Shown one piece after another: positions 1 to 64,000 of a DNA stretch of 64,000 bases. Origin of the DNA: Sulfurimonas sp. Its GTDB lineage: Bacteria > Campylobacterota > Campylobacteria > Campylobacterales > Sulfurimonadaceae. The translations under genes were made by a program, and so were the position numbers. Position 1 is the first letter of the stretch. Each line of letters starts with the position of its first letter. Under the pieces are notes generated by a model that was not told the DNA's origin, made no database searches, and saw nothing but the letters and a program-made list of their open reading frames with translations. Where the stretch lies: contig NZ_CP093396.1 in NCBI RefSeq assembly GCF_029027405.1, positions 1-64,000 on the forward strand. The letters run 5' to 3'.

Positions 1-5
1 AAAAA

Positions 6-172
6 ACAAATATATATGAAGGCACTCACTTTCGAGTGTTATATTTATTTTATATATCTATGAAGAGTATGGCGCCTCCTATGACATGCTGATATATAAA
101 AACACAGTAAACCTAAGATGAATTTTCAGTTAAACTCTTTGCTAAAAATTAGCAAAGAGTTTAAACTTTATT
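6..172. repeat. Downstream block of the tandem receptor duplication, copy A
   Basis: This stretch downstream of the first receptor gene recurs, apparently without change, at 2447-2613 downstream of the second. It contains a short hairpin (CACTC/GAGTG) and the strong terminator hairpin described separately. It marks one edge of a roughly 2.44-kb tandem duplication that carries a whole receptor gene with its 3' region. No coding sequence is visible in it. Confidence 0.85.
130..164 (-). terminator. Hairpin terminator after receptor 1
   Basis: A perfect 16-bp stem (130-145 with 149-164) with a 3-nt loop starts about 9 nt past the receptor stop codon. On the minus strand it is followed by only a weak U-tract, so it could also act as an mRNA-stabilising 3' hairpin. 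Confidence 0.6.
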
Positions 173-2368
173 TTAGAAACGACCTCTGATACCAGTAAAA
201 TAATATCTTCCAACATTTGAACCTAGTACATCTTCAACCGTAGCATCTCCTACATTGTTAATTCCGCCGTAAAATTCAAAACTTTTATTTACCTTGTATC
301 CAATAGTCAAATCAACTATATTAATTACATCTGTTGTGGCATCTGGATTGGTCGTTTGAGTAGGAGCTCCTCTATTTATGACCTCAGTGTAGTGTTGTTG
401 ACCTATATATTTACCCACAATACCAAGATTAAGTGCTTTTGTTGCTTGGTAGTCAAAGCTAAGCATTAAAGTTCTATCTGGGTTAAATTCTAAATCTTTT
501 TTAGTATCTTCATTTTCTGTTTTAAGTTCACTCCAAAAGAATTTTGAATTTAAATTATCTAATATCTGATAGCCAAAAGACAGCTCAAGCCCTTTTGTGT
601 TTGCATCTGATACATTTTCAAAGGTTGTTATAGCGCCGTTTTGAACTTGCTCTATTTTATTTTTAATTTGATTATAAAAAACGACTAAATCATAACTTAG
701 TTTAGAATTGCGTCCACCAAGTCCTAGTTCAAAAGCATTCGTAGCTTCTGGTTTTAAATCATATCCAACTACATCAGCACCTCGTTGAGAACCGTTTGGT
801 GTGTTCATATTTATATACATCTCTCTGATGTCTGGTGTACGAAAACCTTGTGCAAAATTTGCTCTTACTTTTGCTAGTTTATCAAAAGCATAGATTCCGC
901 CAACACGAGCTGTAGGTCTGTTCTCGGCATTACTGATATCTTCGTATCTAGCACCAAAGATAGTGTTAAATTTATCTGTGACTTCGAATTCATCTTGAAT
1001 ATAGACGGATGAATAGTTAACTTTTTTCTCAGTAGTGCTTACATTATTGTTAAAAACAGAAGATTTTCTTTTTTCATTTCTATACTCTGCTCCACCAGTT
1101 AGAAGATGTGATGCACTTGCTAAGTATGTCGCAGAAGCTTCATAAACAGTAATATCAACATCAGCATTCATAGCGGGATTTGTAGAAGCATCCTCATCTG
1201 CATAGTTAAAATTAGCAAAATATTCAAGGGTTGTTGCATTTCTTTTTTTATAAGCAGAAGCATCCTCATTGGCATAGTTATAATCAGCCCAATATTTAAG
1301 GGTTGTTGTGTTTCTTTTTTTATAACTAGAGTTATAAATACGAGCTTTTACGCTTAAATCATCCGTTGGAGTATATACAACATCAACACTTAAATCAAGA
1401 CGATTATTTTCATCATGTGAGTTAACTGGAGCATTCCAAGTTGGAATATTTTTACCTGCATTTGATCCTGCTGCAAATTTAAAGTTTGACGGATGAAGAT
1501 AACCTATATAAACACCATCTCTTTCTTCCTTAAAGTAGTTTACATCTACTCTAGCTGTAAAAGTAGAAGTGAAATCATAGGAAAGGCTTGTACCTAAAGT
1601 ATAGATACTGCTCTCTTCTCTATAAGTTGTATCAACACCATAGCTGTCCTTAATACTTGTCATATCAGGTACAAGACCAGGAATAGGTGTTTGAGATGGT
1701 TTTTTTCCCATATGAACCCAAGTATCTGCTGTTTCTGTTTGGGAGTAGGGTTTTGTAGTCGTTAAGCCTGCATAAACACTGTAACCAAAACCATCACTTT
1801 TACCTTGGATGCTAAGAGATAGATTTATATTTTGTGCATCGCCATCTTGGTTCGCACCATATCTAGCCCCTACATCTATTTTTGTCTCTTTTGTTGGTCT
1901 TTTTGTGATGATATTAATAACACCACCTACAGCATCTGCGCCATAAAGTGAACTCATAGGTCCTTTTACAATCTCAATTCTCTCAATTATAGATGCTGGA
2001 ATACGCTCTAAATCATAAGGATTTTTAACTTCTCCAGCTAATCTTCTGCCATCAAGTAAAAATAGTGTTCCATTTGCGCCCATACCACGAATAGAAACAG
2101 AAGACTTGCTCTTTGATCTTGAACTTGGAAAAGTTCCATATTGCATAGTTAGTCCTGGAGTCATTTCTAAAATATCTTTTAGACTAGCCGCCCCCATTTT
2201 CTCTATCTCTTCTTGTGTAACAACTTCAACAGTAGCTGCCACCCCATCTATGCTCTTTTGGGTTTTTGTTGCTATACTTACCACCTCTATAGCTTTCATA
2301 TTTTCCGCTGCACTAGCAGAATAGCTCATTAGCAATGCTAATGATGCACTAATTGTAATTTTCTTCAT
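173..2368 (-). CDS. TonB-dependent outer-membrane receptor (duplicate 1)
   Basis: A 731-residue outer-membrane gated-barrel receptor that would import an iron chelate or tetrapyrrole using TonB energy. A signal peptide ending near SASA is followed by a short TonB-box-like segment (IEVVSI), a plug domain (residues about 45-155, with the IRGMGANGTLFLLDGRR and VKGPMSSLYGADAVGGVINI-type motifs) and a 22-strand barrel ending in F. A GGGAGGG-rich ribosome site precedes the ATG. It is about 90% alike to the receptor at 2614-4734 by eye and lies in tandem with it. It differs mainly by a 24-residue internal tandem duplication in the barrel. Substrate unknown; the neighbouring CobN/HmuS-like gene and Fur-like sites suggest haem or another iron compound. 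Confidence 0.95.
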   Translation of the reverse strand: MKKITISASLALLMSYSASAAENMKAIEVVSIATKTQKSIDGVAATVEVVTQEEIEKMGAASLKDILEMTPGLTMQYGTFPSSRSKSKSSVSIRGMGANGTLFLLDGRRLAGEVKNPYDLERIPASIIERIEIVKGPMSSLYGADAVGGVINIITKRPTKETKIDVGARYGANQDGDAQNINLSLSIQGKSDGFGYSVYAGLTTTKPYSQTETADTWVHMGKKPSQTPIPGLVPDMTSIKDSYGVDTTYREESSIYTLGTSLSYDFTSTFTARVDVNYFKEERDGVYIGYLHPSNFKFAAGSNAGKNIPTWNAPVNSHDENNRLDLSVDVVYTPTDDLSVKARIYNSSYKKRNTTTLKYWADYNYANEDASAYKKRNATTLEYFANFNYADEDASTNPAMNADVDITVYEASATYLASASHLLTGGAEYRNEKRKSSVFNNNVSTTEKKVNYSSVYIQDEFEVTDKFNTIFGARYEDISNAENRPTARVGGIYAFDKLAKVRANFAQGFRTPDIREMYINMNTPNGSQRGADVVGYDLKPEATNAFELGLGGRNSKLSYDLVVFYNQIKNKIEQVQNGAITTFENVSDANTKGLELSFGYQILDNLNSKFFWSELKTENEDTKKDLEFNPDRTLMLSFDYQATKALNLGIVGKYIGQQHYTEVINRGAPTQTTNPDATTDVINIVDLTIGYKVNKSFEFYGGINNVGDATVEDVLGSNVGRYYFTGIRGRF
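1184..1327. repeat. 72-bp in-frame tandem repeat inside receptor 1
   Basis: Two adjacent 72-bp units (1184-1255 and 1256-1327) encode two diverged copies of a 24-residue segment beginning YKKRN and ending EDAS. Receptor 2 has only one copy. The units have already diverged, so the duplication is not a recent assembly artefact. Confidence 0.85.
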
Positions 2369-2446
2369 TTTCCCTCCCTTTTTTTTATTCAGTTAATATT
2401 AAAATTGTAGGATATCTTAACTTAATTAATAGTCGGAATCAAAAAC

Positions 2447-2613
2447 ACAAATATATATGAAGGCACTCACTTTCGAGTGTTATATTTATTTTATATATCT
2501 ATGAAGAGTATGGCGCCTCCTATGACATGCTGATATATAAAAACACAGTAAACCTAAGATGAATTTTCAGTTAAACTCTTTGCTAAAAATTAGCAAAGAG
2601 TTTAAACTTTATT
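2447..2613. repeat. Downstream block of the tandem receptor duplication, copy B
   Basis: Same sequence as 6-172, lying between the two receptor genes. It includes the terminator of receptor 2 and shows that the duplicated unit was a complete gene with its 3' flank. The 2369-2446 part of the gap holds the promoter region of receptor 1, which resembles the start of the receptor 2 promoter. Confidence 0.85.
2571..2605 (-). terminator. Hairpin terminator after receptor 2
   Basis: Same 16-bp perfect stem and 3-nt loop as at 130-164, about 9 nt past the stop codon of receptor 2. Confidence 0.6.
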
Positions 2614-4734
2614 TTAGAAACGACCTCTGATACCAGTAAAATAATATCTTCCAACATTTGAACCTAGTACATCTTCAACCGTAGCATCTCCTACATTGTT
2701 AATTCCGCCGTAAAATTCAAAACTTTTATTTACCTTGTAGCCAATAGTCAAATCAACTATATTAATTGCATCTGTTGTGGCATCTGGATTGGCCGTTTGA
2801 GTAGGAGCTCCTCTATTTATGACCTCAGTGTAGTGTTGTTGTCCTATATATTTACCCACAATACCAAGATTAAGTGCTTTTGTTGCTTGGTAATCAAAGC
2901 TAAGCATTAAGCTTCTTTCTGGATTAAATTCTAAATCTTTTTTTGTATCTTCATTTTCTGTTTTAAGTTCACTCCAAAAGAATTTTGAATTTAAATTATC
3001 TAATATCTTATAGCCAAAAGACAGCTCAAGTCCTTTTGTGTTTGCATCTGATACATTTTCAAAGGTTGTTATAGCGCCGTTTTGAACTTGCTCTATTTTA
3101 TTTTTAATTTGATTATAAAAAACGACTAAATCATAACTTAGTTTAGAATTGCGTCCACCAAGTCCTAGCTCAAAAGCGTTCGTAGCTTCTGGTTTTAAAT
3201 CATAGCCAACTACATCAGCACCTCGTTGAGGACCATTTGGTGTGTTCATATTTATATACATCTCTCTGATGTCTGGTGTACGAAAACCTTGTGCAAAATT
3301 TGCTCTTACTTTTGCTAGTTTATCAAAAGCATAGATTCCTCCAACACGAGCAGTAGGTCTGTTTTGGGCATTACTGATATCTTCATATCTTGCACCAAGA
3401 ATAGTGTTGAACTTGTCTGTGACTTCCCATTCATCTTGAAGATAAACTGATGAATAATTAACTTTTTTCTCGCTTATTCCTACATTATTTGTAAATACAG
3501 AAGATTTTCTTTTCTCATTTCTATATTCGACACCACCTGTAAGTAGATGAGACTCAGTAGCTGCGTATGTAGCGGAAGCTTCATAAACAGTAATATCAAC
3601 ATCAGCATTCATTGCGGCATTTGCAGAAGCATCCTCGTTGGCATAGTTATAATCAGCCCAATATTTCAGGGTTGTTGTATTTCTTTTCTTATAATTAGAA
3701 TTATAAATACGAGTTTTGATGCTTAAATCATCAGTTGGAGCATAAACAATATCAACACTTAAATCAAGACGGTTGTTTTCATCATGTGAGTTGACCGGAG
3801 CATTCCAAGTTGGAATATTTTTACCTGCATTCGGTCCCCCTGCAAATTTAAAATTTGATGGATGAACATAACCTATATAAACTCCATCTCTTTCTTCCTT
3901 AAAGTAGTTTACATCTACTCTAGCTGTAAAAGTAGAAGTAAAATCATAGGAGAGGCTTGTACCTAAAGTATAGATTGTACTCTCTTCTCTATAGGTTGTA
4001 TCAACACCATAGCTGTCCTTAATACTTGTCATATCAGGCAGAATAGCAAAAGGTGTTTGAGATGGTTTTCTTCCCATAGGAACCCAAGTATCAGCCACTT
4101 CTGTTTGAGTGTATGGGTCAGTAGTTGTTAAACCTGCATACGCACTATATCCAAAAGCTTTTTCTTTACCTTGGATGCTAAGAGATAGATTTATATTTTG
4201 TGCATCACTATCTTTGTTCATGCCATATCTAGCTCCTACATCAATTTTCATTTCATTAGTTGGTCTTTTTGTAATGATATTGATAACACCACCAACTGCA
4301 TCTGCACCATAAAGTGAACTCATTGGCCCCTTTACAATTTCAATTCTTTGAACTATAGATGCTGGAATACGCTCTAAATCATAAGGATTTTTTACCTCTC
4401 CAGAAAGTCTTCTACCATCAAGTAAAAATAGTGTTCCATTTGCACCCATACCACGAATAGAGATAGAAGACTTGCTTTTGGAACTTGAACTTGGAAAAGT
4501 CCCATATTGCATAGTTAACCCTGGAGTCATTTCTAAAATATCTTTTAGACTAGCCGCTCCCATCTTTTCTATCTCTTTTTGTGTAACAACTTCAACAGTA
4601 GCTGCTACCCCATCTATGCTTTTTTGAGTCTTAGTCGCTATACTCACAACCTCAATAGCATTCATATTTTCCGCGGCACTAGCAGAATAGCTCATTAGCA
4701 ATGCTAATGATGCGCTAATTGTTATTTTCTTCAT
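2614..4734 (-). CDS. TonB-dependent outer-membrane receptor (duplicate 2)
   Basis: A 706-residue receptor paralogous to the 731-residue copy immediately downstream. The domain order is the same: signal peptide, IEVVSI TonB-box-like segment, plug domain with a conserved DGRR loop, and a C-terminal barrel ending GRF. It has a single copy of the barrel segment that is doubled in receptor 1, so it probably keeps the ancestral length. The region upstream (4741-4877) is shared divergently with the RND gene and is rich in GATAAT-like hexamers, which suggests iron control. Differences between the copies cluster in surface-loop segments, for example around SQTPFAILPD versus SQTPIPGLVPD. Ligand not predictable from sequence. 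Confidence 0.95.
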   Translation of the reverse strand: MKKITISASLALLMSYSASAAENMNAIEVVSIATKTQKSIDGVAATVEVVTQKEIEKMGAASLKDILEMTPGLTMQYGTFPSSSSKSKSSISIRGMGANGTLFLLDGRRLSGEVKNPYDLERIPASIVQRIEIVKGPMSSLYGADAVGGVINIITKRPTNEMKIDVGARYGMNKDSDAQNINLSLSIQGKEKAFGYSAYAGLTTTDPYTQTEVADTWVPMGRKPSQTPFAILPDMTSIKDSYGVDTTYREESTIYTLGTSLSYDFTSTFTARVDVNYFKEERDGVYIGYVHPSNFKFAGGPNAGKNIPTWNAPVNSHDENNRLDLSVDIVYAPTDDLSIKTRIYNSNYKKRNTTTLKYWADYNYANEDASANAAMNADVDITVYEASATYAATESHLLTGGVEYRNEKRKSSVFTNNVGISEKKVNYSSVYLQDEWEVTDKFNTILGARYEDISNAQNRPTARVGGIYAFDKLAKVRANFAQGFRTPDIREMYINMNTPNGPQRGADVVGYDLKPEATNAFELGLGGRNSKLSYDLVVFYNQIKNKIEQVQNGAITTFENVSDANTKGLELSFGYKILDNLNSKFFWSELKTENEDTKKDLEFNPERSLMLSFDYQATKALNLGIVGKYIGQQHYTEVINRGAPTQTANPDATTDAINIVDLTIGYKVNKSFEFYGGINNVGDATVEDVLGSNVGRYYFTGIRGRF

Positions 4735-4740
4735 TTTTTC

Positions 4741-4877
4741 CCTTTAATAAGTTAATATTAATATTGATAACCAAAATTAATAATTATTAAAATTGTAGGT
4801 TATTTTAACTTAATCAATAGTTAAAATGATATTAATTATTAATATTATTAAAAGCTATATTTTTATATTATTTCAAA
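4741..4877. promoter_or_regulatory. Divergent promoter region with Fur-box-like repeats
   Basis: This intergenic region between the receptor 2 start and the RND start is almost entirely A/T and contains several GATAAT/ATTATT-type hexamers, for example around 4768-4790 and 4827-4850. Arrays of such hexamers are what Fur binds in known Fur boxes. No single perfect 19-bp palindrome is present, so this is a weaker call than the sites at 7977 and 14621. Confidence 0.5.
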
Positions 4878-7800
4878 ATGATAAAAAAATTCATAAGTAT
4901 TAGTATTGAAAATAAGTCTCTAAATCATATACTTTTCATATTTTTACTATTGCTTGCATTTATTTCTTATAATAAGATTCCAAAAGAAATGTTTCCACCA
5001 AATACACTCGATATGATAAGTGTAAAAGGACATTACAGTGGTGCAAACAGCACAATACTAGATAAACTAATTGTTCAAGATATCGAAAGTATTCTACAAA
5101 ATAATCAAAATTTAACTGATATACAAACTATTATTACAAATGGTACATTTCATATAAATGCCGAGATAAAAGATAAAGCTTCAAAACAACAAATAGTCAA
5201 TAATATAAAAAACTCTATTGAAAATTTAAAACAAGATTTGCCAAAAGACATGGATATACCAACTGTTGATATCTTGGAAAGTTATTTTCCTCTTATCAAT
5301 ATATCTATATCTTCTAACACAAATAAGGAGTATATTGAAGTTGCAAAAGATTTAACTGAAGATATAAAAAAATTAAAAAATCTCTATAGTGTGACTCTTG
5401 ATGGAGATTATAGCTCTTTACTTGTTATTTCATTAAATCAACAAAAACTCATTGCTTATGGTATATCAAATGAGAAAGCCTACAATGCTCTCATGGGTTT
5501 ATACTCTCTGTATCCCATAGGTTCTATTAGTTCTAAAAAACAGAAATACTATGTTGAAAGTAAAAATGATAATATAGATATAAATACGCTTCTTGAGTCT
5601 GAAATAAAAATAGATGATAAATTGATATATGTAAAAAATATTGCAGATATAAAGTATGACTATGAAAACAGAGATGTTATAACTCGTACAGATGCCGCCC
5701 GTAGTGTAATAATCAATATAAAAAAAGCAAAACTTGGTGATAGTATAGAACTCTCTAAAAAAATTACAAAAATTATCACTACATATCAAGATAACTATCA
5801 AGATATTGATTTTAAAGTTTTAAGTGACAGCTCTTTTTGGATAAAAACAAGACTCAATACAATTGGCTCAAATATTATAATTGGTTTAATTTTACTCTTT
5901 TTTTCCATCTGGTTTTTTATCTCTTTAAAGATTGCTATTGTTGTTATACTTGGAATTCCTGTAAGTTTTGCTTTTGGATTGATAGGTTTAGATTTTTTTG
6001 GAGGATCTTTAAATACTCTTTCTATGATAGGAGTTTTATTAAGTCTTGGGATACTTGTAGATGAAGCAATTGTTGTGAGTGAAAATATTCATCGTCACTC
6101 CAACATGGGCAAAAGTATTAAACAAGCTTGTATAGATGGAACTAATGAGATGATGCCAATTCTCTTTGCATCTATGCTTACAACCATCATAGCTTTTTTA
6201 CCTCTAGCAATGCTTTCTGGAGGACTTGGAGTTTTTATAAAAATAATTCCTTTGATTGTAATTATTTTAGTGATTAGCTCATTTGTTGAGAGTTTTATAT
6301 TTTTACCACTGCACTATAAGGAGTTGTCGTTTAAGTTCTTAAATGATAGAAGTGGCGGAATCAGGGAAAGAATGTGGAATAAGTTAAGTGTATTTTATAT
6401 GAATTCACTATCTTTTTTCATAAAAAGACGATATATATGGGGTTTTGCTATTGTCTTTTTTACTCTTTTTGCAACATATAATTTGGCAAAGTCAAGTGTA
6501 TTTCAACTATTCCCAGAGTTTGATGCTATGACTATAAATCTAATTGGTAAAGTTAAAAATGGTGCTATCAACTATACACTTCAAGAAACAAAAGAATTGG
6601 AAAAGATTTTAATCAAAGAGTTGGATTCAGAAAATGTAGCTTCAATTTCTACGATAATAGGCATGAATAGTGATGGTCGTTCCATGCATGAAAAAGGTAA
6701 TAATCTTTTTACATTAACAATCAATCTAAAACAAAAAAAACATGAAGATTTTTTTAATAGAGTTATAAATCCAATATTCGCACCATATAAAGAGCCAGAA
6801 AACTCCAATAGAACAAGAATTCTTTATGCAAAAGAGATTCAACACAAGATAGAATCTTTAATACAAAAACATAATCTTAAAGAGAATTTTTTGGAGTTTA
6901 GTATAAATATACCTCAAACAGGTGTTGTAAAAAATGATGTGGAGATATCTCTTTCACATAAAGATAATATAAAGATTAAGAACTCCTTGGAGAGTTTGCA
7001 AGAAGCTATAAAAAAGATACAAGGCGTTCATAGTATTAAAGATGATATGAAATATGATGAGTTAAAAGCAGAAATTACATTAAATACATTTGGAAATAGT
7101 CTTGGATTTACCCAAAAAATAATTATTTCAAAAGTGAGAAACTTTATCTCGATGCAAAAACTCTCAAAAATTGTAGATACAAATGCTGAGCTTATAGAGC
7201 TAAGAGTAGATTTCTCAAATCATGATAATTTATACTCGCTTTATAATTTATCTTTAGAGGTACCAAATCAAAGCTACAATGTGTGTTTAAAAGATATAGC
7301 AATAGTAAGTTTTTCTAAAGATATTACTACAATAAAAAAAGATGATTTACAAAAGATATTTACACTGAGTGCTAGTTTTGATAAAGATAAAATCTCTTCT
7401 AGAGTTTTTTATCAAAAGCTCAAACCGACAATTCAAATGATTAAAAAAAGTGGAGTAGAAGTTTTTATAAAAGGAGAACAAAAAACTAATAATCAAATAA
7501 AAAAAGATATTTTTGTATCTTTATTATTCGCTTTATTTGGAATTTTAATTATTTTAACATGGTTATTTTCTTCACTTGGACTCTCTTTCTTCGCCCTGAG
7601 TGTTATACCGCTTTCTATTTTAGGTGTGCTTATAGGTCACAAAATTATGGGTATGGATATCTCTTTCTCATCTTTACTTGGATTTGTTGGACTCATAGGT
7701 ATTGTAATTAACGACACCCTTATAATGCTAAGTATGATTAAAAAATCAAAAAATACAGATGAATTACTACAAAATGCTTCCCTGCGAGTAAGACCAATAC

Positions 7801-7982
7801 TCCTTACTTCTATTACTACAATAGTTGGATTAAGCACATTAATATTCTTTGCATCTGGAGAATCTCTATTGATGCAACCTTTAGCAGTTAGTATTGGCTT
7901 TGGACTTATCTACGCAACTATAATTAATTTATATTATCTACCTATTCTATACAGTTTTAAAAACAGATACAACAACCGATAA
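4878..7982 (+). CDS. RND-superfamily efflux permease without an adjacent adaptor or outer-membrane partner
   Basis: A 1034-residue inner-membrane transporter of the AcrB/HAE type. It has one N-terminal membrane helix, a large periplasmic domain (about 35-330), helices 2-6 (about 335-480), a second periplasmic domain and C-terminal helices. The TM4 proton-relay motif reads LVDEAIVV (Asp395-Glu396), where AcrB has Asp-Asp. In the TM10 region the sequence is VINDTLIM, without the Lys found in AcrB. The usual membrane-fusion protein and outer-membrane channel genes are absent on both sides. It is divergent from the iron-linked receptor pair and ends on a Fur-box-like palindrome. A role in exporting a metallophore or a toxic tetrapyrrole is only a guess. 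Confidence 0.9.
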   Translation: MIKKFISISIENKSLNHILFIFLLLLAFISYNKIPKEMFPPNTLDMISVKGHYSGANSTILDKLIVQDIESILQNNQNLTDIQTIITNGTFHINAEIKDKASKQQIVNNIKNSIENLKQDLPKDMDIPTVDILESYFPLINISISSNTNKEYIEVAKDLTEDIKKLKNLYSVTLDGDYSSLLVISLNQQKLIAYGISNEKAYNALMGLYSLYPIGSISSKKQKYYVESKNDNIDINTLLESEIKIDDKLIYVKNIADIKYDYENRDVITRTDAARSVIINIKKAKLGDSIELSKKITKIITTYQDNYQDIDFKVLSDSSFWIKTRLNTIGSNIIIGLILLFFSIWFFISLKIAIVVILGIPVSFAFGLIGLDFFGGSLNTLSMIGVLLSLGILVDEAIVVSENIHRHSNMGKSIKQACIDGTNEMMPILFASMLTTIIAFLPLAMLSGGLGVFIKIIPLIVIILVISSFVESFIFLPLHYKELSFKFLNDRSGGIRERMWNKLSVFYMNSLSFFIKRRYIWGFAIVFFTLFATYNLAKSSVFQLFPEFDAMTINLIGKVKNGAINYTLQETKELEKILIKELDSENVASISTIIGMNSDGRSMHEKGNNLFTLTINLKQKKHEDFFNRVINPIFAPYKEPENSNRTRILYAKEIQHKIESLIQKHNLKENFLEFSINIPQTGVVKNDVEISLSHKDNIKIKNSLESLQEAIKKIQGVHSIKDDMKYDELKAEITLNTFGNSLGFTQKIIISKVRNFISMQKLSKIVDTNAELIELRVDFSNHDNLYSLYNLSLEVPNQSYNVCLKDIAIVSFSKDITTIKKDDLQKIFTLSASFDKDKISSRVFYQKLKPTIQMIKKSGVEVFIKGEQKTNNQIKKDIFVSLLFALFGILIILTWLFSSLGLSFFALSVIPLSILGVLIGHKIMGMDISFSSLLGFVGLIGIVINDTLIMLSMIKKSKNTDELLQNASLRVRPILLTSITTIVGLSTLIFFASGESLLMQPLAVSIGFGLIYATIINLYYLPILYSFKNRYNNR

Positions 7983-7991
7983 TCGTTATCA
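7977..7991. promoter_or_regulatory. Fur box overlapping the RND stop codon
   Basis: CGATAATCGTTATCA fits the 7-1-7 Fur consensus (TGATAAT-N-ATTATCA) with two mismatches. It lies about 85 bp before the ExbB-like gene and overlaps the RND stop codon. Confidence 0.7.
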
Positions 7992-8029
7992 ATTTAATAG
8001 TGAATTAATTAATTAAAAGCTATTATATC

Positions 8030-8050
8030 GATAATAATAGTTATTATTAA
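8030..8050. promoter_or_regulatory. Second Fur-box-like site before the ExbB/CobN operon
   Basis: An inverted ATAATAA/TTATTAT element lies 26-46 bp before the start at 8076, so it probably covers the promoter. Together with the site at 7977 it suggests repression by Fur in iron-replete cells. Confidence 0.55.
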
Positions 8051-8075
8051 TATAACTTTAATAAAAGGGAATCAA

Positions 8076-8564
8076 ATGATTGATACTACAATGTACACAG
8101 TTTCACAACTGTTCTTAACTCCAACACTAGTTTTAATATTACTAATGTTTGTTTATTCGTTTATAGCCTTAGGCTCATTTATTTATGAGGGTATATCTCG
8201 TAGAAAAAATATTATGCAGTTAAATACAAATGGGGCATATCCTATTATACGACACTATAGCATTGACAAGCAGATAAGTATGGAAAAGTTAGAACTTTTT
8301 GCATTTAAAAAACTAGAAAATGTACGTAATGTTTCAAGAATCGCTCCAATGATGGGTCTTATCGCAACTCTTATTCCTCTTGGACCTGCACTTAAAGCTT
8401 TAACAGATGGAAATATTCAAGGTATGAGTGATGGATTGATTTTAGCTTTTTCTGGAGTAACGCTAGGGCTGATTGCAGCTTCACTTACTTACTGGATAGG
8501 CAATATTAAAAAGAGATGGTACGCTGATGAGTTGCATATCATTGAAGTTGCAAAGGCATCTTAA
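8076..8564 (+). CDS. MotA/TolQ/ExbB-family proton channel paired with the CobN-like protein
   Basis: A 162-residue inner-membrane protein with three predicted helices (about 12-36, 108-128 and 128-150). The segment from APMMGLIATLIPLG through the last helix (SGVTLGLIAASLTYW) is the MotA/TolQ/ExbB signature. ExbB-family proteins form a pentameric stator through which protons drive an ExbD-type partner. This gene is separate from the canonical exbB at 13701. It overlaps the DUF2149 gene by one base (TAATG), and that gene overlaps the CobN-like gene, so the three are translationally coupled. The same trio (channel, DUF2149, CobN-like) is known from Bacteroidetes hmu loci. Its role as a motor for the CobN-like protein is inferred from that context. 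Confidence 0.85.
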   Translation: MIDTTMYTVSQLFLTPTLVLILLMFVYSFIALGSFIYEGISRRKNIMQLNTNGAYPIIRHYSIDKQISMEKLELFAFKKLENVRNVSRIAPMMGLIATLIPLGPALKALTDGNIQGMSDGLILAFSGVTLGLIAASLTYWIGNIKKRWYADELHIIEVAKAS

Positions 8565-8890
8565 TGGCAGTTAGATTATTAAACGAGGATGATGACAACA
8601 ATCCAATGAATTCTGTCATAAACTTGATAGATATATTTTTAGTTGTTATTGCCGCTTTGCTTATTATCATATCTCAAAACCCACTGAATCCATTTAGTAG
8701 TGATGATGTAACAGTTATAAAAAATGCAGGAAAGAAAAATATGGAAATTATGGTAAAAAAAGGTAAAGAGATAAAAACCTTTAAATCTAAAGGAAATATT
8801 GGCGAAGGTAATGGAAAGAAAGCTGGTATTTCATACAAGATGGAAGATGGCTCATTTGTGTATGTTCCAGAGAAGGATATGAAGATATGA
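8564..8890 (+). CDS. DUF2149 protein, ExbD-like partner
   Basis: A 108-residue protein with one N-terminal membrane helix (about 20-40) and a small C-terminal domain, probably periplasmic. The helix begins NLIDIFLVV. Asp23 sits where ExbD/TolR proteins carry their proton-binding aspartate (compare PMVDIIFILL in the exbD at 14155), so it looks like an ExbD analogue with a much shorter periplasmic part. It overlaps both neighbours (TAATG upstream, ATGA downstream). DUF2149 proteins are typically found beside CobN-like genes; direct functional data are not known to me. Confidence 0.75.
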   Translation: MAVRLLNEDDDNNPMNSVINLIDIFLVVIAALLIIISQNPLNPFSSDDVTVIKNAGKKNMEIMVKKGKEIKTFKSKGNIGEGNGKKAGISYKMEDGSFVYVPEKDMKI

Positions 8891-11800
8891 TGCGCTGTTT
8901 ATTATTAGCACTTTTGTTATTTATGCCATTTGTTCAAGCGAATGAAGTGGTGAATATCAAAAGTGATATTCTCATCTTGTCAACAAGTGTGGGTAAAAAT
9001 CGCCAAGAGAGAAAAGCGGAACTTTTAAAAGAACAACTTGCTCCATATAGTATATCTTCAGAGATTATATTTAATCTAGATGAAGACAAAGCAAAAGAAG
9101 CCTTTAAAGATAGAAGATTAGTAATCATAGATGCGTTAGATGGTAAACACGGTGTTGCTTCACTTTTACGCAAATATGAAGATATTTTAGAAGATACTAA
9201 AACACCATATATTGCTCTAAAGCTGGAGTATGAAAAGTTTGGCAATATGGATGAAGAGTTTGCATCTACGATTTTAGCTTATTTTTCACAAGCAGGAAAA
9301 TATAATTATGCTCAAGGAGCCGCCTTTTTGGCAAGAGAATATTTTGCAATAAAAATAAATCCTCTACCTGTTCACAAAATGAGTGATACGGGAATATATC
9401 ATCCAAATAAAGGAAAGGGTACTTTTAAAACTTTAGATGAATACTGGAAAACTTTAAGTGAAAAAGAAAAAAATAGTCCTATGGTTGGGATTGTTATACA
9501 TAAAGAAAACATATCTTCTGATGATACTGTAATTATAGATATGGCAATTAAAAAACTTACAAGTGCAGGTATTACTCCTATCGCTTTTTACACAAAAGTT
9601 GGTGAAGAAGATTTTGCAGGAGAGCGTTTTTTTACAAAAGATTCTAAACAACTTATAGATTTGATAATCTCTTTTCAGGTTATGATAATGGATCAAGAAA
9701 AGCTTAGAAAGGATTATGCAAGAATAGGTCTAAAAGTTATGCAGGGTATCATTTATCGCCAAGGTTCACAAGAAGCATGGGAGCTAGATAAACAGGGCGT
9801 TTCTGCGAACTGGATACCGATGACTTATATTATTCCAGAACACATAGGTTATACCGATCAGTTAACAGTTGGAGCCTTAGACCCAATTACGAAAAAAACA
9901 ACACCTATATCTTATCAGTTAGATATGTTTATGAAAATAGCTATAAATAACTCTAAGCTAAAACAAAAGCAAAACAAAGAGAAAAATATAGCTATTTTTT
10001 ACTACAACTATCCTCCAGGTGTAAATAACTTCGGTGCTTCATATATGCAGTTTCCAGAATCTTTGTCTAGTATTTTATCTAGTATGAAAAAAGCAGGGTA
10101 TCAGACGCAAAGTGAGAGTAGTGATTACTTTGTCAAGACCCTTCCTAAGTCTATGGCATATTATTATAAAGATAGTGTTTATAATGAAAAATATGCTGAT
10201 TTATTACCTTATGATGTTTATTATGAGTGGTATTTAACACTTCCACAAGATACTCGAAATCAGATAAATAAAAAATGGGGACATCCAAGAAAAAGTAAAT
10301 TTCTTCATACTAAAGATGGAAAAAAATACTTCATTATCCCAAGACTGAAAAAAGGAAATGTTACTTTACTTCCACAACCTAGTCGCTCAAATATTGGGCA
10401 AGATAGAATGGGAAGAAAAATTTATGAGGGAAGAATCTATCATGATACTGCCTCGCCAGTACCCCATCATTACCTTGCAGTATATCTATATGTAAGACAG
10501 CAAAATGATGCGATAGTGCATCTCGGTACACACGGAACTTATGAGTGGACTTATGGAAAAGAGAGAGGTCTTAGCATCTATGATTCACCTCTTCTTAGTG
10601 TTGGTGCATTACCAAACATATATCCATATATTACGAATAATCTTGCAGAGGGCATCCAAGCAAAAAGACGCGGTAGAGCAACATTAATTTCTCATCAAAC
10701 ACCGCCATTTGGTGTTAGTGGAACTTACAAAGAGTTAAGTGATATTATGGATTTGATAAACCAGTATAAGCAGAGTAGTGATGCTGTAAAACAAAATAAT
10801 AAAAAGCAACTCATCTCTTTGACTATAAAGATGAACTTACATAAAGATATGAAATATACTAAAGAGATGATGGAAAATGAAACAGATGTTTTTGTGTCCG
10901 ATTTGTATGATTATCTAAATGGTTTAAGTTCAACATTAACACCTCTTGGTATGCACAGATATGGCTCATATCCAAAAGATGACCATATGGTACAAACACT
11001 TATGTCAATGCTAGGGGATACTTTTATAAAAAGTGTTGAAGGTGAAAATGGACTAGCAGGGATAAACTACAAAGATTTAAATAAAACAAAAGTTTATAAG
11101 ATGCTACAAAAGTATGTTATAGAAAATAAAAGTCTGGATTCGCTAGATGGCGGCTTAAAACCATTTATACAAACAGCGAAAGTTTATAGAGATAATTTTG
11201 TAAACAATAAAGAGATGCAAAACTTACTAAAAGCTTTAGATGCAGGTTATATAGAGACAAGCGTAGGAGGCGACCCTATACGAAGCCCTGAATCTATCCC
11301 TACTGGTATGAATATGTACAGCTTTGACCCCCAGCGTATTCCAACGAAAGCTGCCTATAAAACTGGTGCTAAAATTATGAAAGATTATATTGAAAATTAT
11401 TATGCAAAATATGGGAAATATCCTCAAAAGATAACTTTTAATTTATGGTCACTTGAAACTATGCGTCATTTTGGTGTACTAGAATCCCAAATACTTTATG
11501 CGATGGGGATTAAACCTATCTGGAGTGAAGGTGGGATAAGTGATGAGATGGTGCAAAGTATGGCAAAAGGAATGTTAGCAGGGATGCTTGGCGAAGATTT
11601 TGCGAAATGGATTGCTTCATTTGTTACAGTCCAGAGAATTAAAATGTTTGATTTTTTAATGCCCCAAAAGATGAAAGATATGTTTTACGCTGGATTAAAA
11701 ATGGGTCGTGGAAAAATAGATGGTGTTGAAATTATCTCGTACAGTGATTTAAAGAGACCTCGTATAGATGTAGTAATACAAGCTACAGGTCTTTATCGTG

Positions 11801-12984
11801 ATACTTTTCCTAATGTTATGAGAGTGATTAATGAAGGTGTTGAGAAGATTGCAGCTCTCAAAGAAGAGCATAATTATGTTCGACAACATGCTTTATCTTT
11901 GAAAAAAATGCTCTTAGATAAAGGATATGATGAAAAAGAAGCTCAGTATCTTTCAACCATCCGTATGTTTTCTGCCGCACAAGGTAAATATGGAAATGGC
12001 GTTTCAGGCACTGTGTCTGTTTCTGAGACTTGGGATAAAGAAACAAGAATCGCTGAGAACTATATCCGAACTTCAGGGTATATTTATGGTTCTGATGAGT
12101 CTAGATGGGGAACAAGATTAAAAGATGTAGACATGTTTGCACAAAATTTAAAAGGTACAGATGCTGTAATGTTTAGTCGTACCTCAAACTTGTATGGGAT
12201 GATGACATCTGATGACCCTTATGGATATTTTGGCTCAATTGCATTGGCTATTCGTCATTTAGATGGTAAAAGTCCACAGATGCTAATCTCAAATCTAAGA
12301 GATCCAAATAATGCAAAGATGCAAGATGTTAGTGAATTTATTTCTAATGAATTGCGTTCAAGATACTACAACCCTAAATGGATAAAAGAGATGCAAGATA
12401 GTGGCTATAGTGGTGCTACTCGTGTTTTAGATGTAGTAAATAATTTTTGGGGATGGCAGGTGGTTTATCCCGAGGGTGTTCGTTCAGACCAATGGCAAGA
12501 ATTTGTAGAGATTTACTATGATGATAAGTATGATATGAACATGGATGAATGGTTTGAAAAAACAAATCCTACTGCTCGTGCGCAAATGGCAGAAGTGATG
12601 CTAGAAGCTGTTAGAAAGGGCTATTTTCAAACAGATGCTAAAACAATTAAAAAGCTTGTGGAGACTTTAGAAGAAATATCAAAAAAATACAATCATAAAA
12701 CTCTAAATAACAAACTCAAAGATTTTATTAAGGCCCAAAAAGCGGCAGGATATGGCTTGAGTATACCTATTGCCACTCCTGTTGCAAATGCTCTAAAAGC
12801 ACAGAGTAAGCCAGTTGTAAAAGTAAAACCTAAAATTAAAGGACAAAAACTTGAAGAAGTAAAAAAAGATATAAAAGAAAAAGTTAACTATGACACTTAT
12901 GCTATGTGGATGTTTATTTTATTTTTAGTCTTTATCGGAGCTTTTTTAGAGATGCGAAATAACAAAAAAGAAAGTTTAAAGTAA
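8887..12984 (+). CDS. Periplasmic, membrane-anchored CobN/HmuS-like chelatase
   Basis: A 1365-residue protein of the CobN/BchH large-subunit chelatase family. The family signature HLGTHGTYEW begins near His545, and further conserved blocks follow through about residue 1200. Unlike the cytosolic CobN of cobalamin synthesis it has a signal peptide (cleavage near FVQA-N, residue 19), a Lys-rich linker (about 1300-1335) and a single C-terminal helix (about 1338-1356), so the chelatase body should sit in the periplasm. No CobS/CobT or ChlI/ChlD AAA+ partners and no corrin genes occur in the window. Instead it is translationally coupled to an ExbB-like channel and DUF2149. This architecture matches HmuS of Bacteroidetes haem-uptake loci, which has been linked to removal of iron from haem. 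Metal extraction from an imported tetrapyrrole is the best inference; the substrate is unproven. Confidence 0.85.
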   Translation: MMRCLLLALLLFMPFVQANEVVNIKSDILILSTSVGKNRQERKAELLKEQLAPYSISSEIIFNLDEDKAKEAFKDRRLVIIDALDGKHGVASLLRKYEDILEDTKTPYIALKLEYEKFGNMDEEFASTILAYFSQAGKYNYAQGAAFLAREYFAIKINPLPVHKMSDTGIYHPNKGKGTFKTLDEYWKTLSEKEKNSPMVGIVIHKENISSDDTVIIDMAIKKLTSAGITPIAFYTKVGEEDFAGERFFTKDSKQLIDLIISFQVMIMDQEKLRKDYARIGLKVMQGIIYRQGSQEAWELDKQGVSANWIPMTYIIPEHIGYTDQLTVGALDPITKKTTPISYQLDMFMKIAINNSKLKQKQNKEKNIAIFYYNYPPGVNNFGASYMQFPESLSSILSSMKKAGYQTQSESSDYFVKTLPKSMAYYYKDSVYNEKYADLLPYDVYYEWYLTLPQDTRNQINKKWGHPRKSKFLHTKDGKKYFIIPRLKKGNVTLLPQPSRSNIGQDRMGRKIYEGRIYHDTASPVPHHYLAVYLYVRQQNDAIVHLGTHGTYEWTYGKERGLSIYDSPLLSVGALPNIYPYITNNLAEGIQAKRRGRATLISHQTPPFGVSGTYKELSDIMDLINQYKQSSDAVKQNNKKQLISLTIKMNLHKDMKYTKEMMENETDVFVSDLYDYLNGLSSTLTPLGMHRYGSYPKDDHMVQTLMSMLGDTFIKSVEGENGLAGINYKDLNKTKVYKMLQKYVIENKSLDSLDGGLKPFIQTAKVYRDNFVNNKEMQNLLKALDAGYIETSVGGDPIRSPESIPTGMNMYSFDPQRIPTKAAYKTGAKIMKDYIENYYAKYGKYPQKITFNLWSLETMRHFGVLESQILYAMGIKPIWSEGGISDEMVQSMAKGMLAGMLGEDFAKWIASFVTVQRIKMFDFLMPQKMKDMFYAGLKMGRGKIDGVEIISYSDLKRPRIDVVIQATGLYRDTFPNVMRVINEGVEKIAALKEEHNYVRQHALSLKKMLLDKGYDEKEAQYLSTIRMFSAAQGKYGNGVSGTVSVSETWDKETRIAENYIRTSGYIYGSDESRWGTRLKDVDMFAQNLKGTDAVMFSRTSNLYGMMTSDDPYGYFGSIALAIRHLDGKSPQMLISNLRDPNNAKMQDVSEFISNELRSRYYNPKWIKEMQDSGYSGATRVLDVVNNFWGWQVVYPEGVRSDQWQEFVEIYYDDKYDMNMDEWFEKTNPTARAQMAEVMLEAVRKGYFQTDAKTIKKLVETLEEISKKYNHKTLNNKLKDFIKAQKAAGYGLSIPIATPVANALKAQSKPVVKVKPKIKGQKLEEVKKDIKEKVNYDTYAMWMFILFLVFIGAFLEMRNNKKESLK

Positions 12985-12989
12985 AAATT

Positions 12990-13697
12990 ATGATAAAAAA
13001 GAGTGAAGATTTTAGTTTTTTAATTGGTGCAATTATCACTACTCTCGTGATGGCATCACTCTTTTTTGCTAAAGATATTAAAAAGTTTGAGACTCTTAGT
13101 GAAAGAGCCTCTAAAACAGAGTCCATACACTATGTAACCATAGTAGATGTAACAAAGAAAGTAGAAACAAAGAAATACAAAAAACCTATAAAAAAACCAC
13201 AAAAAAGAATAAAAAAAGAAGTAGTTAAAGTGGTTAAAAAGTTAATAAAAAAACCAAAGCTTATAGATGAAGCTGCTCAAATAAAAGAAAAAATAGTACA
13301 AAAACAGAAGTTATTTGAAAAAGAATTAGAAGAACAACTTTTACAAGAAGAGTTAGCAAGGCAAAAAGAGTTTAGAAAAAGACAGTTAGCTAAAAAGAAC
13401 CTTCTGGAAAAAGAAAAAGATATATATTTATCGGAGTTAGCAGCGTGGATAAAACAACATTTAAAATACCCACGACATGCAAGAAGAATGAATCAACAAG
13501 GCGTTGTCAAAATCTCCTTTATTATTACAAAACATGGACACATAGAGTCAGTAAAGATAGATTCACCTTGTCCATATAAGAGGCTAAATAAGGCGGCAAA
13601 GATGCTTTTAGTAGAACTAAATCGTTTTAAGCCACTGCCTGAAAATTTAGATAAATGGGAATTAAATGTGCCAATAATATATGCACTAAAGGATTAA
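12990..13697 (+). CDS. tonB: TonB energy-transducing protein
   Basis: A 235-residue protein with an N-terminal cytoplasmic stub and helix (about 8-27), then a Lys-rich and charged coiled region (about 55-145) that would span the periplasm. A C-terminal TonB domain follows (about 150-235: YLSELAAWIKQHLKYPRHAR, then VVKISFIITKHG). The usual Pro-Lys/Pro-Glu repeats are replaced by KKP/KKI-type repeats and a long charged helix. It starts 5 bp after the CobN-like stop and is followed by exbB and exbD, so it would energise the receptors of this locus. Confidence 0.9.
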   Translation: MIKKSEDFSFLIGAIITTLVMASLFFAKDIKKFETLSERASKTESIHYVTIVDVTKKVETKKYKKPIKKPQKRIKKEVVKVVKKLIKKPKLIDEAAQIKEKIVQKQKLFEKELEEQLLQEELARQKEFRKRQLAKKNLLEKEKDIYLSELAAWIKQHLKYPRHARRMNQQGVVKISFIITKHGHIESVKIDSPCPYKRLNKAAKMLLVELNRFKPLPENLDKWELNVPIIYALKD

Positions 13698-13700
13698 AAA

Positions 13701-14168
13701 ATGCAATACTATTTAGATAAAGGTGGAGTAATTATGTATATATTATTCGCCATGGCAATAGTAGGAACGATAATAATAATATGGAAAATAGCTTCTATTA
13801 CGCTTTTTAAATTTCGTACAAGAAATATTGATTTACCATCAGATAAAGCAGAATTAAGAGCAGCTGCTTTAATTGCACCACTTGAGATGGGGCTTACAAC
13901 TCTTAAGATTGTATCAACGATATCACCACTTTTAGGGCTTCTTGGCACGGTTCTTGGGATATTTATGGCATTTGAAGGGATTATGGTGCATGGACTTGGT
14001 GATCCAACACAGTTTGCAAAAGGTATCTCAACTGCACTAATCACAACGGTTGGTGGATTAGTTGTAGCGATTCCAGCTTATATATTTTACAATTATTTTA
14101 TCGGTGAATTAGATAAAACAGAGCAGATATTAATACAAAAAATAGCAGGAATTTATGAAGCGTCGTGA
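13701..14168 (+). CDS. exbB: ExbB biopolymer transport proton channel
   Basis: A 155-residue inner-membrane protein with three helices. The segment STISPLLGLLGTVLGIFMAF and the later GISTALITTVGGLVVAIPAY are the classic ExbB/TolQ motifs. It begins 3 bp after tonB and overlaps exbD by 14 bp. It is a second, distinct ExbB in the same locus; the one at 8076 is much less canonical. Confidence 0.93.
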   Translation: MQYYLDKGGVIMYILFAMAIVGTIIIIWKIASITLFKFRTRNIDLPSDKAELRAAALIAPLEMGLTTLKIVSTISPLLGLLGTVLGIFMAFEGIMVHGLGDPTQFAKGISTALITTVGGLVVAIPAYIFYNYFIGELDKTEQILIQKIAGIYEAS

Positions 14169-14538
14169 ACCCTTAGGGTTAGATATGACCCCTATGGTTG
14201 ATATTATATTTATTTTATTGATTTTTTTCCTAGTGAGTTCTGTTTTTAAAAAAGAGGAACTCGCTCTTATGCTTGAACTTCCTAACGCGGGAGCAAGTAA
14301 AGAAGTACAAGAGAAAAAAACTCTTAGTATTGAATTATCAAAAGACTCACTTGCAGTTAATGGAGATAAAGTAAGTTATGAAGAGATAATGTTTAAGGTA
14401 CTGCCTTTAGCGAAAGATGGAAAGATGATAATGTTTTATATTGATAAAGATGTCCCATATTCTCGAGTAGTTCGTATTTTAGACTTGTTAAAAACACATT
14501 CTTTAAATAAGTTGGCATTGATAACAAAACAAGAGTAA
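14155..14538 (+). CDS. exbD: ExbD biopolymer transport protein
   Basis: A 127-residue protein with a short cytoplasmic N-terminus, one helix starting DMTPMVDIIFILLIFFLV (Asp16 is the proton-binding residue of the family) and a periplasmic ExbD/TolR domain. It completes the tonB-exbB-exbD unit. The next gene is a receptor with its own Fur-box-like promoter 120 bp downstream. Confidence 0.93.
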   Translation: MKRREPLGLDMTPMVDIIFILLIFFLVSSVFKKEELALMLELPNAGASKEVQEKKTLSIELSKDSLAVNGDKVSYEEIMFKVLPLAKDGKMIMFYIDKDVPYSRVVRILDLLKTHSLNKLALITKQE

Positions 14539-14620
14539 CAGTAAAATTTAATTTATAAGGAGAAGAAGACTAAGGTAAATAGTTTTATAAAAAAGGAATA
14601 TTTTTTTATATTTATTAAAT

Positions 14621-14639
14621 GATAATGCTTATTGTTATC
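14621..14639. promoter_or_regulatory. Fur box before receptor 3
   Basis: GATAATGCTTATTGTTATC matches 15 of 19 positions of the classical Fur consensus. It lies 20-38 bp before the start codon of the receptor at 14659. This is the best Fur-like site in the window. Confidence 0.75.
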
Positions 14640-14658
14640 ATACACATAAAGGAAAATA

Positions 14659-16593
14659 GTGAAAAATAAAATATATTTGAGTTTATTGGTAAGTGTTATG
14701 TTAATAAATTCTATAAATGCATCTGATGATTTAACAGATGTTATTGTAACAGCAAAAACACAAAGAACAGCTTTAGATACAGCAGGAAGTTTTTCTGTGA
14801 TTACAGCAGAAGATATTAAAAAGACAGGAGCATCATCGGTACAAGAAATATTAGAAGGTGTTGTTGGTTTAAATATGGGTATGAACGATGCCTCAATAAA
14901 TGGCAGGCAAAATATTAGTATTCGTGGTACTGATTCTAAAGATACGCTTATCTTAGTAGATGGAGAGAGGATTTCTGGAAGTGATGCGCAGATTGGTCAT
15001 AGTGATTTTCAGTATAACTGGATACCAATTAATGCCATTTCCAAGATTGAAGTGATTCGTGGACCAATGAGTGCTATTTATGGTTCAAGTGCTATTGGCG
15101 GGGTTATTAATATAATAACTAAAAAACCAGTAGAAAAAATTCAAGGAGATATAGCAGTTGAAGGTGGAGATGCCTCAAGAGATGGAGGAAAAAATATAGA
15201 TTTTTCAGTTTCTGCTGGTGGTAAAATCACAGATAGTTTTTCAATTATTGGATATGCAAGTTCTAAAATAGTAGAGCCTGAAGATGCAGATGATACTACA
15301 GAAGTGGAGGGTAAAAAAATTCAAAATTTGATGTTAAAAGCTTGGTATGATATAGATGCTACTCAGAAAATAACAGCGTTTGCAATTTTAGGAAATGAAA
15401 AGAGAAAGACAGATGTGCATGCAGAATTATATGAAATAAAGAAAGCTCACTATTCACTTGGTTATCAAAAAGATTTTAATGATATTAGCTTAAATGTAAA
15501 ATATTACAATAATACATCAGATACTCATACAGATCAGTTTGAATATACTCATAAAATGCGTGATGATACTCTAAATGCTGAACTGAATATTGCTTCATTT
15601 GATAATAATTTTATAGTTTTTGGCGGAGAGTATAGAAAAGAAAAGTATAGAAAAAAATATGATGATGCGGCAGATGACACAAGCAAAGGCTTTGAAGATT
15701 CAATAAATTACGCTTCTGTATATTTGCAAGATGAAATAGAAATAGGTAGTAGTACAATCCTTACCATAGGTGCTAGATATGACAAGCATGAGAGATTTGG
15801 TGGAGAACTATCACCAAAGGCAAACCTTGTTTATAAGCTGAGTGACAATGGCAGACTTAAGGCAGGATACGGACATGGATTTAGTGCGCCTACAGTTACA
15901 CAGACTTCAGATAAGTATGGTGTTGCAATTCCAGTAAAATTTTATTCAGCAGGACCTCCATTTTATGGAATGCCTAAAATTTTTCACAGATTTCATGGTA
16001 ATGACAATCTAAAACCTGAAAAATCTGATACATTTGAGATAGGATATGATTATGAAAAAGACCAGATGACATTTGTAGCAACTTATTTTCATACTGAATT
16101 AACAGATCTTATAGACACGCTTTATACAGGAGATACAATGGCTGGACCAATGACTTACAGAGAGTATCTTTACTCAAATGTAGGAAAAGCTAGAATAGAT
16201 GGTTTGGAGTTAGAGTTTACTCAAAATAATATTTCTGAAATTGTTGATGTTAGCCTTAACTATACATACCTTAACACTGAAAATAAAGATACAAAAAAGG
16301 AGCTACATAACCGACCTGCTCATACAGCTAACTTAAAACTTTCAGTTGATCTTCCATGGGAGATTGGTAGTAATTTTAGAGTTAATTATGTAGGAAATCA
16401 AAAAGTTGCTGATGGCGATACTCTAGATGCGTATACTACTTTTGGTTTACAGTTTTCTAAAGAGTTTGTTCAAGACCTAACATTAAGTACAGGTGCAGAA
16501 AATTTAAGTGATGTAAAGCATATCGGTGATGGAGATAATAGATACTATATTAGAGGACGCTATATGTATGCTAGACTAAATTACTCATTTTAA
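14659..16593 (+). CDS. TonB-dependent receptor 3 of the CobN/TonB locus
   Basis: A 644-residue outer-membrane receptor. It starts at GTG 14659, 5 nt after an AAGGA site. A signal peptide (to about residue 22) is followed by a TonB-box-like DVIVTAK, a plug with ISIRGTDSKDTLILVDGER and VIRGPMSAIYGSSAIGGVIN, and a barrel ending in NYSF. It is shorter than the duplicated pair at 173-4734 and clearly a different subfamily. Its position between exbD and the ABC importer suggests it is the outer-membrane entry point for the substrate handled by this locus. Haem is a candidate ligand, but I see no decisive FRAP/NPNL-type haem-receptor motif. Confidence 0.93.
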   Translation: MKNKIYLSLLVSVMLINSINASDDLTDVIVTAKTQRTALDTAGSFSVITAEDIKKTGASSVQEILEGVVGLNMGMNDASINGRQNISIRGTDSKDTLILVDGERISGSDAQIGHSDFQYNWIPINAISKIEVIRGPMSAIYGSSAIGGVINIITKKPVEKIQGDIAVEGGDASRDGGKNIDFSVSAGGKITDSFSIIGYASSKIVEPEDADDTTEVEGKKIQNLMLKAWYDIDATQKITAFAILGNEKRKTDVHAELYEIKKAHYSLGYQKDFNDISLNVKYYNNTSDTHTDQFEYTHKMRDDTLNAELNIASFDNNFIVFGGEYRKEKYRKKYDDAADDTSKGFEDSINYASVYLQDEIEIGSSTILTIGARYDKHERFGGELSPKANLVYKLSDNGRLKAGYGHGFSAPTVTQTSDKYGVAIPVKFYSAGPPFYGMPKIFHRFHGNDNLKPEKSDTFEIGYDYEKDQMTFVATYFHTELTDLIDTLYTGDTMAGPMTYREYLYSNVGKARIDGLELEFTQNNISEIVDVSLNYTYLNTENKDTKKELHNRPAHTANLKLSVDLPWEIGSNFRVNYVGNQKVADGDTLDAYTTFGLQFSKEFVQDLTLSTGAENLSDVKHIGDGDNRYYIRGRYMYARLNYSF

Positions 16594-16625
16594 AGAAAAA
16601 AACTCAAATGTTGATTAAAGTCAAT

Positions 16626-16644
16626 GATAATTAATATCAATATG
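16626..16644. promoter_or_regulatory. Fur-box-like site before the ABC importer operon
   Basis: GATAATTAATATCAATATG matches about 14 of 19 positions of the Fur consensus and lies 38-56 bp before the binding-protein start at 16682. It suggests that the ABC-NnrS-DsrE operon is iron-regulated from its own promoter. Confidence 0.6.
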
Positions 16645-16681
16645 TTATTATTTGAGTATTAATTCACATAGGAGATATTTA

Positions 16682-17671
16682 ATGAAAAATTTCATATATA
16701 CGGGGTTGTTAGCAATATTACTTGCAATGACCTCATTACACGCTGATGCAAAGGTGGACAAAATAGTTATTGCAGGACCTTTTGCATCTGTATCCCATCC
16801 AATACTACACATGATACAAAGAGATGCTCTTAAAGATGTAGCAAAAAAAGTTGAGTTTAGGCTATGGAAAAATCCTGATGAACTTAGAGCTATTGTTATA
16901 AAAGGAGATGTTGATTTTGTAGCGATTCCTACAAATACAGCAGCTATTTTAAACAACAAAGGTGTTGATGTTAAGCTTTTAAATGTTTCTGTTTGGGGAA
17001 TACTTGGCATGATAAGTCGAGACAACAACCTGAAAACTTTAAAAGATTTTAAAGGTAAAAAAATTGCTGTTCCTTTTCGTGCTGATATGCCAGACATAGT
17101 TTTTAAGCAACTTCTAAAAAAACAAGGTCTTGACCCTAAAAAAGATTTTGAGTTAATCTATGTAGCTAGTCCTATAGATGCTATGCAGATGCTAATAATG
17201 AGAAGAATAGACCATTCTCTTCTTGCTGAACCTGCGATTTCAGTGGCTCTTCGTAAAACAAAATCATTCCCTATTAGTATAGTTGCTCCTGATTTATATA
17301 GAAGTGTAGACATACAAGATGAGTGGGCAAAAGTTTTTAATACTGATAGAAATATTCCTCAGGCTGGTATGGCTGTCCTTGGTAGAATGAAAGATGAAAA
17401 GATTATTTCTCGATTTATGCAAGAGTATGATAAATCATTAGCATGGTACATGTCTCATCCAAAAGAGGCAGGAGTATTAATTGCAGACAAAATAAATCTT
17501 CTTTCAGAAGATGGCGTCGCTGATTCTATAGCTCATATTAATATGAAGAGTATTTCAGCTCCAGATGCAAAAGAAAAAATAGAATTTTTCTTTAATATTT
17601 TAAAAGAAGAAGACCCTAAAAGTATTGGTGGCAAACTTCCTCAAGATAGCTTTTATTACAAAGCTCAGTAG
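16682..17671 (+). CDS. Periplasmic NMT1/THI5-like (NitT/TauT-type) ABC substrate-binding protein
   Basis: A protein of 329 residues from the ATG at 16682, preferred over the in-frame ATG at 16652. It has AGGAG 8 nt upstream and begins directly with a signal peptide (MKNFIYTGLLAILLAM, cleavage near SLHADA). The mature part is the SsuA/THI5-type fold: KIVIAGPFASVSHPIL, then a two-lobe body with LKDFKGKKIAVPFRADMPD. The family binds sulfonates, thiamin precursors, riboflavin and other small molecules, so the fold does not fix the ligand. It is followed without a gap by permease and ATPase genes. The Fur-like site suggests an iron-related ligand. Confidence 0.88.
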   Translation: MKNFIYTGLLAILLAMTSLHADAKVDKIVIAGPFASVSHPILHMIQRDALKDVAKKVEFRLWKNPDELRAIVIKGDVDFVAIPTNTAAILNNKGVDVKLLNVSVWGILGMISRDNNLKTLKDFKGKKIAVPFRADMPDIVFKQLLKKQGLDPKKDFELIYVASPIDAMQMLIMRRIDHSLLAEPAISVALRKTKSFPISIVAPDLYRSVDIQDEWAKVFNTDRNIPQAGMAVLGRMKDEKIISRFMQEYDKSLAWYMSHPKEAGVLIADKINLLSEDGVADSIAHINMKSISAPDAKEKIEFFFNILKEEDPKSIGGKLPQDSFYYKAQ

Positions 17672-18454
17672 ATGAAATTTGCTCTAAAAATACTTAAAGA
17701 TTTTCCAGCTTACTTGTGGAGTGGTTGGGGGTCGATAGCATCTATACTTCTTTTTATCGCTGTTTGGGATATGGGAAATCAAATCTATGGAGATTTAGTT
17801 CTTCCTTCTCCACTAGAAACATTCCAAACACTTTTTGTAATGCTTGGTGATGAAGAAATCTTAGAACAGATAAACATAACATTGTATCGTGCTTCAGCTG
17901 GCTTTGGAATCTCTTTAGTTTTTGGTTCTGCTCTTGGACTTTTAGCTGGGTTTTTTGTAACAGCATCTATGATGAGTCGTCCTATCGTTACCATCTTAGT
18001 TGGAATGCCTCCAATCGCTTGGATAGTTTTAGCGATGATATGGTTTGGTATGGGAGATGAAACTGTTATATTTACGGTCATTGTTGCATCTTTTCCTATC
18101 ATCTTTGTAGGAGCACTTCAAGGAACAAGAACACTTGATGGTGACTTAAAAGAGATGGCAGATAGTTTTAATCTGCCTTGGCATATGAAGTTTTTAGATG
18201 TATATTTTCCTCATATATTTTCTTATGTTTTTCCTGCTTGGGTAAGTGCTCTTGGTATGGCATGGAAGATAGTTGTAATGGCAGAACTTTTAGCTACAAG
18301 TGATGGCATCGGAGCAACTTTAGCGGTTGCAAGAAGTCAGTTAGATACGCCAACAGCACTTGCTCTTGTAGTTATTATGATAGGTTCACTTATGTTTATA
18401 GAGTATATAGTGCTAGAGCCAATCAAAAGAGAGGTTGAGTTATGGAGAAGTTAG
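17672..18454 (+). CDS. NitT/TauT-type ABC transporter permease
   Basis: A 260-residue inner-membrane permease of the SsuC/TauC family with about six helices. The EAA-type coupling loop is near residues 165-185 (LKEMADSFNLPWHMKF) and a conserved GMAWKIVVMAELL segment follows. It starts immediately after the binding-protein stop codon and overlaps the ATPase gene by 13 bp, so the three form one transporter. Confidence 0.92.
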   Translation: MKFALKILKDFPAYLWSGWGSIASILLFIAVWDMGNQIYGDLVLPSPLETFQTLFVMLGDEEILEQINITLYRASAGFGISLVFGSALGLLAGFFVTASMMSRPIVTILVGMPPIAWIVLAMIWFGMGDETVIFTVIVASFPIIFVGALQGTRTLDGDLKEMADSFNLPWHMKFLDVYFPHIFSYVFPAWVSALGMAWKIVVMAELLATSDGIGATLAVARSQLDTPTALALVVIMIGSLMFIEYIVLEPIKREVELWRS

Positions 18455-19179
18455 AAGTAAAAAATTTAAATCATCATTTTGGTTTTACAGAGATATTAAG
18501 AGATATTAATTTTACTCTAAATAAAGGAGAAGTTCTTTCTATCGTTGGACCTAGTGGCGGTGGGAAAACTACACTTTTACATCTTTGTGCAAACTTGTTA
18601 GATGTAGAAGAAGGAAGTGTGATTAACACATTTACGAGCAGTGCTTTTGCTTTTCAAGATGCAAGACTTCTTCCTTGGAAAAATGTTATAGATAACATAG
18701 CTTTAGGTTTATTAGCATCTGGAGTAAATAAAAAAGAAGCGATTAAACAATCCTGTGAGATTGCTCTAAAGTTTGGTCTTGAAGAGAGTGATTTTGAAAA
18801 GTTTCCAAAAGATTTAAGTGGTGGGATGCGTCAACGAGTTAGTTTTGCAAGAGCTTTAGTTGTAAAACCATCTTTACTTTTTTTAGATGAGCCATTTTCT
18901 GCTTTAGACATAGGTTTAAAAAAAGAACTACAAGCCATACTTATAGATATGATTTCTAAAAAAGAGATAAGTATACTATTTATTACACATGATTTGATGG
19001 AAGCTATACGATTAAGTGATGAAATCCTTCTTTTAAAAGCTGACCCTGGGCATATAATTAAAAAGTTTTCTTATGAACTTTCTCAAAATGAAAGAGACGA
19101 TAAATATGTTTATAATGAGAGTGCAAAGATACTTCAAGATGAAGAAATTATAGATACATTTGAACTGGAGTTAAAGTAA
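18442..19179 (+). CDS. NitT/TauT-type ABC transporter ATP-binding protein
   Basis: A 245-residue ATPase. Walker A is GPSGGGKTT, the Q-loop is AFQDARLLPW, the signature is LSGGMRQR, Walker B is LLFLDEPFSALD and the switch His lies in LFITHD. All catalytic motifs are intact. It overlaps the permease upstream and the nnrS-like gene downstream (TAATG), so the operon continues into NnrS. Confidence 0.94.
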   Translation: MEKLEVKNLNHHFGFTEILRDINFTLNKGEVLSIVGPSGGGKTTLLHLCANLLDVEEGSVINTFTSSAFAFQDARLLPWKNVIDNIALGLLASGVNKKEAIKQSCEIALKFGLEESDFEKFPKDLSGGMRQRVSFARALVVKPSLLFLDEPFSALDIGLKKELQAILIDMISKKEISILFITHDLMEAIRLSDEILLLKADPGHIIKKFSYELSQNERDDKYVYNESAKILQDEEIIDTFELELK

Positions 19180-20426
19180 TGAGTGAAAAACAACAAGAAG
19201 AAAAATTACGAGCTACAAACCATTATCTTTACTATCCTGATGAAAAAAATGTTCCTCCATATTTAGCTTATGGATTTAGACCAATATTTTTACTTTTAGC
19301 TCCATATATAGTTATTAGTATGGTTCTTTGGGGGCTTGTTTGGAGTGGACTTTTAAGCATTCCTTTTATGCAGGATGTACTTACTTGGCATGTTTATGAG
19401 ATGCTTTATGGTCTTATAACTGCGGGAGTTTTAGCTTTTCTTGCAACAGGACTTCCTGAACTTTTCCCAGGTTTAATCCCACTAGTAGGAAAACGACTTC
19501 AATATGTTGTTATGCTTTGGTTAGCAGGGCGGGTTAGCTTTTGGTTCATAGATATTACTGGCATCTACCTAACAGCTATTTTAAATCTTGCGATGCTTGG
19601 TTGGATAATTTGGTTTGCAAAAGATGCGGTTCTGGATAAACTTCAAAGACATGCATCTATCGGTTATACGGCAGTTGCTTTGTTTGTTATAGAAGTATGG
19701 TTTTTTGCATCACAGCTTGGTTTTGTAAATACGACAGGCATGGATATCTTAAAAGTAGCACTTGGGGCAACTGTAGTTATTGTTTTGTTAGCTCTAAGAC
19801 GAGTAAATATGGAAGCGATTAACGAACTTATGGAAGATAAAGAAATAGATGATGTTTTTATCTCTCGTCCTCCAAAAACAAATATGGCTGTTTTTATGGT
19901 TATTATTTTTACAGCTGTTGAGTTTATGTACCCTCAAAACTCAGCTTTAGCTTGGTTGGGTTTTGGAGTGGGAGCGGCGATATTAGGAGTAACAAGTGAG
20001 TACAAACTTAAAGATGAGTTTATACTAAATCAGCCTTATGTCATATACTTAGCATCTGTATATGTTCTTTTTAGCATAGGTTATGTACTTATGGCTTGGG
20101 ATTTGTTAAATCCAGATATTAATGGCATCAATCATTTTAGACACTTTATAACAAGTGGAGGAATTGGACTTTCATATATAGTAGTTATGTTAATAATCTC
20201 GTGGGTTCATACAGGACGAAGACTAACATCAAACATATATACGCATCTAATGGTTATTTTAATTATTTTGGCTACATTTATGAGAGGTCTGATTCCGTTT
20301 TTTGATGAATATACAAGCGAGTTATATTTATACTCCTCACTTATTTGGAGTTTGCCTTTTGTTATTTATATGATACAATTTTCTAAATTTTTGATGCTTC
20401 CAAGAGCGGATGGAATAAAAGGGTAA
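19179..20426 (+). CDS. nnrS: NnrS-family haem/copper membrane protein
   Basis: A 415-residue polytopic protein with about 12 helices. The NnrS family signature is present: HVYEMLYGLITAGVLAFLAT early and HFRHFITSGGIGLSYIVVM late, with conserved His residues proposed to bind haem and copper. In proteobacteria NnrS is linked to nitric-oxide stress. Here it is the fourth gene of a Fur-linked ABC operon, translationally coupled to the ATPase, which is not its usual denitrification context. It might receive, store or sense haem or metal released by the locus; that is inference. Confidence 0.85.
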   Translation: MSEKQQEEKLRATNHYLYYPDEKNVPPYLAYGFRPIFLLLAPYIVISMVLWGLVWSGLLSIPFMQDVLTWHVYEMLYGLITAGVLAFLATGLPELFPGLIPLVGKRLQYVVMLWLAGRVSFWFIDITGIYLTAILNLAMLGWIIWFAKDAVLDKLQRHASIGYTAVALFVIEVWFFASQLGFVNTTGMDILKVALGATVVIVLLALRRVNMEAINELMEDKEIDDVFISRPPKTNMAVFMVIIFTAVEFMYPQNSALAWLGFGVGAAILGVTSEYKLKDEFILNQPYVIYLASVYVLFSIGYVLMAWDLLNPDINGINHFRHFITSGGIGLSYIVVMLIISWVHTGRRLTSNIYTHLMVILIILATFMRGLIPFFDEYTSELYLYSSLIWSLPFVIYMIQFSKFLMLPRADGIKG

Positions 20427-20428
20427 AA

Positions 20429-20770
20429 ATGAAAAACAAACTTTTAATAGTATGGTCAAGTGAAGAAAAAGAAGTTGCAAAAAAACTTATTTTGCTTTAT
20501 GGTTCTGTGATGTTGCCTCGTGGTTATTGGGATGAAGCGACTATTATGCTTTGGGGTCCATCTGCTAGACTTTTAGCAAATGATAAAGAACTTCAAGAGA
20601 GAGTTAAAGTGGTTCAAGACACAGGTGTAAAGTTTAATGTTTGTGTAGTTTGTTCAGACGATTATGGAGTTACAGCGCAACTTGAAGAGTTAGGAATTGA
20701 GGCTATTCACACAGGAGAGATGCTAACACAAGCTCTCCAAAGTGATGATGTAAAAGTTATAACTTTTTAA
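20429..20770 (+). CDS. DsrE/DsrF-like small cytosolic protein
   Basis: A 113-residue alpha/beta protein resembling the DsrE family: KLLIVWSSEEKEVAKKLILL at the N-terminus and a conserved Cys pair region VCVVCSDDYG (about residues 71-80). DsrE proteins bind or relay sulfur, or act as small redox partners. It begins 2 bp after nnrS and closes the operon, with its end overlapping the convergent msrBA gene. A role in persulfide or redox handling with NnrS is possible but untested. Confidence 0.7.
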   Translation: MKNKLLIVWSSEEKEVAKKLILLYGSVMLPRGYWDEATIMLWGPSARLLANDKELQERVKVVQDTGVKFNVCVVCSDDYGVTAQLEELGIEAIHTGEMLTQALQSDDVKVITF

Positions 20771-21693
20771 AACCTTTTTTTATAACCATGGCAGTAAGGT
20801 TGTGAACCTTTTTTGTTATAGTAATTTTGATGACCTTCATCGGCTTTGTAAAACTCAGCATATGGAAGAATCTTAGTTGCTATATCAAAACCATTTTCAT
20901 CTAAAAGAGCAATGAGTTTTTTTATAGTATTTCTTTCATTTTCATCATTTATAAAAACAGCACTTAAATATTGTTCACCAATATCAGGATCTTGTCCATT
21001 TATTTGAGTTGGGTCGTGAATCTCAAAAAATGTTCTTGCAATTTTCTCATAAGAGATTTTACTTTTGTCATAAACAACTTCAACAGCCTCAAGGTGTCCA
21101 GTTTTTCCAGCAACAACTTCATAATATCCAGGGTTTTTAACATGACCGCCCATAAAACCAGAGCTAACTTCTTTTACGCCATCTAACTTTTCTAAGTAAT
21201 ACTCAACTCCCCAAAAACAACCACCAGCAAAGTAAGCATAAGACAACGAAGAATCTTTTTTCTCTTTTTTAACATCTAATTCTAAAGAGATAGAGTTCAC
21301 ACAATGTCTAGTGTTTTTATCTGTAAAACCTTCACCCTCAAAGACATGACCTAGATGCCCGCCACATTTTGCACAAACTATTTCGACTCGTCTGCCATCT
21401 GCATCTGGGACTCTTTTAACTGCCCCCTTTATCGCATCATCAAAACTTGGCCAACCACAGTTTGAATCAAATTTAGCACTAGATTTATAAAGAGGTGTTT
21501 CACATATTTTACAAGTGTAGATGCCATTAGACTTTTCATCTGTATATTTGCCAATGTAAGGTGCTTGCGTACCTTTGTTTATAAGGACATGCTTTTCTTC
21601 ATCGCTAAGTGTATCTATTTTGCCCTTCCAAGGTTTTAAATCCATTGCATTCATAGTTGTTAGTAGTAGTATAAAAGAAATAAAAAGTTTCAT
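20767..21693 (-). CDS. msrBA: Exported bifunctional methionine sulfoxide reductase MsrB-MsrA
   Basis: A 308-residue protein that reduces both methionine sulfoxide diastereomers in the periplasm. A signal peptide (about 1-16) is followed by an MsrB domain (about 20-143) with two zinc CxxC pairs (CKIC, CAKC) and the catalytic RHCVNSISL. The MsrA domain (about 150-305) has the catalytic GGCFWG and the downstream YYNKKG segment. The domain order B-then-A is less common than A-then-B. It is convergent with the DsrE-like gene, the stop codons overlapping, and appears monocistronic. Confidence 0.95.
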   Translation of the reverse strand: MKLFISFILLLTTMNAMDLKPWKGKIDTLSDEEKHVLINKGTQAPYIGKYTDEKSNGIYTCKICETPLYKSSAKFDSNCGWPSFDDAIKGAVKRVPDADGRRVEIVCAKCGGHLGHVFEGEGFTDKNTRHCVNSISLELDVKKEKKDSSLSYAYFAGGCFWGVEYYLEKLDGVKEVSSGFMGGHVKNPGYYEVVAGKTGHLEAVEVVYDKSKISYEKIARTFFEIHDPTQINGQDPDIGEQYLSAVFINDENERNTIKKLIALLDENGFDIATKILPYAEFYKADEGHQNYYNKKGSQPYCHGYKKRF

Positions 21694-21751
21694 ACCACGC
21701 TCCTTGATTATAATTTTGTTTATTATAAAGGAGTAGTTTTAAATAAAGTGC

Positions 21752-21795
21752 TTAAAATATTTTACGATTCTTTTTTCAAGCCAGTATTTAGGTTT
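21752..21795. repeat. 44-bp direct repeat, left copy, flanking the RhuM gene
   Basis: Exact copy of 22901-22944. Read on the minus strand it encodes the C-terminal YWLEKRIVKYFK segment of the alpha/beta hydrolase. Its reading frame continues to an alternative end (KHFI then stop), so this copy is probably the original 3' end of the hydrolase gene. Confidence 0.9.
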
Positions 21796-22817
21796 TAAAT
21801 TTGATGAGTATCTAGTAGCCTCTTCATCTCTTTATCAAAGTCAGACTCTATTTTTTGTATTTTGCTGAACTCTTCATACTCTTTTGAAGCTTTTTCTTTG
21901 GCTTGCATATGAGATATTGATCCTTTTCCCTCAAGAACTTTAAACTCATTAAATTCTAAAAATTTATTGACTGATTCACTTACATCTTTCATATTTAGTT
22001 CTTGCCGATTTTCAATAATTCTTTCAATATAATCAAAGTATGCACCGATAGTTCTTTCTAACTTTTTAATGTCTTCTTCTTGAAGATAGTTTTTTGCTAT
22101 GCTTGTATCTGACTTTAGTACTCTTCCATCGGGTGAGTTTTTCCAAGAAGTTAAGCCCATGTTTGGCTTCTTAATATTTGCATTTTCATATACGATTTCA
22201 GCTGCCGTTTTACCTGTGATAGCAAAGTGAAACTTGTTTTGTACAGTGGCATAAAAATCTTTTGTCGTTTGTGCATTTTCATTATAATCAAAACTACACT
22301 CTGCAAAGATGTCAGTTACTTGCTGATATATGCGTCTTTCACTTGCTCTGATAGAACGCACACGCTCAAGAAGCTCTTTAAAGTAGTCTTTTCCAAAGTG
22401 TTGACCATTTTTAAGTCTATCATCATCTATGGCAAAACCTTTGATGATATACTCTTTTAAAATCTTAGTAGCCCATATACGAAACTGTGTAGCCTTCGAT
22501 GAATTAACACGATAACCAACTGAGAGAATAGCATCTAGGTTATAAACATTAACCTCTCTTTTTACTTCTCTTTTACCTTCCATTTGAACTATTGGGAATT
22601 TCCCAATAGTTGCAGTCTCTTCTAGTTCGTGGCTTTTATAAATATTTTTAATATGTTCATTTATTGTTGAAACATCTACACCAAAAAGTTCTGCCATCCT
22701 CTTTTGAGGTAACCAAACTGTTTCATTATGCATGAAAATTTCTATTTTTAAATCACTTTTATTGGTGGAGTAAAGTAAAAACTCTGTTAATTCATCTTTT
22801 ATGCTTAAGCTTTTCAT
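21795..22817 (-). CDS. rhuM: RhuM-family protein (virulence RhuM / DNA-binding domain)
   Basis: A 340-residue protein of the RhuM family. The N-terminal part (about 1-130) carries a winged-helix-like segment (LPQKRMAELFGVDVSTINEH) and the family hallmark NVYNLDAILSVGYRVNS. The C-terminal half is helical, with the recurrent FYATVQNKFHFAITGKTAAE segment. RhuM proteins occur in pathogenicity islands and variable loci; their activity is not established. The gene alone fills an insertion bounded by 44-bp direct repeats inside the 3' end of the neighbouring hydrolase gene, with no integrase or transposase. Confidence 0.88.
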   Translation of the reverse strand: MKSLSIKDELTEFLLYSTNKSDLKIEIFMHNETVWLPQKRMAELFGVDVSTINEHIKNIYKSHELEETATIGKFPIVQMEGKREVKREVNVYNLDAILSVGYRVNSSKATQFRIWATKILKEYIIKGFAIDDDRLKNGQHFGKDYFKELLERVRSIRASERRIYQQVTDIFAECSFDYNENAQTTKDFYATVQNKFHFAITGKTAAEIVYENANIKKPNMGLTSWKNSPDGRVLKSDTSIAKNYLQEEDIKKLERTIGAYFDYIERIIENRQELNMKDVSESVNKFLEFNEFKVLEGKGSISHMQAKEKASKEYEEFSKIQKIESDFDKEMKRLLDTHQI

Positions 22818-22884
22818 TATGTACCTATTTTTTTATTGGTATTTATTATACCGAAACTCAAACTAGTTAAAATTTAGTTATAAA

Positions 22885-23862
22885 TTATGCTAACTTCTGT
22901 TTAAAATATTTTACGATTCTTTTTTCAAGCCAGTATTTAGGTTTAAAAATAGTTCCTTCTATAAAACCTACATGACCGCCATATTGATATATTTCAAGTT
23001 TAACGCTCGAAGATATTTCATCTTCATTTGGAATGATTTTAGGTGTCATAAAGGGGTCGTCTAAAGAGTGAATAATAAGAGTATCTGTTTTTATGTGTTT
23101 TAAAAACTGTTTGGAACTTGATTTTGTGTAGTAGTCTTGAGCAGATGCAAAACCATGAATAGGAGCGGTATAAGCCTCGTCAAAATCCCAAAAAGTTTTT
23201 AAGTTCTTTACATCTTTTTTTTCTAAATTTATAAGAGTTTTGAAATCATGTGTTTTAAACTTTTCTATTAAAGTGTCATTTAGATTTTTTACAAGGATAT
23301 ATTGATAAAACTTTGCAAAACCTTTGTTTATGTGATTTGCACAAATATCTAACAGCATCGGAGCAGATACTGAAACAGCAGCAGTTATCGTAGAACTGGA
23401 AGATAATTCACCTAAAAGTTTTAAAAGCATATTGCCACCAAGTGAATAACCGATGCAAAAGAGTTTGTTATCTGTGTACTTTACTTTTAAAGAGTTTATA
23501 AACTCCAAAGCATCATCCGTTCTCCCACTATGATAAGAAGTGGCACTTTTGTTCATAACACCAGAACAACTTCTAAAGTGAACGACCACACTATTGAAAC
23601 CATTTGCATCTAGCTCCTGCATCGTTCCTTGAATATATGGAGATTTATATGAACCAGCAAGACCGTGAAAAAGTAAAACGATAGGTTTTTTAGACTTGCT
23701 TGTTTGTTTGTTATACCAAAAGCAATCTATAAAATCACCATCACTTAATTCAAATCTCTCTACTTCAAACTTATGTGATTTTATTTTTCTAAAGGCAGAT
23801 GAATATAGCGTTTGAACATGCTTATTTTTTAGTAAAAAAGAGGGTTTAAATTGATTTATCAT
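22885..23862 (-). CDS. YheT-family alpha/beta hydrolase
   Basis: A 325-residue cytosolic hydrolase. It shows the oxyanion segment LFHGLAGSYKSPY, the nucleophile elbow GYSLGGN (Ser), an acid in DDPFMTP and a catalytic His in GGHVGFIEG, all as in the YheT/EMB8 esterase family. Its last codons (KYFKQKLA) come from the insertion junction: the RhuM cassette has replaced the original end (KYFKHFI), but only the tail changed and the enzyme should be functional. Confidence 0.9.
   Translation of the reverse strand: MINQFKPSFLLKNKHVQTLYSSAFRKIKSHKFEVERFELSDGDFIDCFWYNKQTSKSKKPIVLLFHGLAGSYKSPYIQGTMQELDANGFNSVVVHFRSCSGVMNKSATSYHSGRTDDALEFINSLKVKYTDNKLFCIGYSLGGNMLLKLLGELSSSSTITAAVSVSAPMLLDICANHINKGFAKFYQYILVKNLNDTLIEKFKTHDFKTLINLEKKDVKNLKTFWDFDEAYTAPIHGFASAQDYYTKSSSKQFLKHIKTDTLIIHSLDDPFMTPKIIPNEDEISSSVKLEIYQYGGHVGFIEGTIFKPKYWLEKRIVKYFKQKLA
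22901..22944. repeat. 44-bp direct repeat, right copy, inside the hydrolase gene
   Basis: Exact match to 21752-21795, 1149 bp away. The repeat plus the RhuM gene between the two copies has the structure expected of insertion into a gene end with regeneration of the coding sequence. Confidence 0.9.
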
Positions 23863-23919
23863 AATGTAAGTTTAGCAAAGTTTTAGATATAATCAGTAAC
23901 TTAAAAAATAGGCTTCAAG

Positions 23920-24942
23920 ATGAACAGAAAAAAAATTTATAACCCAGAATCAACAGAAGATGTAAATGATAGAAAAATATTTGGTGGAGACCCAACAGGT
24001 ATATTTGAGTTAAATAATATCAAATACCAGTGGGCATATAATCTTTGGGAAGTGATGCTAAACAACACTTGGTTTCCAAAAGAAGTAGATATGACTCGTG
24101 ATATAAATGATTATAAAAATCTTACTGAGGCTGAAAAAGCAGCTTATGATAAGGCTCTTTCGCAGTTGATTTTTATGGATTCATTGCAAACAAATAATCT
24201 TATTGACAATGTAAACCCTTATGTGACTTCTCCAGAAATAAATCTTATTTTAGTTCGTCAATCATTTGAAGAAGCTCTTCACTCACAATCTTACGCAGTA
24301 ATGGTTGATAGCATCTCCACAAACTCTGAAGAGATTTATGAACTTTGGCGTCGAGACATGATGTTAAAGAGTAAAAATGATGCAATTGCCGCTATTTATC
24401 AAGAGTTAGCAGCAAACCCAACTGAACACAACTTTGTAAAAGCATGTTTTGCAAATCAGATTTTAGAAGGCATCTATTTTTATAGTGGGTTTGCTTATAT
24501 CTATACTCTAGCTCGTTCAGGAAAGATGCTAGGAAGTGCGCAGATGATTCGTTTTATACAAAGAGATGAAGTAACACACCTTGTACTTTTTCAAAACCTC
24601 ATAAACACTCTTCGTAAAGAAAGACCAGACCTTTTTACCTCAAAGCTTAAAGAAGAAGTGATAGCGATGTTTAAAGAGGCCGTAAAACTTGAAAGTGACT
24701 GGGGTAAATATATAACTCAAGGTCAAATCTTAGGTTTAACAGATGAAATAGTTGAACAATATATACAGTTCTTAGCAGATGAAAGATTAAACGCAGTCGG
24801 ATTTGAGAAACTTTATAATGTAGATAACCCTATTAAGTGGGTTGATGATTTTGCAAAATTTAACGATCAAAAAACTAACTTTTTTGAAGGCACTGTAACT
24901 AACTACTCAAAAGGTTCTTTAACTTTTGATGATGATTTTTAA
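23920..24942 (+). CDS. nrdB: Ribonucleotide reductase class I beta subunit
   Basis: A 340-residue NrdB that houses the diiron-tyrosyl radical cofactor for reducing ribonucleotides with NrdA. Metal ligands and radical residues align with the family: Asp87, Glu118, His121 and Tyr125 (spacing E-x2-H-x3-Y as in E. coli Glu115/His118/Tyr122), then Glu in NQILEG and Glu/His in RDEVTH. The C-terminal tail (TFDDDF) would dock to NrdA. nrdA is not adjacent, which is common in Campylobacterota. Confidence 0.97.
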
Positions 24943-24964
24943 TAAATAAAATTAAAGGAATAAG

Positions 24965-25495
24965 ATGGCACATATAGATTTACCAGAGTTTGAAGAAATG
25001 AGTCCAGCAATTCAAGATAAAGCTAGACCAATTTTAGAAAAAACAGGAAAACTAGGAGAGATATTTAAACTCTTAGCAATTGATGAGAAAGTTTATTTTG
25101 CAACTGACGAAATGATTCAAAAGTATCTTCTTGATGAAACTTCACTTTCTTATGATATAAAAGAGTCTATAGCACTTCTTATTTCAGTAGAGAATGGTTG
25201 TAAGATGTGTGTAGATGTACATAAAAGCATTGCAAAAATGCTTGGACTAACAGAGCAAAGAATTGAAGAAGTCTTAAAAGGTGTAGATGCTATAAGCACT
25301 ACAAAAGAAGAAAAAGCACTTTTAAACTTTTGTATAAAAGCTTCTAAAAAAGATAATTATAAAATCTTAAAAAAAGAAATAATTGCTCTTAAAGATATGG
25401 GTTACAGTGATGTTCAAGTTATAGAAGCTGTTGCTATAACTGGATATTTTAATTATATAAATACTCTTTCCAATGTTTTTGCTTTAGGGGAGTAG
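24965..25495 (+). CDS. Carboxymuconolactone decarboxylase / AhpD-like protein
   Basis: A 176-residue all-helical protein with the AhpD-type redox motif ENGCKMCVDVHKS (CxxC then His), typical of alkylhydroperoxidase-like peroxidase-related proteins. It lies 22 bp after nrdB, with an AAGGA site upstream, and its stop is directly followed by the nitrilase-family start, so the three may be cotranscribed. Probably a thiol peroxidase or disulfide relay; substrate unknown. Confidence 0.85.
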   Translation: MAHIDLPEFEEMSPAIQDKARPILEKTGKLGEIFKLLAIDEKVYFATDEMIQKYLLDETSLSYDIKESIALLISVENGCKMCVDVHKSIAKMLGLTEQRIEEVLKGVDAISTTKEEKALLNFCIKASKKDNYKILKKEIIALKDMGYSDVQVIEAVAITGYFNYINTLSNVFALGE

Positions 25496-26218
25496 TTGTA
25501 CTCCTTAAACTCTTTACTTTTTGATACAACGACAAAAGACTATAACACTAACTTACAAACACTTTTAAAACTCATAGATGTTTGCGGAGACAACTCGCTT
25601 ATTGTCGCCCCAGAAGTTTGTTTGAGCAGTTATGATTATGAAAATTTTGATGAGGTTTTGGATTTTGCTGATGAAGCTATACGAGAGATTAAAAAGGTCT
25701 CTTTTTCTAAAATAATTATACTTACTATTTTAGAAAAACGAGATGGAGAAGTTTTTAATTTTGCGAAGATTTTTCATAATGGTGAAGTGGTTTATGAGAG
25801 AGCAAAAGCTAGACTGTTTCGTTTTGGTGATGAGCATAAGTATATGAGTGAAGGAAGTGATGAAAATATAAAAATAGTAGAAGTTGATGGAATTAAAATA
25901 GCTATTTTTATATGTTTTGAGCTTCGTTTTAAAGAGTTGTGGCAAAAATCGCAAGGCGCAGATGTCATAGCCGTTCCATCTTGGTGGGGAGTTTTAAGAA
26001 CTGAACATTTTGCCAACTTAACTCAAGCCTTAGCTATTATGAACCAATGTTATGTAGTTGCAAGTGATTCTTTAAATGAAGACTGCACAAAAATGAGCGG
26101 GATTATAACTCCTCATGGGGTGGTGCAAAGAAATATAGATAAGCCTTGTTTAAGTCTTGAGTACAGCCCAAAAGAAATAAAAATTATGAGAAAATATATG
26201 GATGTTGGGATAGCGTAA
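25496..26218 (+). CDS. Carbon-nitrogen hydrolase (nitrilase superfamily)
   Basis: A 240-residue amidase-type enzyme. The Glu-Lys-Cys triad is visible: Glu in APEVCLSS, Lys in YERAKARL and Cys in AIFICFELRF. The start is TTG at 25496, directly after the preceding stop, preceded by AGGGGAG; no better ATG start is available. The C-terminal coding end (KIMRKYMDVGIA) lies in a 111-bp repeat whose second copy is at 28919-29029, so the downstream border was involved in a rearrangement. Confidence 0.87.
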   Translation: MYSLNSLLFDTTTKDYNTNLQTLLKLIDVCGDNSLIVAPEVCLSSYDYENFDEVLDFADEAIREIKKVSFSKIIILTILEKRDGEVFNFAKIFHNGEVVYERAKARLFRFGDEHKYMSEGSDENIKIVEVDGIKIAIFICFELRFKELWQKSQGADVIAVPSWWGVLRTEHFANLTQALAIMNQCYVVASDSLNEDCTKMSGIITPHGVVQRNIDKPCLSLEYSPKEIKIMRKYMDVGIA

Positions 26219-26281
26219 GATAACTCTAAAGTTTTGTTATTTTCCGTAATGAGTCCAAATTCTTGATATTCTTACAAGTTT
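26171..26281. repeat. 111-bp direct repeat bordering the Hcp-effector block, left copy
   Basis: Nearly identical (about four differences) to 28919-29029. It spans the last codons of the nitrilase-family gene and the tail of a convergent YoeB-like toxin gene. The two copies bracket the accessory genes at 26469-28618. Confidence 0.85.
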
Positions 26282-26282
26282 C
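26222..26282 (-). pseudogene. 3' fragment of a YoeB-type toxin gene
   Basis: Read on the minus strand this encodes KLVRISRIWTHYGK then stop, matching the C-terminus of the intact toxin at 28985-29254 (KLVRISRMWTHYEE). Nothing upstream of the fragment continues the gene. It is a remnant left when the accessory block was inserted. The rest of 26283-26468 is AT-rich with only a small hairpin (26286-26293 with 26307-26314). Confidence 0.75.
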
Positions 26283-26468
26283 CTGTCAACAACGGAGTAA
26301 AAAACTGTTGTTGATTACGATTTGTATTTCTTACTCAACAATACCTCTTTAAGCCCAGAACATAGACTTTTACCAACTGCAACTTATATTAGCTTTAATA
26401 AGAAATTTATAAATTTTATTTAAGTTATTTTTAGATATATTATATTTTATTTAATAATAAGGTCTTTT

Positions 26469-26926
26469 ATGGAAAATTCTGTATTTATGACAATCAACGG
26501 TTCAACACAAGGTTTAATTACAGAAGGTGCTTTTACGCCTGACTCAGTTGGAAATATTTATCAAAATGGGCATGAAGATGAAGTGGCAATTAAATCTTTT
26601 GATTATGGAACTTCAACTCCTCTAAATCAAGCAGGTCAAATTTCTGGACAACGTTCACATCAACCATTAAGTATTGTTAAGCATCAAATAAAGGTGAAAC
26701 ACTTACATCAGTTGAGTTAAAAGTATATAGAACTTCATATATGGGAAAGCAAGAACATTTTTATACTATTGCTTTAGAAGATGCTGTTATATCAAGTCTT
26801 ACGGCATCAAGTAATGGAAGTGAACCTGTAGAATATTTGAATTTTTCTTATAGAAAAATAGTATTAAGACATGAAACATCAAGTACCTCTAGTTCAGATG
26901 ATATTAGAACAGGTGTACCTAGTTAG
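26469..26926 (+). pseudogene. hcp: Broken hcp (type VI secretion tube protein)
   Basis: Two consecutive reading frames together make a type VI Hcp protein. 26469-26720 encodes the N-terminal half (NGSTQGLI, then NGHEDEVAIKSFDYG and SGQRSHQPLSIVK). From about 26686 the other frame continues as KGETLTSVELKVYRTSYMGK, then FYTIALEDAVISSL and YRKIVLRHE, to the stop at 26924-26926. Between LSIVK and KGETL about 11-12 family residues (the EIDKSSP-type segment) are missing, so a real deletion of non-multiple-of-three length is likelier than a single-base error. No other T6SS structural genes are in the window. The gene precedes a putative effector by 9 bp. Confidence 0.8.
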
Positions 26927-26935
26927 GAGGCAGTA

Positions 26936-27571
26936 ATGAGCGATGTTGTAATTCCAATTGTTTTTCCTGATTATAAAATTTCTGTTAGTGTACCTAAAGC
27001 TAAGTTTGACCCGATTCCATATTTTGAATTTGATAACTTTTCTACATCAGCATACAAAGAACGCTTTTCAGGTTTAGGTCATGCAGGTATTCTTTTTATT
27101 AATGGTCAAACAGGTTCTACTAAGTATTTTGAATATGGACGCTATGACCATCCAGCATACTTAGGCAAAGTTAGAAAAATTATGAATCTTCCTAATGTGA
27201 TTATTTCAAATGGAAAAATCAACTTACAATCTTTGAAAAGAACACTTTATGTGATTTCAGATAAGTCTGGTCATAATACTAGAATTCAAGGTGTTTATAT
27301 TGAGGTTCCAAATAAATTCGATACTATGCTTGGTTACGCTAGATTAAGAAAAGAACAAAATAAAAATTCTAACAGAAAACCTTACAACATACTTTCTAAT
27401 AGTTGTGTCCATTTTGCAAAAGAAGTGACTCAAAAAGCAGGAGTAAATACTCCTTGGATGATTGACCTTAGACCAAATTCTTATATAGGAGAGTTCAGAG
27501 ATGACTTTATAGACCTTGATTTTAATTTTCATAAAAATCAGTTAAAAATTGAAGGAAAAGGAGTATTTTAA
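26936..27571 (+). CDS. Putative T6SS cargo effector, permuted papain-like (NlpC/LRAT-type) hydrolase
   Basis: A 211-residue protein with a strong AGGAGG site just after the broken hcp. It has a His-first, Cys-later layout: GLGHAGILFI (His49) and SNSCVHFAKEV (Cys157, followed by His159). This resembles circularly permuted NlpC/P60, YiiX and LRAT-type cysteine hydrolases (NCxHF motif). Such enzymes cleave peptidoglycan peptides or lipid esters. There is no signal peptide, as expected of Hcp-delivered cargo. The next gene is a lipoprotein that could protect the periplasm. No exact family could be assigned; the effector role rests on context plus the catalytic motif. Confidence 0.55.
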   Translation: MSDVVIPIVFPDYKISVSVPKAKFDPIPYFEFDNFSTSAYKERFSGLGHAGILFINGQTGSTKYFEYGRYDHPAYLGKVRKIMNLPNVIISNGKINLQSLKRTLYVISDKSGHNTRIQGVYIEVPNKFDTMLGYARLRKEQNKNSNRKPYNILSNSCVHFAKEVTQKAGVNTPWMIDLRPNSYIGEFRDDFIDLDFNFHKNQLKIEGKGVF

Positions 27572-27948
27572 TGCTGTATAATATTAATAAGCTTAAAAAA
27601 AATATCTTATTATTAATAATATCCTTATTCTTTTTTGGTTGTGATATTCAAATAGGACAATTCCATGATGAAAATGCAACTAGACATGAAAATATACCAA
27701 AAAGTGCTATGTGGATTGGTGGTTTAGATGGTGGTGTTTATATTGATATAAAAAAACTACCGATAGATGAAAAAACTATATATAGGGCAACAGTATTTTA
27801 TGAAAGTGGATCTATTGACTACAATGGCACATTAAAAATAAATTTATTAGGAAAAAACTTTAACTATTCTGATGTCAACGCATACTCAGGTTGGGATGGA
27901 GATACGTTGTATTTACGAGATGGAAGGTTTTTACAAGTTGTTAAGTAA
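27571..27948 (+). CDS. Small lipoprotein, candidate immunity protein
   Basis: A 125-residue protein with an N-terminal hydrophobic segment and a lipobox-like LFFFGC, then a soluble domain with no recognised family. It overlaps the putative effector by 1 base (TAATG), and the VanX-like gene overlaps its end by 29 bp. Position and predicted periplasmic location fit an immunity protein for a cell-wall or membrane effector. That is inference; sequence alone does not show binding. Confidence 0.55.
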   Translation: MLYNINKLKKNILLLIISLFFFGCDIQIGQFHDENATRHENIPKSAMWIGGLDGGVYIDIKKLPIDEKTIYRATVFYESGSIDYNGTLKINLLGKNFNYSDVNAYSGWDGDTLYLRDGRFLQVVK

Positions 27949-28618
27949 ATTATTTACATTAGTTCTATTGCTTACTAATGCTTGTGCAAGTAATGATTTA
28001 AACACAAAAGCACAAGAAATAGAATCAAAGTTTTTAAAAGCAAAGCTAACTCGACTGAGCGATATTGATTCCTCTATTAAAGTAAATTTAGTTAACTCAA
28101 ACACCGATAACAACTTTTTTAAGATGAATTTCTATGGAAACTTAAATGAATGCTATTTACAGAAAAAAATTATTTATAAGTTAAAAAAGGCACAAGCATT
28201 TTTAAAGAAAAGTAATCCTAACTTAAGCTTATTATTAATGGACTGTGCAAGACCAAGAAGTGTTTCTTGGCAAATGTACAATAAACTAAAAGGGACACCC
28301 TTTGAGAAATATGTGGCAAATCCTGCAACGGGTTCAATGCATAACTATGGTTCCGCAGTAGACATAACTTTAATTAATGCTAATGGGTCTCACTTAGATA
28401 TGGGGATGAATCCATTTTATAAAAATAGATTTGAATTACTTTACGCTGTAACAAAAAATAAGTTATTTCCATCTTTATCAAAAGAACAAAGTAAGAATAG
28501 ACTTCTTTTAAAGTCTGTTATGGAAAAAGCAGGCTTTAAATCTATTAAACTTGAGTGGTGGCACTTTAATGGTTTTTTAAAAAAAACAATTAGAAAGAAA
28601 TATAAGATTATAGAATAA
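27920..28618 (+). CDS. VanX/DdpX-like D-alanyl-D-alanine dipeptidase, exported
   Basis: A 232-residue peptidase M15D-type protein from the ATG at 27920, chosen because it starts a signal peptide (LLSKLFTLVLLLTNACA); an upstream in-frame ATG at 27872 would add 16 charged residues. The zinc motif SMHNYGSAVD (His141, Asp148) and EWWHF (Glu212, His215) are intact, as is MDCARPRS. Such enzymes split D-Ala-D-Ala or related cell-wall dipeptides. Export to the periplasm differs from cytosolic VanX. It closes the accessory block and could be a second cell-wall-active cargo or a housekeeping enzyme carried along. Confidence 0.82.
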   Translation: MEGFYKLLSKLFTLVLLLTNACASNDLNTKAQEIESKFLKAKLTRLSDIDSSIKVNLVNSNTDNNFFKMNFYGNLNECYLQKKIIYKLKKAQAFLKKSNPNLSLLLMDCARPRSVSWQMYNKLKGTPFEKYVANPATGSMHNYGSAVDITLINANGSHLDMGMNPFYKNRFELLYAVTKNKLFPSLSKEQSKNRLLLKSVMEKAGFKSIKLEWWHFNGFLKKTIRKKYKIIE

Positions 28619-28775
28619 CTTTTCCGTATTTTAATATTCAAATGCATTCAAAAAAGTCAGCTTTATAAGCCTATAATATATCTTCCAGTATAGTAAACTA
28701 ACGACTAAGTTAAGCTTCACTTAGATATATCTCATAAATCCACTTGTAGATTTCTGGAAGATGTCTTAGCATGAG

Positions 28776-28970
28776 TCTCCTGTCATTTGTTTGAGCAGTT
28801 ATGATTATGAAAATTTTACCAAAATTTTTTATAATGGTGAAGTAGTTTATGAAAGAGCAAAAGCAAGACTTTTTCGTTTTGGTGATGAGCATAAGTACAT
28901 GAGTGAAGGAAGTGGTGCAAAGAAATAAAAATTATGAGAAAATATATGGATGTTGGGATAGTGTAAGATA
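28776..28970 (+). pseudogene. Degenerate copy of the nitrilase-family gene
   Basis: Three pieces of the nitrilase-family gene at 25496 are joined with deletions: the CLSSYDYENF region, the NGEVVYERAKARLFRFGDEH region, and the final 3' end. Frames are broken, so it is not functional. Upstream, 28619-28775 has no recognisable gene, apart from a short minus-strand open frame (stop near 28710) ending LPEIYKWIYEIYLSEA that looks like an unidentified 3' gene fragment. Confidence 0.8.
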
Positions 28971-29029
28971 ACTCTAAAGTTTTGTTATTCTTCGTAATGA
29001 GTCCACATTCTTGATATTCTTACAAGTTT
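28919..29029. repeat. 111-bp direct repeat bordering the Hcp-effector block, right copy
   Basis: Partner of 26171-26281. It joins the nitrilase-fragment end to the intact YoeB-like toxin end, so this junction is probably the ancestral arrangement of the two convergent genes. Confidence 0.85.
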
Positions 29030-29254
29030 TTCATCTTCAATAATTTCATAAATTATTCGATGTTTAATATTTACTCTGCGTGAGTATGAACCGCTTAAGT
29101 TTCCAACTAGTTTTTCATATGGAGGTGGTTTTTGAAATGGATTGTTTTTAATAAGTCCAATTAATTCTTTGGCTTTTTTATCTAAAGAAGCAGATGAAAG
29201 TTTTTTTGCATCTTTTAAAGCTTGTTTTGAATAAATAACTTTGTAGGCTACCAT
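28985..29254 (-). CDS. yoeB: Txe/YoeB-family mRNA interferase toxin
   Basis: An 89-residue RelE-superfamily toxin with the family layout: YKVIYSKQALKDAKKL, then SGSYSRRVNIKHRIIYEI and the end ISRMWTHYEE. The Arg, His and Tyr residues used by YoeB for ribosome-dependent mRNA cleavage are present near the C-terminus. It overlaps the antitoxin gene by 7 bp. The pair is intact. Confidence 0.9.
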   Translation of the reverse strand: MVAYKVIYSKQALKDAKKLSSASLDKKAKELIGLIKNNPFQKPPPYEKLVGNLSGSYSRRVNIKHRIIYEIIEDEKLVRISRMWTHYEE

Positions 29255-29493
29255 TCAATATCTTCACTAAATTCGCTATTAGGAGCATCCATAGCTTCTT
29301 TTATAGAAGTTGCCATACCTGGTATAGCGTTTAAGAATAAGGTCTCTTCAATCGCGTTCCAGTCTTCTTCACAAAGCATTACAACATTATTTCTTTTTCC
29401 AGTAATCATAATAGGTTGATGCGTTTGGGCCGTTTCATCCATTATTTTATAAATGTTTATTCTAGCTTGACTCACTGTCATTACCTTTGTCAT
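29248..29493 (-). CDS. yefM: Phd/YefM-family antitoxin
   Basis: An 81-residue antitoxin starting MTKVMTVSQARINIYKIMDE, the Phd/YefM DNA-binding fold, with a C-terminal tail that would wrap the toxin. It lies upstream of and overlaps the YoeB-like gene. Two spaced GTAC motifs lie upstream (about 29512-29528), similar in style to YefM operators, but the match is weak. Confidence 0.88.
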   Translation of the reverse strand: MTKVMTVSQARINIYKIMDETAQTHQPIMITGKRNNVVMLCEEDWNAIEETLFLNAIPGMATSIKEAMDAPNSEFSEDIEW

Positions 29494-29637
29494 AATCAGT
29501 CCTTTTTATAATAGTACCAAATATCGTACGCTTAGTCAAGTTTTAATTTATTATCCTTATGATGAAGAAAGTTAAAGCATAGTGCAAAGATGAGTTTTAG
29601 ATATAATTGCAATCTAAATTAATTTTAAAATATATGG

Positions 29638-30285
29638 ATGTTGGCGTTGGATAGAATAACTGCAAGTAAAACAGCAAGATTAGCAAATGAGTGTCATCAA
29701 AATTTTTCTTTGAGTGATGATGTAAAAGATGCCATTGCTAAAACAAATAGAGAAGAGTTTGTTCCATCAGGATTTAAACATAATGCTTATAAATTAGATG
29801 CTTTGCCAATAGGTGCAGCACAATACATAAGCTCTCCTTTAACGGTTGCCAAAATGACTCAATATTTAGAGCCAAAAGGTGCAGATAGAGTCTTAGAAAT
29901 TGGTTGTGGCAGTGGTTACCAAGCAGCGGTTTTGTCACATCTTTTTCGTGGTGTTTTTAGCATCGAACGCATAGAATCCTTGATGTTAGAAGCAAAAAAA
30001 AGATTTAGAGATTTAAATATTAATAATGTCCATACAAGAACAGATGATGGACAAAATGGCTGGATACAATATGCTCCTTATGATAGGATTCTTCTTTCTG
30101 CATCTACTAAAGAAATCCCACAAAAATTGTTTGAACAGTTAGCGGATGGTGGAATTTTAGTTGCTCCTATTGAAAAAGCAAACAAACAAGTTATAACAAG
30201 TTTTAAAAAAAATGGCAGCTCAATAAAAGTTAGTGAACTTGAATCATGCTTATTTGTTCCTATATTAAATGGAATACAAAAGTAA
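29638..30285 (+). CDS. pcm: Protein-L-isoaspartate O-methyltransferase
   Basis: A 215-residue SAM-dependent repair enzyme. The SAM-binding motif VLEIGCGSGYQAAVLSHL and the family segments EEFVPSGFKHNAY and ISSPLTVAKM are clear. The start ATG at 29638 has a poor ribosome site. The 17 bases around it match the 3' end of the nitrilase-family gene, a hint that the upstream border was also rearranged. It overlaps nothing and is followed by pldA 5 bp later. Confidence 0.92.
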   Translation: MLALDRITASKTARLANECHQNFSLSDDVKDAIAKTNREEFVPSGFKHNAYKLDALPIGAAQYISSPLTVAKMTQYLEPKGADRVLEIGCGSGYQAAVLSHLFRGVFSIERIESLMLEAKKRFRDLNINNVHTRTDDGQNGWIQYAPYDRILLSASTKEIPQKLFEQLADGGILVAPIEKANKQVITSFKKNGSSIKVSELESCLFVPILNGIQK

Positions 30286-30290
30286 ATTTT

Positions 30291-31376
30291 ATGATGAAAA
30301 TATTAGTATTAATAACTATTCTTACGACACTTCTTTTTTCCTCTTCAAAAAATTTTGAGAATGCTTATAGACTTTATAAAAATGCTGAATTTGAAAAATC
30401 ATTTGTTATATTTGATGTTTTGGCAAAGAATGGAGATGCAGATGCCGCTTATTTTTTAGGTAAAATGTATAAAAATGGAGAGGGTTGCCAAAAAGATAAA
30501 GAACTTTCTGCGAAGTGGTATAAAACTTCTTCAAAAAGCTACTATAATCAGATGAAATATGATACTTCAAGAGATATTGATAAAGAACAAAGAGAGCTGT
30601 ATAAAAGTATAGAAAAATCTAAAGACTCACAAACTCAAGATACAATAAGACAATATACACAATCTCTTTACAACATAAAAGCATATAAAGCGAACTATTT
30701 TTTACCTCTTAGTTATTTAACAAATGGAACCTATGCCGATACAAATAGTTATAAGACAAAAGAGATAGAAGCAGAGTTTCAAGTGAGCATAAAGTTTGAT
30801 TTTGCTTCAGATTTGTTGGGATTTGGCGAGATTTATTCTGTCGCTTATACTCAACTGGCTTTTTGGCAACTCTATGCTGATTCGGCATATTTTAGAGAAA
30901 TAAATTATAACCCAGAGCTTTATATTATGATTCCTACTTCTGAGTTTAATGATGGTAAGTTTTTAAAAGCTGTAAAGTTTTCATTTGAACATGAATCAAA
31001 TGGTAGAGGTGGTGATGAAGAAAGGTCATGGAATCTCTTAAGCAGTAGTTTTTATTTTCAGTATAAATATATATTTTCTGAATTGAAGTTGTGGTATAGG
31101 TTGGCTGACAACTTTGATTATAACCCTGATTTAATTGATTATATGGGACATGGGCATCTAAAATTTATATTTCCATATAAAAAGCATTTAGCAGAGCTAA
31201 AGTTGAGACATAACTTTTCTAATCATAGTGCGATCGAGTTAAGCTACAGCTATCCTATTTTTGGCAGAAAAGATTTATTTTTATATGTAAAAGGCTTTAG
31301 TGGTTATGGAGAAAGCTTGATAGATTATGACAATAAAGTAGATAAAATCGGAATCGGCTTTAGTATATCAAGATAA
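30291..31376 (+). CDS. pldA: Outer-membrane phospholipase A with N-terminal Sel1-like repeat
   Basis: A protein of 361 residues from the ATG at 30291, which directly precedes a signal peptide (ILVLITILTTLLFSSS) and is preferred over an upstream start inside pcm. Residues about 20-80 resemble a Sel1/TPR repeat (AYFLGKMYKNGEGC). The rest is an OMPLA barrel with the catalytic HESNG (His and Ser as in E. coli OMPLA HQSNG) and RSWN for the Asn/calcium region. It would hydrolyse phospholipids in the outer leaflet. The N-terminal repeat is an addition to the E. coli-type enzyme. Confidence 0.88.
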   Translation: MMKILVLITILTTLLFSSSKNFENAYRLYKNAEFEKSFVIFDVLAKNGDADAAYFLGKMYKNGEGCQKDKELSAKWYKTSSKSYYNQMKYDTSRDIDKEQRELYKSIEKSKDSQTQDTIRQYTQSLYNIKAYKANYFLPLSYLTNGTYADTNSYKTKEIEAEFQVSIKFDFASDLLGFGEIYSVAYTQLAFWQLYADSAYFREINYNPELYIMIPTSEFNDGKFLKAVKFSFEHESNGRGGDEERSWNLLSSSFYFQYKYIFSELKLWYRLADNFDYNPDLIDYMGHGHLKFIFPYKKHLAELKLRHNFSNHSAIELSYSYPIFGRKDLFLYVKGFSGYGESLIDYDNKVDKIGIGFSISR

Positions 31377-31428
31377 TAGTAAAGACAAATTATAGTAAAA
31401 TATCAATAATTTAATTTAGGGAAGATGT

Positions 31429-32256
31429 ATGGAACAAATGTATGGCATCGAGTATTCTAAACCAGAAGTGATTTTACTTCAAGATACTGGTATCGGTGTT
31501 GCAGAAACAGCGGCTAGAACTTGTTATGACTCTTTTTCAAATAGTGAAAATGAAGTTATAAACTATATCGAAGATAATCTCCCAGATGCAAATATGTGTG
31601 ATGATATAAACTCAATCGAGGACTCAAGTCTTTTGGGCGATTTATCTTGGACATATTTTCATCACTCTATTTTAGAACATGCTAATTTATCTTTTTTAAT
31701 AAGAGGAACATCAAGAGGAGTTCTTCAAGAACATGCCCGTCATCGCATCCAAGCCATAAGTGTTAGAAGCACTCGTTATACGATGAGTTCAATCATAAAT
31801 GCTTTTGTAGCCGCACAAGGTGATAAAGAATTTTTTATAAATAAGATTTTGAGTTTTGATATGTTTGTTACTTGTGATGAGGGTTATAACAGAGTTGAGA
31901 TAGCATCTATGTTTGATAAGCTAAGCTATCAGCAAACAAAGGTAGAAGATTTCAATTCTATCTCTGTTGCCAAAAGTTCTCTTGGATTTTTGCAGGATTT
32001 TAAAAATGATTCAGATGGGCTTTTTGTGGCGCTTCAAGCTGGAAAGAAAAAAAGAAATGTTGGAGATGCTTTTAAGCATATAATTACGGATAATGTAAAA
32101 GTTGATATGGTTGTTACTTTTAATCTTAGAAGTTTAAAAAACTATTTTACACTTAGAGATAGTGGTGCCGCATATTTTCAAATTCGTTGGCTTGCTCAAG
32201 AGATGATGAAAGTTACTCCTAGTAAATATTTAGATTTGATTGTAAAGAAGAAGTGA
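31429..32256 (+). CDS. thyX: Flavin-dependent thymidylate synthase
   Basis: A 275-residue ThyX that makes dTMP from dUMP using FAD and methylene-tetrahydrofolate. The signature RHR-x7-S appears as RHRIQAISVRS, followed by TRYT. The C-terminal catalytic region (FNLRSLKNYFTLRDSGAAYF) is conserved. Slightly longer than the short bacterial ThyX. ThyX instead of ThyA is typical of Campylobacterota. Confidence 0.95.
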   Translation: MEQMYGIEYSKPEVILLQDTGIGVAETAARTCYDSFSNSENEVINYIEDNLPDANMCDDINSIEDSSLLGDLSWTYFHHSILEHANLSFLIRGTSRGVLQEHARHRIQAISVRSTRYTMSSIINAFVAAQGDKEFFINKILSFDMFVTCDEGYNRVEIASMFDKLSYQQTKVEDFNSISVAKSSLGFLQDFKNDSDGLFVALQAGKKKRNVGDAFKHIITDNVKVDMVVTFNLRSLKNYFTLRDSGAAYFQIRWLAQEMMKVTPSKYLDLIVKKK

Positions 32257-32261
32257 AAATT

Positions 32262-32483
32262 ATGTATAAATATATTTTAGTATTAGCATTTTTATTTAGT
32301 GGATGTTCTCATCTTACATTTAATGCGTCTATGTGCGAGCAAATTGCATCTGAGCCAAATACTGTGATGCCTGAGGAGTGCAGAAACTACAATGAAGAAG
32401 AAGCGGACAAAGCTTTTAATCAGACTAAGCATAAACAAGAAAGTGAAGTTGATTCTCTCGAGTTTAATAAAGCTAAAAATTAA
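32262..32483 (+). CDS. Small lipoprotein of unknown function
   Basis: A 73-residue protein from the ATG at 32262 (a GTG at 32253 is possible). It has a lipobox LFSGC after a hydrophobic segment, two further Cys (MCEQ, EECR) and a charged tail. It follows thyX directly and its end overlaps the convergent cytochrome gene by 11 bp. No family recognised. Confidence 0.65.
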   Translation: MYKYILVLAFLFSGCSHLTFNASMCEQIASEPNTVMPEECRNYNEEEADKAFNQTKHKQESEVDSLEFNKAKN

Positions 32484-33603
32484 AAGATTCTGTCTTAAGA
32501 ATTTTTAATTTTGTTACTTCTTTATTGTTTTGAAGATTTAGTTTTTTAGCTGCTTCCTTAGAAATTCTTCTAACTCCTAAAATTAATGTCACTTTATCCC
32601 CAGTTAAAATTTTACTCTTAAAAGTCACATCTTTTTTCGCATAGATTAGAGTGTCTTTTAGTGTTTCATTCGCTAACCAAGGCATAACTTCTTTTCCATC
32701 TTTTGCTAAAATTCTTGTAAAGATAAAAGGTTTTAAGTTGATGGTTTTGGAATCTCTTAAAATATTGACCTGTAAAACACCCTCTCTAAAAGCTTGACCA
32801 AAAAGAGCATGATTTGATTTGTTTATGATTTTTACACTAAAATTATTTTCTTGTCTTTTTATACTAAAATCAATATATTTACCCATCTCTTTATTCATAT
32901 GATAGATGCCAGCAATCCCATGAAAAGCGTGAGTTTTGCTCTCATTTAAAGTAACTTTTGTTCCGCTGACCTGTGGCATATGACAAGTTACACAAGTATT
33001 TTTATCTTTCTTGTCAATCATAGCATCTAGCATTGTAATATCAAAATTATGCTCATTATTTACATGCGAATGACAACCCATACAAACATTTCCATTATAG
33101 TAGTTTTCATTATTATAGTCTATCTTATGGAAAGGTGAGTTTTGTGACACTTTAACCAAGCCAAAAAATGAGCTTTTTGTTGCATATTCAGCTTTTTTTG
33201 AGCCTTTTTTTTCTTTTTGCGCAGTATAAAATTCTCTATTTTTATTTGTTATTAGGTTAGTGTTTGAACTATCCCCTTCTTCTACTGTTTTGATAGTATG
33301 ACAATAGACACAAGAGATAGGCTCTTCTCTTTGAATTTTATTATCTTTTAAAATACCTGTTTGCATAAGTTCTTTGTCACTTGGAGAGTGACACTTAGCA
33401 CAGCTATATCCATCTGTCCCTTTAGGATGTTTGTCCCAAAGGGCTTTATGAATAGGATTATTTACAGTTGAAGCTTTGCGATGCGAAGACTTGCAGTATT
33501 CATCATATATGATAGGATGACATTTTTGACAAACTTTACTTTCATTTGCGTAAGCAAATGAGGACATTAAGAGAGCGAGTGTTATATATATTATTTTTTT
33601 CAT
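32473..33603 (-). CDS. Periplasmic pentahaem cytochrome c
   Basis: A 376-residue exported protein (signal peptide MKKIIYITLALLMSSFAYA) with five CxxCH haem sites: CQKCH, CAKCH, CVYCH, CMGCH and CVTCH. Haem sites occupy the first about 220 residues; the last 150 form a beta-rich haem-free domain. It resembles cytochrome c554-like multihaem proteins. Probably an electron-transfer protein of anaerobic respiration; partner unknown. It stands alone on the minus strand. Confidence 0.88.
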   Translation of the reverse strand: MKKIIYITLALLMSSFAYANESKVCQKCHPIIYDEYCKSSHRKASTVNNPIHKALWDKHPKGTDGYSCAKCHSPSDKELMQTGILKDNKIQREEPISCVYCHTIKTVEEGDSSNTNLITNKNREFYTAQKEKKGSKKAEYATKSSFFGLVKVSQNSPFHKIDYNNENYYNGNVCMGCHSHVNNEHNFDITMLDAMIDKKDKNTCVTCHMPQVSGTKVTLNESKTHAFHGIAGIYHMNKEMGKYIDFSIKRQENNFSVKIINKSNHALFGQAFREGVLQVNILRDSKTINLKPFIFTRILAKDGKEVMPWLANETLKDTLIYAKKDVTFKSKILTGDKVTLILGVRRISKEAAKKLNLQNNKEVTKLKILKTESFNF

Positions 33604-33691
33604 GTGCGGATTTTAGCATAAAGCAAAATCTAAGTTATTAATACAAATCAAGAAGGTATAATTTCATGATTAATAAATGAGGCATGATTTG

Positions 33692-34252
33692 ATGAGTATA
33701 GAAAAAGAGTTAATATCAAGAAGTGGAAATAAGTGTGAACTTTGTACAAATATCGAAGATTTAAGTGTTGTAGAAGTTTCTCCATCTGATGGTAGTGCTG
33801 ATAAGGCTATTTATATTTGTGAAAAATGTTCTAGTGAGATATCTAAAGAAACAGATTTTGATGAAAATCATTTTAACTGTTTAAACGATAGTATGTGGAG
33901 TGAAGTTCCTGCTGTTGTTGTTACGACTTATCGTCTTTTAAATGCTCTTAATCGTCAAGATTTAGTTGATATGATGTATATGGAAGAAGATGTAAAGACT
34001 TATGCGAATGCACAAAAGATTGGAGTAGATGCAGATGCTCTTATTTATAAAGATGCAAATGGAGTAACACTTAGAGCTGGAGATGCTGTTGTAATTACAA
34101 AAGATTTAGATGTAAAAGGAACAGGTTTTACAGCAAAACGCGGTACGGCAGTTAGAAATATAGGTCTGGTTGCAAATGATTCAGAGCATATTGAAGGTCG
34201 CGTAAATGGTGTTAAGATTCATATACTTACAAAATTTTTAAAAAAGTCGTAA
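33692..34252 (+). CDS. PhnA/YjdM-domain zinc-ribbon protein
   Basis: A protein of 186 residues from the ATG at 33692 (GAGG upstream; the ATG at 33677 is less likely). The N-terminal zinc-ribbon Cys pairs are CELC and CEKC. A C-terminal PhnA domain follows: DANGVTLRAGDAVVITKDLD, then KRGTAVRNI and HILTKFLKK. Despite the name, PhnA-domain proteins have no proven role in phosphonate use. It is followed by dgt 5 bp later. Confidence 0.9.
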   Translation: MSIEKELISRSGNKCELCTNIEDLSVVEVSPSDGSADKAIYICEKCSSEISKETDFDENHFNCLNDSMWSEVPAVVVTTYRLLNALNRQDLVDMMYMEEDVKTYANAQKIGVDADALIYKDANGVTLRAGDAVVITKDLDVKGTGFTAKRGTAVRNIGLVANDSEHIEGRVNGVKIHILTKFLKKS

Positions 34253-34257
34253 TATTT

Positions 34258-35325
34258 ATGCAATCTAATGAACGATTTCATAAGATAGACAAGGATTTTA
34301 GAAATCCTTATGCGAGAGATAGAGATAGAATTATTCACTCTGGAAGCTTTAGAAAACTGGAATACAAAACACAAGTTTTTTTAAATCAAGAAGGTGATTT
34401 TTTTAGAACTCGCTTAACTCACTCTTTAGAAGTTTCTCAAATCGCACGATCTATTACTTCTCATTTAGGTTTAAGAGAATCCTTAGCAGAAGCCATAGCT
34501 TTAGCACACGATTTAGGGCATACCCCTTTTGGACATATTGGTGGAGATACTTTAGATAAGTGTTTAAAAGAAGATGGTTTTAAAAATGGTTTTGAGCATA
34601 ATTATCAAAGCTTTAGAGTTGTATCATCTTTAGAAAAAAGATATAAAAATTTTGATGGATTAAATTTAACCTTTGCTACATTAGAAGGAATTTTAAAACA
34701 TTCATATCCCTATAAAAAAAGTTTTCTGCCATCTTGGATAGATGAAAAATTTAATCTTGATACGCATCCATCTGTTGAAGCTATGATAGTTGACCGTGCT
34801 GATGAAATTGCTTACATGAGTCATGATATAGATGATGGTATAAACTCTGGACTTATAAGTTTTGATGACTTAAGAGAGAGTGAATTAATACAAGAAATAC
34901 TGCAAAAAGTTTATGATGAAGATATATCACAAGATGAAGATGAGATGTTTCGTTATCGTTTTAGCTCACATTTTATAAATCATCTTGTATATTCTCTTTT
35001 GGATTACTCAAGAAAAAAAATAGAAGCTAAAGAGGAGTTTCCTATAGGTTTTGATGCTACATTAGAAACGAAAATAAAAAAGCTAAAAAAGCTACTTTTG
35101 AATAAACTTTACCAGCATAAAGAGATAGTTATTCGAATGTTTGCAGGAAAACAGGCAATAAAAGGTCTTTACAGCGCTTTAATGCAAGAGCAAAAAATGT
35201 TACCTAAATTATATTTTGAGCAGTTAGAAAAAAGACACGAACACCGTGTAGTAGCGGATTACATAGCATCTATGAGCGACAGATATGCACTGAGTTTTTA
35301 CAATGAAATGTATGGAAAACTATAA
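34258..35325 (+). CDS. dgt: Deoxyguanosinetriphosphate triphosphohydrolase-like HD protein
   Basis: A 355-residue HD-superfamily dNTPase. The motifs are FRTRLTHSLEVSQIAR (first His), ALAHDLGHTPFGHIGG (HD) and VDRADEIAYMSHDIDDGI (late Asp). It would control dNTP pools or strip triphosphate. Length fits the dGTPase-like type 2 proteins, shorter than E. coli Dgt. Confidence 0.93.
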   Translation: MQSNERFHKIDKDFRNPYARDRDRIIHSGSFRKLEYKTQVFLNQEGDFFRTRLTHSLEVSQIARSITSHLGLRESLAEAIALAHDLGHTPFGHIGGDTLDKCLKEDGFKNGFEHNYQSFRVVSSLEKRYKNFDGLNLTFATLEGILKHSYPYKKSFLPSWIDEKFNLDTHPSVEAMIVDRADEIAYMSHDIDDGINSGLISFDDLRESELIQEILQKVYDEDISQDEDEMFRYRFSSHFINHLVYSLLDYSRKKIEAKEEFPIGFDATLETKIKKLKKLLLNKLYQHKEIVIRMFAGKQAIKGLYSALMQEQKMLPKLYFEQLEKRHEHRVVADYIASMSDRYALSFYNEMYGKL

Positions 35326-35385
35326 CTATATAGTTTTTTATATAATAAAATATATAATAACTGATTTAAAATGAAAAATTAGAAT

Positions 35386-35414
35386 TTGACAGTAAGGAAA
35401 TGGGACTTTATACT
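35386..35414 (+). promoter_or_regulatory. Near-consensus sigma-70 promoter of a non-coding transcript
   Basis: TTGACA (35386-35391), a 17-bp spacer, then TATACT (35409-35414). This is an unusually good -35/-10 pair for this AT-rich phylum. No plus-strand gene follows before the terminator at 35480. Confidence 0.65.
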
Positions 35415-35420
35415 TTAAAG

Positions 35421-35497
35421 ATATGTCTCAAATAAAGAGTTTAATTATTGGTCAGGTAAAGTTTTGAGGGAAGTAAGTTAAGCCCGAAGGCTTATCT
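35421..35497 (+). ncRNA. Candidate small RNA of about 75 nt
   Basis: Predicted from a strong promoter ending at 35414 and a stem (AAGCC/GGCTT, loop CGAA) at 35480-35493. The interval has no start codon with a ribosome site and no long open frame. It contains GGTCAGGT followed by GGGAAGTAAG, loosely like the SRP RNA core, but the GGAA tetraloop and pairing are wrong for SRP RNA. Existence and ends are inference. Confidence 0.4.
35480..35493. terminator. Small stem-loop terminator downstream of rpsU
   Basis: A five-bp stem AAGCC/GGCTT with a CGAA loop (UUCG on the rpsU transcript), placed a few bases after the rpsU stop codon. It could serve both rpsU (minus) and the candidate small RNA (plus). 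Confidence 0.55.
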
Positions 35498-35709
35498 TAT
35501 AGGCGTGATTCGTAGCGTCTCATCATATAAAGACGCTTAAGCATTTTCTTACGAGAAGCTATTTTGAATTTCTTACGCTTTTCAGTTTCTGTTTCATGGA
35601 AACGGCGAGCACGAGCTTCAGTAACTATTAAGTTACGGTCAGTCTGCTTCTTGAAACGGCGGTAAGATGCATCAAAATTATCATCTGAACGAAGTACTAT
35701 TCCTGGCAT
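35497..35709 (-). CDS. rpsU: 30S ribosomal protein S21
   Basis: A 70-residue basic ribosomal protein: [20 protein letters not shown], then [19 protein letters not shown] and [11 protein letters not shown]. Length and composition are those of bacterial S21. It stands alone on the minus strand between dgt and dnaG. Confidence 0.96.
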
Positions 35710-35809
35710 ATCACATCACCCACTTTCTTTAAAAATTTGTCGAGACGGAATTATAACTAAATCTTGCATAAATTCAAAATAAGTTAAATCAGACAATTTT
35801 TGTCCTTTA

Positions 35810-35823
35810 TTGATTCATATCAA
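35810..35823. promoter_or_regulatory. FNR/CRP-type palindrome
   Basis: TTGATTCATATCAA is an exact match to the FNR consensus TTGAT-N4-ATCAA, and it overlaps a second palindrome ATCAATATTGAT (35819-35830). It lies about 80 bp before the small exported protein at 35903 and about 100 bp before rpsU on the other strand. A Crp/Fnr-family regulator could act here. Confidence 0.5.
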
Positions 35824-35832
35824 TATTGATTC

Positions 35833-35867
35833 TTTTTAAATCGGATAAAATTCCTCCGATTTAAAAA
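35833..35867. terminator. Strong hairpin between rpsU and the small exported protein
   Basis: A perfect 13-bp stem (35833-35845 with 35855-35867) ends in an A/T run on both strands. A smaller AGAGTG/CACTCT hairpin follows (about 35871-35888). It may be a bidirectional terminator or a 5' leader structure of the gene at 35903. Confidence 0.5.
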
Positions 35868-35902
35868 TTTAGAGTGTGATGCACTCTTATCAAGGATAAA
35901 AT

Positions 35903-36046
35903 ATGACAAAAATAATTTTAGCAATAGCTTTAACAATAGCTGCCCTTCAGGCTGCAGATGTAGTAAAATATGATATTAGAGAGACAAAAAAACCTCAAAT
36001 TACTAAACCAAATCATCCAACTACTGAGCTCTATATAAATAAATAA
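35903..36046 (+). CDS. Small exported protein of 47 residues
   Basis: Begins MTKIILAIALTIAALQAADV, a convincing signal peptide cleaved near LQA, leaving a mature peptide of about 30 residues ending TELYINK. The start has AAGGA 8 nt upstream. The family is not recognised and the ORF is short, but the signal peptide, ribosome site and upstream FNR-type site support a real gene. Confidence 0.65.
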   Translation: MTKIILAIALTIAALQAADVVKYDIRETKKPQITKPNHPTTELYINK

Positions 36047-36115
36047 TATTTTTGCTCCTTTAATGTTTTTTGAGTATAATTATTCTTAAAAAACTAATGG
36101 GAAGAAAAATATATA

Positions 36116-37780
36116 ATGATAGCGCAAGACTCCATAGAAGCTCTAAAAGCACGACTTGATATAGTTGATGTAGTTGGTTCTTATGTGGAGCTAAAAAAAG
36201 CAGGTGCAAACTACAAAGCACCTTGCCCTTTTCACGATGAGAAATCCCCATCTTTTGTAGTAAGTCCTCAAAAACAAATATATCACTGTTTTGGTTGTGG
36301 TGCTGGTGGAGATAGCATCAAGTTTACTATGGAGTATGAAAAACTAAACTACCCAGAAGCTTTAGAAAAGTTAGCAGATACTTATAATTTTATACTTTCA
36401 TACACAGATAACAAACATAATAAACCTCGTTCTCAACTAATGGATAAATTAAACGAGTGGTATCAAAACTTACTAACATCAAAACAAACGGCACTAGCAT
36501 ATATAAAAGAGCGTGGCATCTATGAAGGAAGTGTAGAAAAGTTTGGAATCGGTTATGCTCCAGATACTTCCTCAACAATCAACTATATAACATCCGAGCA
36601 ATTTAGTATAAATGAAGCTGTTGAGATGGGAGTTGTTGGGTACAATGAAGATAACAGAACTTCTTATGCAAGGTTCATTGAGCGGGTTACTTTTCCTATA
36701 CATTCAGCGAATGGTTCAATTGTTGGTTTTGGCGGAAGAACTATAACAGGACATCAAGCAAAGTATGTGAACTCCCCACAAACATCTTTTTTTAATAAAT
36801 CTCGCCTCTTATATGCTTATCATCATGCCAAACAAACACTATATAAAACAAAAGAAATAATCGTTACAGAGGGTTATCTTGATGTTATTATGCTTCATCA
36901 AGCAGGTTTTACAAATGCAGTTGCAACTTTGGGAACAGCACTAACACAAGAGCATTTACCGCTTTTAAGAAAAGGAGAGCCAAGAATTGTTATGGCTTAC
37001 GATGGAGATAAAGCAGGTAGAACAGCCGCTCTTAAAGCATCTAGGCTATTGAGTGCTGGTGGATTTAGAGGAGGAGTAGTCATTTTTTCAGATGGCCTCG
37101 ACCCTGCTGATATGGTAAATAAAGGAGCTGTTGAAGAATTGTCAAATATGTTTAGAGAGGCAAAATCTTTTATAGAGTTTGTGCTAGAAGAGATTTTATC
37201 TTCATACAATCTTCGTGATCCAAAAGAAAAAGAAGATTGTATGCAAGATGGAGTATCTTTTTTAAAGACTCTTTCTCCTCTTCTACAAGAAGAGTATAAA
37301 ACTTTTTTGGCTTCTCGTTTGGGTGGATTGGGTGTTAGTCCTTCTTTAGTTAAGATTACGCAAACAGTTTCAAATCAAAATACCCCTTTAATTCAAAAAA
37401 ACACTCATAAAGATATGTGGGAACTAAGTTTAATAAAGACAGTTTTGGAGCATCCAGAATTAATTAACCAAATCTTAGATGCTCTTGATGCAACTCTTTT
37501 ACAGTTTCATTCACAAGAATTTTCTCTTGCCCTTTTGGGTAAAACAGATGAACCACAAATAATGGCAATTATGGTTGACGAACAGATAAAAGCATTAAAA
37601 GATGAAGAGGCTTTAAAAGCAGAACTCATTATATTTTTAACAAGACACTATGAGAGAGAATTGAAAAGAGTACCGCTACAAAATTCTATCCCTTTTGAGG
37701 AAAAAGCATTTTATATTCGAAAGATTCATAGAAAGATAATGAAGCTAAAACAAGGCGAATTAGTACCTTTTGAAGACTAA
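36116..37780 (+). CDS. dnaG: DNA primase
   Basis: A 554-residue DnaG. Zinc-binding domain: CPFHDEKSPSF then HCFGCGAGGDSIKF. The TOPRIM core follows with IVTEGYLDVIMLHQAG and VMAYDGDKAGRTAA (catalytic acids). A C-terminal helicase-binding region (about 420-554) comes last. It primes replication forks with DnaB. Preceded by an A/T-rich region with a TATAAT-like -10. Confidence 0.97.
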   Translation: MIAQDSIEALKARLDIVDVVGSYVELKKAGANYKAPCPFHDEKSPSFVVSPQKQIYHCFGCGAGGDSIKFTMEYEKLNYPEALEKLADTYNFILSYTDNKHNKPRSQLMDKLNEWYQNLLTSKQTALAYIKERGIYEGSVEKFGIGYAPDTSSTINYITSEQFSINEAVEMGVVGYNEDNRTSYARFIERVTFPIHSANGSIVGFGGRTITGHQAKYVNSPQTSFFNKSRLLYAYHHAKQTLYKTKEIIVTEGYLDVIMLHQAGFTNAVATLGTALTQEHLPLLRKGEPRIVMAYDGDKAGRTAALKASRLLSAGGFRGGVVIFSDGLDPADMVNKGAVEELSNMFREAKSFIEFVLEEILSSYNLRDPKEKEDCMQDGVSFLKTLSPLLQEEYKTFLASRLGGLGVSPSLVKITQTVSNQNTPLIQKNTHKDMWELSLIKTVLEHPELINQILDALDATLLQFHSQEFSLALLGKTDEPQIMAIMVDEQIKALKDEEALKAELIIFLTRHYERELKRVPLQNSIPFEEKAFYIRKIHRKIMKLKQGELVPFED

Positions 37781-37842
37781 GTTTTAATATTTTATAAATT
37801 TTTGATATACTGAGATTACATAAATAAAACAAGGAAGTACTC

Positions 37843-38253
37843 ATGGCTGGTATTCACTTTCAATTTGAAGATTTTAAACAACTTCTTCGCTTAAATATAG
37901 GTATTGCTGATAGACTTGATGAAAATAGAGCAGAAAGTTTTACTATCTTATATTGTGATTTATCTTCTCAAAAAGATGATAAAATAGAGGCGGCCTTAGA
38001 GAAAATACTTAGAGCTTCTGACACAATAGCTAATAAGGAAAAGGATTACTTTTTTGTTTTTCCCTATACTGATAAATATGGAGCAGAAATTGTAAAAAAA
38101 CTATTTGATAATTTTTTTGGTAGTTTTTTAAACTCTTTTCTTATAAGTTATCCCGCTAATGGAGAAAGTGCAGACGAATTAACGGCTGTTTTACAAAATA
38201 GTGTAAAACATTTTTGTAAAAAAGATTTAGACTACTTAGATTTACTAAAATAA
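37843..38253 (+). CDS. Conserved small protein, possible degenerate GGDEF-like fold
   Basis: A 136-residue protein with AAGG upstream. The pattern SFTILYCDLSS, then a helix, then KDYFFVFPYTD is reminiscent of the palm fold of GGDEF/nucleotidyl-cyclase domains, but the GGDEF motif and metal-binding acids are absent. Function unknown; it may be a small binding protein specific to Campylobacterota. Its end overlaps the convergent gene by 22 bp. Confidence 0.6.
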   Translation: MAGIHFQFEDFKQLLRLNIGIADRLDENRAESFTILYCDLSSQKDDKIEAALEKILRASDTIANKEKDYFFVFPYTDKYGAEIVKKLFDNFFGSFLNSFLISYPANGESADELTAVLQNSVKHFCKKDLDYLDLLK

Positions 38254-38483
38254 TCTTTAGAGTTTTTATAAAACTCTATTGCATCCGCGATTCTTTGTTC
38301 CTTATAAACTTTTTTATCACATACTAATCTACATTTTATTTTTTTATTTTGAGAAGCTTTTTTATTTTCAATACTTTGTTTTTTTTCAAACACACTAAGG
38401 TTAAACTTTTTTGCTTTTTTGGTTTCAAAAGGACTTGAAGCGAACATTAGCAAAGGAAAAAGTAGACAATACATTCTAATCAT
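38232..38483 (-). CDS. Small exported basic protein
   Basis: An 83-residue protein with a signal-peptide-like start (MYCLLFPLLMFASS), a Lys-rich middle and a CRLVCDKKVY Cys pair. It lies convergent to the preceding gene and divergent from the flagellar operon. Unrecognised; the signal peptide and the position between two real genes give moderate support. Confidence 0.5.
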   Translation of the reverse strand: MIRMYCLLFPLLMFASSPFETKKAKKFNLSVFEKKQSIENKKASQNKKIKCRLVCDKKVYKEQRIADAIEFYKNSKDYFSKSK

Positions 38484-38526
38484 ACTTATAGTATCGACAA
38501 GAGATAACTTTTATTAAATAAATTTT

Positions 38527-38544
38527 ATGGAATAATTAATGCTT
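38527..38544 (+). promoter_or_regulatory. Sigma-54 promoter of the fliK-flgD-flgE operon
   Basis: The GG (38529-38530), N10, GC (38541-38542) arrangement in ATGGAATAATTAATGCTT gives the -24/-12 spacing of RpoN promoters, about 50 bp before fliK. RpoN control of hook genes is established in Campylobacter and Helicobacter. Confidence 0.7.
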
Positions 38545-38590
38545 GAATATATTAAAATCCCCATTTTAAAGGGTTGAAAAGGAGTAAAAG

Positions 38591-40099
38591 ATGATTTCAT
38601 TAGAAACAAAAGCTGATGTGACTCCATCTTTACCTTTAAGTTTATCTACTCCAGATGAAGAGTCAACGCTCTCTTTCTCGGAGCTGCTTAGAGGAGCCGG
38701 TAAGAAAGATGATAAAGTTATTCAGAATGGTATTTTAGTCTTATCTCTTGGCGTAGATGAAAAAGATATACAAACTACTTTAAAATCAAATAAAAAACAA
38801 GACACACTCCTTTCTTTATTAAAAAATGATGAAGCAGTAAATGCAGAGACTAAAGAAACTTTAGAATTAAATCCAAAGTTAATGCAAAACTTGAGTTCAA
38901 AAGAATTAAAAATTTTAGTAGCAGATGCTAAACAATATCTCAAGTCTAAAATTATGAATAGTGATGGTTATAAAAAACTAGATTTAGAAAGATTTCCTAA
39001 AACGCTAAAAGGGCTAGCATCATTAGCTAAGAAAGTTGGTATTGATATCTCTAAAATAAGTATACAAGAGGTAAGAGAAACAAACTTAAAAACAAATGAA
39101 ATAAAAGTAAAAAACACAGATGCTAAAGAGTTAAAAACAACGGAGACTAAAGAACAACATCTTGTAAATAATAAAAGTACAAAAGTACAAAAAACACAAA
39201 TAATACAAAGTCCAACAACTCAAGAAAATACTCATAAAACAACAAAAACAGTGAAAGAGGTTGGCACACTAAAGACTCATGAAGACAGCACCCAAGAAGA
39301 TAAAAAAACAGTTGTTAGTAAAAATATTGCAGAAGTAAAACCAACTCTACTTTTCAAAGCACAAAATATTAAAGAGTATACAACAGAGCAAATAGTTCAG
39401 GCAAAACAGTTTAAAATAGAAGTAAAAACACCAAAAGAAAAAGCAGATGATACTCTTAAGCTACTGCTCCGTGGTGAAAAAGTGACTCATAGTTCTTTAA
39501 CAGCGGATTTTTCCGTAGCAACAGCTAAAGTAATAGCTCCAAAAATAACAAGTGATATATCAAAATCATTAGAAGTTTTACTTCATGGTGAAAAAAATGA
39601 ATCATCTCAAACAAATGTAAAAACAGATTCTATCTCAACACATAAAACAGATAGTTTTGAAGTGAAGTTAAACGAAGCTAAACAGATGATTAAGTATATT
39701 TCACAAGATGTAAAAACAGCATTGCAGGAGTATAAGTCACCATTTACTAGAATTAAAGTTCAATTAAATCCTCAGAAACTTGGAGAGGTTGATTTAACTA
39801 TTGTTCAAAGAGGTAAAAATTTACATGTAAATATTAGCTCAAACAATACAGCAATAAATACTCTTGCAATGAATGCAAGTGAGTTAAAAACCCAACTAAG
39901 TAACAGTGGAATAAATAATGCTACATTAAACTTTAATAACTCTTCACAAAACAGTGAACAACAATCTTCACAGCAACAAAACCGCCAAAATGAGCGAAAA
40001 GCTGAAGAAGAATATGCGATTCACGGGCAATTTGATAAGGAAGAGACAAATGAAGAGATTTTAAGCTCTTTAGAAATTGTAGTTCCTAACTACGCATAA
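38591..40099 (+). CDS. fliK: Flagellar hook-length control protein FliK
   Basis: A 502-residue secreted molecular ruler. The N-terminal 370 residues are low-complexity, rich in Lys, Thr and Glu. The C-terminal hook domain (about 375-470) has the conserved RIKVQLNPQKLGEVDLTIV segment, which switches export from hook to filament subunits. It heads the operon with flgD 10 bp downstream and has a sigma-54-type promoter. Confidence 0.9.
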   Translation: MISLETKADVTPSLPLSLSTPDEESTLSFSELLRGAGKKDDKVIQNGILVLSLGVDEKDIQTTLKSNKKQDTLLSLLKNDEAVNAETKETLELNPKLMQNLSSKELKILVADAKQYLKSKIMNSDGYKKLDLERFPKTLKGLASLAKKVGIDISKISIQEVRETNLKTNEIKVKNTDAKELKTTETKEQHLVNNKSTKVQKTQIIQSPTTQENTHKTTKTVKEVGTLKTHEDSTQEDKKTVVSKNIAEVKPTLLFKAQNIKEYTTEQIVQAKQFKIEVKTPKEKADDTLKLLLRGEKVTHSSLTADFSVATAKVIAPKITSDISKSLEVLLHGEKNESSQTNVKTDSISTHKTDSFEVKLNEAKQMIKYISQDVKTALQEYKSPFTRIKVQLNPQKLGEVDLTIVQRGKNLHVNISSNNTAINTLAMNASELKTQLSNSGINNATLNFNNSSQNSEQQSSQQQNRQNERKAEEEYAIHGQFDKEETNEEILSSLEIVVPNYA

Positions 40100-40109
40100 A
40101 GGATATGAA

Positions 40110-40805
40110 ATGGCAATTAATGCAGTAGGTCAAGACCTAGCGACATATGGTAGGGTACAGACGAAAAAAGATACCGAAAATAAAGGTATTTTAGGCAAAG
40201 ATGATTTTATGAAACTTCTTTTAGTGCAGCTTCAGCATCAGGACCCGACAGAGCCTATGGATAGTCAAACTATTTTAACTCAGACTTCTCAGCTAGCAAC
40301 CTTGGAAGCTTCGGGAAATACCAATAAAGCTTTAACAAACTTAGCTACTTCTTTAAAGGCATCCCAAAATTTTTCATCAGTTGCAGCAATTGGTAAAACG
40401 GCAGATTTAGGAAGCAATGCTATCGGATATAAGAAAATGTCTACAAGTACATTTGAAGTTTATTTCCCACAAGAGATAAAAGTTGGTACTGTAGAAATTC
40501 TAGATAATAAAGGTAAAATAATTGCTACTATGCCTATTGACATGAAGGATAAAGATGGTAAAGCCTTAGATAAAAAGGCTTCTGGTGTGTATAAGTTTGA
40601 TTGGGATGGTAAACTTACAGGCGGGGCTACTGCTGAAAGTGGAATATATTATGTGACTGTTAGTTATAAGAATCCAAAGGGAGAAGCTCAAACTACTAGA
40701 CTTGGAACTTATCCGATAACAGCCGTAAGGTTTGAAGATGGTAATGTACAAGTTAAACTAGGTTCAAACTATGTTCCATTAAATAAGGTAAAAGAAATTT
40801 ATTAA
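40110..40805 (+). CDS. flgD: Flagellar hook assembly scaffold FlgD
   Basis: A 231-residue hook cap protein. The N-terminal FlgD signature LLLVQLQHQDPTEPMD is followed by SQTILTQTSQLATLE. The C-terminal half is the FlgD Tudor/Ig-like region with DKASGVYKFDWDGK-type strands. Cotranscribed with fliK and flgE. Confidence 0.95.
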   Translation: MAINAVGQDLATYGRVQTKKDTENKGILGKDDFMKLLLVQLQHQDPTEPMDSQTILTQTSQLATLEASGNTNKALTNLATSLKASQNFSSVAAIGKTADLGSNAIGYKKMSTSTFEVYFPQEIKVGTVEILDNKGKIIATMPIDMKDKDGKALDKKASGVYKFDWDGKLTGGATAESGIYYVTVSYKNPKGEAQTTRLGTYPITAVRFEDGNVQVKLGSNYVPLNKVKEIY

Positions 40806-40822
40806 ATGTAAAGGAGTTCGTT

Positions 40823-42082
40823 ATGATGACTCAAGCTTTTTATTCAGGTATATCTGGTTTAAAATCAAATCAAACAGGTATAGATATTGTATCAAATAAT
40901 ATAGCAAATATTTCAACTGTTGGTTTTCGTGGCTACAATGTGGAGTTCTCTTCAATATTTGAAAAATCCATAAACACTGTTGTAAACTCTTCAACTTATT
41001 CCTCAGTTGGGGTTGGGGTTAAAGTTACCGCATCAACAATGAATAGAGATATTGGTGTGATTCAACTAGCAGAAAGTAGTACAAATTTAGCAATAATTGG
41101 TAATGGCTGGTTCGGAGTTAAAGGTGGAGCAGAAACACAATATACTAGAGCAGGTAATTTTACTTTTGATAGAGATAATGATTTGGTAACGCCTGATGGG
41201 TATTATGTTCTTGGAACAAAGGGGGGAAATATTAGTGATGATAATGTCTTAACCACTGTTTTAGTAGGAGTTCCTTTGGGAAATGTAGATACTCAAGAAA
41301 AACTTCGTTTTCCAAAAAATTTAACATACCCGTCAAAAGCAACAACAACGGCAAAATTTATGGGAAATATTGGCAATGAAGCAGAAGTAAGAACTATTGG
41401 GGCTAGTGTAATTGATCCACAAAATAATAAAAATCATTTAAGATTAGAGTTTACAAAAAAAGCTGTACAGACACCCCCAGGAAGTCAATGGGATGTAAAA
41501 GCTACAACACAAACGCTAGATGGGACAACAATTTATGATACAAAAACAGGTGTTGCAAATTTTGACTCAAAGGGTGCTTTGATAAATACTACTTTGACAA
41601 ATATTGATAATAATGGAGCAAGTGTTGCTATTAATTTAGGTAGTGACTTTGATGGTGTAAAAGCAATTGCAAACTTGTCAATTAGTGCTTCTTCTACATC
41701 AGATGGAACACAAGGCGGTGATTTAAGAGGTTATAGTGTAAATAAAAATGGAGAGGTTATTGCAACTTTTACAAATGGCTTGCAAAGTAGTGTTGGTAGA
41801 ATTGCTGTTTATCACTTTAGAAATGAGCAAGGACTTGAACGCGCAGGTGGAGTAAGATTTACTGAAGGAAGCAATAGTGGAGAGCCAATCTTTTATAAAG
41901 ATGCAAATGGTCAAAATATTATAGGCACTGATCTAGCAAATTTCAATCTGGAAGGCTCAAATGTTACCATGACTCGTGCACTTACTGAGCTTATTATTCT
42001 TCAGCGTTCTTATGATGCAAACTCAAAATCAATCACAACGGCTGATCAAATGATGCAAAAAGCCTTACAGATGGATGCATAA
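40823..42082 (+). CDS. flgE: Flagellar hook protein FlgE, shorter paralogue
   Basis: A 419-residue rod/hook-family protein. The N-terminal SGLKSNQTGIDIVSNNIANI and the C-terminal LTELIILQRSYDANSKSI are the helical D0/D1 elements. The central region is compact. It follows flgD by 17 bp with an AAGGAG site. The larger FlgE just downstream is the likelier main hook subunit. Confidence 0.92.
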   Translation: MMTQAFYSGISGLKSNQTGIDIVSNNIANISTVGFRGYNVEFSSIFEKSINTVVNSSTYSSVGVGVKVTASTMNRDIGVIQLAESSTNLAIIGNGWFGVKGGAETQYTRAGNFTFDRDNDLVTPDGYYVLGTKGGNISDDNVLTTVLVGVPLGNVDTQEKLRFPKNLTYPSKATTTAKFMGNIGNEAEVRTIGASVIDPQNNKNHLRLEFTKKAVQTPPGSQWDVKATTQTLDGTTIYDTKTGVANFDSKGALINTTLTNIDNNGASVAINLGSDFDGVKAIANLSISASSTSDGTQGGDLRGYSVNKNGEVIATFTNGLQSSVGRIAVYHFRNEQGLERAGGVRFTEGSNSGEPIFYKDANGQNIIGTDLANFNLEGSNVTMTRALTELIILQRSYDANSKSITTADQMMQKALQMDA

Positions 42083-42085
42083 AAG

Positions 42086-42103
42086 TTGGAACACTAAATG
42101 CTG
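42086..42103 (+). promoter_or_regulatory. Sigma-54 promoter before the large flgE
   Basis: TTGGAAC then ATGCT with GG (42088-42089) and GC (42100-42101) exactly 10 bp apart, about 55 bp before the start at 42156. It fits an RpoN promoter that transcribes the second hook gene separately. Confidence 0.7.
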
Positions 42104-42155
42104 TACATCCTTTACTAATAGCTATCATTATAAGATAGTAAATAAAGGATAGAAG

Positions 42156-44285
42156 ATGCTTAAATCATTATTTTCTGGTGTGTCCGGGCTACAATCGCAC
42201 CAAGTTGCAATGGATGTAGAAGCAAATAATATTGCTAATGTAAACACAGTAGGTTTTAAATACTCTCGTGCAAATTTTTCAGATCTCCTTGCTCAAACAA
42301 AGGCTATTGCAACGGCTCCACAGGGAGAGTTAGGTGGTAAAAATCCTGTTCAAGTTGGACTTGGTTCTACCGTTTCTTCAATGACTCGTATTTTTTCACA
42401 AGGTTCAGTTCAAAATTCTGATAAAAATACAGATGTTGCAATTCAAGGAGATGGTTTTTATATTGTTTCTCCAGATGGTGGAAATACTTATAAATACACT
42501 CGTGCAGGTGACTTCAAATTTGATGCAAAAGGAAACTTTGTGGATAATAATGGATTTATCGTTCAAGGTTGGTTGCGTGATTCTATAACTGGTAAAGTTG
42601 ACGCAACTGCACCAATTACAAATATTAATATTCCTCCAGGATTAACAACCCCAGCAAGCGCAACAAAACAGGTTGTTTTAAAAGCAAATTTAAATTCTGG
42701 TCCAACTGTTGATAGTTTTTCTCCAGCCTATCAAATAAATTCAGGAAGCACAAATATTCAACCAGCGGCTGTTGACGCAAACGGAAATGCAATTTCTGCA
42801 GGAAATATAGGTGTAATGTTTAATGAAGTAGGAGAAGCTTTTGCAATTCAAGAAAATCAGGGTGTTTGGGCTTCATTCTTAAGTTCTAAATTGACAGCAG
42901 GAACAGTTGTAGCTAATACAGCTTTAGATGTAACTTTTAATGTAGACCCAGAACTTGGGATCCCTGGTAATGCTGTACAAGTTACAGCAGTTGCAGGGGC
43001 AACTGTAGCAGAGACAGCAAATAATTATGTAAATGCAATTAATGCAAAAAGTTCAATAACTGGCATTGCAGCTTCAGTAGACGCTGCTAATGAAATAACA
43101 TTTATTAATACAAATGGCTCAAATACAGCTTCTCATAATATAAATTTTGTTGTTGCTTCTGGGTCAGGGTTGGCATCAGGCACCAATGTTACTGCGCATA
43201 GATATCAGTATAATAAATCTTCGGCTGCTAATATTGCCGGCGGAGATAAAACTTTTACATCTATGGCAGATTTGAGAAAATGGATGGAAGATGAAGCTAG
43301 GAATCAAGGTTTTATTAGTGGTGGTACCTTAACCAATGGTATTACGGTTGAAGTTAATGACGCTGGAAAATTTGTTGTTAAAAATCCAAATAATGGTGTT
43401 GATGATTTTGATATAAATCTTAAAATTACAGCATATACAGATAAAACAATAGGCGCAGTTATAACAAATAATACTAAATTTACGAAAAATATGGAAGCTT
43501 TAAGTACTGTTCTTCCTCAAGCTAGTGGTGGTCAAGCAAGTTCAGGGAGTTTCAATGCGGCAACACACTCAAGTTCAATTGATGTTTTTGATTCACTTGG
43601 TTCTAAACATACACTTAGAGTGGTGTTTAGAAAAACACAACTTGATATTTCAACTGGTAGTACATGGGATATGCAAGTAAGTGTTCCTTCTCCAGCAACA
43701 ATTGACACAACCCCACCATTTAATGAAAAAACAGGTTCTATTCGTTTTAACAATGATGGCTCTCTATCTACTTATAATCCACCAAACATCTCTTTTTCTG
43801 GGAATAATGGTTCGGCACCAAATCAGCAAGTAAATTTGATTTTTGGTTCTGGAAGCTCTTTTAATGGAATGACAAGTTTTGACTCAAAGTCATCAACTTC
43901 TAAAATTGCTCAAGATGGATATACTGGTGGTGATTTAGTTGGAATACGAATTGATCAAAGTGGTACTTTAGTTGGTTCTTTTTCAAATGGTCGTTCTTTT
44001 GCTCTTGCACAAATTGGTATGGCAAAGTTTACTAACAATGAAGGATTATCTACAGAAGGTGGAAATATCTTTATTCAAACTGCCAATTCAGGAGACCCTA
44101 TTATCGGGACAGCTGCATCGGGAGGTCGTGGTTTTATTCAGGCAGCAGCTCTTGAAGCTTCAAATGTTGACCTTTCACGAGCATTAACTCAGCTAATTAT
44201 TATTCAAAGAGGTTTTCAGGCAAATGGTAAAACAATTACTACATCTGATCAACTTCTTCAGACATTGATTGGATTGAAAAACTAG
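42156..44285 (+). CDS. flgE: Flagellar hook protein FlgE, large paralogue
   Basis: A 709-residue hook protein with the standard D0/D1 ends: SGVSGLQSHQVAMDVEANNI at the start and LTQLIIIQRGFQANGKTI at the end. A large central D2-D4 insertion (about 150-560) is rich in Thr, Ala and Asn. Length matches the long hook proteins of Helicobacter and Campylobacter. It has its own sigma-54-type promoter and is followed by strong terminators. Confidence 0.93.
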   Translation: MLKSLFSGVSGLQSHQVAMDVEANNIANVNTVGFKYSRANFSDLLAQTKAIATAPQGELGGKNPVQVGLGSTVSSMTRIFSQGSVQNSDKNTDVAIQGDGFYIVSPDGGNTYKYTRAGDFKFDAKGNFVDNNGFIVQGWLRDSITGKVDATAPITNINIPPGLTTPASATKQVVLKANLNSGPTVDSFSPAYQINSGSTNIQPAAVDANGNAISAGNIGVMFNEVGEAFAIQENQGVWASFLSSKLTAGTVVANTALDVTFNVDPELGIPGNAVQVTAVAGATVAETANNYVNAINAKSSITGIAASVDAANEITFINTNGSNTASHNINFVVASGSGLASGTNVTAHRYQYNKSSAANIAGGDKTFTSMADLRKWMEDEARNQGFISGGTLTNGITVEVNDAGKFVVKNPNNGVDDFDINLKITAYTDKTIGAVITNNTKFTKNMEALSTVLPQASGGQASSGSFNAATHSSSIDVFDSLGSKHTLRVVFRKTQLDISTGSTWDMQVSVPSPATIDTTPPFNEKTGSIRFNNDGSLSTYNPPNISFSGNNGSAPNQQVNLIFGSGSSFNGMTSFDSKSSTSKIAQDGYTGGDLVGIRIDQSGTLVGSFSNGRSFALAQIGMAKFTNNEGLSTEGGNIFIQTANSGDPIIGTAASGGRGFIQAAALEASNVDLSRALTQLIIIQRGFQANGKTITTSDQLLQTLIGLKN

Positions 44286-44298
44286 TTTCAATCCGTCC

Positions 44299-44323
44299 GC
44301 TAAAGGAAGTAAATTCCTTTAGC
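44299..44323. terminator. Hairpin after the large flgE
   Basis: A perfect 10-bp stem (44299-44308 with 44314-44323) begins 14 bp past the flgE stop codon. Confidence 0.6.
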
Positions 44324-44351
44324 TTCGCTTGGACTGCTGTGGTCACTAAAG

Positions 44352-44385
44352 CTAAGCTCTTTCGAGCTAGATTTTTTTCTTTTTA
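44352..44385 (+). terminator. Rho-independent terminator before purT
   Basis: The stem CTA(A)GCTC/GAGCTAG with a TTTC loop is followed directly by a T-rich tract. It is a canonical intrinsic terminator ending the flagellar transcript. Confidence 0.75.
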
Positions 44386-44435
44386 AACTCATTACGATAT
44401 AATTCATGTAATATTTTACATTAGGAATTATTCAC

Positions 44436-45599
44436 ATGCAATTCTCTGCTCCCCTTAAATCAAACTCAAAAAAAGTAATGTTACTAGGTTCTGGCGAACT
44501 TGGAAAAGAAGTAGCTATTGAAGCTCAAAGATTAGGTCTTGAAGTTGTAGCAGTTGATAGATATCAAAATGCTCCAGCTCATCATGTAGCACATCGTTCA
44601 TATGTTGTAAACATGCAAGATAAAGATGCTCTTTTAGAAATTATATATCGTGAAAAACCAGATTTTATATTACCTGAAATAGAAGCTCTGTCTATTGATG
44701 CCCTTTTCGCAGCAGAGGATAAAGGTTACAATATTATACCAAATGCATCTGCAGTTAGCAAAACTATGAATAGAAAAAATATTCGTACATTTGCGGCAGA
44801 AGTTTTAAATCTCAAAACAGGTCCTTATGAATTTGTATCAACTGAGGAAGGACTTAGAGAAGCATCTAAACGAATGGGTTACCCTTGTGTAATCAAGCCT
44901 GTTATGAGTTCTTCAGGGCATGGACAAAGCGTACTTAAATGTGAAGAAGATATAGGTAAATCTTGGGAGATAGCAAAAGAAGCAAGAGGCGATGCAAGTG
45001 AGTTAATAGTTGAAGCTTTTGTTGATTTTGATTATGAAATAACTTTGCTAACTGTTAGAAATGGAGAAGAAACAGTTTTTTGTGAGCCAATAGGACATGA
45101 GCAAAAAGATGGAGACTATGTTTTTTCATGGCAACCAATGCAAATGAGTGAAGTTGCAAAACAACGCGCACAGGAGATGGCAAAAACTATTACAGACGGG
45201 CTTGGTGGTCGAGGTCTTTTTGGAGTAGAGCTTTTTATAAAAGGTGATGAAGTATATTTTAGTGAAGTTAGTCCTCGTCCACATGATACGGGAATGGTTA
45301 CTTTAATAACTCAGTCCCAAAGTGAGTTTGCATTACATATAAGAGCCGTTCTAGGACTTCCATTAGGTTTTACATTTTATGGAGAGGGTGCATCTGCTGC
45401 TTTTAAAACAAGCAAGCATAATTACGCTCCTGTTGTGGATGTGGATGAAAGTCTCTTTAGCGATAACTCTTTTGTAAGAATTTTCTCAAAACCAGAGGCA
45501 CATGAAGGCAGAAGACTTGCAGTTGCTCTTGTATTTGATGAAGCTCAGAGTGCATTAGAGAAATCTCGTGAACTTATCCAAAAGATAAGTGATTCTTAA
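44436..45599 (+). CDS. purT: Formate-dependent phosphoribosylglycinamide formyltransferase PurT
   Basis: A 387-residue ATP-grasp enzyme that formylates GAR with formate and ATP in purine synthesis. The N-terminal [19 protein letters not shown], the ATP-grasp segment [17 protein letters not shown] and the catalytic [18 protein letters not shown] are all present. AGGAA lies upstream of the ATG. Confidence 0.97.
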
Positions 45600-45636
45600 A
45601 TGATAAAAACTAAAGTTCAATGCAGGAAGGCACTAA

Positions 45637-46572
45637 ATGCCGAGTAGTAAAATAGTTCTTTTAGATGCTCTAACTTTCGGTGAAACAGATTTAAGTGCTT
45701 TTGATAGTTTAGGTGATGTTAAAGTTTATCAAACAACTTCCGCTTCTCAAACACAAGAACGCATAACAAATGCAGATGTTATTGTAACTAACAAAGTTGT
45801 TATAACAGATGAAAATATGAAAAATTCCCCAAGTTTAAAACTTATATGTGTCGCAGCTACTGGCATGAATAACATTGATTTAGAGAGTGCAAAAAGTAGA
45901 AATATAAAAGTAAAAAATGTAGTTGGTTATTCAACTGCCTCTGTTATACAACACACATTTTCAATGCTTTTTTATCTTCTAGGGTCTTCAAGATATTATG
46001 ATGATTATGTAAAAAGTGGGGAGTATGTAAAAAGTCCTATCTTTACAAATGTATCAAAACCATTTTTTGAAATCAAAAATCAAAAATGGGGAATTATTGG
46101 ACTTGGAAATATTGGTCAAGGAGTAGCAACCATAGCATCTGCGTTTGGTGCGGAAGTATGTTACTACTCAACAAGTGGAAAAAATCATTCTCAAGCGTAC
46201 AAACGAGTTGAGTTAAGTGAGCTTCTAAAAACTTGCGATATTATATCAGTTCATGCACCTTTAAGTGAGAAAACAAAAGACCTTTTAGATTATGAACAGT
46301 TGTTAACTTGTAGAGATGCGGCCTTTGTTTTAAACCTTGGGCGTGGAGGTATTGTGAATGAAGATGCAGTCGCTAAAATAATTGATGAAAAAAATATCTC
46401 ATTTGCTTTAGATGTTTTAATCAAAGAACCAATGAGAGAAAATCATAAATTATTAAATATAAAAAATCATAAAAATTTGTATATTACCCCTCATATTGCT
46501 TGGGCATCTGTTGAGGCAAGAGATACTTTAGTAGCATCTATACAACAAACTATACAAGAAGAAAACTTTTAG
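45637..46572 (+). CDS. D-isomer-specific 2-hydroxyacid dehydrogenase
   Basis: A 311-residue NAD-dependent dehydrogenase. Rossmann motif GIIGLGNIGQGVA, substrate Arg in LNLGRGGIVNE, Glu in the LIKEPM region and catalytic His in TPHIAWAS. Resembles glycerate/hydroxypyruvate or D-lactate dehydrogenases (HprA/LdhA), but the exact substrate cannot be told. GGAAGG precedes the start. Confidence 0.88.
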   Translation: MPSSKIVLLDALTFGETDLSAFDSLGDVKVYQTTSASQTQERITNADVIVTNKVVITDENMKNSPSLKLICVAATGMNNIDLESAKSRNIKVKNVVGYSTASVIQHTFSMLFYLLGSSRYYDDYVKSGEYVKSPIFTNVSKPFFEIKNQKWGIIGLGNIGQGVATIASAFGAEVCYYSTSGKNHSQAYKRVELSELLKTCDIISVHAPLSEKTKDLLDYEQLLTCRDAAFVLNLGRGGIVNEDAVAKIIDEKNISFALDVLIKEPMRENHKLLNIKNHKNLYITPHIAWASVEARDTLVASIQQTIQEENF

Positions 46573-46577
46573 TTGCT

Positions 46578-46982
46578 ATGGCTGAAATAGCTCTTTTTTT
46601 ATCTGCTTTTTTAGCAGCAACTATACTTCCTTTTTCTTCAGAACTTGCATTTGTGACGGCACTAGCAAATGATATGCCTCCTTTGCGGGCTCTTCTTTTA
46701 GCATCTAGTGGAAATGTTTTAGCTATTTGTTTGAACTATTGGTTAGGTTACTGGCTTTATGAAGCAACAAAGACCTCCCTGCAATCTTCAAAAATCGGAA
46801 TAAAAAGTTTAAAGTATGGACATAAGTATGGATATTATGCACTTTTACTTTCATGGCTTCCAATCATTGGTGACCCACTAACATTAGTTAGCGGTGTTGT
46901 TCGTTTGAAGTTTGTTTGGTTTGTTATGATTGCTGGAACACTAAGGGTGCTAAGGTACTACTTCTTAACGCTTGTGGTATAA
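46578..46982 (+). CDS. YqaA/DedA-family (SNARE-associated) membrane protein
   Basis: A 134-residue membrane protein with about four helices and the family loop SWLPIIGDPLTLVSGVVR. It starts 5 bp after the dehydrogenase. DedA-type proteins help maintain membrane potential or lipid flipping; YqaA itself is uncharacterised. Confidence 0.82.
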   Translation: MAEIALFLSAFLAATILPFSSELAFVTALANDMPPLRALLLASSGNVLAICLNYWLGYWLYEATKTSLQSSKIGIKSLKYGHKYGYYALLLSWLPIIGDPLTLVSGVVRLKFVWFVMIAGTLRVLRYYFLTLVV

Positions 46983-46988
46983 TATAAC

Positions 46989-49589
46989 ATGAAATACATT
47001 CTGCTTTTGTTCACATTTTTTTTAGTATTATCTGCCTCATCTAAGCCTTTAGACAAAGTATCTTTGCAACTTATTTGGTTTGACCAATTTCAATTTGCTG
47101 GATATTATATAGCAAAAGAAAAAGGATTTTATAAAGATGCAGGACTTGATGTAGATATTAAAAAGTTTAAGTACTCTATGAATACTGTAGATGAAGTTTT
47201 AAGTGGAAAAGCTACTTTTGGAGTAGGTCATTCAAGTATTATACTAGAACGCTCTGAAGGAAAAGAAATAGTTTTATTATTTACTATACTTCAGTCTTCT
47301 CCTCTTACGCTTTTAGCTTTAGAATCTTCAAATATAAAAAGTATTAAAGATTTTGTAGGTAAAAAACTTATGCTTACCAAAAATGATGCTGTAACTGCAT
47401 CTATAGTTGCTATGATTCTTTCAAATGGAATTAGTGAAGATGAGATTATTAAAGAGTATAATTTTGATTTTGAAGAGTTTATAGCAGGTAAGGTGGATTT
47501 GTGTTCAGCTTATACCTCAAATGAACTATACATTTTAGAAAAAAGAGGCATAGCGTATAAAATATTTTCTCCAAACAAATTTGGTTTTGATTTTTATAGT
47601 GATATTTTATTTACATCGGAGAAAGAAGCTCAAAGAAACCCATTAAGGATAAAAGCTTTTAGAGAAGCTTCACTAAAGGGGTGGCGATACGCTTTTGAGC
47701 ATATCGATGAAGCGGTAAAAATTATAGAAAAAAAGTATAACACTCAAAATAAAACAATAGATGCGTTAAAGTTTGAAGCAATAGAGTTAAAAAAACTAGC
47801 ATATGCTAACAAGCAAGAATTAGGAACAATTACTGAAGAAAAGATAATCAGAATACTTGATGTTTATAAATTAATGGGCTTCACAAAAGGCGGTATAGAT
47901 GTATCTAGCTTTATTTTTAACAGTCGTACGATTTTTTTAACAACTATAGAAAAAGAGTATCTAAAAAATAAACAAGAGATAAAGATTTGTGTTCCTCCAG
48001 ATTCTTTGCCATATAGTGGAGTTGTTGATGGTAATTATGTTGGGATTGGTTCTGATATTTTAAAAATTGCAAAACAAAGTTTAGGAGTTTCATTTAAGCT
48101 TATTAAAACAGATACTTGGACGCAGTCTTTAGAAAAAGCAAAAAAAGGAGAATGTGATTTACTTCCTATTTTAGAGGAAACTCTATCAAGAAGAAAATAT
48201 TTAAATTTTACAAGCTCGTACTATCAAGACCCACTTGTAGTTGTGACAAATAATTCACAAAAGTATATACTTGATATACAAACTGTTTTAGATGAAAAGT
48301 TTGTAACAATAGAAGGAAGTTCATATATAGAAAACTTACTTTTAAAGTATCCAGAGTTAAAATTGAGTATAGTTTCTTCTAGAGAAGAAGCATATAAAGG
48401 TGTGCAAAGCGGAAAATATTATGGTTACATAGATGTTATGATGATTGCAGCGTATTATATGCAAAAATACTCAAAGCATGATTTAAAAATTTCTGGACAA
48501 TTTGAGGATAGTATTGCAAGTAGTTTTGGTGTAATAAAAAAGGATAAAATACTTTTTTCAATATTTGAAAAAGTTGCTCGCAGTCTTGAAAACAGAGATA
48601 TTCAAAAGATTTTAAATGAGTGGGTTTCTATAAACTATACAACTAATGAAAATTATGAAAATATAAAAAAACTTATTATTTTTATATTTATTGCTGGAGT
48701 AATATTTTTATATAGACAATACATATTAAAGAAAAAAAATATAGAGTTAGAAATACTACAAAATGAACTCAAAGAATTAAATAAATCACTAGAAGCTAAG
48801 GTAAAAGATTCGGTTGATGAAATAGTAAAAAAAGATGCCTATTTGCTACACCAGTCAAGGTTAGCTCAGATGGGAGAGATTCTAAGTATGATAGCTCATC
48901 AATGGAAGCAACCACTTAGTTCTATATCAAGCACTCAAATAGCAATTAAAATGTCAATAGAATTAGAAAAATATGATTTAAGTAAAAAGCTACAAAGAGA
49001 AGAATTTATAAGATATGTAGATGAAAAACTAGACAAGATAGGAAACTATACTCAAAATCTTAGTCAAATAATTTCAGATTTTAGTGATTACTACAAACCA
49101 AGTAAAAAATTAAAAATAATGAATATAGATAAAGCTATATTAAAAGCTTGTGCTTTAGTAGAAGAGAGTATAAGCACAAGAGGAATATTTTTGGAGCTTA
49201 AGCTAAATTCTAAAAAAACAGTGCAAATTTATGAAAACGAATTTATGCAAGCTATTTTAAATATAGTAAATAATGCAAAAGAACAACTAGTTGACAATAA
49301 AATAAAAAATGGACAGATAGAAATCAAAAGTTACGATAAAGAAGATTTTGTTTTTTTAGAGATAAAAGATAATGCTGGCGGAATAAATAATGAAATAATA
49401 TCAAATATATTTGATCCGTATTTTTCAACAAAGATGGAAAAAAATGGAACGGGTCTAGGACTCTATATGTCTAAAAAAATTATTAACGAGCATCTAGATG
49501 GAAGTATAATAGTAAAAAACAGTGAAGATGGTGCTATTTTTATCATAAAAATCAAAGCACAGGAAGAGAGAAGAATTGCTAAAGTGTGA
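46989..49589 (+). CDS. Chimeric sensor histidine kinase with NMT1/THI5-like and SBP3-like periplasmic domains
   Basis: An 866-residue membrane kinase. A signal segment (1-17) is followed by a THI5/NMT1-type binding domain (about 22-250, starting LQLIWFDQFQFAGYYIAKEK), a second solute-binding family 3 domain (about 330-550, IKICVPPDSLPYSG), one helix (about 561-578), a coiled coil, and a kinase core. His637 lies in AHQWKQPL, the ATPase N box has IVNNAKEQL, and the G boxes are DNAGGI and GTGLGLYMSK. All kinase motifs are intact, but no response regulator is adjacent. Two ligand domains suggest sensing of a thiamin-precursor-like or amino-acid-like molecule. Confidence 0.9.
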   Translation: MKYILLLFTFFLVLSASSKPLDKVSLQLIWFDQFQFAGYYIAKEKGFYKDAGLDVDIKKFKYSMNTVDEVLSGKATFGVGHSSIILERSEGKEIVLLFTILQSSPLTLLALESSNIKSIKDFVGKKLMLTKNDAVTASIVAMILSNGISEDEIIKEYNFDFEEFIAGKVDLCSAYTSNELYILEKRGIAYKIFSPNKFGFDFYSDILFTSEKEAQRNPLRIKAFREASLKGWRYAFEHIDEAVKIIEKKYNTQNKTIDALKFEAIELKKLAYANKQELGTITEEKIIRILDVYKLMGFTKGGIDVSSFIFNSRTIFLTTIEKEYLKNKQEIKICVPPDSLPYSGVVDGNYVGIGSDILKIAKQSLGVSFKLIKTDTWTQSLEKAKKGECDLLPILEETLSRRKYLNFTSSYYQDPLVVVTNNSQKYILDIQTVLDEKFVTIEGSSYIENLLLKYPELKLSIVSSREEAYKGVQSGKYYGYIDVMMIAAYYMQKYSKHDLKISGQFEDSIASSFGVIKKDKILFSIFEKVARSLENRDIQKILNEWVSINYTTNENYENIKKLIIFIFIAGVIFLYRQYILKKKNIELEILQNELKELNKSLEAKVKDSVDEIVKKDAYLLHQSRLAQMGEILSMIAHQWKQPLSSISSTQIAIKMSIELEKYDLSKKLQREEFIRYVDEKLDKIGNYTQNLSQIISDFSDYYKPSKKLKIMNIDKAILKACALVEESISTRGIFLELKLNSKKTVQIYENEFMQAILNIVNNAKEQLVDNKIKNGQIEIKSYDKEDFVFLEIKDNAGGINNEIISNIFDPYFSTKMEKNGTGLGLYMSKKIINEHLDGSIIVKNSEDGAIFIIKIKAQEERRIAKV

Positions 49590-51108
49590 TGTTTTAGTTG
49601 TTGGGGCAGGCGGAGCAGGTTTAGTAAGTGCAATCAAAGCACATGAAAATGGCTCTAAAGTTGTTGTTATAACAAAAGAGTACCCAACTCGAAGTCAAAC
49701 ATGTATGGCCCAAGGTGGCATAAATGCAGCTTTTGGTAATGCTGGAGATGATAGCGTTGAAGCTCATATACAAAATACTTTAAAGTCTGCTCATGGTTTA
49801 GCTGATGAAAAAGCTATAAGATTTTTATGTGAAAATGCAAAAGAAGCTGTAGAGTGGTTAGACTCGTTAGGTGTTTGTTTTTCTAGAACTCAAGATGCGA
49901 AAATAGCACAAAGAACACTAGGCGGAGCATCTGCTTCTCGTGCTTGTTACGCTCAAGACTATACAGGCTTAAAAATACTTCATACTCTTTATGATGTTTG
50001 TCTTGGTTTGGGTATAGAGATTTTAAATGAGAGATATCTACTTGATTTTTGTGTAGATGCAAATATGATTTGTGGTGCAAATATTTTAAATATACGAAGC
50101 GGTGAACAAGAATATTATAGTGCTAAATCTGTTATAGTTGCAACTGGCGGATATAGTCGTATTTACTCTAAGTACTCAACAAACTCAACGGCTACGACAG
50201 GTGATGGAATAGCAAGTGCAATAAGAGCAGGAGCTAAAGTCAGTGATATGGAATTTGTGCAGTTTCATCCAACTGCTTTAAAAAATTCCTCTATTTTAAT
50301 TTCTGAAAGTGCTAGAGGTGCTGGTGGACTTCTTTTAAATTCAAAGAACAAAAGATTTGTTGATGAACTTCTACCAAGAGATGAAGTGGCAAGAGCTATA
50401 AACGATGAAATATCTAAAGGAGAAGAGATTTTTTTAGATATTCGTCATCTTGGAGAAAATTTTATTGATACTCAGTTACCACAAGAGAGAAAGTTAGCAA
50501 AACTATATGAAAATATTGACCCCGTATATGATTTAATACCTATAAAACCTGTTGCTCACTATACTATGGGAGGGATAGAGGTAGATGACAATACTATGAC
50601 AAATATTAAGGGTTTATTTGCTGTTGGAGAGTGTGCAAATCATAGAGTTCATGGAGCGAATAGACTTGGAGGAAACTCTCTTTTAGAGTTAATAGTTTTT
50701 GGAAAACAAGCAGGAAAAAGTGCCTCTAAGTTTGCTTTAGGTGTAGATGCTCAAAGAATATGTAAAGAACAAGTAAGCCTAGAGATTTTTTTCAAAAAAC
50801 CAAGTTTTGATTTTTATAAAATAAAGGAACAACTTGCTAGCTCTTTTTATGAAAATGTTGGTATATCAAGAGATGGAGATGGTCTTCAAAAAGTTTTTGA
50901 TGAGGTAGAAGTATATAAAAGTCAACTTGCTGATATGGGTGTAGAGGATAACTCAAAAATTTATAACACTAACCTAGTAGAGTTTTTAGAATTTAAGAAT
51001 ATGTTGGAGTTGGCTAGTTTAGTTCTAAATAGTGCAATGCAAAGAAAAGAGAGTAGGGGTTCTCACTTTAGAACTGATTTCCCACAAGAAAATGGAGTGA
51101 AGAAGTGA
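49576..51108 (+). CDS. Fumarate reductase/succinate dehydrogenase-type flavoprotein
   Basis: A 510-residue flavoprotein with FAD motif VVGAGGAGLVSA, substrate residues VQFHPTALK, RDEVARAI, HYTMGGIE and HGANRLGGNSLLE. The start is TTG 49576, overlapping the kinase by 14 bp with a GGAAGAGAG site; no Tat or Sec signal, so it is cytosolic. At the covalent-FAD position the sequence is RSQTCMAQGG: Gln41 stands where FrdA/SdhA have His, so FAD is probably not covalently bound. It is shorter than FrdA and pairs with the Fe-S gene downstream. No membrane anchor subunit follows. Confidence 0.88.
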   Translation: MLKCDVLVVGAGGAGLVSAIKAHENGSKVVVITKEYPTRSQTCMAQGGINAAFGNAGDDSVEAHIQNTLKSAHGLADEKAIRFLCENAKEAVEWLDSLGVCFSRTQDAKIAQRTLGGASASRACYAQDYTGLKILHTLYDVCLGLGIEILNERYLLDFCVDANMICGANILNIRSGEQEYYSAKSVIVATGGYSRIYSKYSTNSTATTGDGIASAIRAGAKVSDMEFVQFHPTALKNSSILISESARGAGGLLLNSKNKRFVDELLPRDEVARAINDEISKGEEIFLDIRHLGENFIDTQLPQERKLAKLYENIDPVYDLIPIKPVAHYTMGGIEVDDNTMTNIKGLFAVGECANHRVHGANRLGGNSLLELIVFGKQAGKSASKFALGVDAQRICKEQVSLEIFFKKPSFDFYKIKEQLASSFYENVGISRDGDGLQKVFDEVEVYKSQLADMGVEDNSKIYNTNLVEFLEFKNMLELASLVLNSAMQRKESRGSHFRTDFPQENGVKK

Positions 51109-51806
51109 AAATCTTTGTACAAAGACAAACTAAAGTAGAGTATGAAGTTCAGATGCAAGGTGCTACTCTTTTAGAAGTTTTACAAAATATAAAGACTTCT
51201 CAAGACTCAAGCTTAAGTTTTACTAGTGGATGCAGAAGTTGTGTATGTGGGAGTTGTGCTGTTCGTGTAAATGGCAGAGAAGTTTTGGCTTGTTCTTATA
51301 AAGTACAAGAAGGTGATCTTGTAGAGCCACAAAAAAATTCTGAGCTTATTCGTGATTTAGTTGTAAATATGGACAAAGCATACAAGTTCAATAAAAAAGC
51401 AAAAGCTTGGCAAAATCCATTTATTTCAGATGCAAAACCAACACAAGAAAATGAAAAAATAAATGAGATTCAAAGTGATTGTATTTTGTGTGGCTCATGC
51501 TATAGTGCTTGTCCTGTTTATAGTGTAAATGAAGATTTTTTAGGACCATTTTCACTAACAAGGGTTTGGAGATATGTGAGTGATGTTAGAGATAGTGATG
51601 AGTCTTCTAAAATAGATGCCATACAAGTAAGTGGCATTTGGGATTGTACTTTATGTAACGAGTGTACGCTTGTCTGTCCTCAAAATATTTCAAGTAAAGC
51701 AGATATAGAAAAGCTTCGTGCAAAATCTATGATGAAAGGTTATAGTGACCCAAATTTTACATCTTTTGGTAGTTATGGTTCTTTTGATGGAAGCCTAAGT
51801 TTTTAA
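51105..51806 (+). CDS. Iron-sulfur subunit of a fumarate reductase/succinate dehydrogenase-like complex
   Basis: A 233-residue electron-transfer subunit. The N-terminal plant-type [2Fe-2S] motif is CRSCVCGSCAVRVNG. The C-terminal ferredoxin pair is CILCGSCYSACPV and CTLCNECTLVCPQ, giving the usual [4Fe-4S]/[3Fe-4S] clusters. It overlaps the flavoprotein gene by 4 bp. Downstream is yajQ, not a C or E membrane subunit, so the electron partner is unclear. Confidence 0.9.
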   Translation: MKIFVQRQTKVEYEVQMQGATLLEVLQNIKTSQDSSLSFTSGCRSCVCGSCAVRVNGREVLACSYKVQEGDLVEPQKNSELIRDLVVNMDKAYKFNKKAKAWQNPFISDAKPTQENEKINEIQSDCILCGSCYSACPVYSVNEDFLGPFSLTRVWRYVSDVRDSDESSKIDAIQVSGIWDCTLCNECTLVCPQNISSKADIEKLRAKSMMKGYSDPNFTSFGSYGSFDGSLSF

Positions 51807-51867
51807 AACAGCTAACAAACTTAGTAATATGTTATAATAATCAAAACCGTTATAAATTAGAAGTTCA

Positions 51868-51940
51868 ATCACACTAGTGTGATGGGCTTCCTGCCGAAGG
51901 AAACTTAGCGTTAGCGTAGTCAAAGAAATTACTTTCTTTG
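51868..51940. other. Structured intergenic region between the Fe-S gene and yajQ
   Basis: The 192-bp gap 51807-51998 contains a perfect 16-nt palindrome (51868-51883, ATCACACTAGTGTGAT) and an 8-bp stem-loop CAAAGAAA/TTTCTTTG (51921-51940). They probably terminate the upstream transcript; no gene is seen. Confidence 0.5.
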
Positions 51941-51998
51941 GCGTTGCAAACAGATAAAAGATTTCCTTCATTTTATGAAATAAAATTAAGGAATTACT

Positions 51999-52496
51999 GT
52001 GGCAAAAGAACATTCATTTGATATTAGTGCGAAAATAGATATGCAAAATTTTAAGAATGCTATAAATATGGTAGATAAAGAAGTTGCTAATCGTTACGAC
52101 TTTAAGGGAACTACATACGAAGTTACTTATAATGAAAAAGCAAAAACACTCATTCTCATAGCATCTAGTGATAACAAACTTGATGCTCTAAAAGACATAG
52201 TGGTGGCAAAATTTTTAAAACAAGGACTCTCTTCAAAGGTTTTAGAAGAGTTGCGTGTTGAGGATTCTTCAGGAAATAATAGAAAAATCACCTTTAAAGT
52301 TGTTGATTACATAGAGTCAAAAGAGGCTAAAAAAATAACAGCAGATATAAAAAAGATGAAGTTAAAAGTGAACGCTCAAATAGAGGGAGATGCTATTAGA
52401 GTCAAAGGAAAAAGCCTTGATGATTTACAAAAAGTGATGACTGAAATTCGTTCAGGTGAGTGGGAAGCACCACTTGTCTTTGAAAATATGAGGTAA
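51999..52496 (+). CDS. yajQ: YajQ-family nucleotide-binding protein
   Basis: A 165-residue protein starting at GTG 51999 with TAAGGA upstream. The family signature HSFDISAKIDMQNFKNAI, then NRYDFKGT and a repeat of the fold with VRVKGKSLDDLQKVM-type segment are clear. YajQ proteins bind cyclic di-GMP or nucleic acid and modulate regulation. Followed by a DNA-binding protein 5 bp later. Confidence 0.94.
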   Translation: MAKEHSFDISAKIDMQNFKNAINMVDKEVANRYDFKGTTYEVTYNEKAKTLILIASSDNKLDALKDIVVAKFLKQGLSSKVLEELRVEDSSGNNRKITFKVVDYIESKEAKKITADIKKMKLKVNAQIEGDAIRVKGKSLDDLQKVMTEIRSGEWEAPLVFENMR

Positions 52497-52501
52497 CAGA
52501 T

Positions 52502-53125
52502 ATGAGTAAAATGAGTATAGCGGATGCTGCGATAAAACTTGGTGTATCAAAAGAAGCAATCCATAACCGAATAAGAAGAGGTTCGTTAGAGTGCATAGTT
52601 GAAGATGAAATAAAGTATGTTGTCATTACAAAAAATTTACAAGTAGCTAAGAAAACTAATGTGAGAAGAGTGGTAAGTTCAGACACAGATGCAAAGTATT
52701 ATAAATTTCTAGAAGAGCACAACCAAAAGCTACAAACAAAAGTTGAAAAACTTGAAGGTGAAACAAAAACTTTAAGAGATCAAAAAGAGCAGATGCTAAT
52801 TTCTGAAAGAGAAAAAATCGAGCAAATATATAAAGATAAAGATGAACAATTAAAAAATATACTCAATGCTATTTCTTCAAAGTTTTTATTAAATGCTCCT
52901 GATGAAGAAGAGTTAGTAGAAGCGGAGATAGAGCCGCAGGTAAAAGAAGGCTTCCCAATCTCTTTAAAAAGTTATTTAAAAGATAGTAACATTTCAAAAA
53001 AGAAGAGTATTAAAATCAAACAAAGATTTAAAAAGATAGAAAAATCTGATAGCAGAATAATTAGAATTGGTAAAAAATACTATATCAATTTAATTAAATA
53101 TGATTATAGTGATCTTTTAAAATAA
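52502..53125 (+). CDS. HTH and coiled-coil DNA-binding protein
   Basis: A 207-residue protein with an N-terminal HTH of excisionase/MerR type (MSIADAAIKLGVSKEAIHNR), a central coiled coil (about 70-125) and a basic C-terminal region ending in a small beta motif (RIIRIGKKYYINLIKY). Probably a chromosome- or operon-specific regulator; family not recognised further. Cotranscribed with yajQ by spacing. Confidence 0.7.
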   Translation: MSKMSIADAAIKLGVSKEAIHNRIRRGSLECIVEDEIKYVVITKNLQVAKKTNVRRVVSSDTDAKYYKFLEEHNQKLQTKVEKLEGETKTLRDQKEQMLISEREKIEQIYKDKDEQLKNILNAISSKFLLNAPDEEELVEAEIEPQVKEGFPISLKSYLKDSNISKKKSIKIKQRFKKIEKSDSRIIRIGKKYYINLIKYDYSDLLK

Positions 53126-53136
53126 TAAATTTAAAA

Positions 53137-55068
53137 CTATAAATCAGTACTTTTTAGGGTTAATCCTTTGAGGTGCGATACGGGGTAAGAGTAAGATAAA
53201 CCATCTCCTTTCCCTACAATGTCTAGCTTTCTCATTACTGCGAGAATAATCCCATCAACTTTTTTACTAGGCACAATAAACATTAAGTTTACATCTGTTG
53301 GATCACTATAGAGTCGTTTATAGAAGTTGTCCATCTCAAGTAAGCCCATGCCATGAGCGTCCATAATAGTTACACCACCAGCACCAGAATCACGAGCAGC
53401 TATAATAGCTTTGTCCTGATTTTTCTTAGGAACTATAACATGAACAGCTGAAAATGGCATCTTGTATGAATGACGCTCTCCTGTTTCTTCTATATTTATA
53501 GTTGAAAGCCCCATGTCGTATGCATGTTCTAGTGCATTTTGAAGCTCATGTTTGTGAATTTCTTCAATTTCTTGAATACCTTTTATACCCATCCTGTCAG
53601 TTATAATGCCATAGAGCATAACTGTAAGCATTGGGAAAAGTGAGGCAAAAGCAATCAAACCAAATCCATCAATAAGCGGATCTCGTCCATCTATGTTTGT
53701 AGCAAGACCAAGACCAAGTGCGGCAACAAGAGGAACGGTAATGGTTGAAGTTGTAACTCCACCACTATCATAAGCAATAGGAATAATATATTTTGGTGCC
53801 ATAAATGTAAGGGCGATTACAAAAAGATAACCCGCCATAATGTAGTAAACAATCTCTCCACCAACAACAATTCTATATGCACCAAGTGAGATGCCAATAG
53901 CAACACCAAGAGCAACAAAAAGACGAAGGGCAAAATCATTTATTTTACCGTCACTAATTTCTTTTGCTTTTTTTGCGATAGCAGTTAGAGAAGGTTCTGC
54001 CATTGTTGTAGAAAAACCTATAAGAAAACCAAAAGAGTAAATAATGAAGTTATTGTCGTATTGGGTTAGTTCAAACGCCATTAACTCACCAACAGAAAAT
54101 AGACCCATCTCTAAGCCGACTACAAAAGCATCTAGACCGATAATAACTAAACCAAAACCGATAATAACTTCTTTTAAATTATCGATTTTTTGTTTAAGAA
54201 TTACATATTGAAAAAATAATATGATAGCTAAGATAGGAATAACATCTATAACAACGCTTATAAAACCTTTGATAATTGTAAGAAATTTAAACTCAAAAAC
54301 TACAGGAGTTTTTGCCATTTCAACAATGGAAGGGTTTATTATATTGTTCGCATCTATAAACTCATAAACAAAAATACCATAAAATTGTACGAAAATCATA
54401 GGAGTTAAAGAGGCAAAAGCGATGAGTCCAAAACCATCTAAAACAGGATTTCTGCCTTTAATAGTAGATGCTAGACCAATTCCAAGAGCTGCTACAAGAG
54501 GAACTGTTACTGTAGAAGTTGTGACTCCACCTAAGTCATAAGCAAGCCCAACTATTTCTTGTGGGGCAAAGGCAGTAGCTGCTACAACCATTATATAGCC
54601 AGAAATTATATAGTAGTGAATTGGGTGACCTTTTATAATCCTCCAAACACCAATAACAATAGCAAAACCAACAGAAAAAGCAACAACAATTCTTAAAAAT
54701 GTAGCGTCAATTCGCCCAGCACTAATACTAGCTGCTTTTTGTGCAATAACTATAAGAGCTGGTTCGGCAACAGTTGTACCAAAGCCAATCATAAAAGCAA
54801 AAATGATTATCCACTTTGTTGAGCCTTTTTTTGCAAACTCTCCAGCAAGACCTTCACCAACGGGGAAGATACCAACTTCAAGACCTAAAAGAAAAACAGC
54901 AAGTCCAACACCAACAATAGCAAGTCCAATAGAGGTGCTTAACCAATTTTCAGGGACACTTTGAATAATCGCTAGTTGAAAAAACATAATAACAAGAATG
55001 ATTGGTAGTAGGTCTCTAAATGACTCTTTTAAGAGCTTTAAAAATGAAGCAAAGCTTAACATCTTCAT
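53137..55068 (-). CDS. DUF1538 transport-like protein with P-II-like tail
   Basis: A 643-residue membrane protein made of two homologous DUF1538 halves (about 15-245 and 265-490). Each repeats [11 protein letters not shown] or [11 protein letters not shown] and later [19 protein letters not shown] or [20 protein letters not shown] soluble C-terminal P-II-like domain (about 535-640) contains [19 protein letters not shown]. The inverted-repeat-like halves resemble a transporter; the substrate is unknown. It is convergent with the HTH gene. Confidence 0.85.
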
Positions 55069-55162
55069 CCTTTGTTATAAATAATATGTGATTTTACCTA
55101 AATGAAGATAAAAGTTTGATTTTTAAGTGTGATAAAGGTAAAATGCGGTTTCTTTTTAATAT

Positions 55163-55250
55163 GGTCGAGTGTCCGAGTGGCCGATGGTGCAACCTTGGAA
55201 AGGTTGTGTAGGGTAACCTACCGAGAGTTCGAATCTCTCCTCGACCACCA
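55163..55250 (+). tRNA. tRNA-Ser (anticodon GGA)
   Basis: An 88-nt class II tRNA with CCA encoded. Acceptor GGTCGAG pairs with CTCGACC; the anticodon loop TTGGAAA carries GGA; the long variable arm GTAGGGTAACCTAC and the T arm GAGAGTTCGAATCTCTC are complete. It marks the border of the accessory region to its right. Confidence 0.97.
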
Positions 55251-55300
55251 TATCAAAAACATCCCTTTTAGTTCCGTTATAATCCTTCCTATATACCCCC

Positions 55301-55331
55301 TTGAAAACAATACATAGTGTATTGTTTTCAA
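55301..55331. terminator. Perfect hairpin downstream of tRNA-Ser
   Basis: A 14-bp perfect stem (55301-55314 with 55318-55331) with a TAG loop lies 50 bp past the tRNA. Likely the tRNA terminator. The rest of 55332-55590 has no gene; it contains an imperfect CTATCCACCCGAT / ATCGTGGGTAG inverted repeat (about 55529-55567). Confidence 0.5.
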
Positions 55332-55590
55332 ATGACATTAAATCCCTAAATATAGGGCTTACTAAGGTGTTGAAGTTGAAAGTTTTATATTTCAAAGCTC
55401 TTTAGCAGTCTTAAACTAGGGAACACACAAACACAGAACTAAGATGCACTAGAGTAATCACACAACTCACGCAGAAATTACACAGGTAATGCACAGATGA
55501 TACTCACATACCAATAAACCACCCCAATGACTATCCACCCGATACGGGGAAGCAATATCGTGGGTAGTGGAACGGGTAATCTGTATTTTG

Positions 55591-55619
55591 TTGTAGTGAA
55601 ATGACTAACATGCTATAAT
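55591..55619 (+). promoter_or_regulatory. Sigma-70 promoter of the toxin-antitoxin pair
   Basis: TTGTAG (55591-55596), a 17-bp spacer, then TATAAT (55614-55619) preceded by TGC as an extended -10, about 35 bp before the antitoxin start. Confidence 0.65.
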
Positions 55620-55653
55620 CTAAATTATAAAAAATATTCAAAAAGGAGACCTC

Positions 55654-55872
55654 ATGCAATTAGCAATAGATATCAAAAATGAACCTATCGCAGATAAAGT
55701 TCTGTGGATGTTAGATCGCTTTAAAAGTGATGGTGTCGAAATTTTAAAATTAAACTCTAAAAATGAAAAAGAAGTAATAAATAATTTTAGAGAGGGGTTA
55801 GAAGAAATTAAAGCTGTTAATAATGGCAACTTACATTCAAGACCTGTAAAAGAATTACTTGAAGAACTTTAA
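55654..55872 (+). CDS. Antitoxin of a RelE-type pair
   Basis: A 72-residue protein with a strong AAGGAGA ribosome site: MQLAIDIKNEPIADKVLWML, then SRPVKELLEEL. Small acidic antitoxin-like layout, and its stop overlaps the toxin gene. It remains intact although the toxin gene is broken. Confidence 0.7.
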   Translation: MQLAIDIKNEPIADKVLWMLDRFKSDGVEILKLNSKNEKEVINNFREGLEEIKAVNNGNLHSRPVKELLEEL

Positions 55873-56185
55873 CATTGAAACCATTCCTCGGTTTGATAAA
55901 GATGTTAAAAAATAAAAGAAACGATTTCCAAAAATAAAAGAAGATTTGTACCTTCTTATTGAAGAGCTTAGTAAGAATCCAGAATTAGGGGTAGCCCTTG
56001 AAAGTGGACTATATAAAGTAAGACTTCAAAACTCATCTATACCAACGGGTAAAAGAGCAGGTTTTAGAGTTGTGACATACTATGTCAATGGAGATAATTT
56101 ATATCTTGTTACAATGTATGCAAAGAGTGATAAAGATACAATTTTGACTCATAAACTAAAAGAAATTATTCGTGATGAGATATAA
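55859..56185 (+). pseudogene. RelE/ParE-superfamily toxin gene with an in-frame stop
   Basis: From a TTG at 55859 the frame reads NFNIETIPRFDKDVKK, then TAA at 55913-55915, and continues in the same frame with KKRFPKIKEDL, KVRLQNSSIPTGKRAGFRV and DKDTILTHKLKEII to 56185. A single in-frame nonsense codon near residue 19 disables the toxin. An internal ATG at 55946 might give a truncated product. 56186-56374 holds no gene. Confidence 0.75.
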
Positions 56186-56374
56186 AAGTATCATGCAATA
56201 ACAGACATAGTGTTACCTTTTTTTAAAATACATATCTTAAAAGTACCTGGTATAGGGCTATATAAGGCTTTTCATTAGTGGACTTGATCATCATGTTTTA
56301 GATGATTTTGGTTATTTTTGATTTAAAGTAAAAAAATGGTATCTTTATTTTTAGGGGCATTATACTAGGAAATA

Positions 56375-57259
56375 TTAAAAATAATACTTCCTAGTTTTCA
56401 TAATATCTTTTGGTCTTAATCCAAATCTATTAAAAAATGCATTTGAAAAATTTGAAGCATATTTATATCCGATTTTTTGTGATATTTCAGTTATATTTAA
56501 TTCACTTTTTTCTAAGAGTAATTTTGATTCTTGTAAACGGTATTCTAATGAAATAGAATAAGGTGTTTCATTAAAAAACTTATGAAAACCTATTTTTAAT
56601 TTTAAATCATTTATAGCAACTTTTCTTGCCAACTCTTTAATGCTAGGAGGATTGCTAAGATTATTTATCAAAATATTTTTTGCTCGATATATTGCATCTT
56701 TGTCAGCACTAGATAATTTAATAGTTTTATTTATTTTTACTTCATTTTCTTTGAATAAATCTGTAAACTCTGTATAAAGTAATTCTAATACTTTTGATTC
56801 TATGAACATCTTCTCTAATTTATCTTTATAGGTATTATTAAAAATTTCATGTGCAATTAATTGCGTTTTTTGATTTGTTTTTTTATAACTTATATTTTCT
56901 ATATTTTTATTACTTTGAAAAAAATTAATATATTTTTCAGTGTGTCTATTTTCAGGTAAGTTTTCTTCTAGAAATTGTTTACTAATAACTAATTGTAAAA
57001 ATTGTTTATGAGTATTTCTTTTTATTTTTGATATACCTTCATCTTTATTTATTAAATCAATAATAGTATGTTTTTTTTCAGTTTTAATACTGTAGTTATC
57101 TAATAAACTTGTATATTCATTTTCCATATCTTTTTCTAAGTTTATATATAAGATTAAACCATTAATATTGCTTTTTCTAAAGTTTGAACTATCTTGATTG
57201 AAAAATTCATCAACTTTATGTAAAGTTATGTGACTATTTATTTTATATTCATTTACCAT
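56375..57259 (-). CDS. AraC-family regulator (PchR-like) of the siderophore receptor
   Basis: A 294-residue regulator with a C-terminal pair of HTH motifs (about 205-292): SIKELARKVAINDLKLKIGF, then LNITEISQKIGYKYASNFSN and LRPKDI. The N-terminal 190 residues would bind the effector. It is divergent from a receptor gene, as PchR and AlcR are from their siderophore receptors, and is paralogous to 59819-60778. Confidence 0.9.
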   Translation of the reverse strand: MVNEYKINSHITLHKVDEFFNQDSSNFRKSNINGLILYINLEKDMENEYTSLLDNYSIKTEKKHTIIDLINKDEGISKIKRNTHKQFLQLVISKQFLEENLPENRHTEKYINFFQSNKNIENISYKKTNQKTQLIAHEIFNNTYKDKLEKMFIESKVLELLYTEFTDLFKENEVKINKTIKLSSADKDAIYRAKNILINNLSNPPSIKELARKVAINDLKLKIGFHKFFNETPYSISLEYRLQESKLLLEKSELNITEISQKIGYKYASNFSNAFFNRFGLRPKDIMKTRKYYF

Positions 57260-57306
57260 ATAATATCTTTCTAATAAGAAATAATATGTTTTTAATATTA
57301 TTGCTC

Positions 57307-57336
57307 TTGATTTTAATAATTGTTATTGATTATACT
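57307..57336. promoter_or_regulatory. Shared operator/promoter element of module 1
   Basis: A 30-bp stretch identical at 25 positions to 60829-60858 in the paralogous module, including TTGATTTT, ATAATTG and a -10-like TATACT. Conservation in otherwise diverged intergenic DNA suggests an AraC-regulator or Fur binding site overlapping the receptor promoter. Confidence 0.6.
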
Positions 57337-57372
57337 ACTAGCTACTTAAAATTTAATAAACAAGGATTTTTG

Positions 57373-59364
57373 ATGGTTAGAAAAAGAATAATACTTTCGA
57401 TTAGTATTTCATTTATGTTAGTAAATAATATTTTTGCAAAAGAGATAAAACATTTAGATACTGTAACAGTGACGGCACAAAAAGTTGAAGAAAATATGCA
57501 AAGAGTACCTATTTCCTTGACAGTTTTTGATGAATTTGACCTTAAAGACAAGAATATAAAATCAGTTAAGGATATTGCTTATTATACTCCTAACTTATTA
57601 TTATTTGATTCAGGTGGTTTTGGTGGCTTAGCCCCAACAATTAGAGGGATAAGTACAGATCCTCAACTGTCTTCAAGTTCAGTTAGCATCTACATTGATG
57701 GAATTCCTTTTAGCAGTAGCACAGCTAATGATATGCTTTTAAACAATGTTAAAAGGGTAGAAGTATTAAGAGGACCACAAGGAACACTTTATGGTAAAAA
57801 TGCAGAAGCTGGTGTAATTAATATTATTACTAATAAACCAAATAATGAGTTTAACAGTGAAATAGGCATAGAGCTTGGACAAGATAATAAAAAAGAATAT
57901 CTAGCAAGTGTTAGTGGTCCGATTATAAAAGATAAGTTTTATGTTGGTCTTGATATAAAACATTATGAAAAAGATGGTTTTCTTTATAACTCAAATTTAA
58001 AAAGAATTGAAAATGATAGAGAAAATAATTTTGCAAAACTTTATCTGCGGATGACTCCAACTGATAATTTGGATGTTAGTTTGATATCTACAATTTTAAA
58101 AAGAAATGATGGAACAATTTCTCAAAATAATCTAGGAGTTGTTGATAATAGAGTCACTACTAGTGATTTAATTGGCTATATAAAGAATGTTACAAAAACA
58201 GCTGCTTTAAAAGTAGAGTATACTTTTGATAAATATAAGTTAGAATCAGTTACTTCCTACAAAAAATATATTGATAAAAGATTAGGAGACTTTGACTTTA
58301 CGGCAGGAGTTCCATATACTTTTCATAGTAAACTTGATATACCTTTAACAGACTTATCTCAAGAATTAAAGTTAAGCTATGTAGATGATAGAATTACTTG
58401 GATCACTGGTTTATTTGCAGATAAAAGTAAGACTGAGGGTGGTTATGTTCTTGATTCCACTATCCCTAATAAAACTGGTACTTATTTAAGTACCTCGGAT
58501 GATGATTCTCTTGGAATATTTGCACATGTTGATTATAAATTAACAGATAAACTTTCTGTTTTAGGAGGAATCAGATATGATAAAAGTAACAAAAAGTTTG
58601 ATAATAAAAAAACTAATATTAAGTTAAGTAACTCTTTTAGTGCAGTATCCCCAAAATTTTCTTTACAATACCAAATAAATCAAGATAAAATGGTTTATGT
58701 AACTATTTCAAAAGGTTATAAAAGTGGAGGATTCTATCAATTTGCACCTACTGATAAAATATCTTTTGATGATGAAACTATTTGGAGTTATGAAATAGGC
58801 TCAAAGAACTCTTTTTTAGATAATAAGTTAGTATTCAATTTCTCTTTATATTATATGGACATTAAAGATATGCAAGTTATGACGGCAATTGATAATGCAA
58901 GTAGTTATATATCAAATGCAGGAGTTGCAAGTTCAAAAGGTATTGAACTGGAATTAAACTATAATATAATTGATGATATTACTCTATTTTCATCTTTTGG
59001 ATATAACAAAACTATTTTTGGAGAATTCAAGGATTACTTCGGTCAATATAAAGGAAATTATAATCCTTATGCTCCAAAATATAACTATAGTTTGGCAGTA
59101 CAGTATAGAAATATAAATGGATATTACGCAAGAGCAGATTTAAATGGAGTAGGAGATATGTATTTAAATAGATCTAATAGTCTAAAACAAGATGCATATG
59201 AGCTTGTAAACTTAAAACTTGGTTATGAATCAGAGGATTACGATATTTATTTATATGGGAAAAATATATTTAATAAAAAGCATGACACCGAAGGTCTTTA
59301 TGATTATTATACAGTTGTTTCAGAGCCAAGAGAGGTTGGTATACAGTTAAGTTATAGATTTTAA
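57373..59364 (+). CDS. TonB-dependent siderophore receptor (module 1)
   Basis: A protein of 663 residues from the ATG at 57373 (AAGGA upstream), which starts a signal peptide; an upstream ATG at 57286 would add an unlikely extension. TonB box HLDTVTVTAQKVEE, plug with TIRGISTDPQLSSSSVSIYI and VLRGPQGTLYGKNAEAGVIN, and a barrel ending in SYRF. The VLRGPQGTLYGKNA style belongs to the broad siderophore-receptor group. Ligand unknown; regulated by the divergent AraC protein by context. Confidence 0.92.
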   Translation: MVRKRIILSISISFMLVNNIFAKEIKHLDTVTVTAQKVEENMQRVPISLTVFDEFDLKDKNIKSVKDIAYYTPNLLLFDSGGFGGLAPTIRGISTDPQLSSSSVSIYIDGIPFSSSTANDMLLNNVKRVEVLRGPQGTLYGKNAEAGVINIITNKPNNEFNSEIGIELGQDNKKEYLASVSGPIIKDKFYVGLDIKHYEKDGFLYNSNLKRIENDRENNFAKLYLRMTPTDNLDVSLISTILKRNDGTISQNNLGVVDNRVTTSDLIGYIKNVTKTAALKVEYTFDKYKLESVTSYKKYIDKRLGDFDFTAGVPYTFHSKLDIPLTDLSQELKLSYVDDRITWITGLFADKSKTEGGYVLDSTIPNKTGTYLSTSDDDSLGIFAHVDYKLTDKLSVLGGIRYDKSNKKFDNKKTNIKLSNSFSAVSPKFSLQYQINQDKMVYVTISKGYKSGGFYQFAPTDKISFDDETIWSYEIGSKNSFLDNKLVFNFSLYYMDIKDMQVMTAIDNASSYISNAGVASSKGIELELNYNIIDDITLFSSFGYNKTIFGEFKDYFGQYKGNYNPYAPKYNYSLAVQYRNINGYYARADLNGVGDMYLNRSNSLKQDAYELVNLKLGYESEDYDIYLYGKNIFNKKHDTEGLYDYYTVVSEPREVGIQLSYRF

Positions 59365-59386
59365 TAAAATAAACTAGAAAGTATTA

Positions 59387-59770
59387 GGGACTGTTCAAAA
59401 ATCTGTGTCAATCGGGTAAAATAACAAATACCCAAGGAAACACAGATGAAGATAGAAATAGATGTAGAGCAATTTGCTCGTGATATCGAGGTACCCCTCG
59501 AAGGTAGAAGACCGGTAAAAGTATCAGTGCATCGCCAGTTTCGAAGTTTGACTAAAACAAAAGGTGGCTTTCCTAACGATAATAGCTTACTAGAACTACT
59601 ATTTATGGGTATTCAAAATGCCTCAAAAAAATGGACAATACCTGTAATAAACTGGAGCTTAACTATCTCTCAACTTGCAATTCACTTTGAAGGGCGTTTG
59701 GATAAAGCTTTAAACTTATGATACAATTTTAGGAATTACTAGATGCTGACACAGATTATTGAACACTACC
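59387..59770. mobile_element. Internally deleted IS256-family element (MITE-like)
   Basis: A 384-bp element with 24-bp imperfect inverted ends (3 mismatches; 59387-59410 and 59747-59770). Between them one short frame (59446-59721) joins an N-terminal transposase start (MKIEIDVEQFARDI) to the transposase C-terminus (HRQFRSLTKTKGGFPND, then GIQNASKKWT and AIHFEGRLD). The catalytic centre is deleted, so it cannot move alone. No target duplication is visible. Confidence 0.85.
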
Positions 59771-59818
59771 GTCGAATGTAATCTTTTTTGTCGCTCGGCT
59801 TAGGGATTCATTATAGCA

Positions 59819-60778
59819 TTAATAATAATACTTCCTATTCTTCATAATATCCTTAGGTAATATTTTAAATTTTTTAGTAAAAGCAACTGTGAAATTTGCA
59901 TTATATTTATATCCTACTTTATTTGCTATCTCCCCAATACTCATATCAGAATCTATTAAAAGTTTTTTTGCTAAGTCTAGTCTATGTTCTATCAAAAGAT
60001 TGTAAGGCGTGATATTGAATATTTTTTTAAATCCTGATTTTAACTTAAAATCATTTATTCGTACAAGTTTTGCTAACTCTACGATACTAGGAGGATTTTG
60101 TATATTTTGCATCAAAATTTCTTTTGCTTTTTTTATGGCATTTATATCATATTCATCAAGTTTTAGATTTGATATATTTAAGGACGAGTTTATTTTTGGA
60201 TATAAATTTTTAAATTCTAAGAAAAGAAGTTCTAATATTTTTGAGTGTACATACATATCATTTAAATTATTAACAAACGATGATGAAAAAATATCATTTA
60301 GTAAAAGTTGAGTATGGAAAGATGTTTTTTTACTACTTAATAATTCATGGCAAATGTTATTTTCTAAAGAGTTTAGAAGTTTGTCTTTTCCATTTGATTC
60401 TGGTAGGTTTTTTTTGATAAAGTCTTTTTTAAGGACTAGCCCTATCATATCGATTTTTCCTTTTTGTATGGTTGTTTTACTAATTTCATTTTTCGTTAGT
60501 ATTATATTTGTATCATTTGTATTATTTTTCAATTTAAAATCAGATATTTGACTGCTGTGTTCACTATGACCTTGTAAGTTGAAGCTAAACATAATGCCAT
60601 CAACTGAAAAATTTGAATCCATTGAAGTATCATCTTTTAATTCCAAATCAATTTTTACTAAAGATATGTTTTTATCTATTATTTGTTGGTTTACTGTTCC
60701 TTCAATTTTAGTTTTTGAATGCAATACACTCTTTGTCTTATTTTCATTAAATTTATGATTTATCTCTTTATAGGACAT
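59819..60778 (-). CDS. AraC-family regulator of the second receptor module
   Basis: A 319-residue paralogue of 56375-57259 with the same C-terminal double HTH (SIVELAKLVRINDFKLKSGF, then MSIGEIANKVGYKYNANFTV and KILPKDIMKNRKYYY). The N-terminal sensing half is diverged, which suggests a different inducer. Divergent from the IS-split receptor gene. Its 3' end lies next to the IS256 remnant. Confidence 0.9.
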   Translation of the reverse strand: MSYKEINHKFNENKTKSVLHSKTKIEGTVNQQIIDKNISLVKIDLELKDDTSMDSNFSVDGIMFSFNLQGHSEHSSQISDFKLKNNTNDTNIILTKNEISKTTIQKGKIDMIGLVLKKDFIKKNLPESNGKDKLLNSLENNICHELLSSKKTSFHTQLLLNDIFSSSFVNNLNDMYVHSKILELLFLEFKNLYPKINSSLNISNLKLDEYDINAIKKAKEILMQNIQNPPSIVELAKLVRINDFKLKSGFKKIFNITPYNLLIEHRLDLAKKLLIDSDMSIGEIANKVGYKYNANFTVAFTKKFKILPKDIMKNRKYYY

Positions 60779-60828
60779 AAAATACTCCCTTTTTACTTAA
60801 AATTACTACTTATATACATAAAATAGCA

Positions 60829-60858
60829 TTGATTTTGATAATTGCTATTAAGTATAAT
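60829..60858. promoter_or_regulatory. Shared operator/promoter element of module 2
   Basis: Partner of 57307-57336 with 25 of 30 positions identical, ending in TATAAT. It contains GATAATTGCTATTA, a Fur-box-like half. Confidence 0.6.
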
Positions 60859-62187
60859 CTACTTCGAATTAATTCTTAATTAAAAGGGAAAATATGAAAA
60901 AAAGAAAAATAGTTTTATCATTTATAATATCATTTATTTTAGTAAACAATTCTTTTGCAAATGATATGAAAAGTCTAGATACAGTAACCGTAACAGCACA
61001 AAAGATGGAGGAAAATATACAAGATGTACCTGTTTCACTTACAGTTTTTGATGAGTTTGCTATCGAAGATAGAAATATAAAATCTGTTAAAGATATAGCA
61101 CAATATACACCTAATTTTACTATATTTAATCCAGGTGACTGGGGAACTGTAGCACCTTCTATTCGAGGTCTTTATTCTGATGTTGCGATGACTTCATCAA
61201 CTGTAAGTATGTATATAGATGGTGTTCCTACTCAAAGTACTATGGGTTACGATGCTGTTTTAGAAGATATAGAAAGAATCGAAGTTTTAAAAGGTCCACA
61301 AGGTACTTTATATGGTAAAAATGCAGAAGCTGGAGCTATTAATATCATCACTAAAAAACCTAACAATGAAACAAAAGGAAAAATAGGTTTAGAGTTTGGA
61401 AGTGATAATAAAAAAGCATACACATTTAATGCTAGTGGTGCAATCATAAAAGATAAGTTTTATGTAGGAGTATCTGGTAAATTATACGAGAAAGATGGAT
61501 ATATGACAAATAAATATCTTAATACCGACCATAATAATAGAAAAAGTAAATATGGTAAAGTAAATTTAAGATATACCCCTACAGACAACCTTGATATATC
61601 TTTTATATCTTCAAAACATAAAAGAGATGATGGAGCATTATCAGTAAACAAAGCAACAGCACAAAATCTAAAAGAGGTAAATAATGATGTGTCAGATTTT
61701 GCAAAATTAGAATCAACAGCACACTCTTTAAAGATAGATTATAATTTTGGACAATATAACTTATCTTCAGTAACAGCTTATAAAAAAGACCATGATTTGA
61801 GATTTGCTGATTATGATTATAGTACTGTAAAAAGTTACCATAGTCTCATGGATGTAACTTATGAGAATTTATCACAAGAAGTAAAATTAAACTCACAAAC
61901 AGATACTTTAACTTGGTTAGCAGGAATATATGCAGATAAGAGTGAGTCTAAAGGTGGAACAACAGTAGATTCTATTTATCCATCGATGAGAGCCAGAGGT
62001 AATCAAAATACTACAGAGGATAGTTCATTGGGGCTTTTTAGCCATGCAAACTATAAAATAAATGATAAATTATCTATATTAGGAGGGTTACGATATGATA
62101 TAGATGAAAAGAGTTTAACAGACAAAAAAACAAATACAAAACTAGATATGTCTTATAGTGAAATATCTCCTAAGTTAGCTTTTAATT

Positions 62188-63415
62188 GAACCCTCTGAAC
62201 AAGCCAGATGATTCTTCTTTATACTAATATTCTATCATTTTAAAAATTCTCTTTCAATTTTGAAGTGAGTTTCTGTCTTGTTTTTCTATATTTCTACTAT
62301 TTATTAGCATGTTAGAACCTTATTTTGTTCCTTTTGTATCAGTTCCTAGCCCTTACCAGTGCAGGTGTCCGTCTCAGATTATAACAAGCAGCCAACATAA
62401 AAAAGTGTTGTTGATTTTTCTCTATTCCCCGATATCTGGTTTTTCTGAAGTTCATATGTTGTTTTATAAATGCGAATGGTAATTCCACGAGACATCTTAT
62501 CTTTGAGAATCTTGTATTATTTCTTGATTGTTTAGGTCTTAGTTTCGATTGACCTCTTACTCGTCTTTCAACTATACCAGCAAAAATACCTTTTGCTCTT
62601 AGTGCCACTTTTCTTGCCTTTTGCATATAGCCGCTATCTGCGAATATTGCTTTATTTTCATCTTCTGTCAGCTTATCAAACTGTGTACTATCGTGTGTTG
62701 ATGCAGTTGTAGCTATTACTTTTTTGATGATACCGTTTGTATCAGTTGCTATATGCATCTTTAATCCATGATGTTTACGACCTCTTTTTGAAGTATAGGT
62801 TGCATCAGAATCATGGGCTTTATTTGAAATAACTTTACCCTTGTCATCTTTTTTTCTCTTTGGTTCGCTTGAGTGGATGAGAGTAGCGTCTATAAGAGTT
62901 CCCTCATTGAGTATAAGTCTTTTAGATTCCATCATCTTTTTTACTTCTTCAAATATATCACCAAGTATCTCTTCTTTGATAAGCTTGTTTCTAAATTTAC
63001 AAATAGTTGTTTCATCTGGAATAGTATCTTCATCTCTTATATCAAGAAACTTTCTGAAGCTTATACGGTCATGTATAAGCTCTTCGGTCATTGGGTCTGA
63101 CAATCCATACCAGTTTTGTAAAAAAAGTGAGCCTACTAATATCTTTGATGGAATAGATGGTCTTCCTGTCTTACCTTTGTTGGGTTTGTATACATTTTTC
63201 TCTATAAGTATCTTCTCAATAGCTTCAAATGGAATAATCTCTTTCATCTCATTTAAAAACTTCATACTCTTCTTACCACCTTGGTATTTCATGGCATGGT
63301 CAAAAAAACTTAGTTGCATATTTATCCCTCAAACTTGGCTTCTTAGTATATTTATTTTAGCTAATTATTGGTTTGAGGGAGGTTAAGTTAAATTGCTTGA
63401 TTGTTCAGAGGGTTC
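62188..63415. mobile_element. IS5-family insertion sequence, 1228 bp
   Basis: Ends GAACCCTCTGAACAA and its inverted repeat are perfect for 15 bp. Flanking AATT (62184-62187 and 63416-63419) is a plausible 4-bp target duplication; because the repeats themselves run into AATT, 2-4 bp is possible. It carries one transposase gene and looks complete. Confidence 0.9.
62339..63319 (-). CDS. IS5-family transposase
   Basis: A 326-residue DDE transposase. N-terminal segment MKYQGGKKSMKFLNEM, DDE acids in GTLIDATLIHSSEP (Asp), IFADSGYMQ (Asp) and RCLVELPFAFIKQH (Glu, with RKTRYRG). The frame is intact, so the element may be active. Orientation is opposite to the receptor it interrupts. Confidence 0.95.
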   Translation of the reverse strand: MQLSFFDHAMKYQGGKKSMKFLNEMKEIIPFEAIEKILIEKNVYKPNKGKTGRPSIPSKILVGSLFLQNWYGLSDPMTEELIHDRISFRKFLDIRDEDTIPDETTICKFRNKLIKEEILGDIFEEVKKMMESKRLILNEGTLIDATLIHSSEPKRKKDDKGKVISNKAHDSDATYTSKRGRKHHGLKMHIATDTNGIIKKVIATTASTHDSTQFDKLTEDENKAIFADSGYMQKARKVALRAKGIFAGIVERRVRGQSKLRPKQSRNNTRFSKIRCLVELPFAFIKQHMNFRKTRYRGIEKNQQHFFMLAACYNLRRTPALVRARN

Positions 63416-64000
63416 AATTATAAATTCGATAAGAATATTATGACATACATTACTGTAGCAAAAGGTTATAAAAGTGGTGGTTTTTATATGTTTGCACCTG
63501 CTGGAAAACAGTCTTATGATAAAGAAACTTTATGGAACTATGAAATTGGTTTAAAAAGTCAATTTTTAGATAATACCTTAACTTTTAACACCTCCTTATA
63601 TTACATGAATATATCAGATATGCAAGTTTTAACAGCAATAAATAATCAAGAAGGGTATATCTCAAATGCTGCAACAGCAACTTCAAAAGGGTTTGAACTA
63701 GAAGCGAACTATAAAGCAACAGATGAAATAAGTCTGTTTTCAGCTTTTGGGTACAACAGAACAACTTATGACACATTTAGTGATGTAAGTGGAGATTATA
63801 AAGGAAACTATGCTTCTTTCGCACCAATATATAACTACAGTATAGGTGCTCAATACAGAGCTACTCAAGGGTACTATGCAAGAGCTGACTTAAGTGGCTA
63901 CGGAAAAATGTATATTGATAAAGCAAATAAATACGAACAAAAAGCTTATGAAATTGTAAATGCAAAAATAGGTTACGAGCAAACAAATTATGAGATATAT

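Follow-up and report, generated by a model that had tools for sequence, protein, structure and literature searches.

Results

The window, i.e. the whole stretch of 64,000 nucleotides from Sulfurimonas sp. that was analysed, contains three genes on the same strand (+) which according to the ORF list overlap by 1 and 4 nt. The first (8076-8564, 162 amino acids) encodes a channel subunit of the ExbB/TolQ/MotA family, a candidate part of a dedicated motor, with a MotA_ExbB match (PF01618, 32 bits) over the cut-off. The second (8564-8890, 108 amino acids) encodes a DUF2149 protein (PF09919, 97 bits) with one transmembrane (TM) segment and a small periplasmic beta domain, a putative ExbD-like partner. 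The third (8887-12984, 1365 amino acids) encodes a CobN-family, BtuS-like class I chelatase (CobN-Mg_chel, PF02514, 943 bits). An earlier note on this DNA had claimed three overlapping genes of these families, and the ORFs and Pfam matches bear out both positions and families.

The flanking genes are all on the + strand. Directly 3' of the trio, and absent from the earlier note, is a region (12990-16593) encoding TonB (12990-13697), the canonical ExbB of the TonB system (13701-14168), a canonical ExbD (14155-14538) and a TonB-dependent receptor (14659-16593) with CirA and FepA as closest solved relatives. An RND-family transporter (4878-7982) and an NnrS-family membrane protein (19179-20426) are recurrent neighbours, and an NMT1/SsuA-like substrate-binding protein (16652-17671) heads an ABC set spanning 16652-19179. 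Fur-like boxes, likewise absent from the earlier note, are found 5' of the operon pieces: before the trio (8030-8048) and before the receptor (14621-14639), both listed without strand, and at 4828 and 16620 at the transporter and the substrate-binding protein, respectively.

The CobN-like protein has an ordinary signal peptide (MMRCLLLALLLFMPFVQA followed by NE) and a C-terminal TM helix with a positive tail (ending in FLEMRNNKKESLK), both read directly from the sequence, and its hydrophobicity maxima are 1.94 at the N-terminus and 2.05 at the C-terminus. Because of the signal peptide and the helix with its positive tail, the body of the protein should be periplasmic. The AlphaFold model (pLDDT 89, covering residues 60-1259) resembles CobN 7c6o (Z 48.5, 1062 residues, rmsd 3.0), ChlH 4zhj (Z 46.9) and HmuS 9p4s (Z 41.8) and is, as predicted, a complete class I chelatase fold. 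By Pfam as well as by fold the protein belongs to the class I chelatase catalytic subunits (CobN/ChlH, PF02514). Signal peptide, anchor and fold together agree with the earlier description of a periplasmic, anchored chelatase as opposed to a cytosolic one.

No match to CobS, CobT or BchI/ChlI was found in the 2.83 Mb genome (one contig), so the missing CobS/CobT/ChlI partners claimed before hold genome-wide for the CobS, CobT and BchI/ChlI profiles. The score against the NCBIfam equivalog for cobaltochelatase CobN was 1147.8, below the cut-off of 1248, and with this score and no CobS/CobT the protein falls outside the definition of a cobaltochelatase CobN. It has the signal peptide, the membrane anchor and the lack of CobS/CobT that characterise the BtuS type (PMC6460266), and the BtuS group is the published name that fits best.

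The tails of 87 CobN-like proteins consist of a Pro/Ala-rich linker, a (V/I)xGxxL motif (Gly in 97%, Leu in 92%) and a TM helix with one near-invariant Gly (97%), a tail that cytosolic CobN lacks. In the window protein the docking-like motif is KIKGQKLE (residues 1316-1323; 12832-12855, +), located before the TM helix. Judged by sequence, the tail resembles the tether of TonB. No naturally fused motor-enzyme gene was seen, and where GC-rich loci showed long ORFs that overlap, these were judged to be spurious upstream extensions.

The ExbD-style membrane Asp attributed earlier to the DUF2149 protein was confirmed, as Asp23 is invariant in 75 of 75 homologues. The strict pattern N-[LIVMT]-[LIVAM]-D is found in 73 of these and the remaining two have NAVD. 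DUF2149 thereby shows the single TM segment with an essential Asp that is typical of ExbD/TolR. Thr98 in TM2 of ExbB is also invariant (76/76), which together with the Pfam match places this protein in the ExbB/TolQ/MotA family. The invariance of Asp23 and Thr98 would be as expected for a proton channel. The DUF2149 model is of low confidence (pLDDT 71) and gave no fold match, and hhalign against ExbD gave a probability of 10% with only the TM region around the Asp aligned.

Among 397 Campylobacterota genomes, CobN is over the cut-off in 9 and DUF2149 in the identical 9 (Fisher p about 1.6e-18). The dedicated ExbB/DUF2149 pair beside the chelatase, as proposed earlier, is thus borne out as a strict genetic pairing (co-occurrence 9/9). 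When each species was represented by a single genome, the scan for CobN-family relatives yielded 569 stretches, from which 78 loci were kept, belonging to Campylobacterota and Alpha-, Beta- and Gammaproteobacteria. The usual gene order is TBDR-CobN-ExbB-DUF2149 or ExbB-DUF2149-CobN-TBDR (TBDR, TonB-dependent receptor). The motif table comprises 103 proteins: 95 membrane-type CobN rows and 8 cytosolic CobN/BchH rows. DUF2149 is present in the locus in 84 of the 95 membrane-type rows, but the loci were collected with a CobN query and do not measure DUF2149 without CobN, which is addressed by the Campylobacterota count and 11 plasmid hits. Most of the 11 rows lacking DUF2149 are contig ends or second copies whose genome also has a complete set elsewhere; in L110, DUF2149 is on another contig. 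This does not account for L108 and L144, the latter being a membrane CobN without a motor nearby. Neither DUF2149 nor a clear C-terminal helix was found in any of the 8 cytosolic rows. No relatives were found in viral contigs, and CobN loci on archaeal plasmids proved to be canonical cob clusters without DUF2149.

The FastTree phylogeny places the window protein in a well-supported clade of Campylobacterota and Pseudomonadota (87 members, support 0.987), in which the Campylobacterota form a single clade of 18 (support 1.0). The node uniting all DUF2149-associated proteins is weak (0.44). HmuS is found outside the window clade.

The residues were compared with those of HmuS as haem dechelatase, as defined in PMC12583661. 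HmuS His538 corresponds to His549 in the sequence HLGTHG (residues 545-550; 10519-10536, +), which fits the catalytic motif H-x-G-x-H-G, and Glu577 corresponds to Glu588. HmuS Ser1014 and Ser1199 are also retained, and the window cleft keeps His549, Glu588, Ser855 and Ser1100. On the other hand, Ser1067, Gln1198 and Trp1202 are replaced by Thr, Thr and Tyr, and His1209/Glu1212 by Asp1110/Gly1113. The HmuS motif LSLDHxxEFMGG is not present in the window protein, which reads TSDDPYGYFGS and includes the domain V motif SDDPYGYFG (residues 1108-1116; 12208-12234, +). The site-1 haem ligand His254 (HGR) is absent, with HGR aligned to VMI in the window protein and to IML or similar in relatives. The methionine-rich domain IV insertion is also absent, with about 117 residues between the aligned blocks compared to about 286 in HmuS. 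The alignment of the head domain to HmuS, including the region of the site-1 ligand Met79, is unreliable. The earlier note had compared the trio with that of Bacteroidetes hmu loci. An identity of the window protein with HmuS is rejected on these three absent features as well as on the HmuS/CobN tree. Because of the residue changes and the position of HmuS outside the clade, the two proteins share at most a working principle.

Four distinct Fur-like sites (4828, 8030, 14621 and 16620/16626) surround the operon, and of the six top-scoring matches in the 64 kb they account for five. The genome's 20 best Fur-like matches include two at the operon, and others adjoin a flavodoxin gene and a gene of Ton type. 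The probability of this placement, 8.7e-9, ignores AT-rich intergenic DNA; the genome figure is still 4e-4 after a tenfold correction. These sites support the link to iron made in the earlier note, and iron is well supported as the metal for the window operon. Zinc control was rejected, as the znuA-adjacent palindrome of the same genome (AAATGCGACTAAGTTGCATTT) is not found in the window, and so was cobalamin control, as a search of the window's first 25 kb gave no Rfam match to a cobalamin riboswitch.

In the 58 loci from outside Campylobacterota, 18 contained a Fur-like site that passed the 5% level set for the respective locus (expected 2.9, p 2.5e-10), and two Zur patterns were near expectation (2 and 5) and not enriched. 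Iron-linked neighbours in the loci of relatives are imelysin/DHOR/DUF1513 and flavodoxin, and the haem-binding ChaN is a neighbour in 9. Control differs by lineage, being Fur-like in many. Two Pseudomonas loci (L158/L159) have a Zur box near the receptor start, one mismatch from consensus, the Trichlorobacter locus has tandem cobalamin (B12) riboswitches, and in Runella the trio sits within a hydrogenase hyp operon. The cleft motif varies along with the control, being DDPFQ or similar in Fur-type loci and DHPFE in Zur-type and some other loci. It is not possible to read the metal from the family alone because the logic in some relatives is that of zinc, of B12 or possibly of nickel.

The adjacent receptor matches CirA over its full length (201 bits) and FepA-type receptors next. 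Haem receptors match mainly over the plug, as does ShuA (75 bits, plug region), and there are also BtuB-like plug scores. Haem as a settled substrate is not supported and was downgraded because the adjacent receptor is CirA-like and best matches CirA/FepA siderophore receptors. It would be a plausible substrate of the window enzyme.

Discussion

The system is real, conserved and iron-controlled, and its chelatase-like enzyme is related to, but distinct from, the one with which gut bacteria strip iron from haem. The locus is best explained as a Fur-controlled operon for a periplasmic iron-complex dechelatase with a proton motor of its own, an explanation to which we give an even chance. The TonB-dependent receptor, driven by TonB-ExbB-ExbD (12990-14538), would import iron to the periplasm as a complex, in all likelihood with a tetrapyrrole. 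There the anchored CobN/BtuS-like protein would bind the complex in its class I cleft, which is lined by His549/Glu588 on one side and by Asp1109/Asp1110 on the other, and free the iron so that it can be taken up across the inner membrane. A second motor, separate and proton-driven, might be built from the other ExbB (Thr98) and DUF2149 (Asp23), one that acts on the CobN-like protein via the Pro/Ala-rich linker, the (V/I)xGxxL motif and the glycine-marked C-terminal helix, and that replaces the CobS/CobT or ChlI/ChlD ATPases of the cytosolic relatives. The removal of iron by the CobN-like enzyme is probably powered by membrane energy and not by ATP.

Gene order, topology, fold, family placement, residue changes, Fur-like sites, the association with DUF2149 and the lack of CobS/CobT/BchI matches are computed. 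Contact between motor and enzyme, force transmission, the direction of the reaction and the tetrapyrrole ligand are what we infer from them. A proton motor driving the chelatase appears to be the reading best supported by genetics. Points against it are the weak DUF2149 model, the activity of purified HmuS without its membrane segments, the PPIX release that persists without BtuS1 and BtuS2 in B. fragilis, the CirA/FepA-like receptor and the motor-less membrane CobN of L144.

In published readings, the ExbB/DUF2149 genes beside HmuS serve either the receptor in the outer membrane or transport across the inner one. If the former applied here, the pair would be an ordinary TonB-type energiser of the receptor and the CobN-like enzyme would be motor-free. 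HmuU/HmuV have been assigned to powering HmuR (PMC12583661) and PA1924 has been treated as the ExbD for PA1922 (PMC4542158), a TonB-dependent receptor usually adjoins the trio, and HmuS is active in vitro without a motor (PMC12583661). However, the pair need not energise the receptor because a complete TonB-ExbB-ExbD set is found directly downstream, and the Trichlorobacter cluster likewise has two sets, the trio and a separate TonB-ExbB-ExbD. DUF2149 also follows CobN in L032/L033 and L143 where a receptor was not found in the locus stretch, the archaeon Methanosarcina acetivorans, which has no outer membrane, has genome-level matches to DUF2149 and CobN, and the conserved tether is carried by the CobN-like protein itself. 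These observations make it unlikely that the pair serves the receptor in the window operon, and the motor-free reading is improbable. Still less credible is that the CobN-like protein only binds and hands over the complex while ExbB/DUF2149 aids passage through the inner membrane. HmuTUV has been proposed as an inner-membrane haem transport complex (PMC13227078), but the window trio is without an HmuT-like permease and the equivalent of the catalytic His538 is strictly conserved.

The nature of the ligand gives room for two further readings. The iron might come off a ligand other than haem, for example a ferric siderophore of the catecholate or another type, which is the least improbable of the alternatives although we doubt it. 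The full-length CirA match of the receptor, the missing HmuS haem-site residues and the Fur-like control, which is common to siderophore uptake, are consistent with this. Against it, all solved relatives of the fold handle tetrapyrroles, the four cleft residues are kept, ChaN is a neighbour in 9 relatives and the Trichlorobacter version is under B12 riboswitches. Those riboswitches, adjacent to corrinoid genes on pGLOV01, would together with CobN family membership, the BtuS name and the BtuB-like plug scores point to uptake or remodelling of cobalt or corrinoids (B12). Such a function is very improbable in the window, where the first 25 kb have no cobalamin riboswitch and Fur-like boxes are found instead, and Trichlorobacter is outside the well-supported window clade.

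The preferred reading, iron removal by a motor-driven chelatase, can be generalised, but with somewhat less than even confidence. Exported CobN-like enzymes might be general strippers of metals in the periplasm, mechanically coupled by the TonB-like tether to the dedicated ExbB/DUF2149 motor, a third power source for class I chelatases. Lineage would set which metal is removed (iron, zinc, corrinoid cobalt or perhaps nickel), and this would be mirrored in the regulator sites and in whether the cleft has Asp/Gln or His/Glu. If true, the dedicated motor drive would do with protons what the AAA+ motors do for other chelatases. The two motors are separate within one operon, and removal of single genes can therefore show which of them serves the chelatase. 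The family is already known from publications on BtuS/HmuS of Bacteroidota and on PA1922-PA1925 of Pseudomonas. The literature search found no paper describing the system in Campylobacterota or proposing the ExbB/DUF2149 motor as chelatase drive.

HmuS (PDB 9d26/9p4s) shares with the window protein the class I fold, export and a C-terminal anchor, the ExbB and DUF2149 neighbours and the equivalents of His538 and Glu577. Direct proof that HmuS dechelates haem dates only from 2025, and the protein purified without membrane segments is active with NADH (PMC12583661). BtuS/HmuS of Bacteroidota also lack CobS/CobT and have an iron-starvation context. Metalloporphyrin salvage was predicted for the BtuS group, and release of PPIX persists in a B. 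fragilis btuS1 btuS2 double mutant (PMC6460266). In contrast to HmuS, the window protein is without the HGR ligand, the Met-rich insertion and His1209/Glu1212 and belongs to another clade; HmuY or HmuT neighbours are missing beside the trio, and the (V/I)xGxxL tether of the window family is not obvious in HmuS. Cytosolic CobN and ChlH/BchH have the overall fold and the cleft His in common with the window protein but have no signal peptide or anchor, and they have ATPase partners and biosynthetic neighbours.

The CobN cluster on pGLOV01 of Trichlorobacter lovleyi also contains TBDR, ExbB, DUF2149 and CobN with a separate ExbB-ExbD-TonB, but differs by its cobalamin riboswitches, a DUF2162 gene and adjoining corrinoid genes, and is outside the window clade. 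PA1922-PA1925 of Pseudomonas aeruginosa, a Zur-regulated set of TBDR, CobN-like, ExbD-like and hypothetical proteins induced by zinc starvation, has an identical component set, and L158/L159 of Pseudomonas are TBDR-CobN-ExbB-DUF2149 with the tether motif. The Zur boxes of these two loci match the published induction of PA1922-PA1925. Unlike the window operon, the Pseudomonas system has a Zur box and zinc control and the DHPFE active-site variant, with about 30% identity to the window protein. The motor drive, if true, would explain poorly understood metal-starvation operons of Pseudomonadota such as PA1922-PA1925.

In Campylobacterota and Proteobacteria, the genes beside the ExbB/DUF2149/CobN machine recurrently include an ABC transporter of SsuABC/NMT1-like type and, after it, an NnrS-family protein. 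The window holds this set at 16652-20426, accompanied by a Fur-like site at 16620, and the same pairing is found at the relatives' loci L027, L028, L064, L065, L082 and L141.

The window carries a tandem pair of highly similar TonB-dependent receptors (173-2368 and 2614-4734), the first of which contains a short internal duplication (TTLKYWADYNYANEDAS / TTLEYFANFNYADEDAS). In L025, L027, L030, L039 and L042, both a DUF4198 protein and a small exported conserved protein (HTPxxSCxDEGDGTxTCEGGFSDGSSAGG) are located between CobN and the receptor.

A third CobN class, with the motifs HVGRHSTYEF and DNNDTFDYLGG, occurs in two further Campylobacterota genomes (L032 and L033), where it has its own ExbB and DUF2149 and no receptor nearby. 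The second CobN-like copies in L030, L039 and L047 carry the C-terminal tether motif with no second motor nearby, as if one motor were common to two enzymes.

In Runella (L114, 3590-11624), the trio and its receptor split a NiFe-hydrogenase maturation cluster between hypF and hypC, an insertion that hints at nickel as the metal. The His/Glu variant of the chelatase cleft tends to accompany Zur-like promoter sites (L158, L159, L103 and L140) and the Asp/Gln variant Fur-like sites (L061 and L062), a pairing that is a tendency even inside the single genus Pseudomonas.

An RND transporter is another recurrent neighbour of the trio in Campylobacterota. The window's RND transporter (4878-7982) has no adjoining adaptor; the corresponding position in Cupriavidus holds an RND transporter together with an adaptor.
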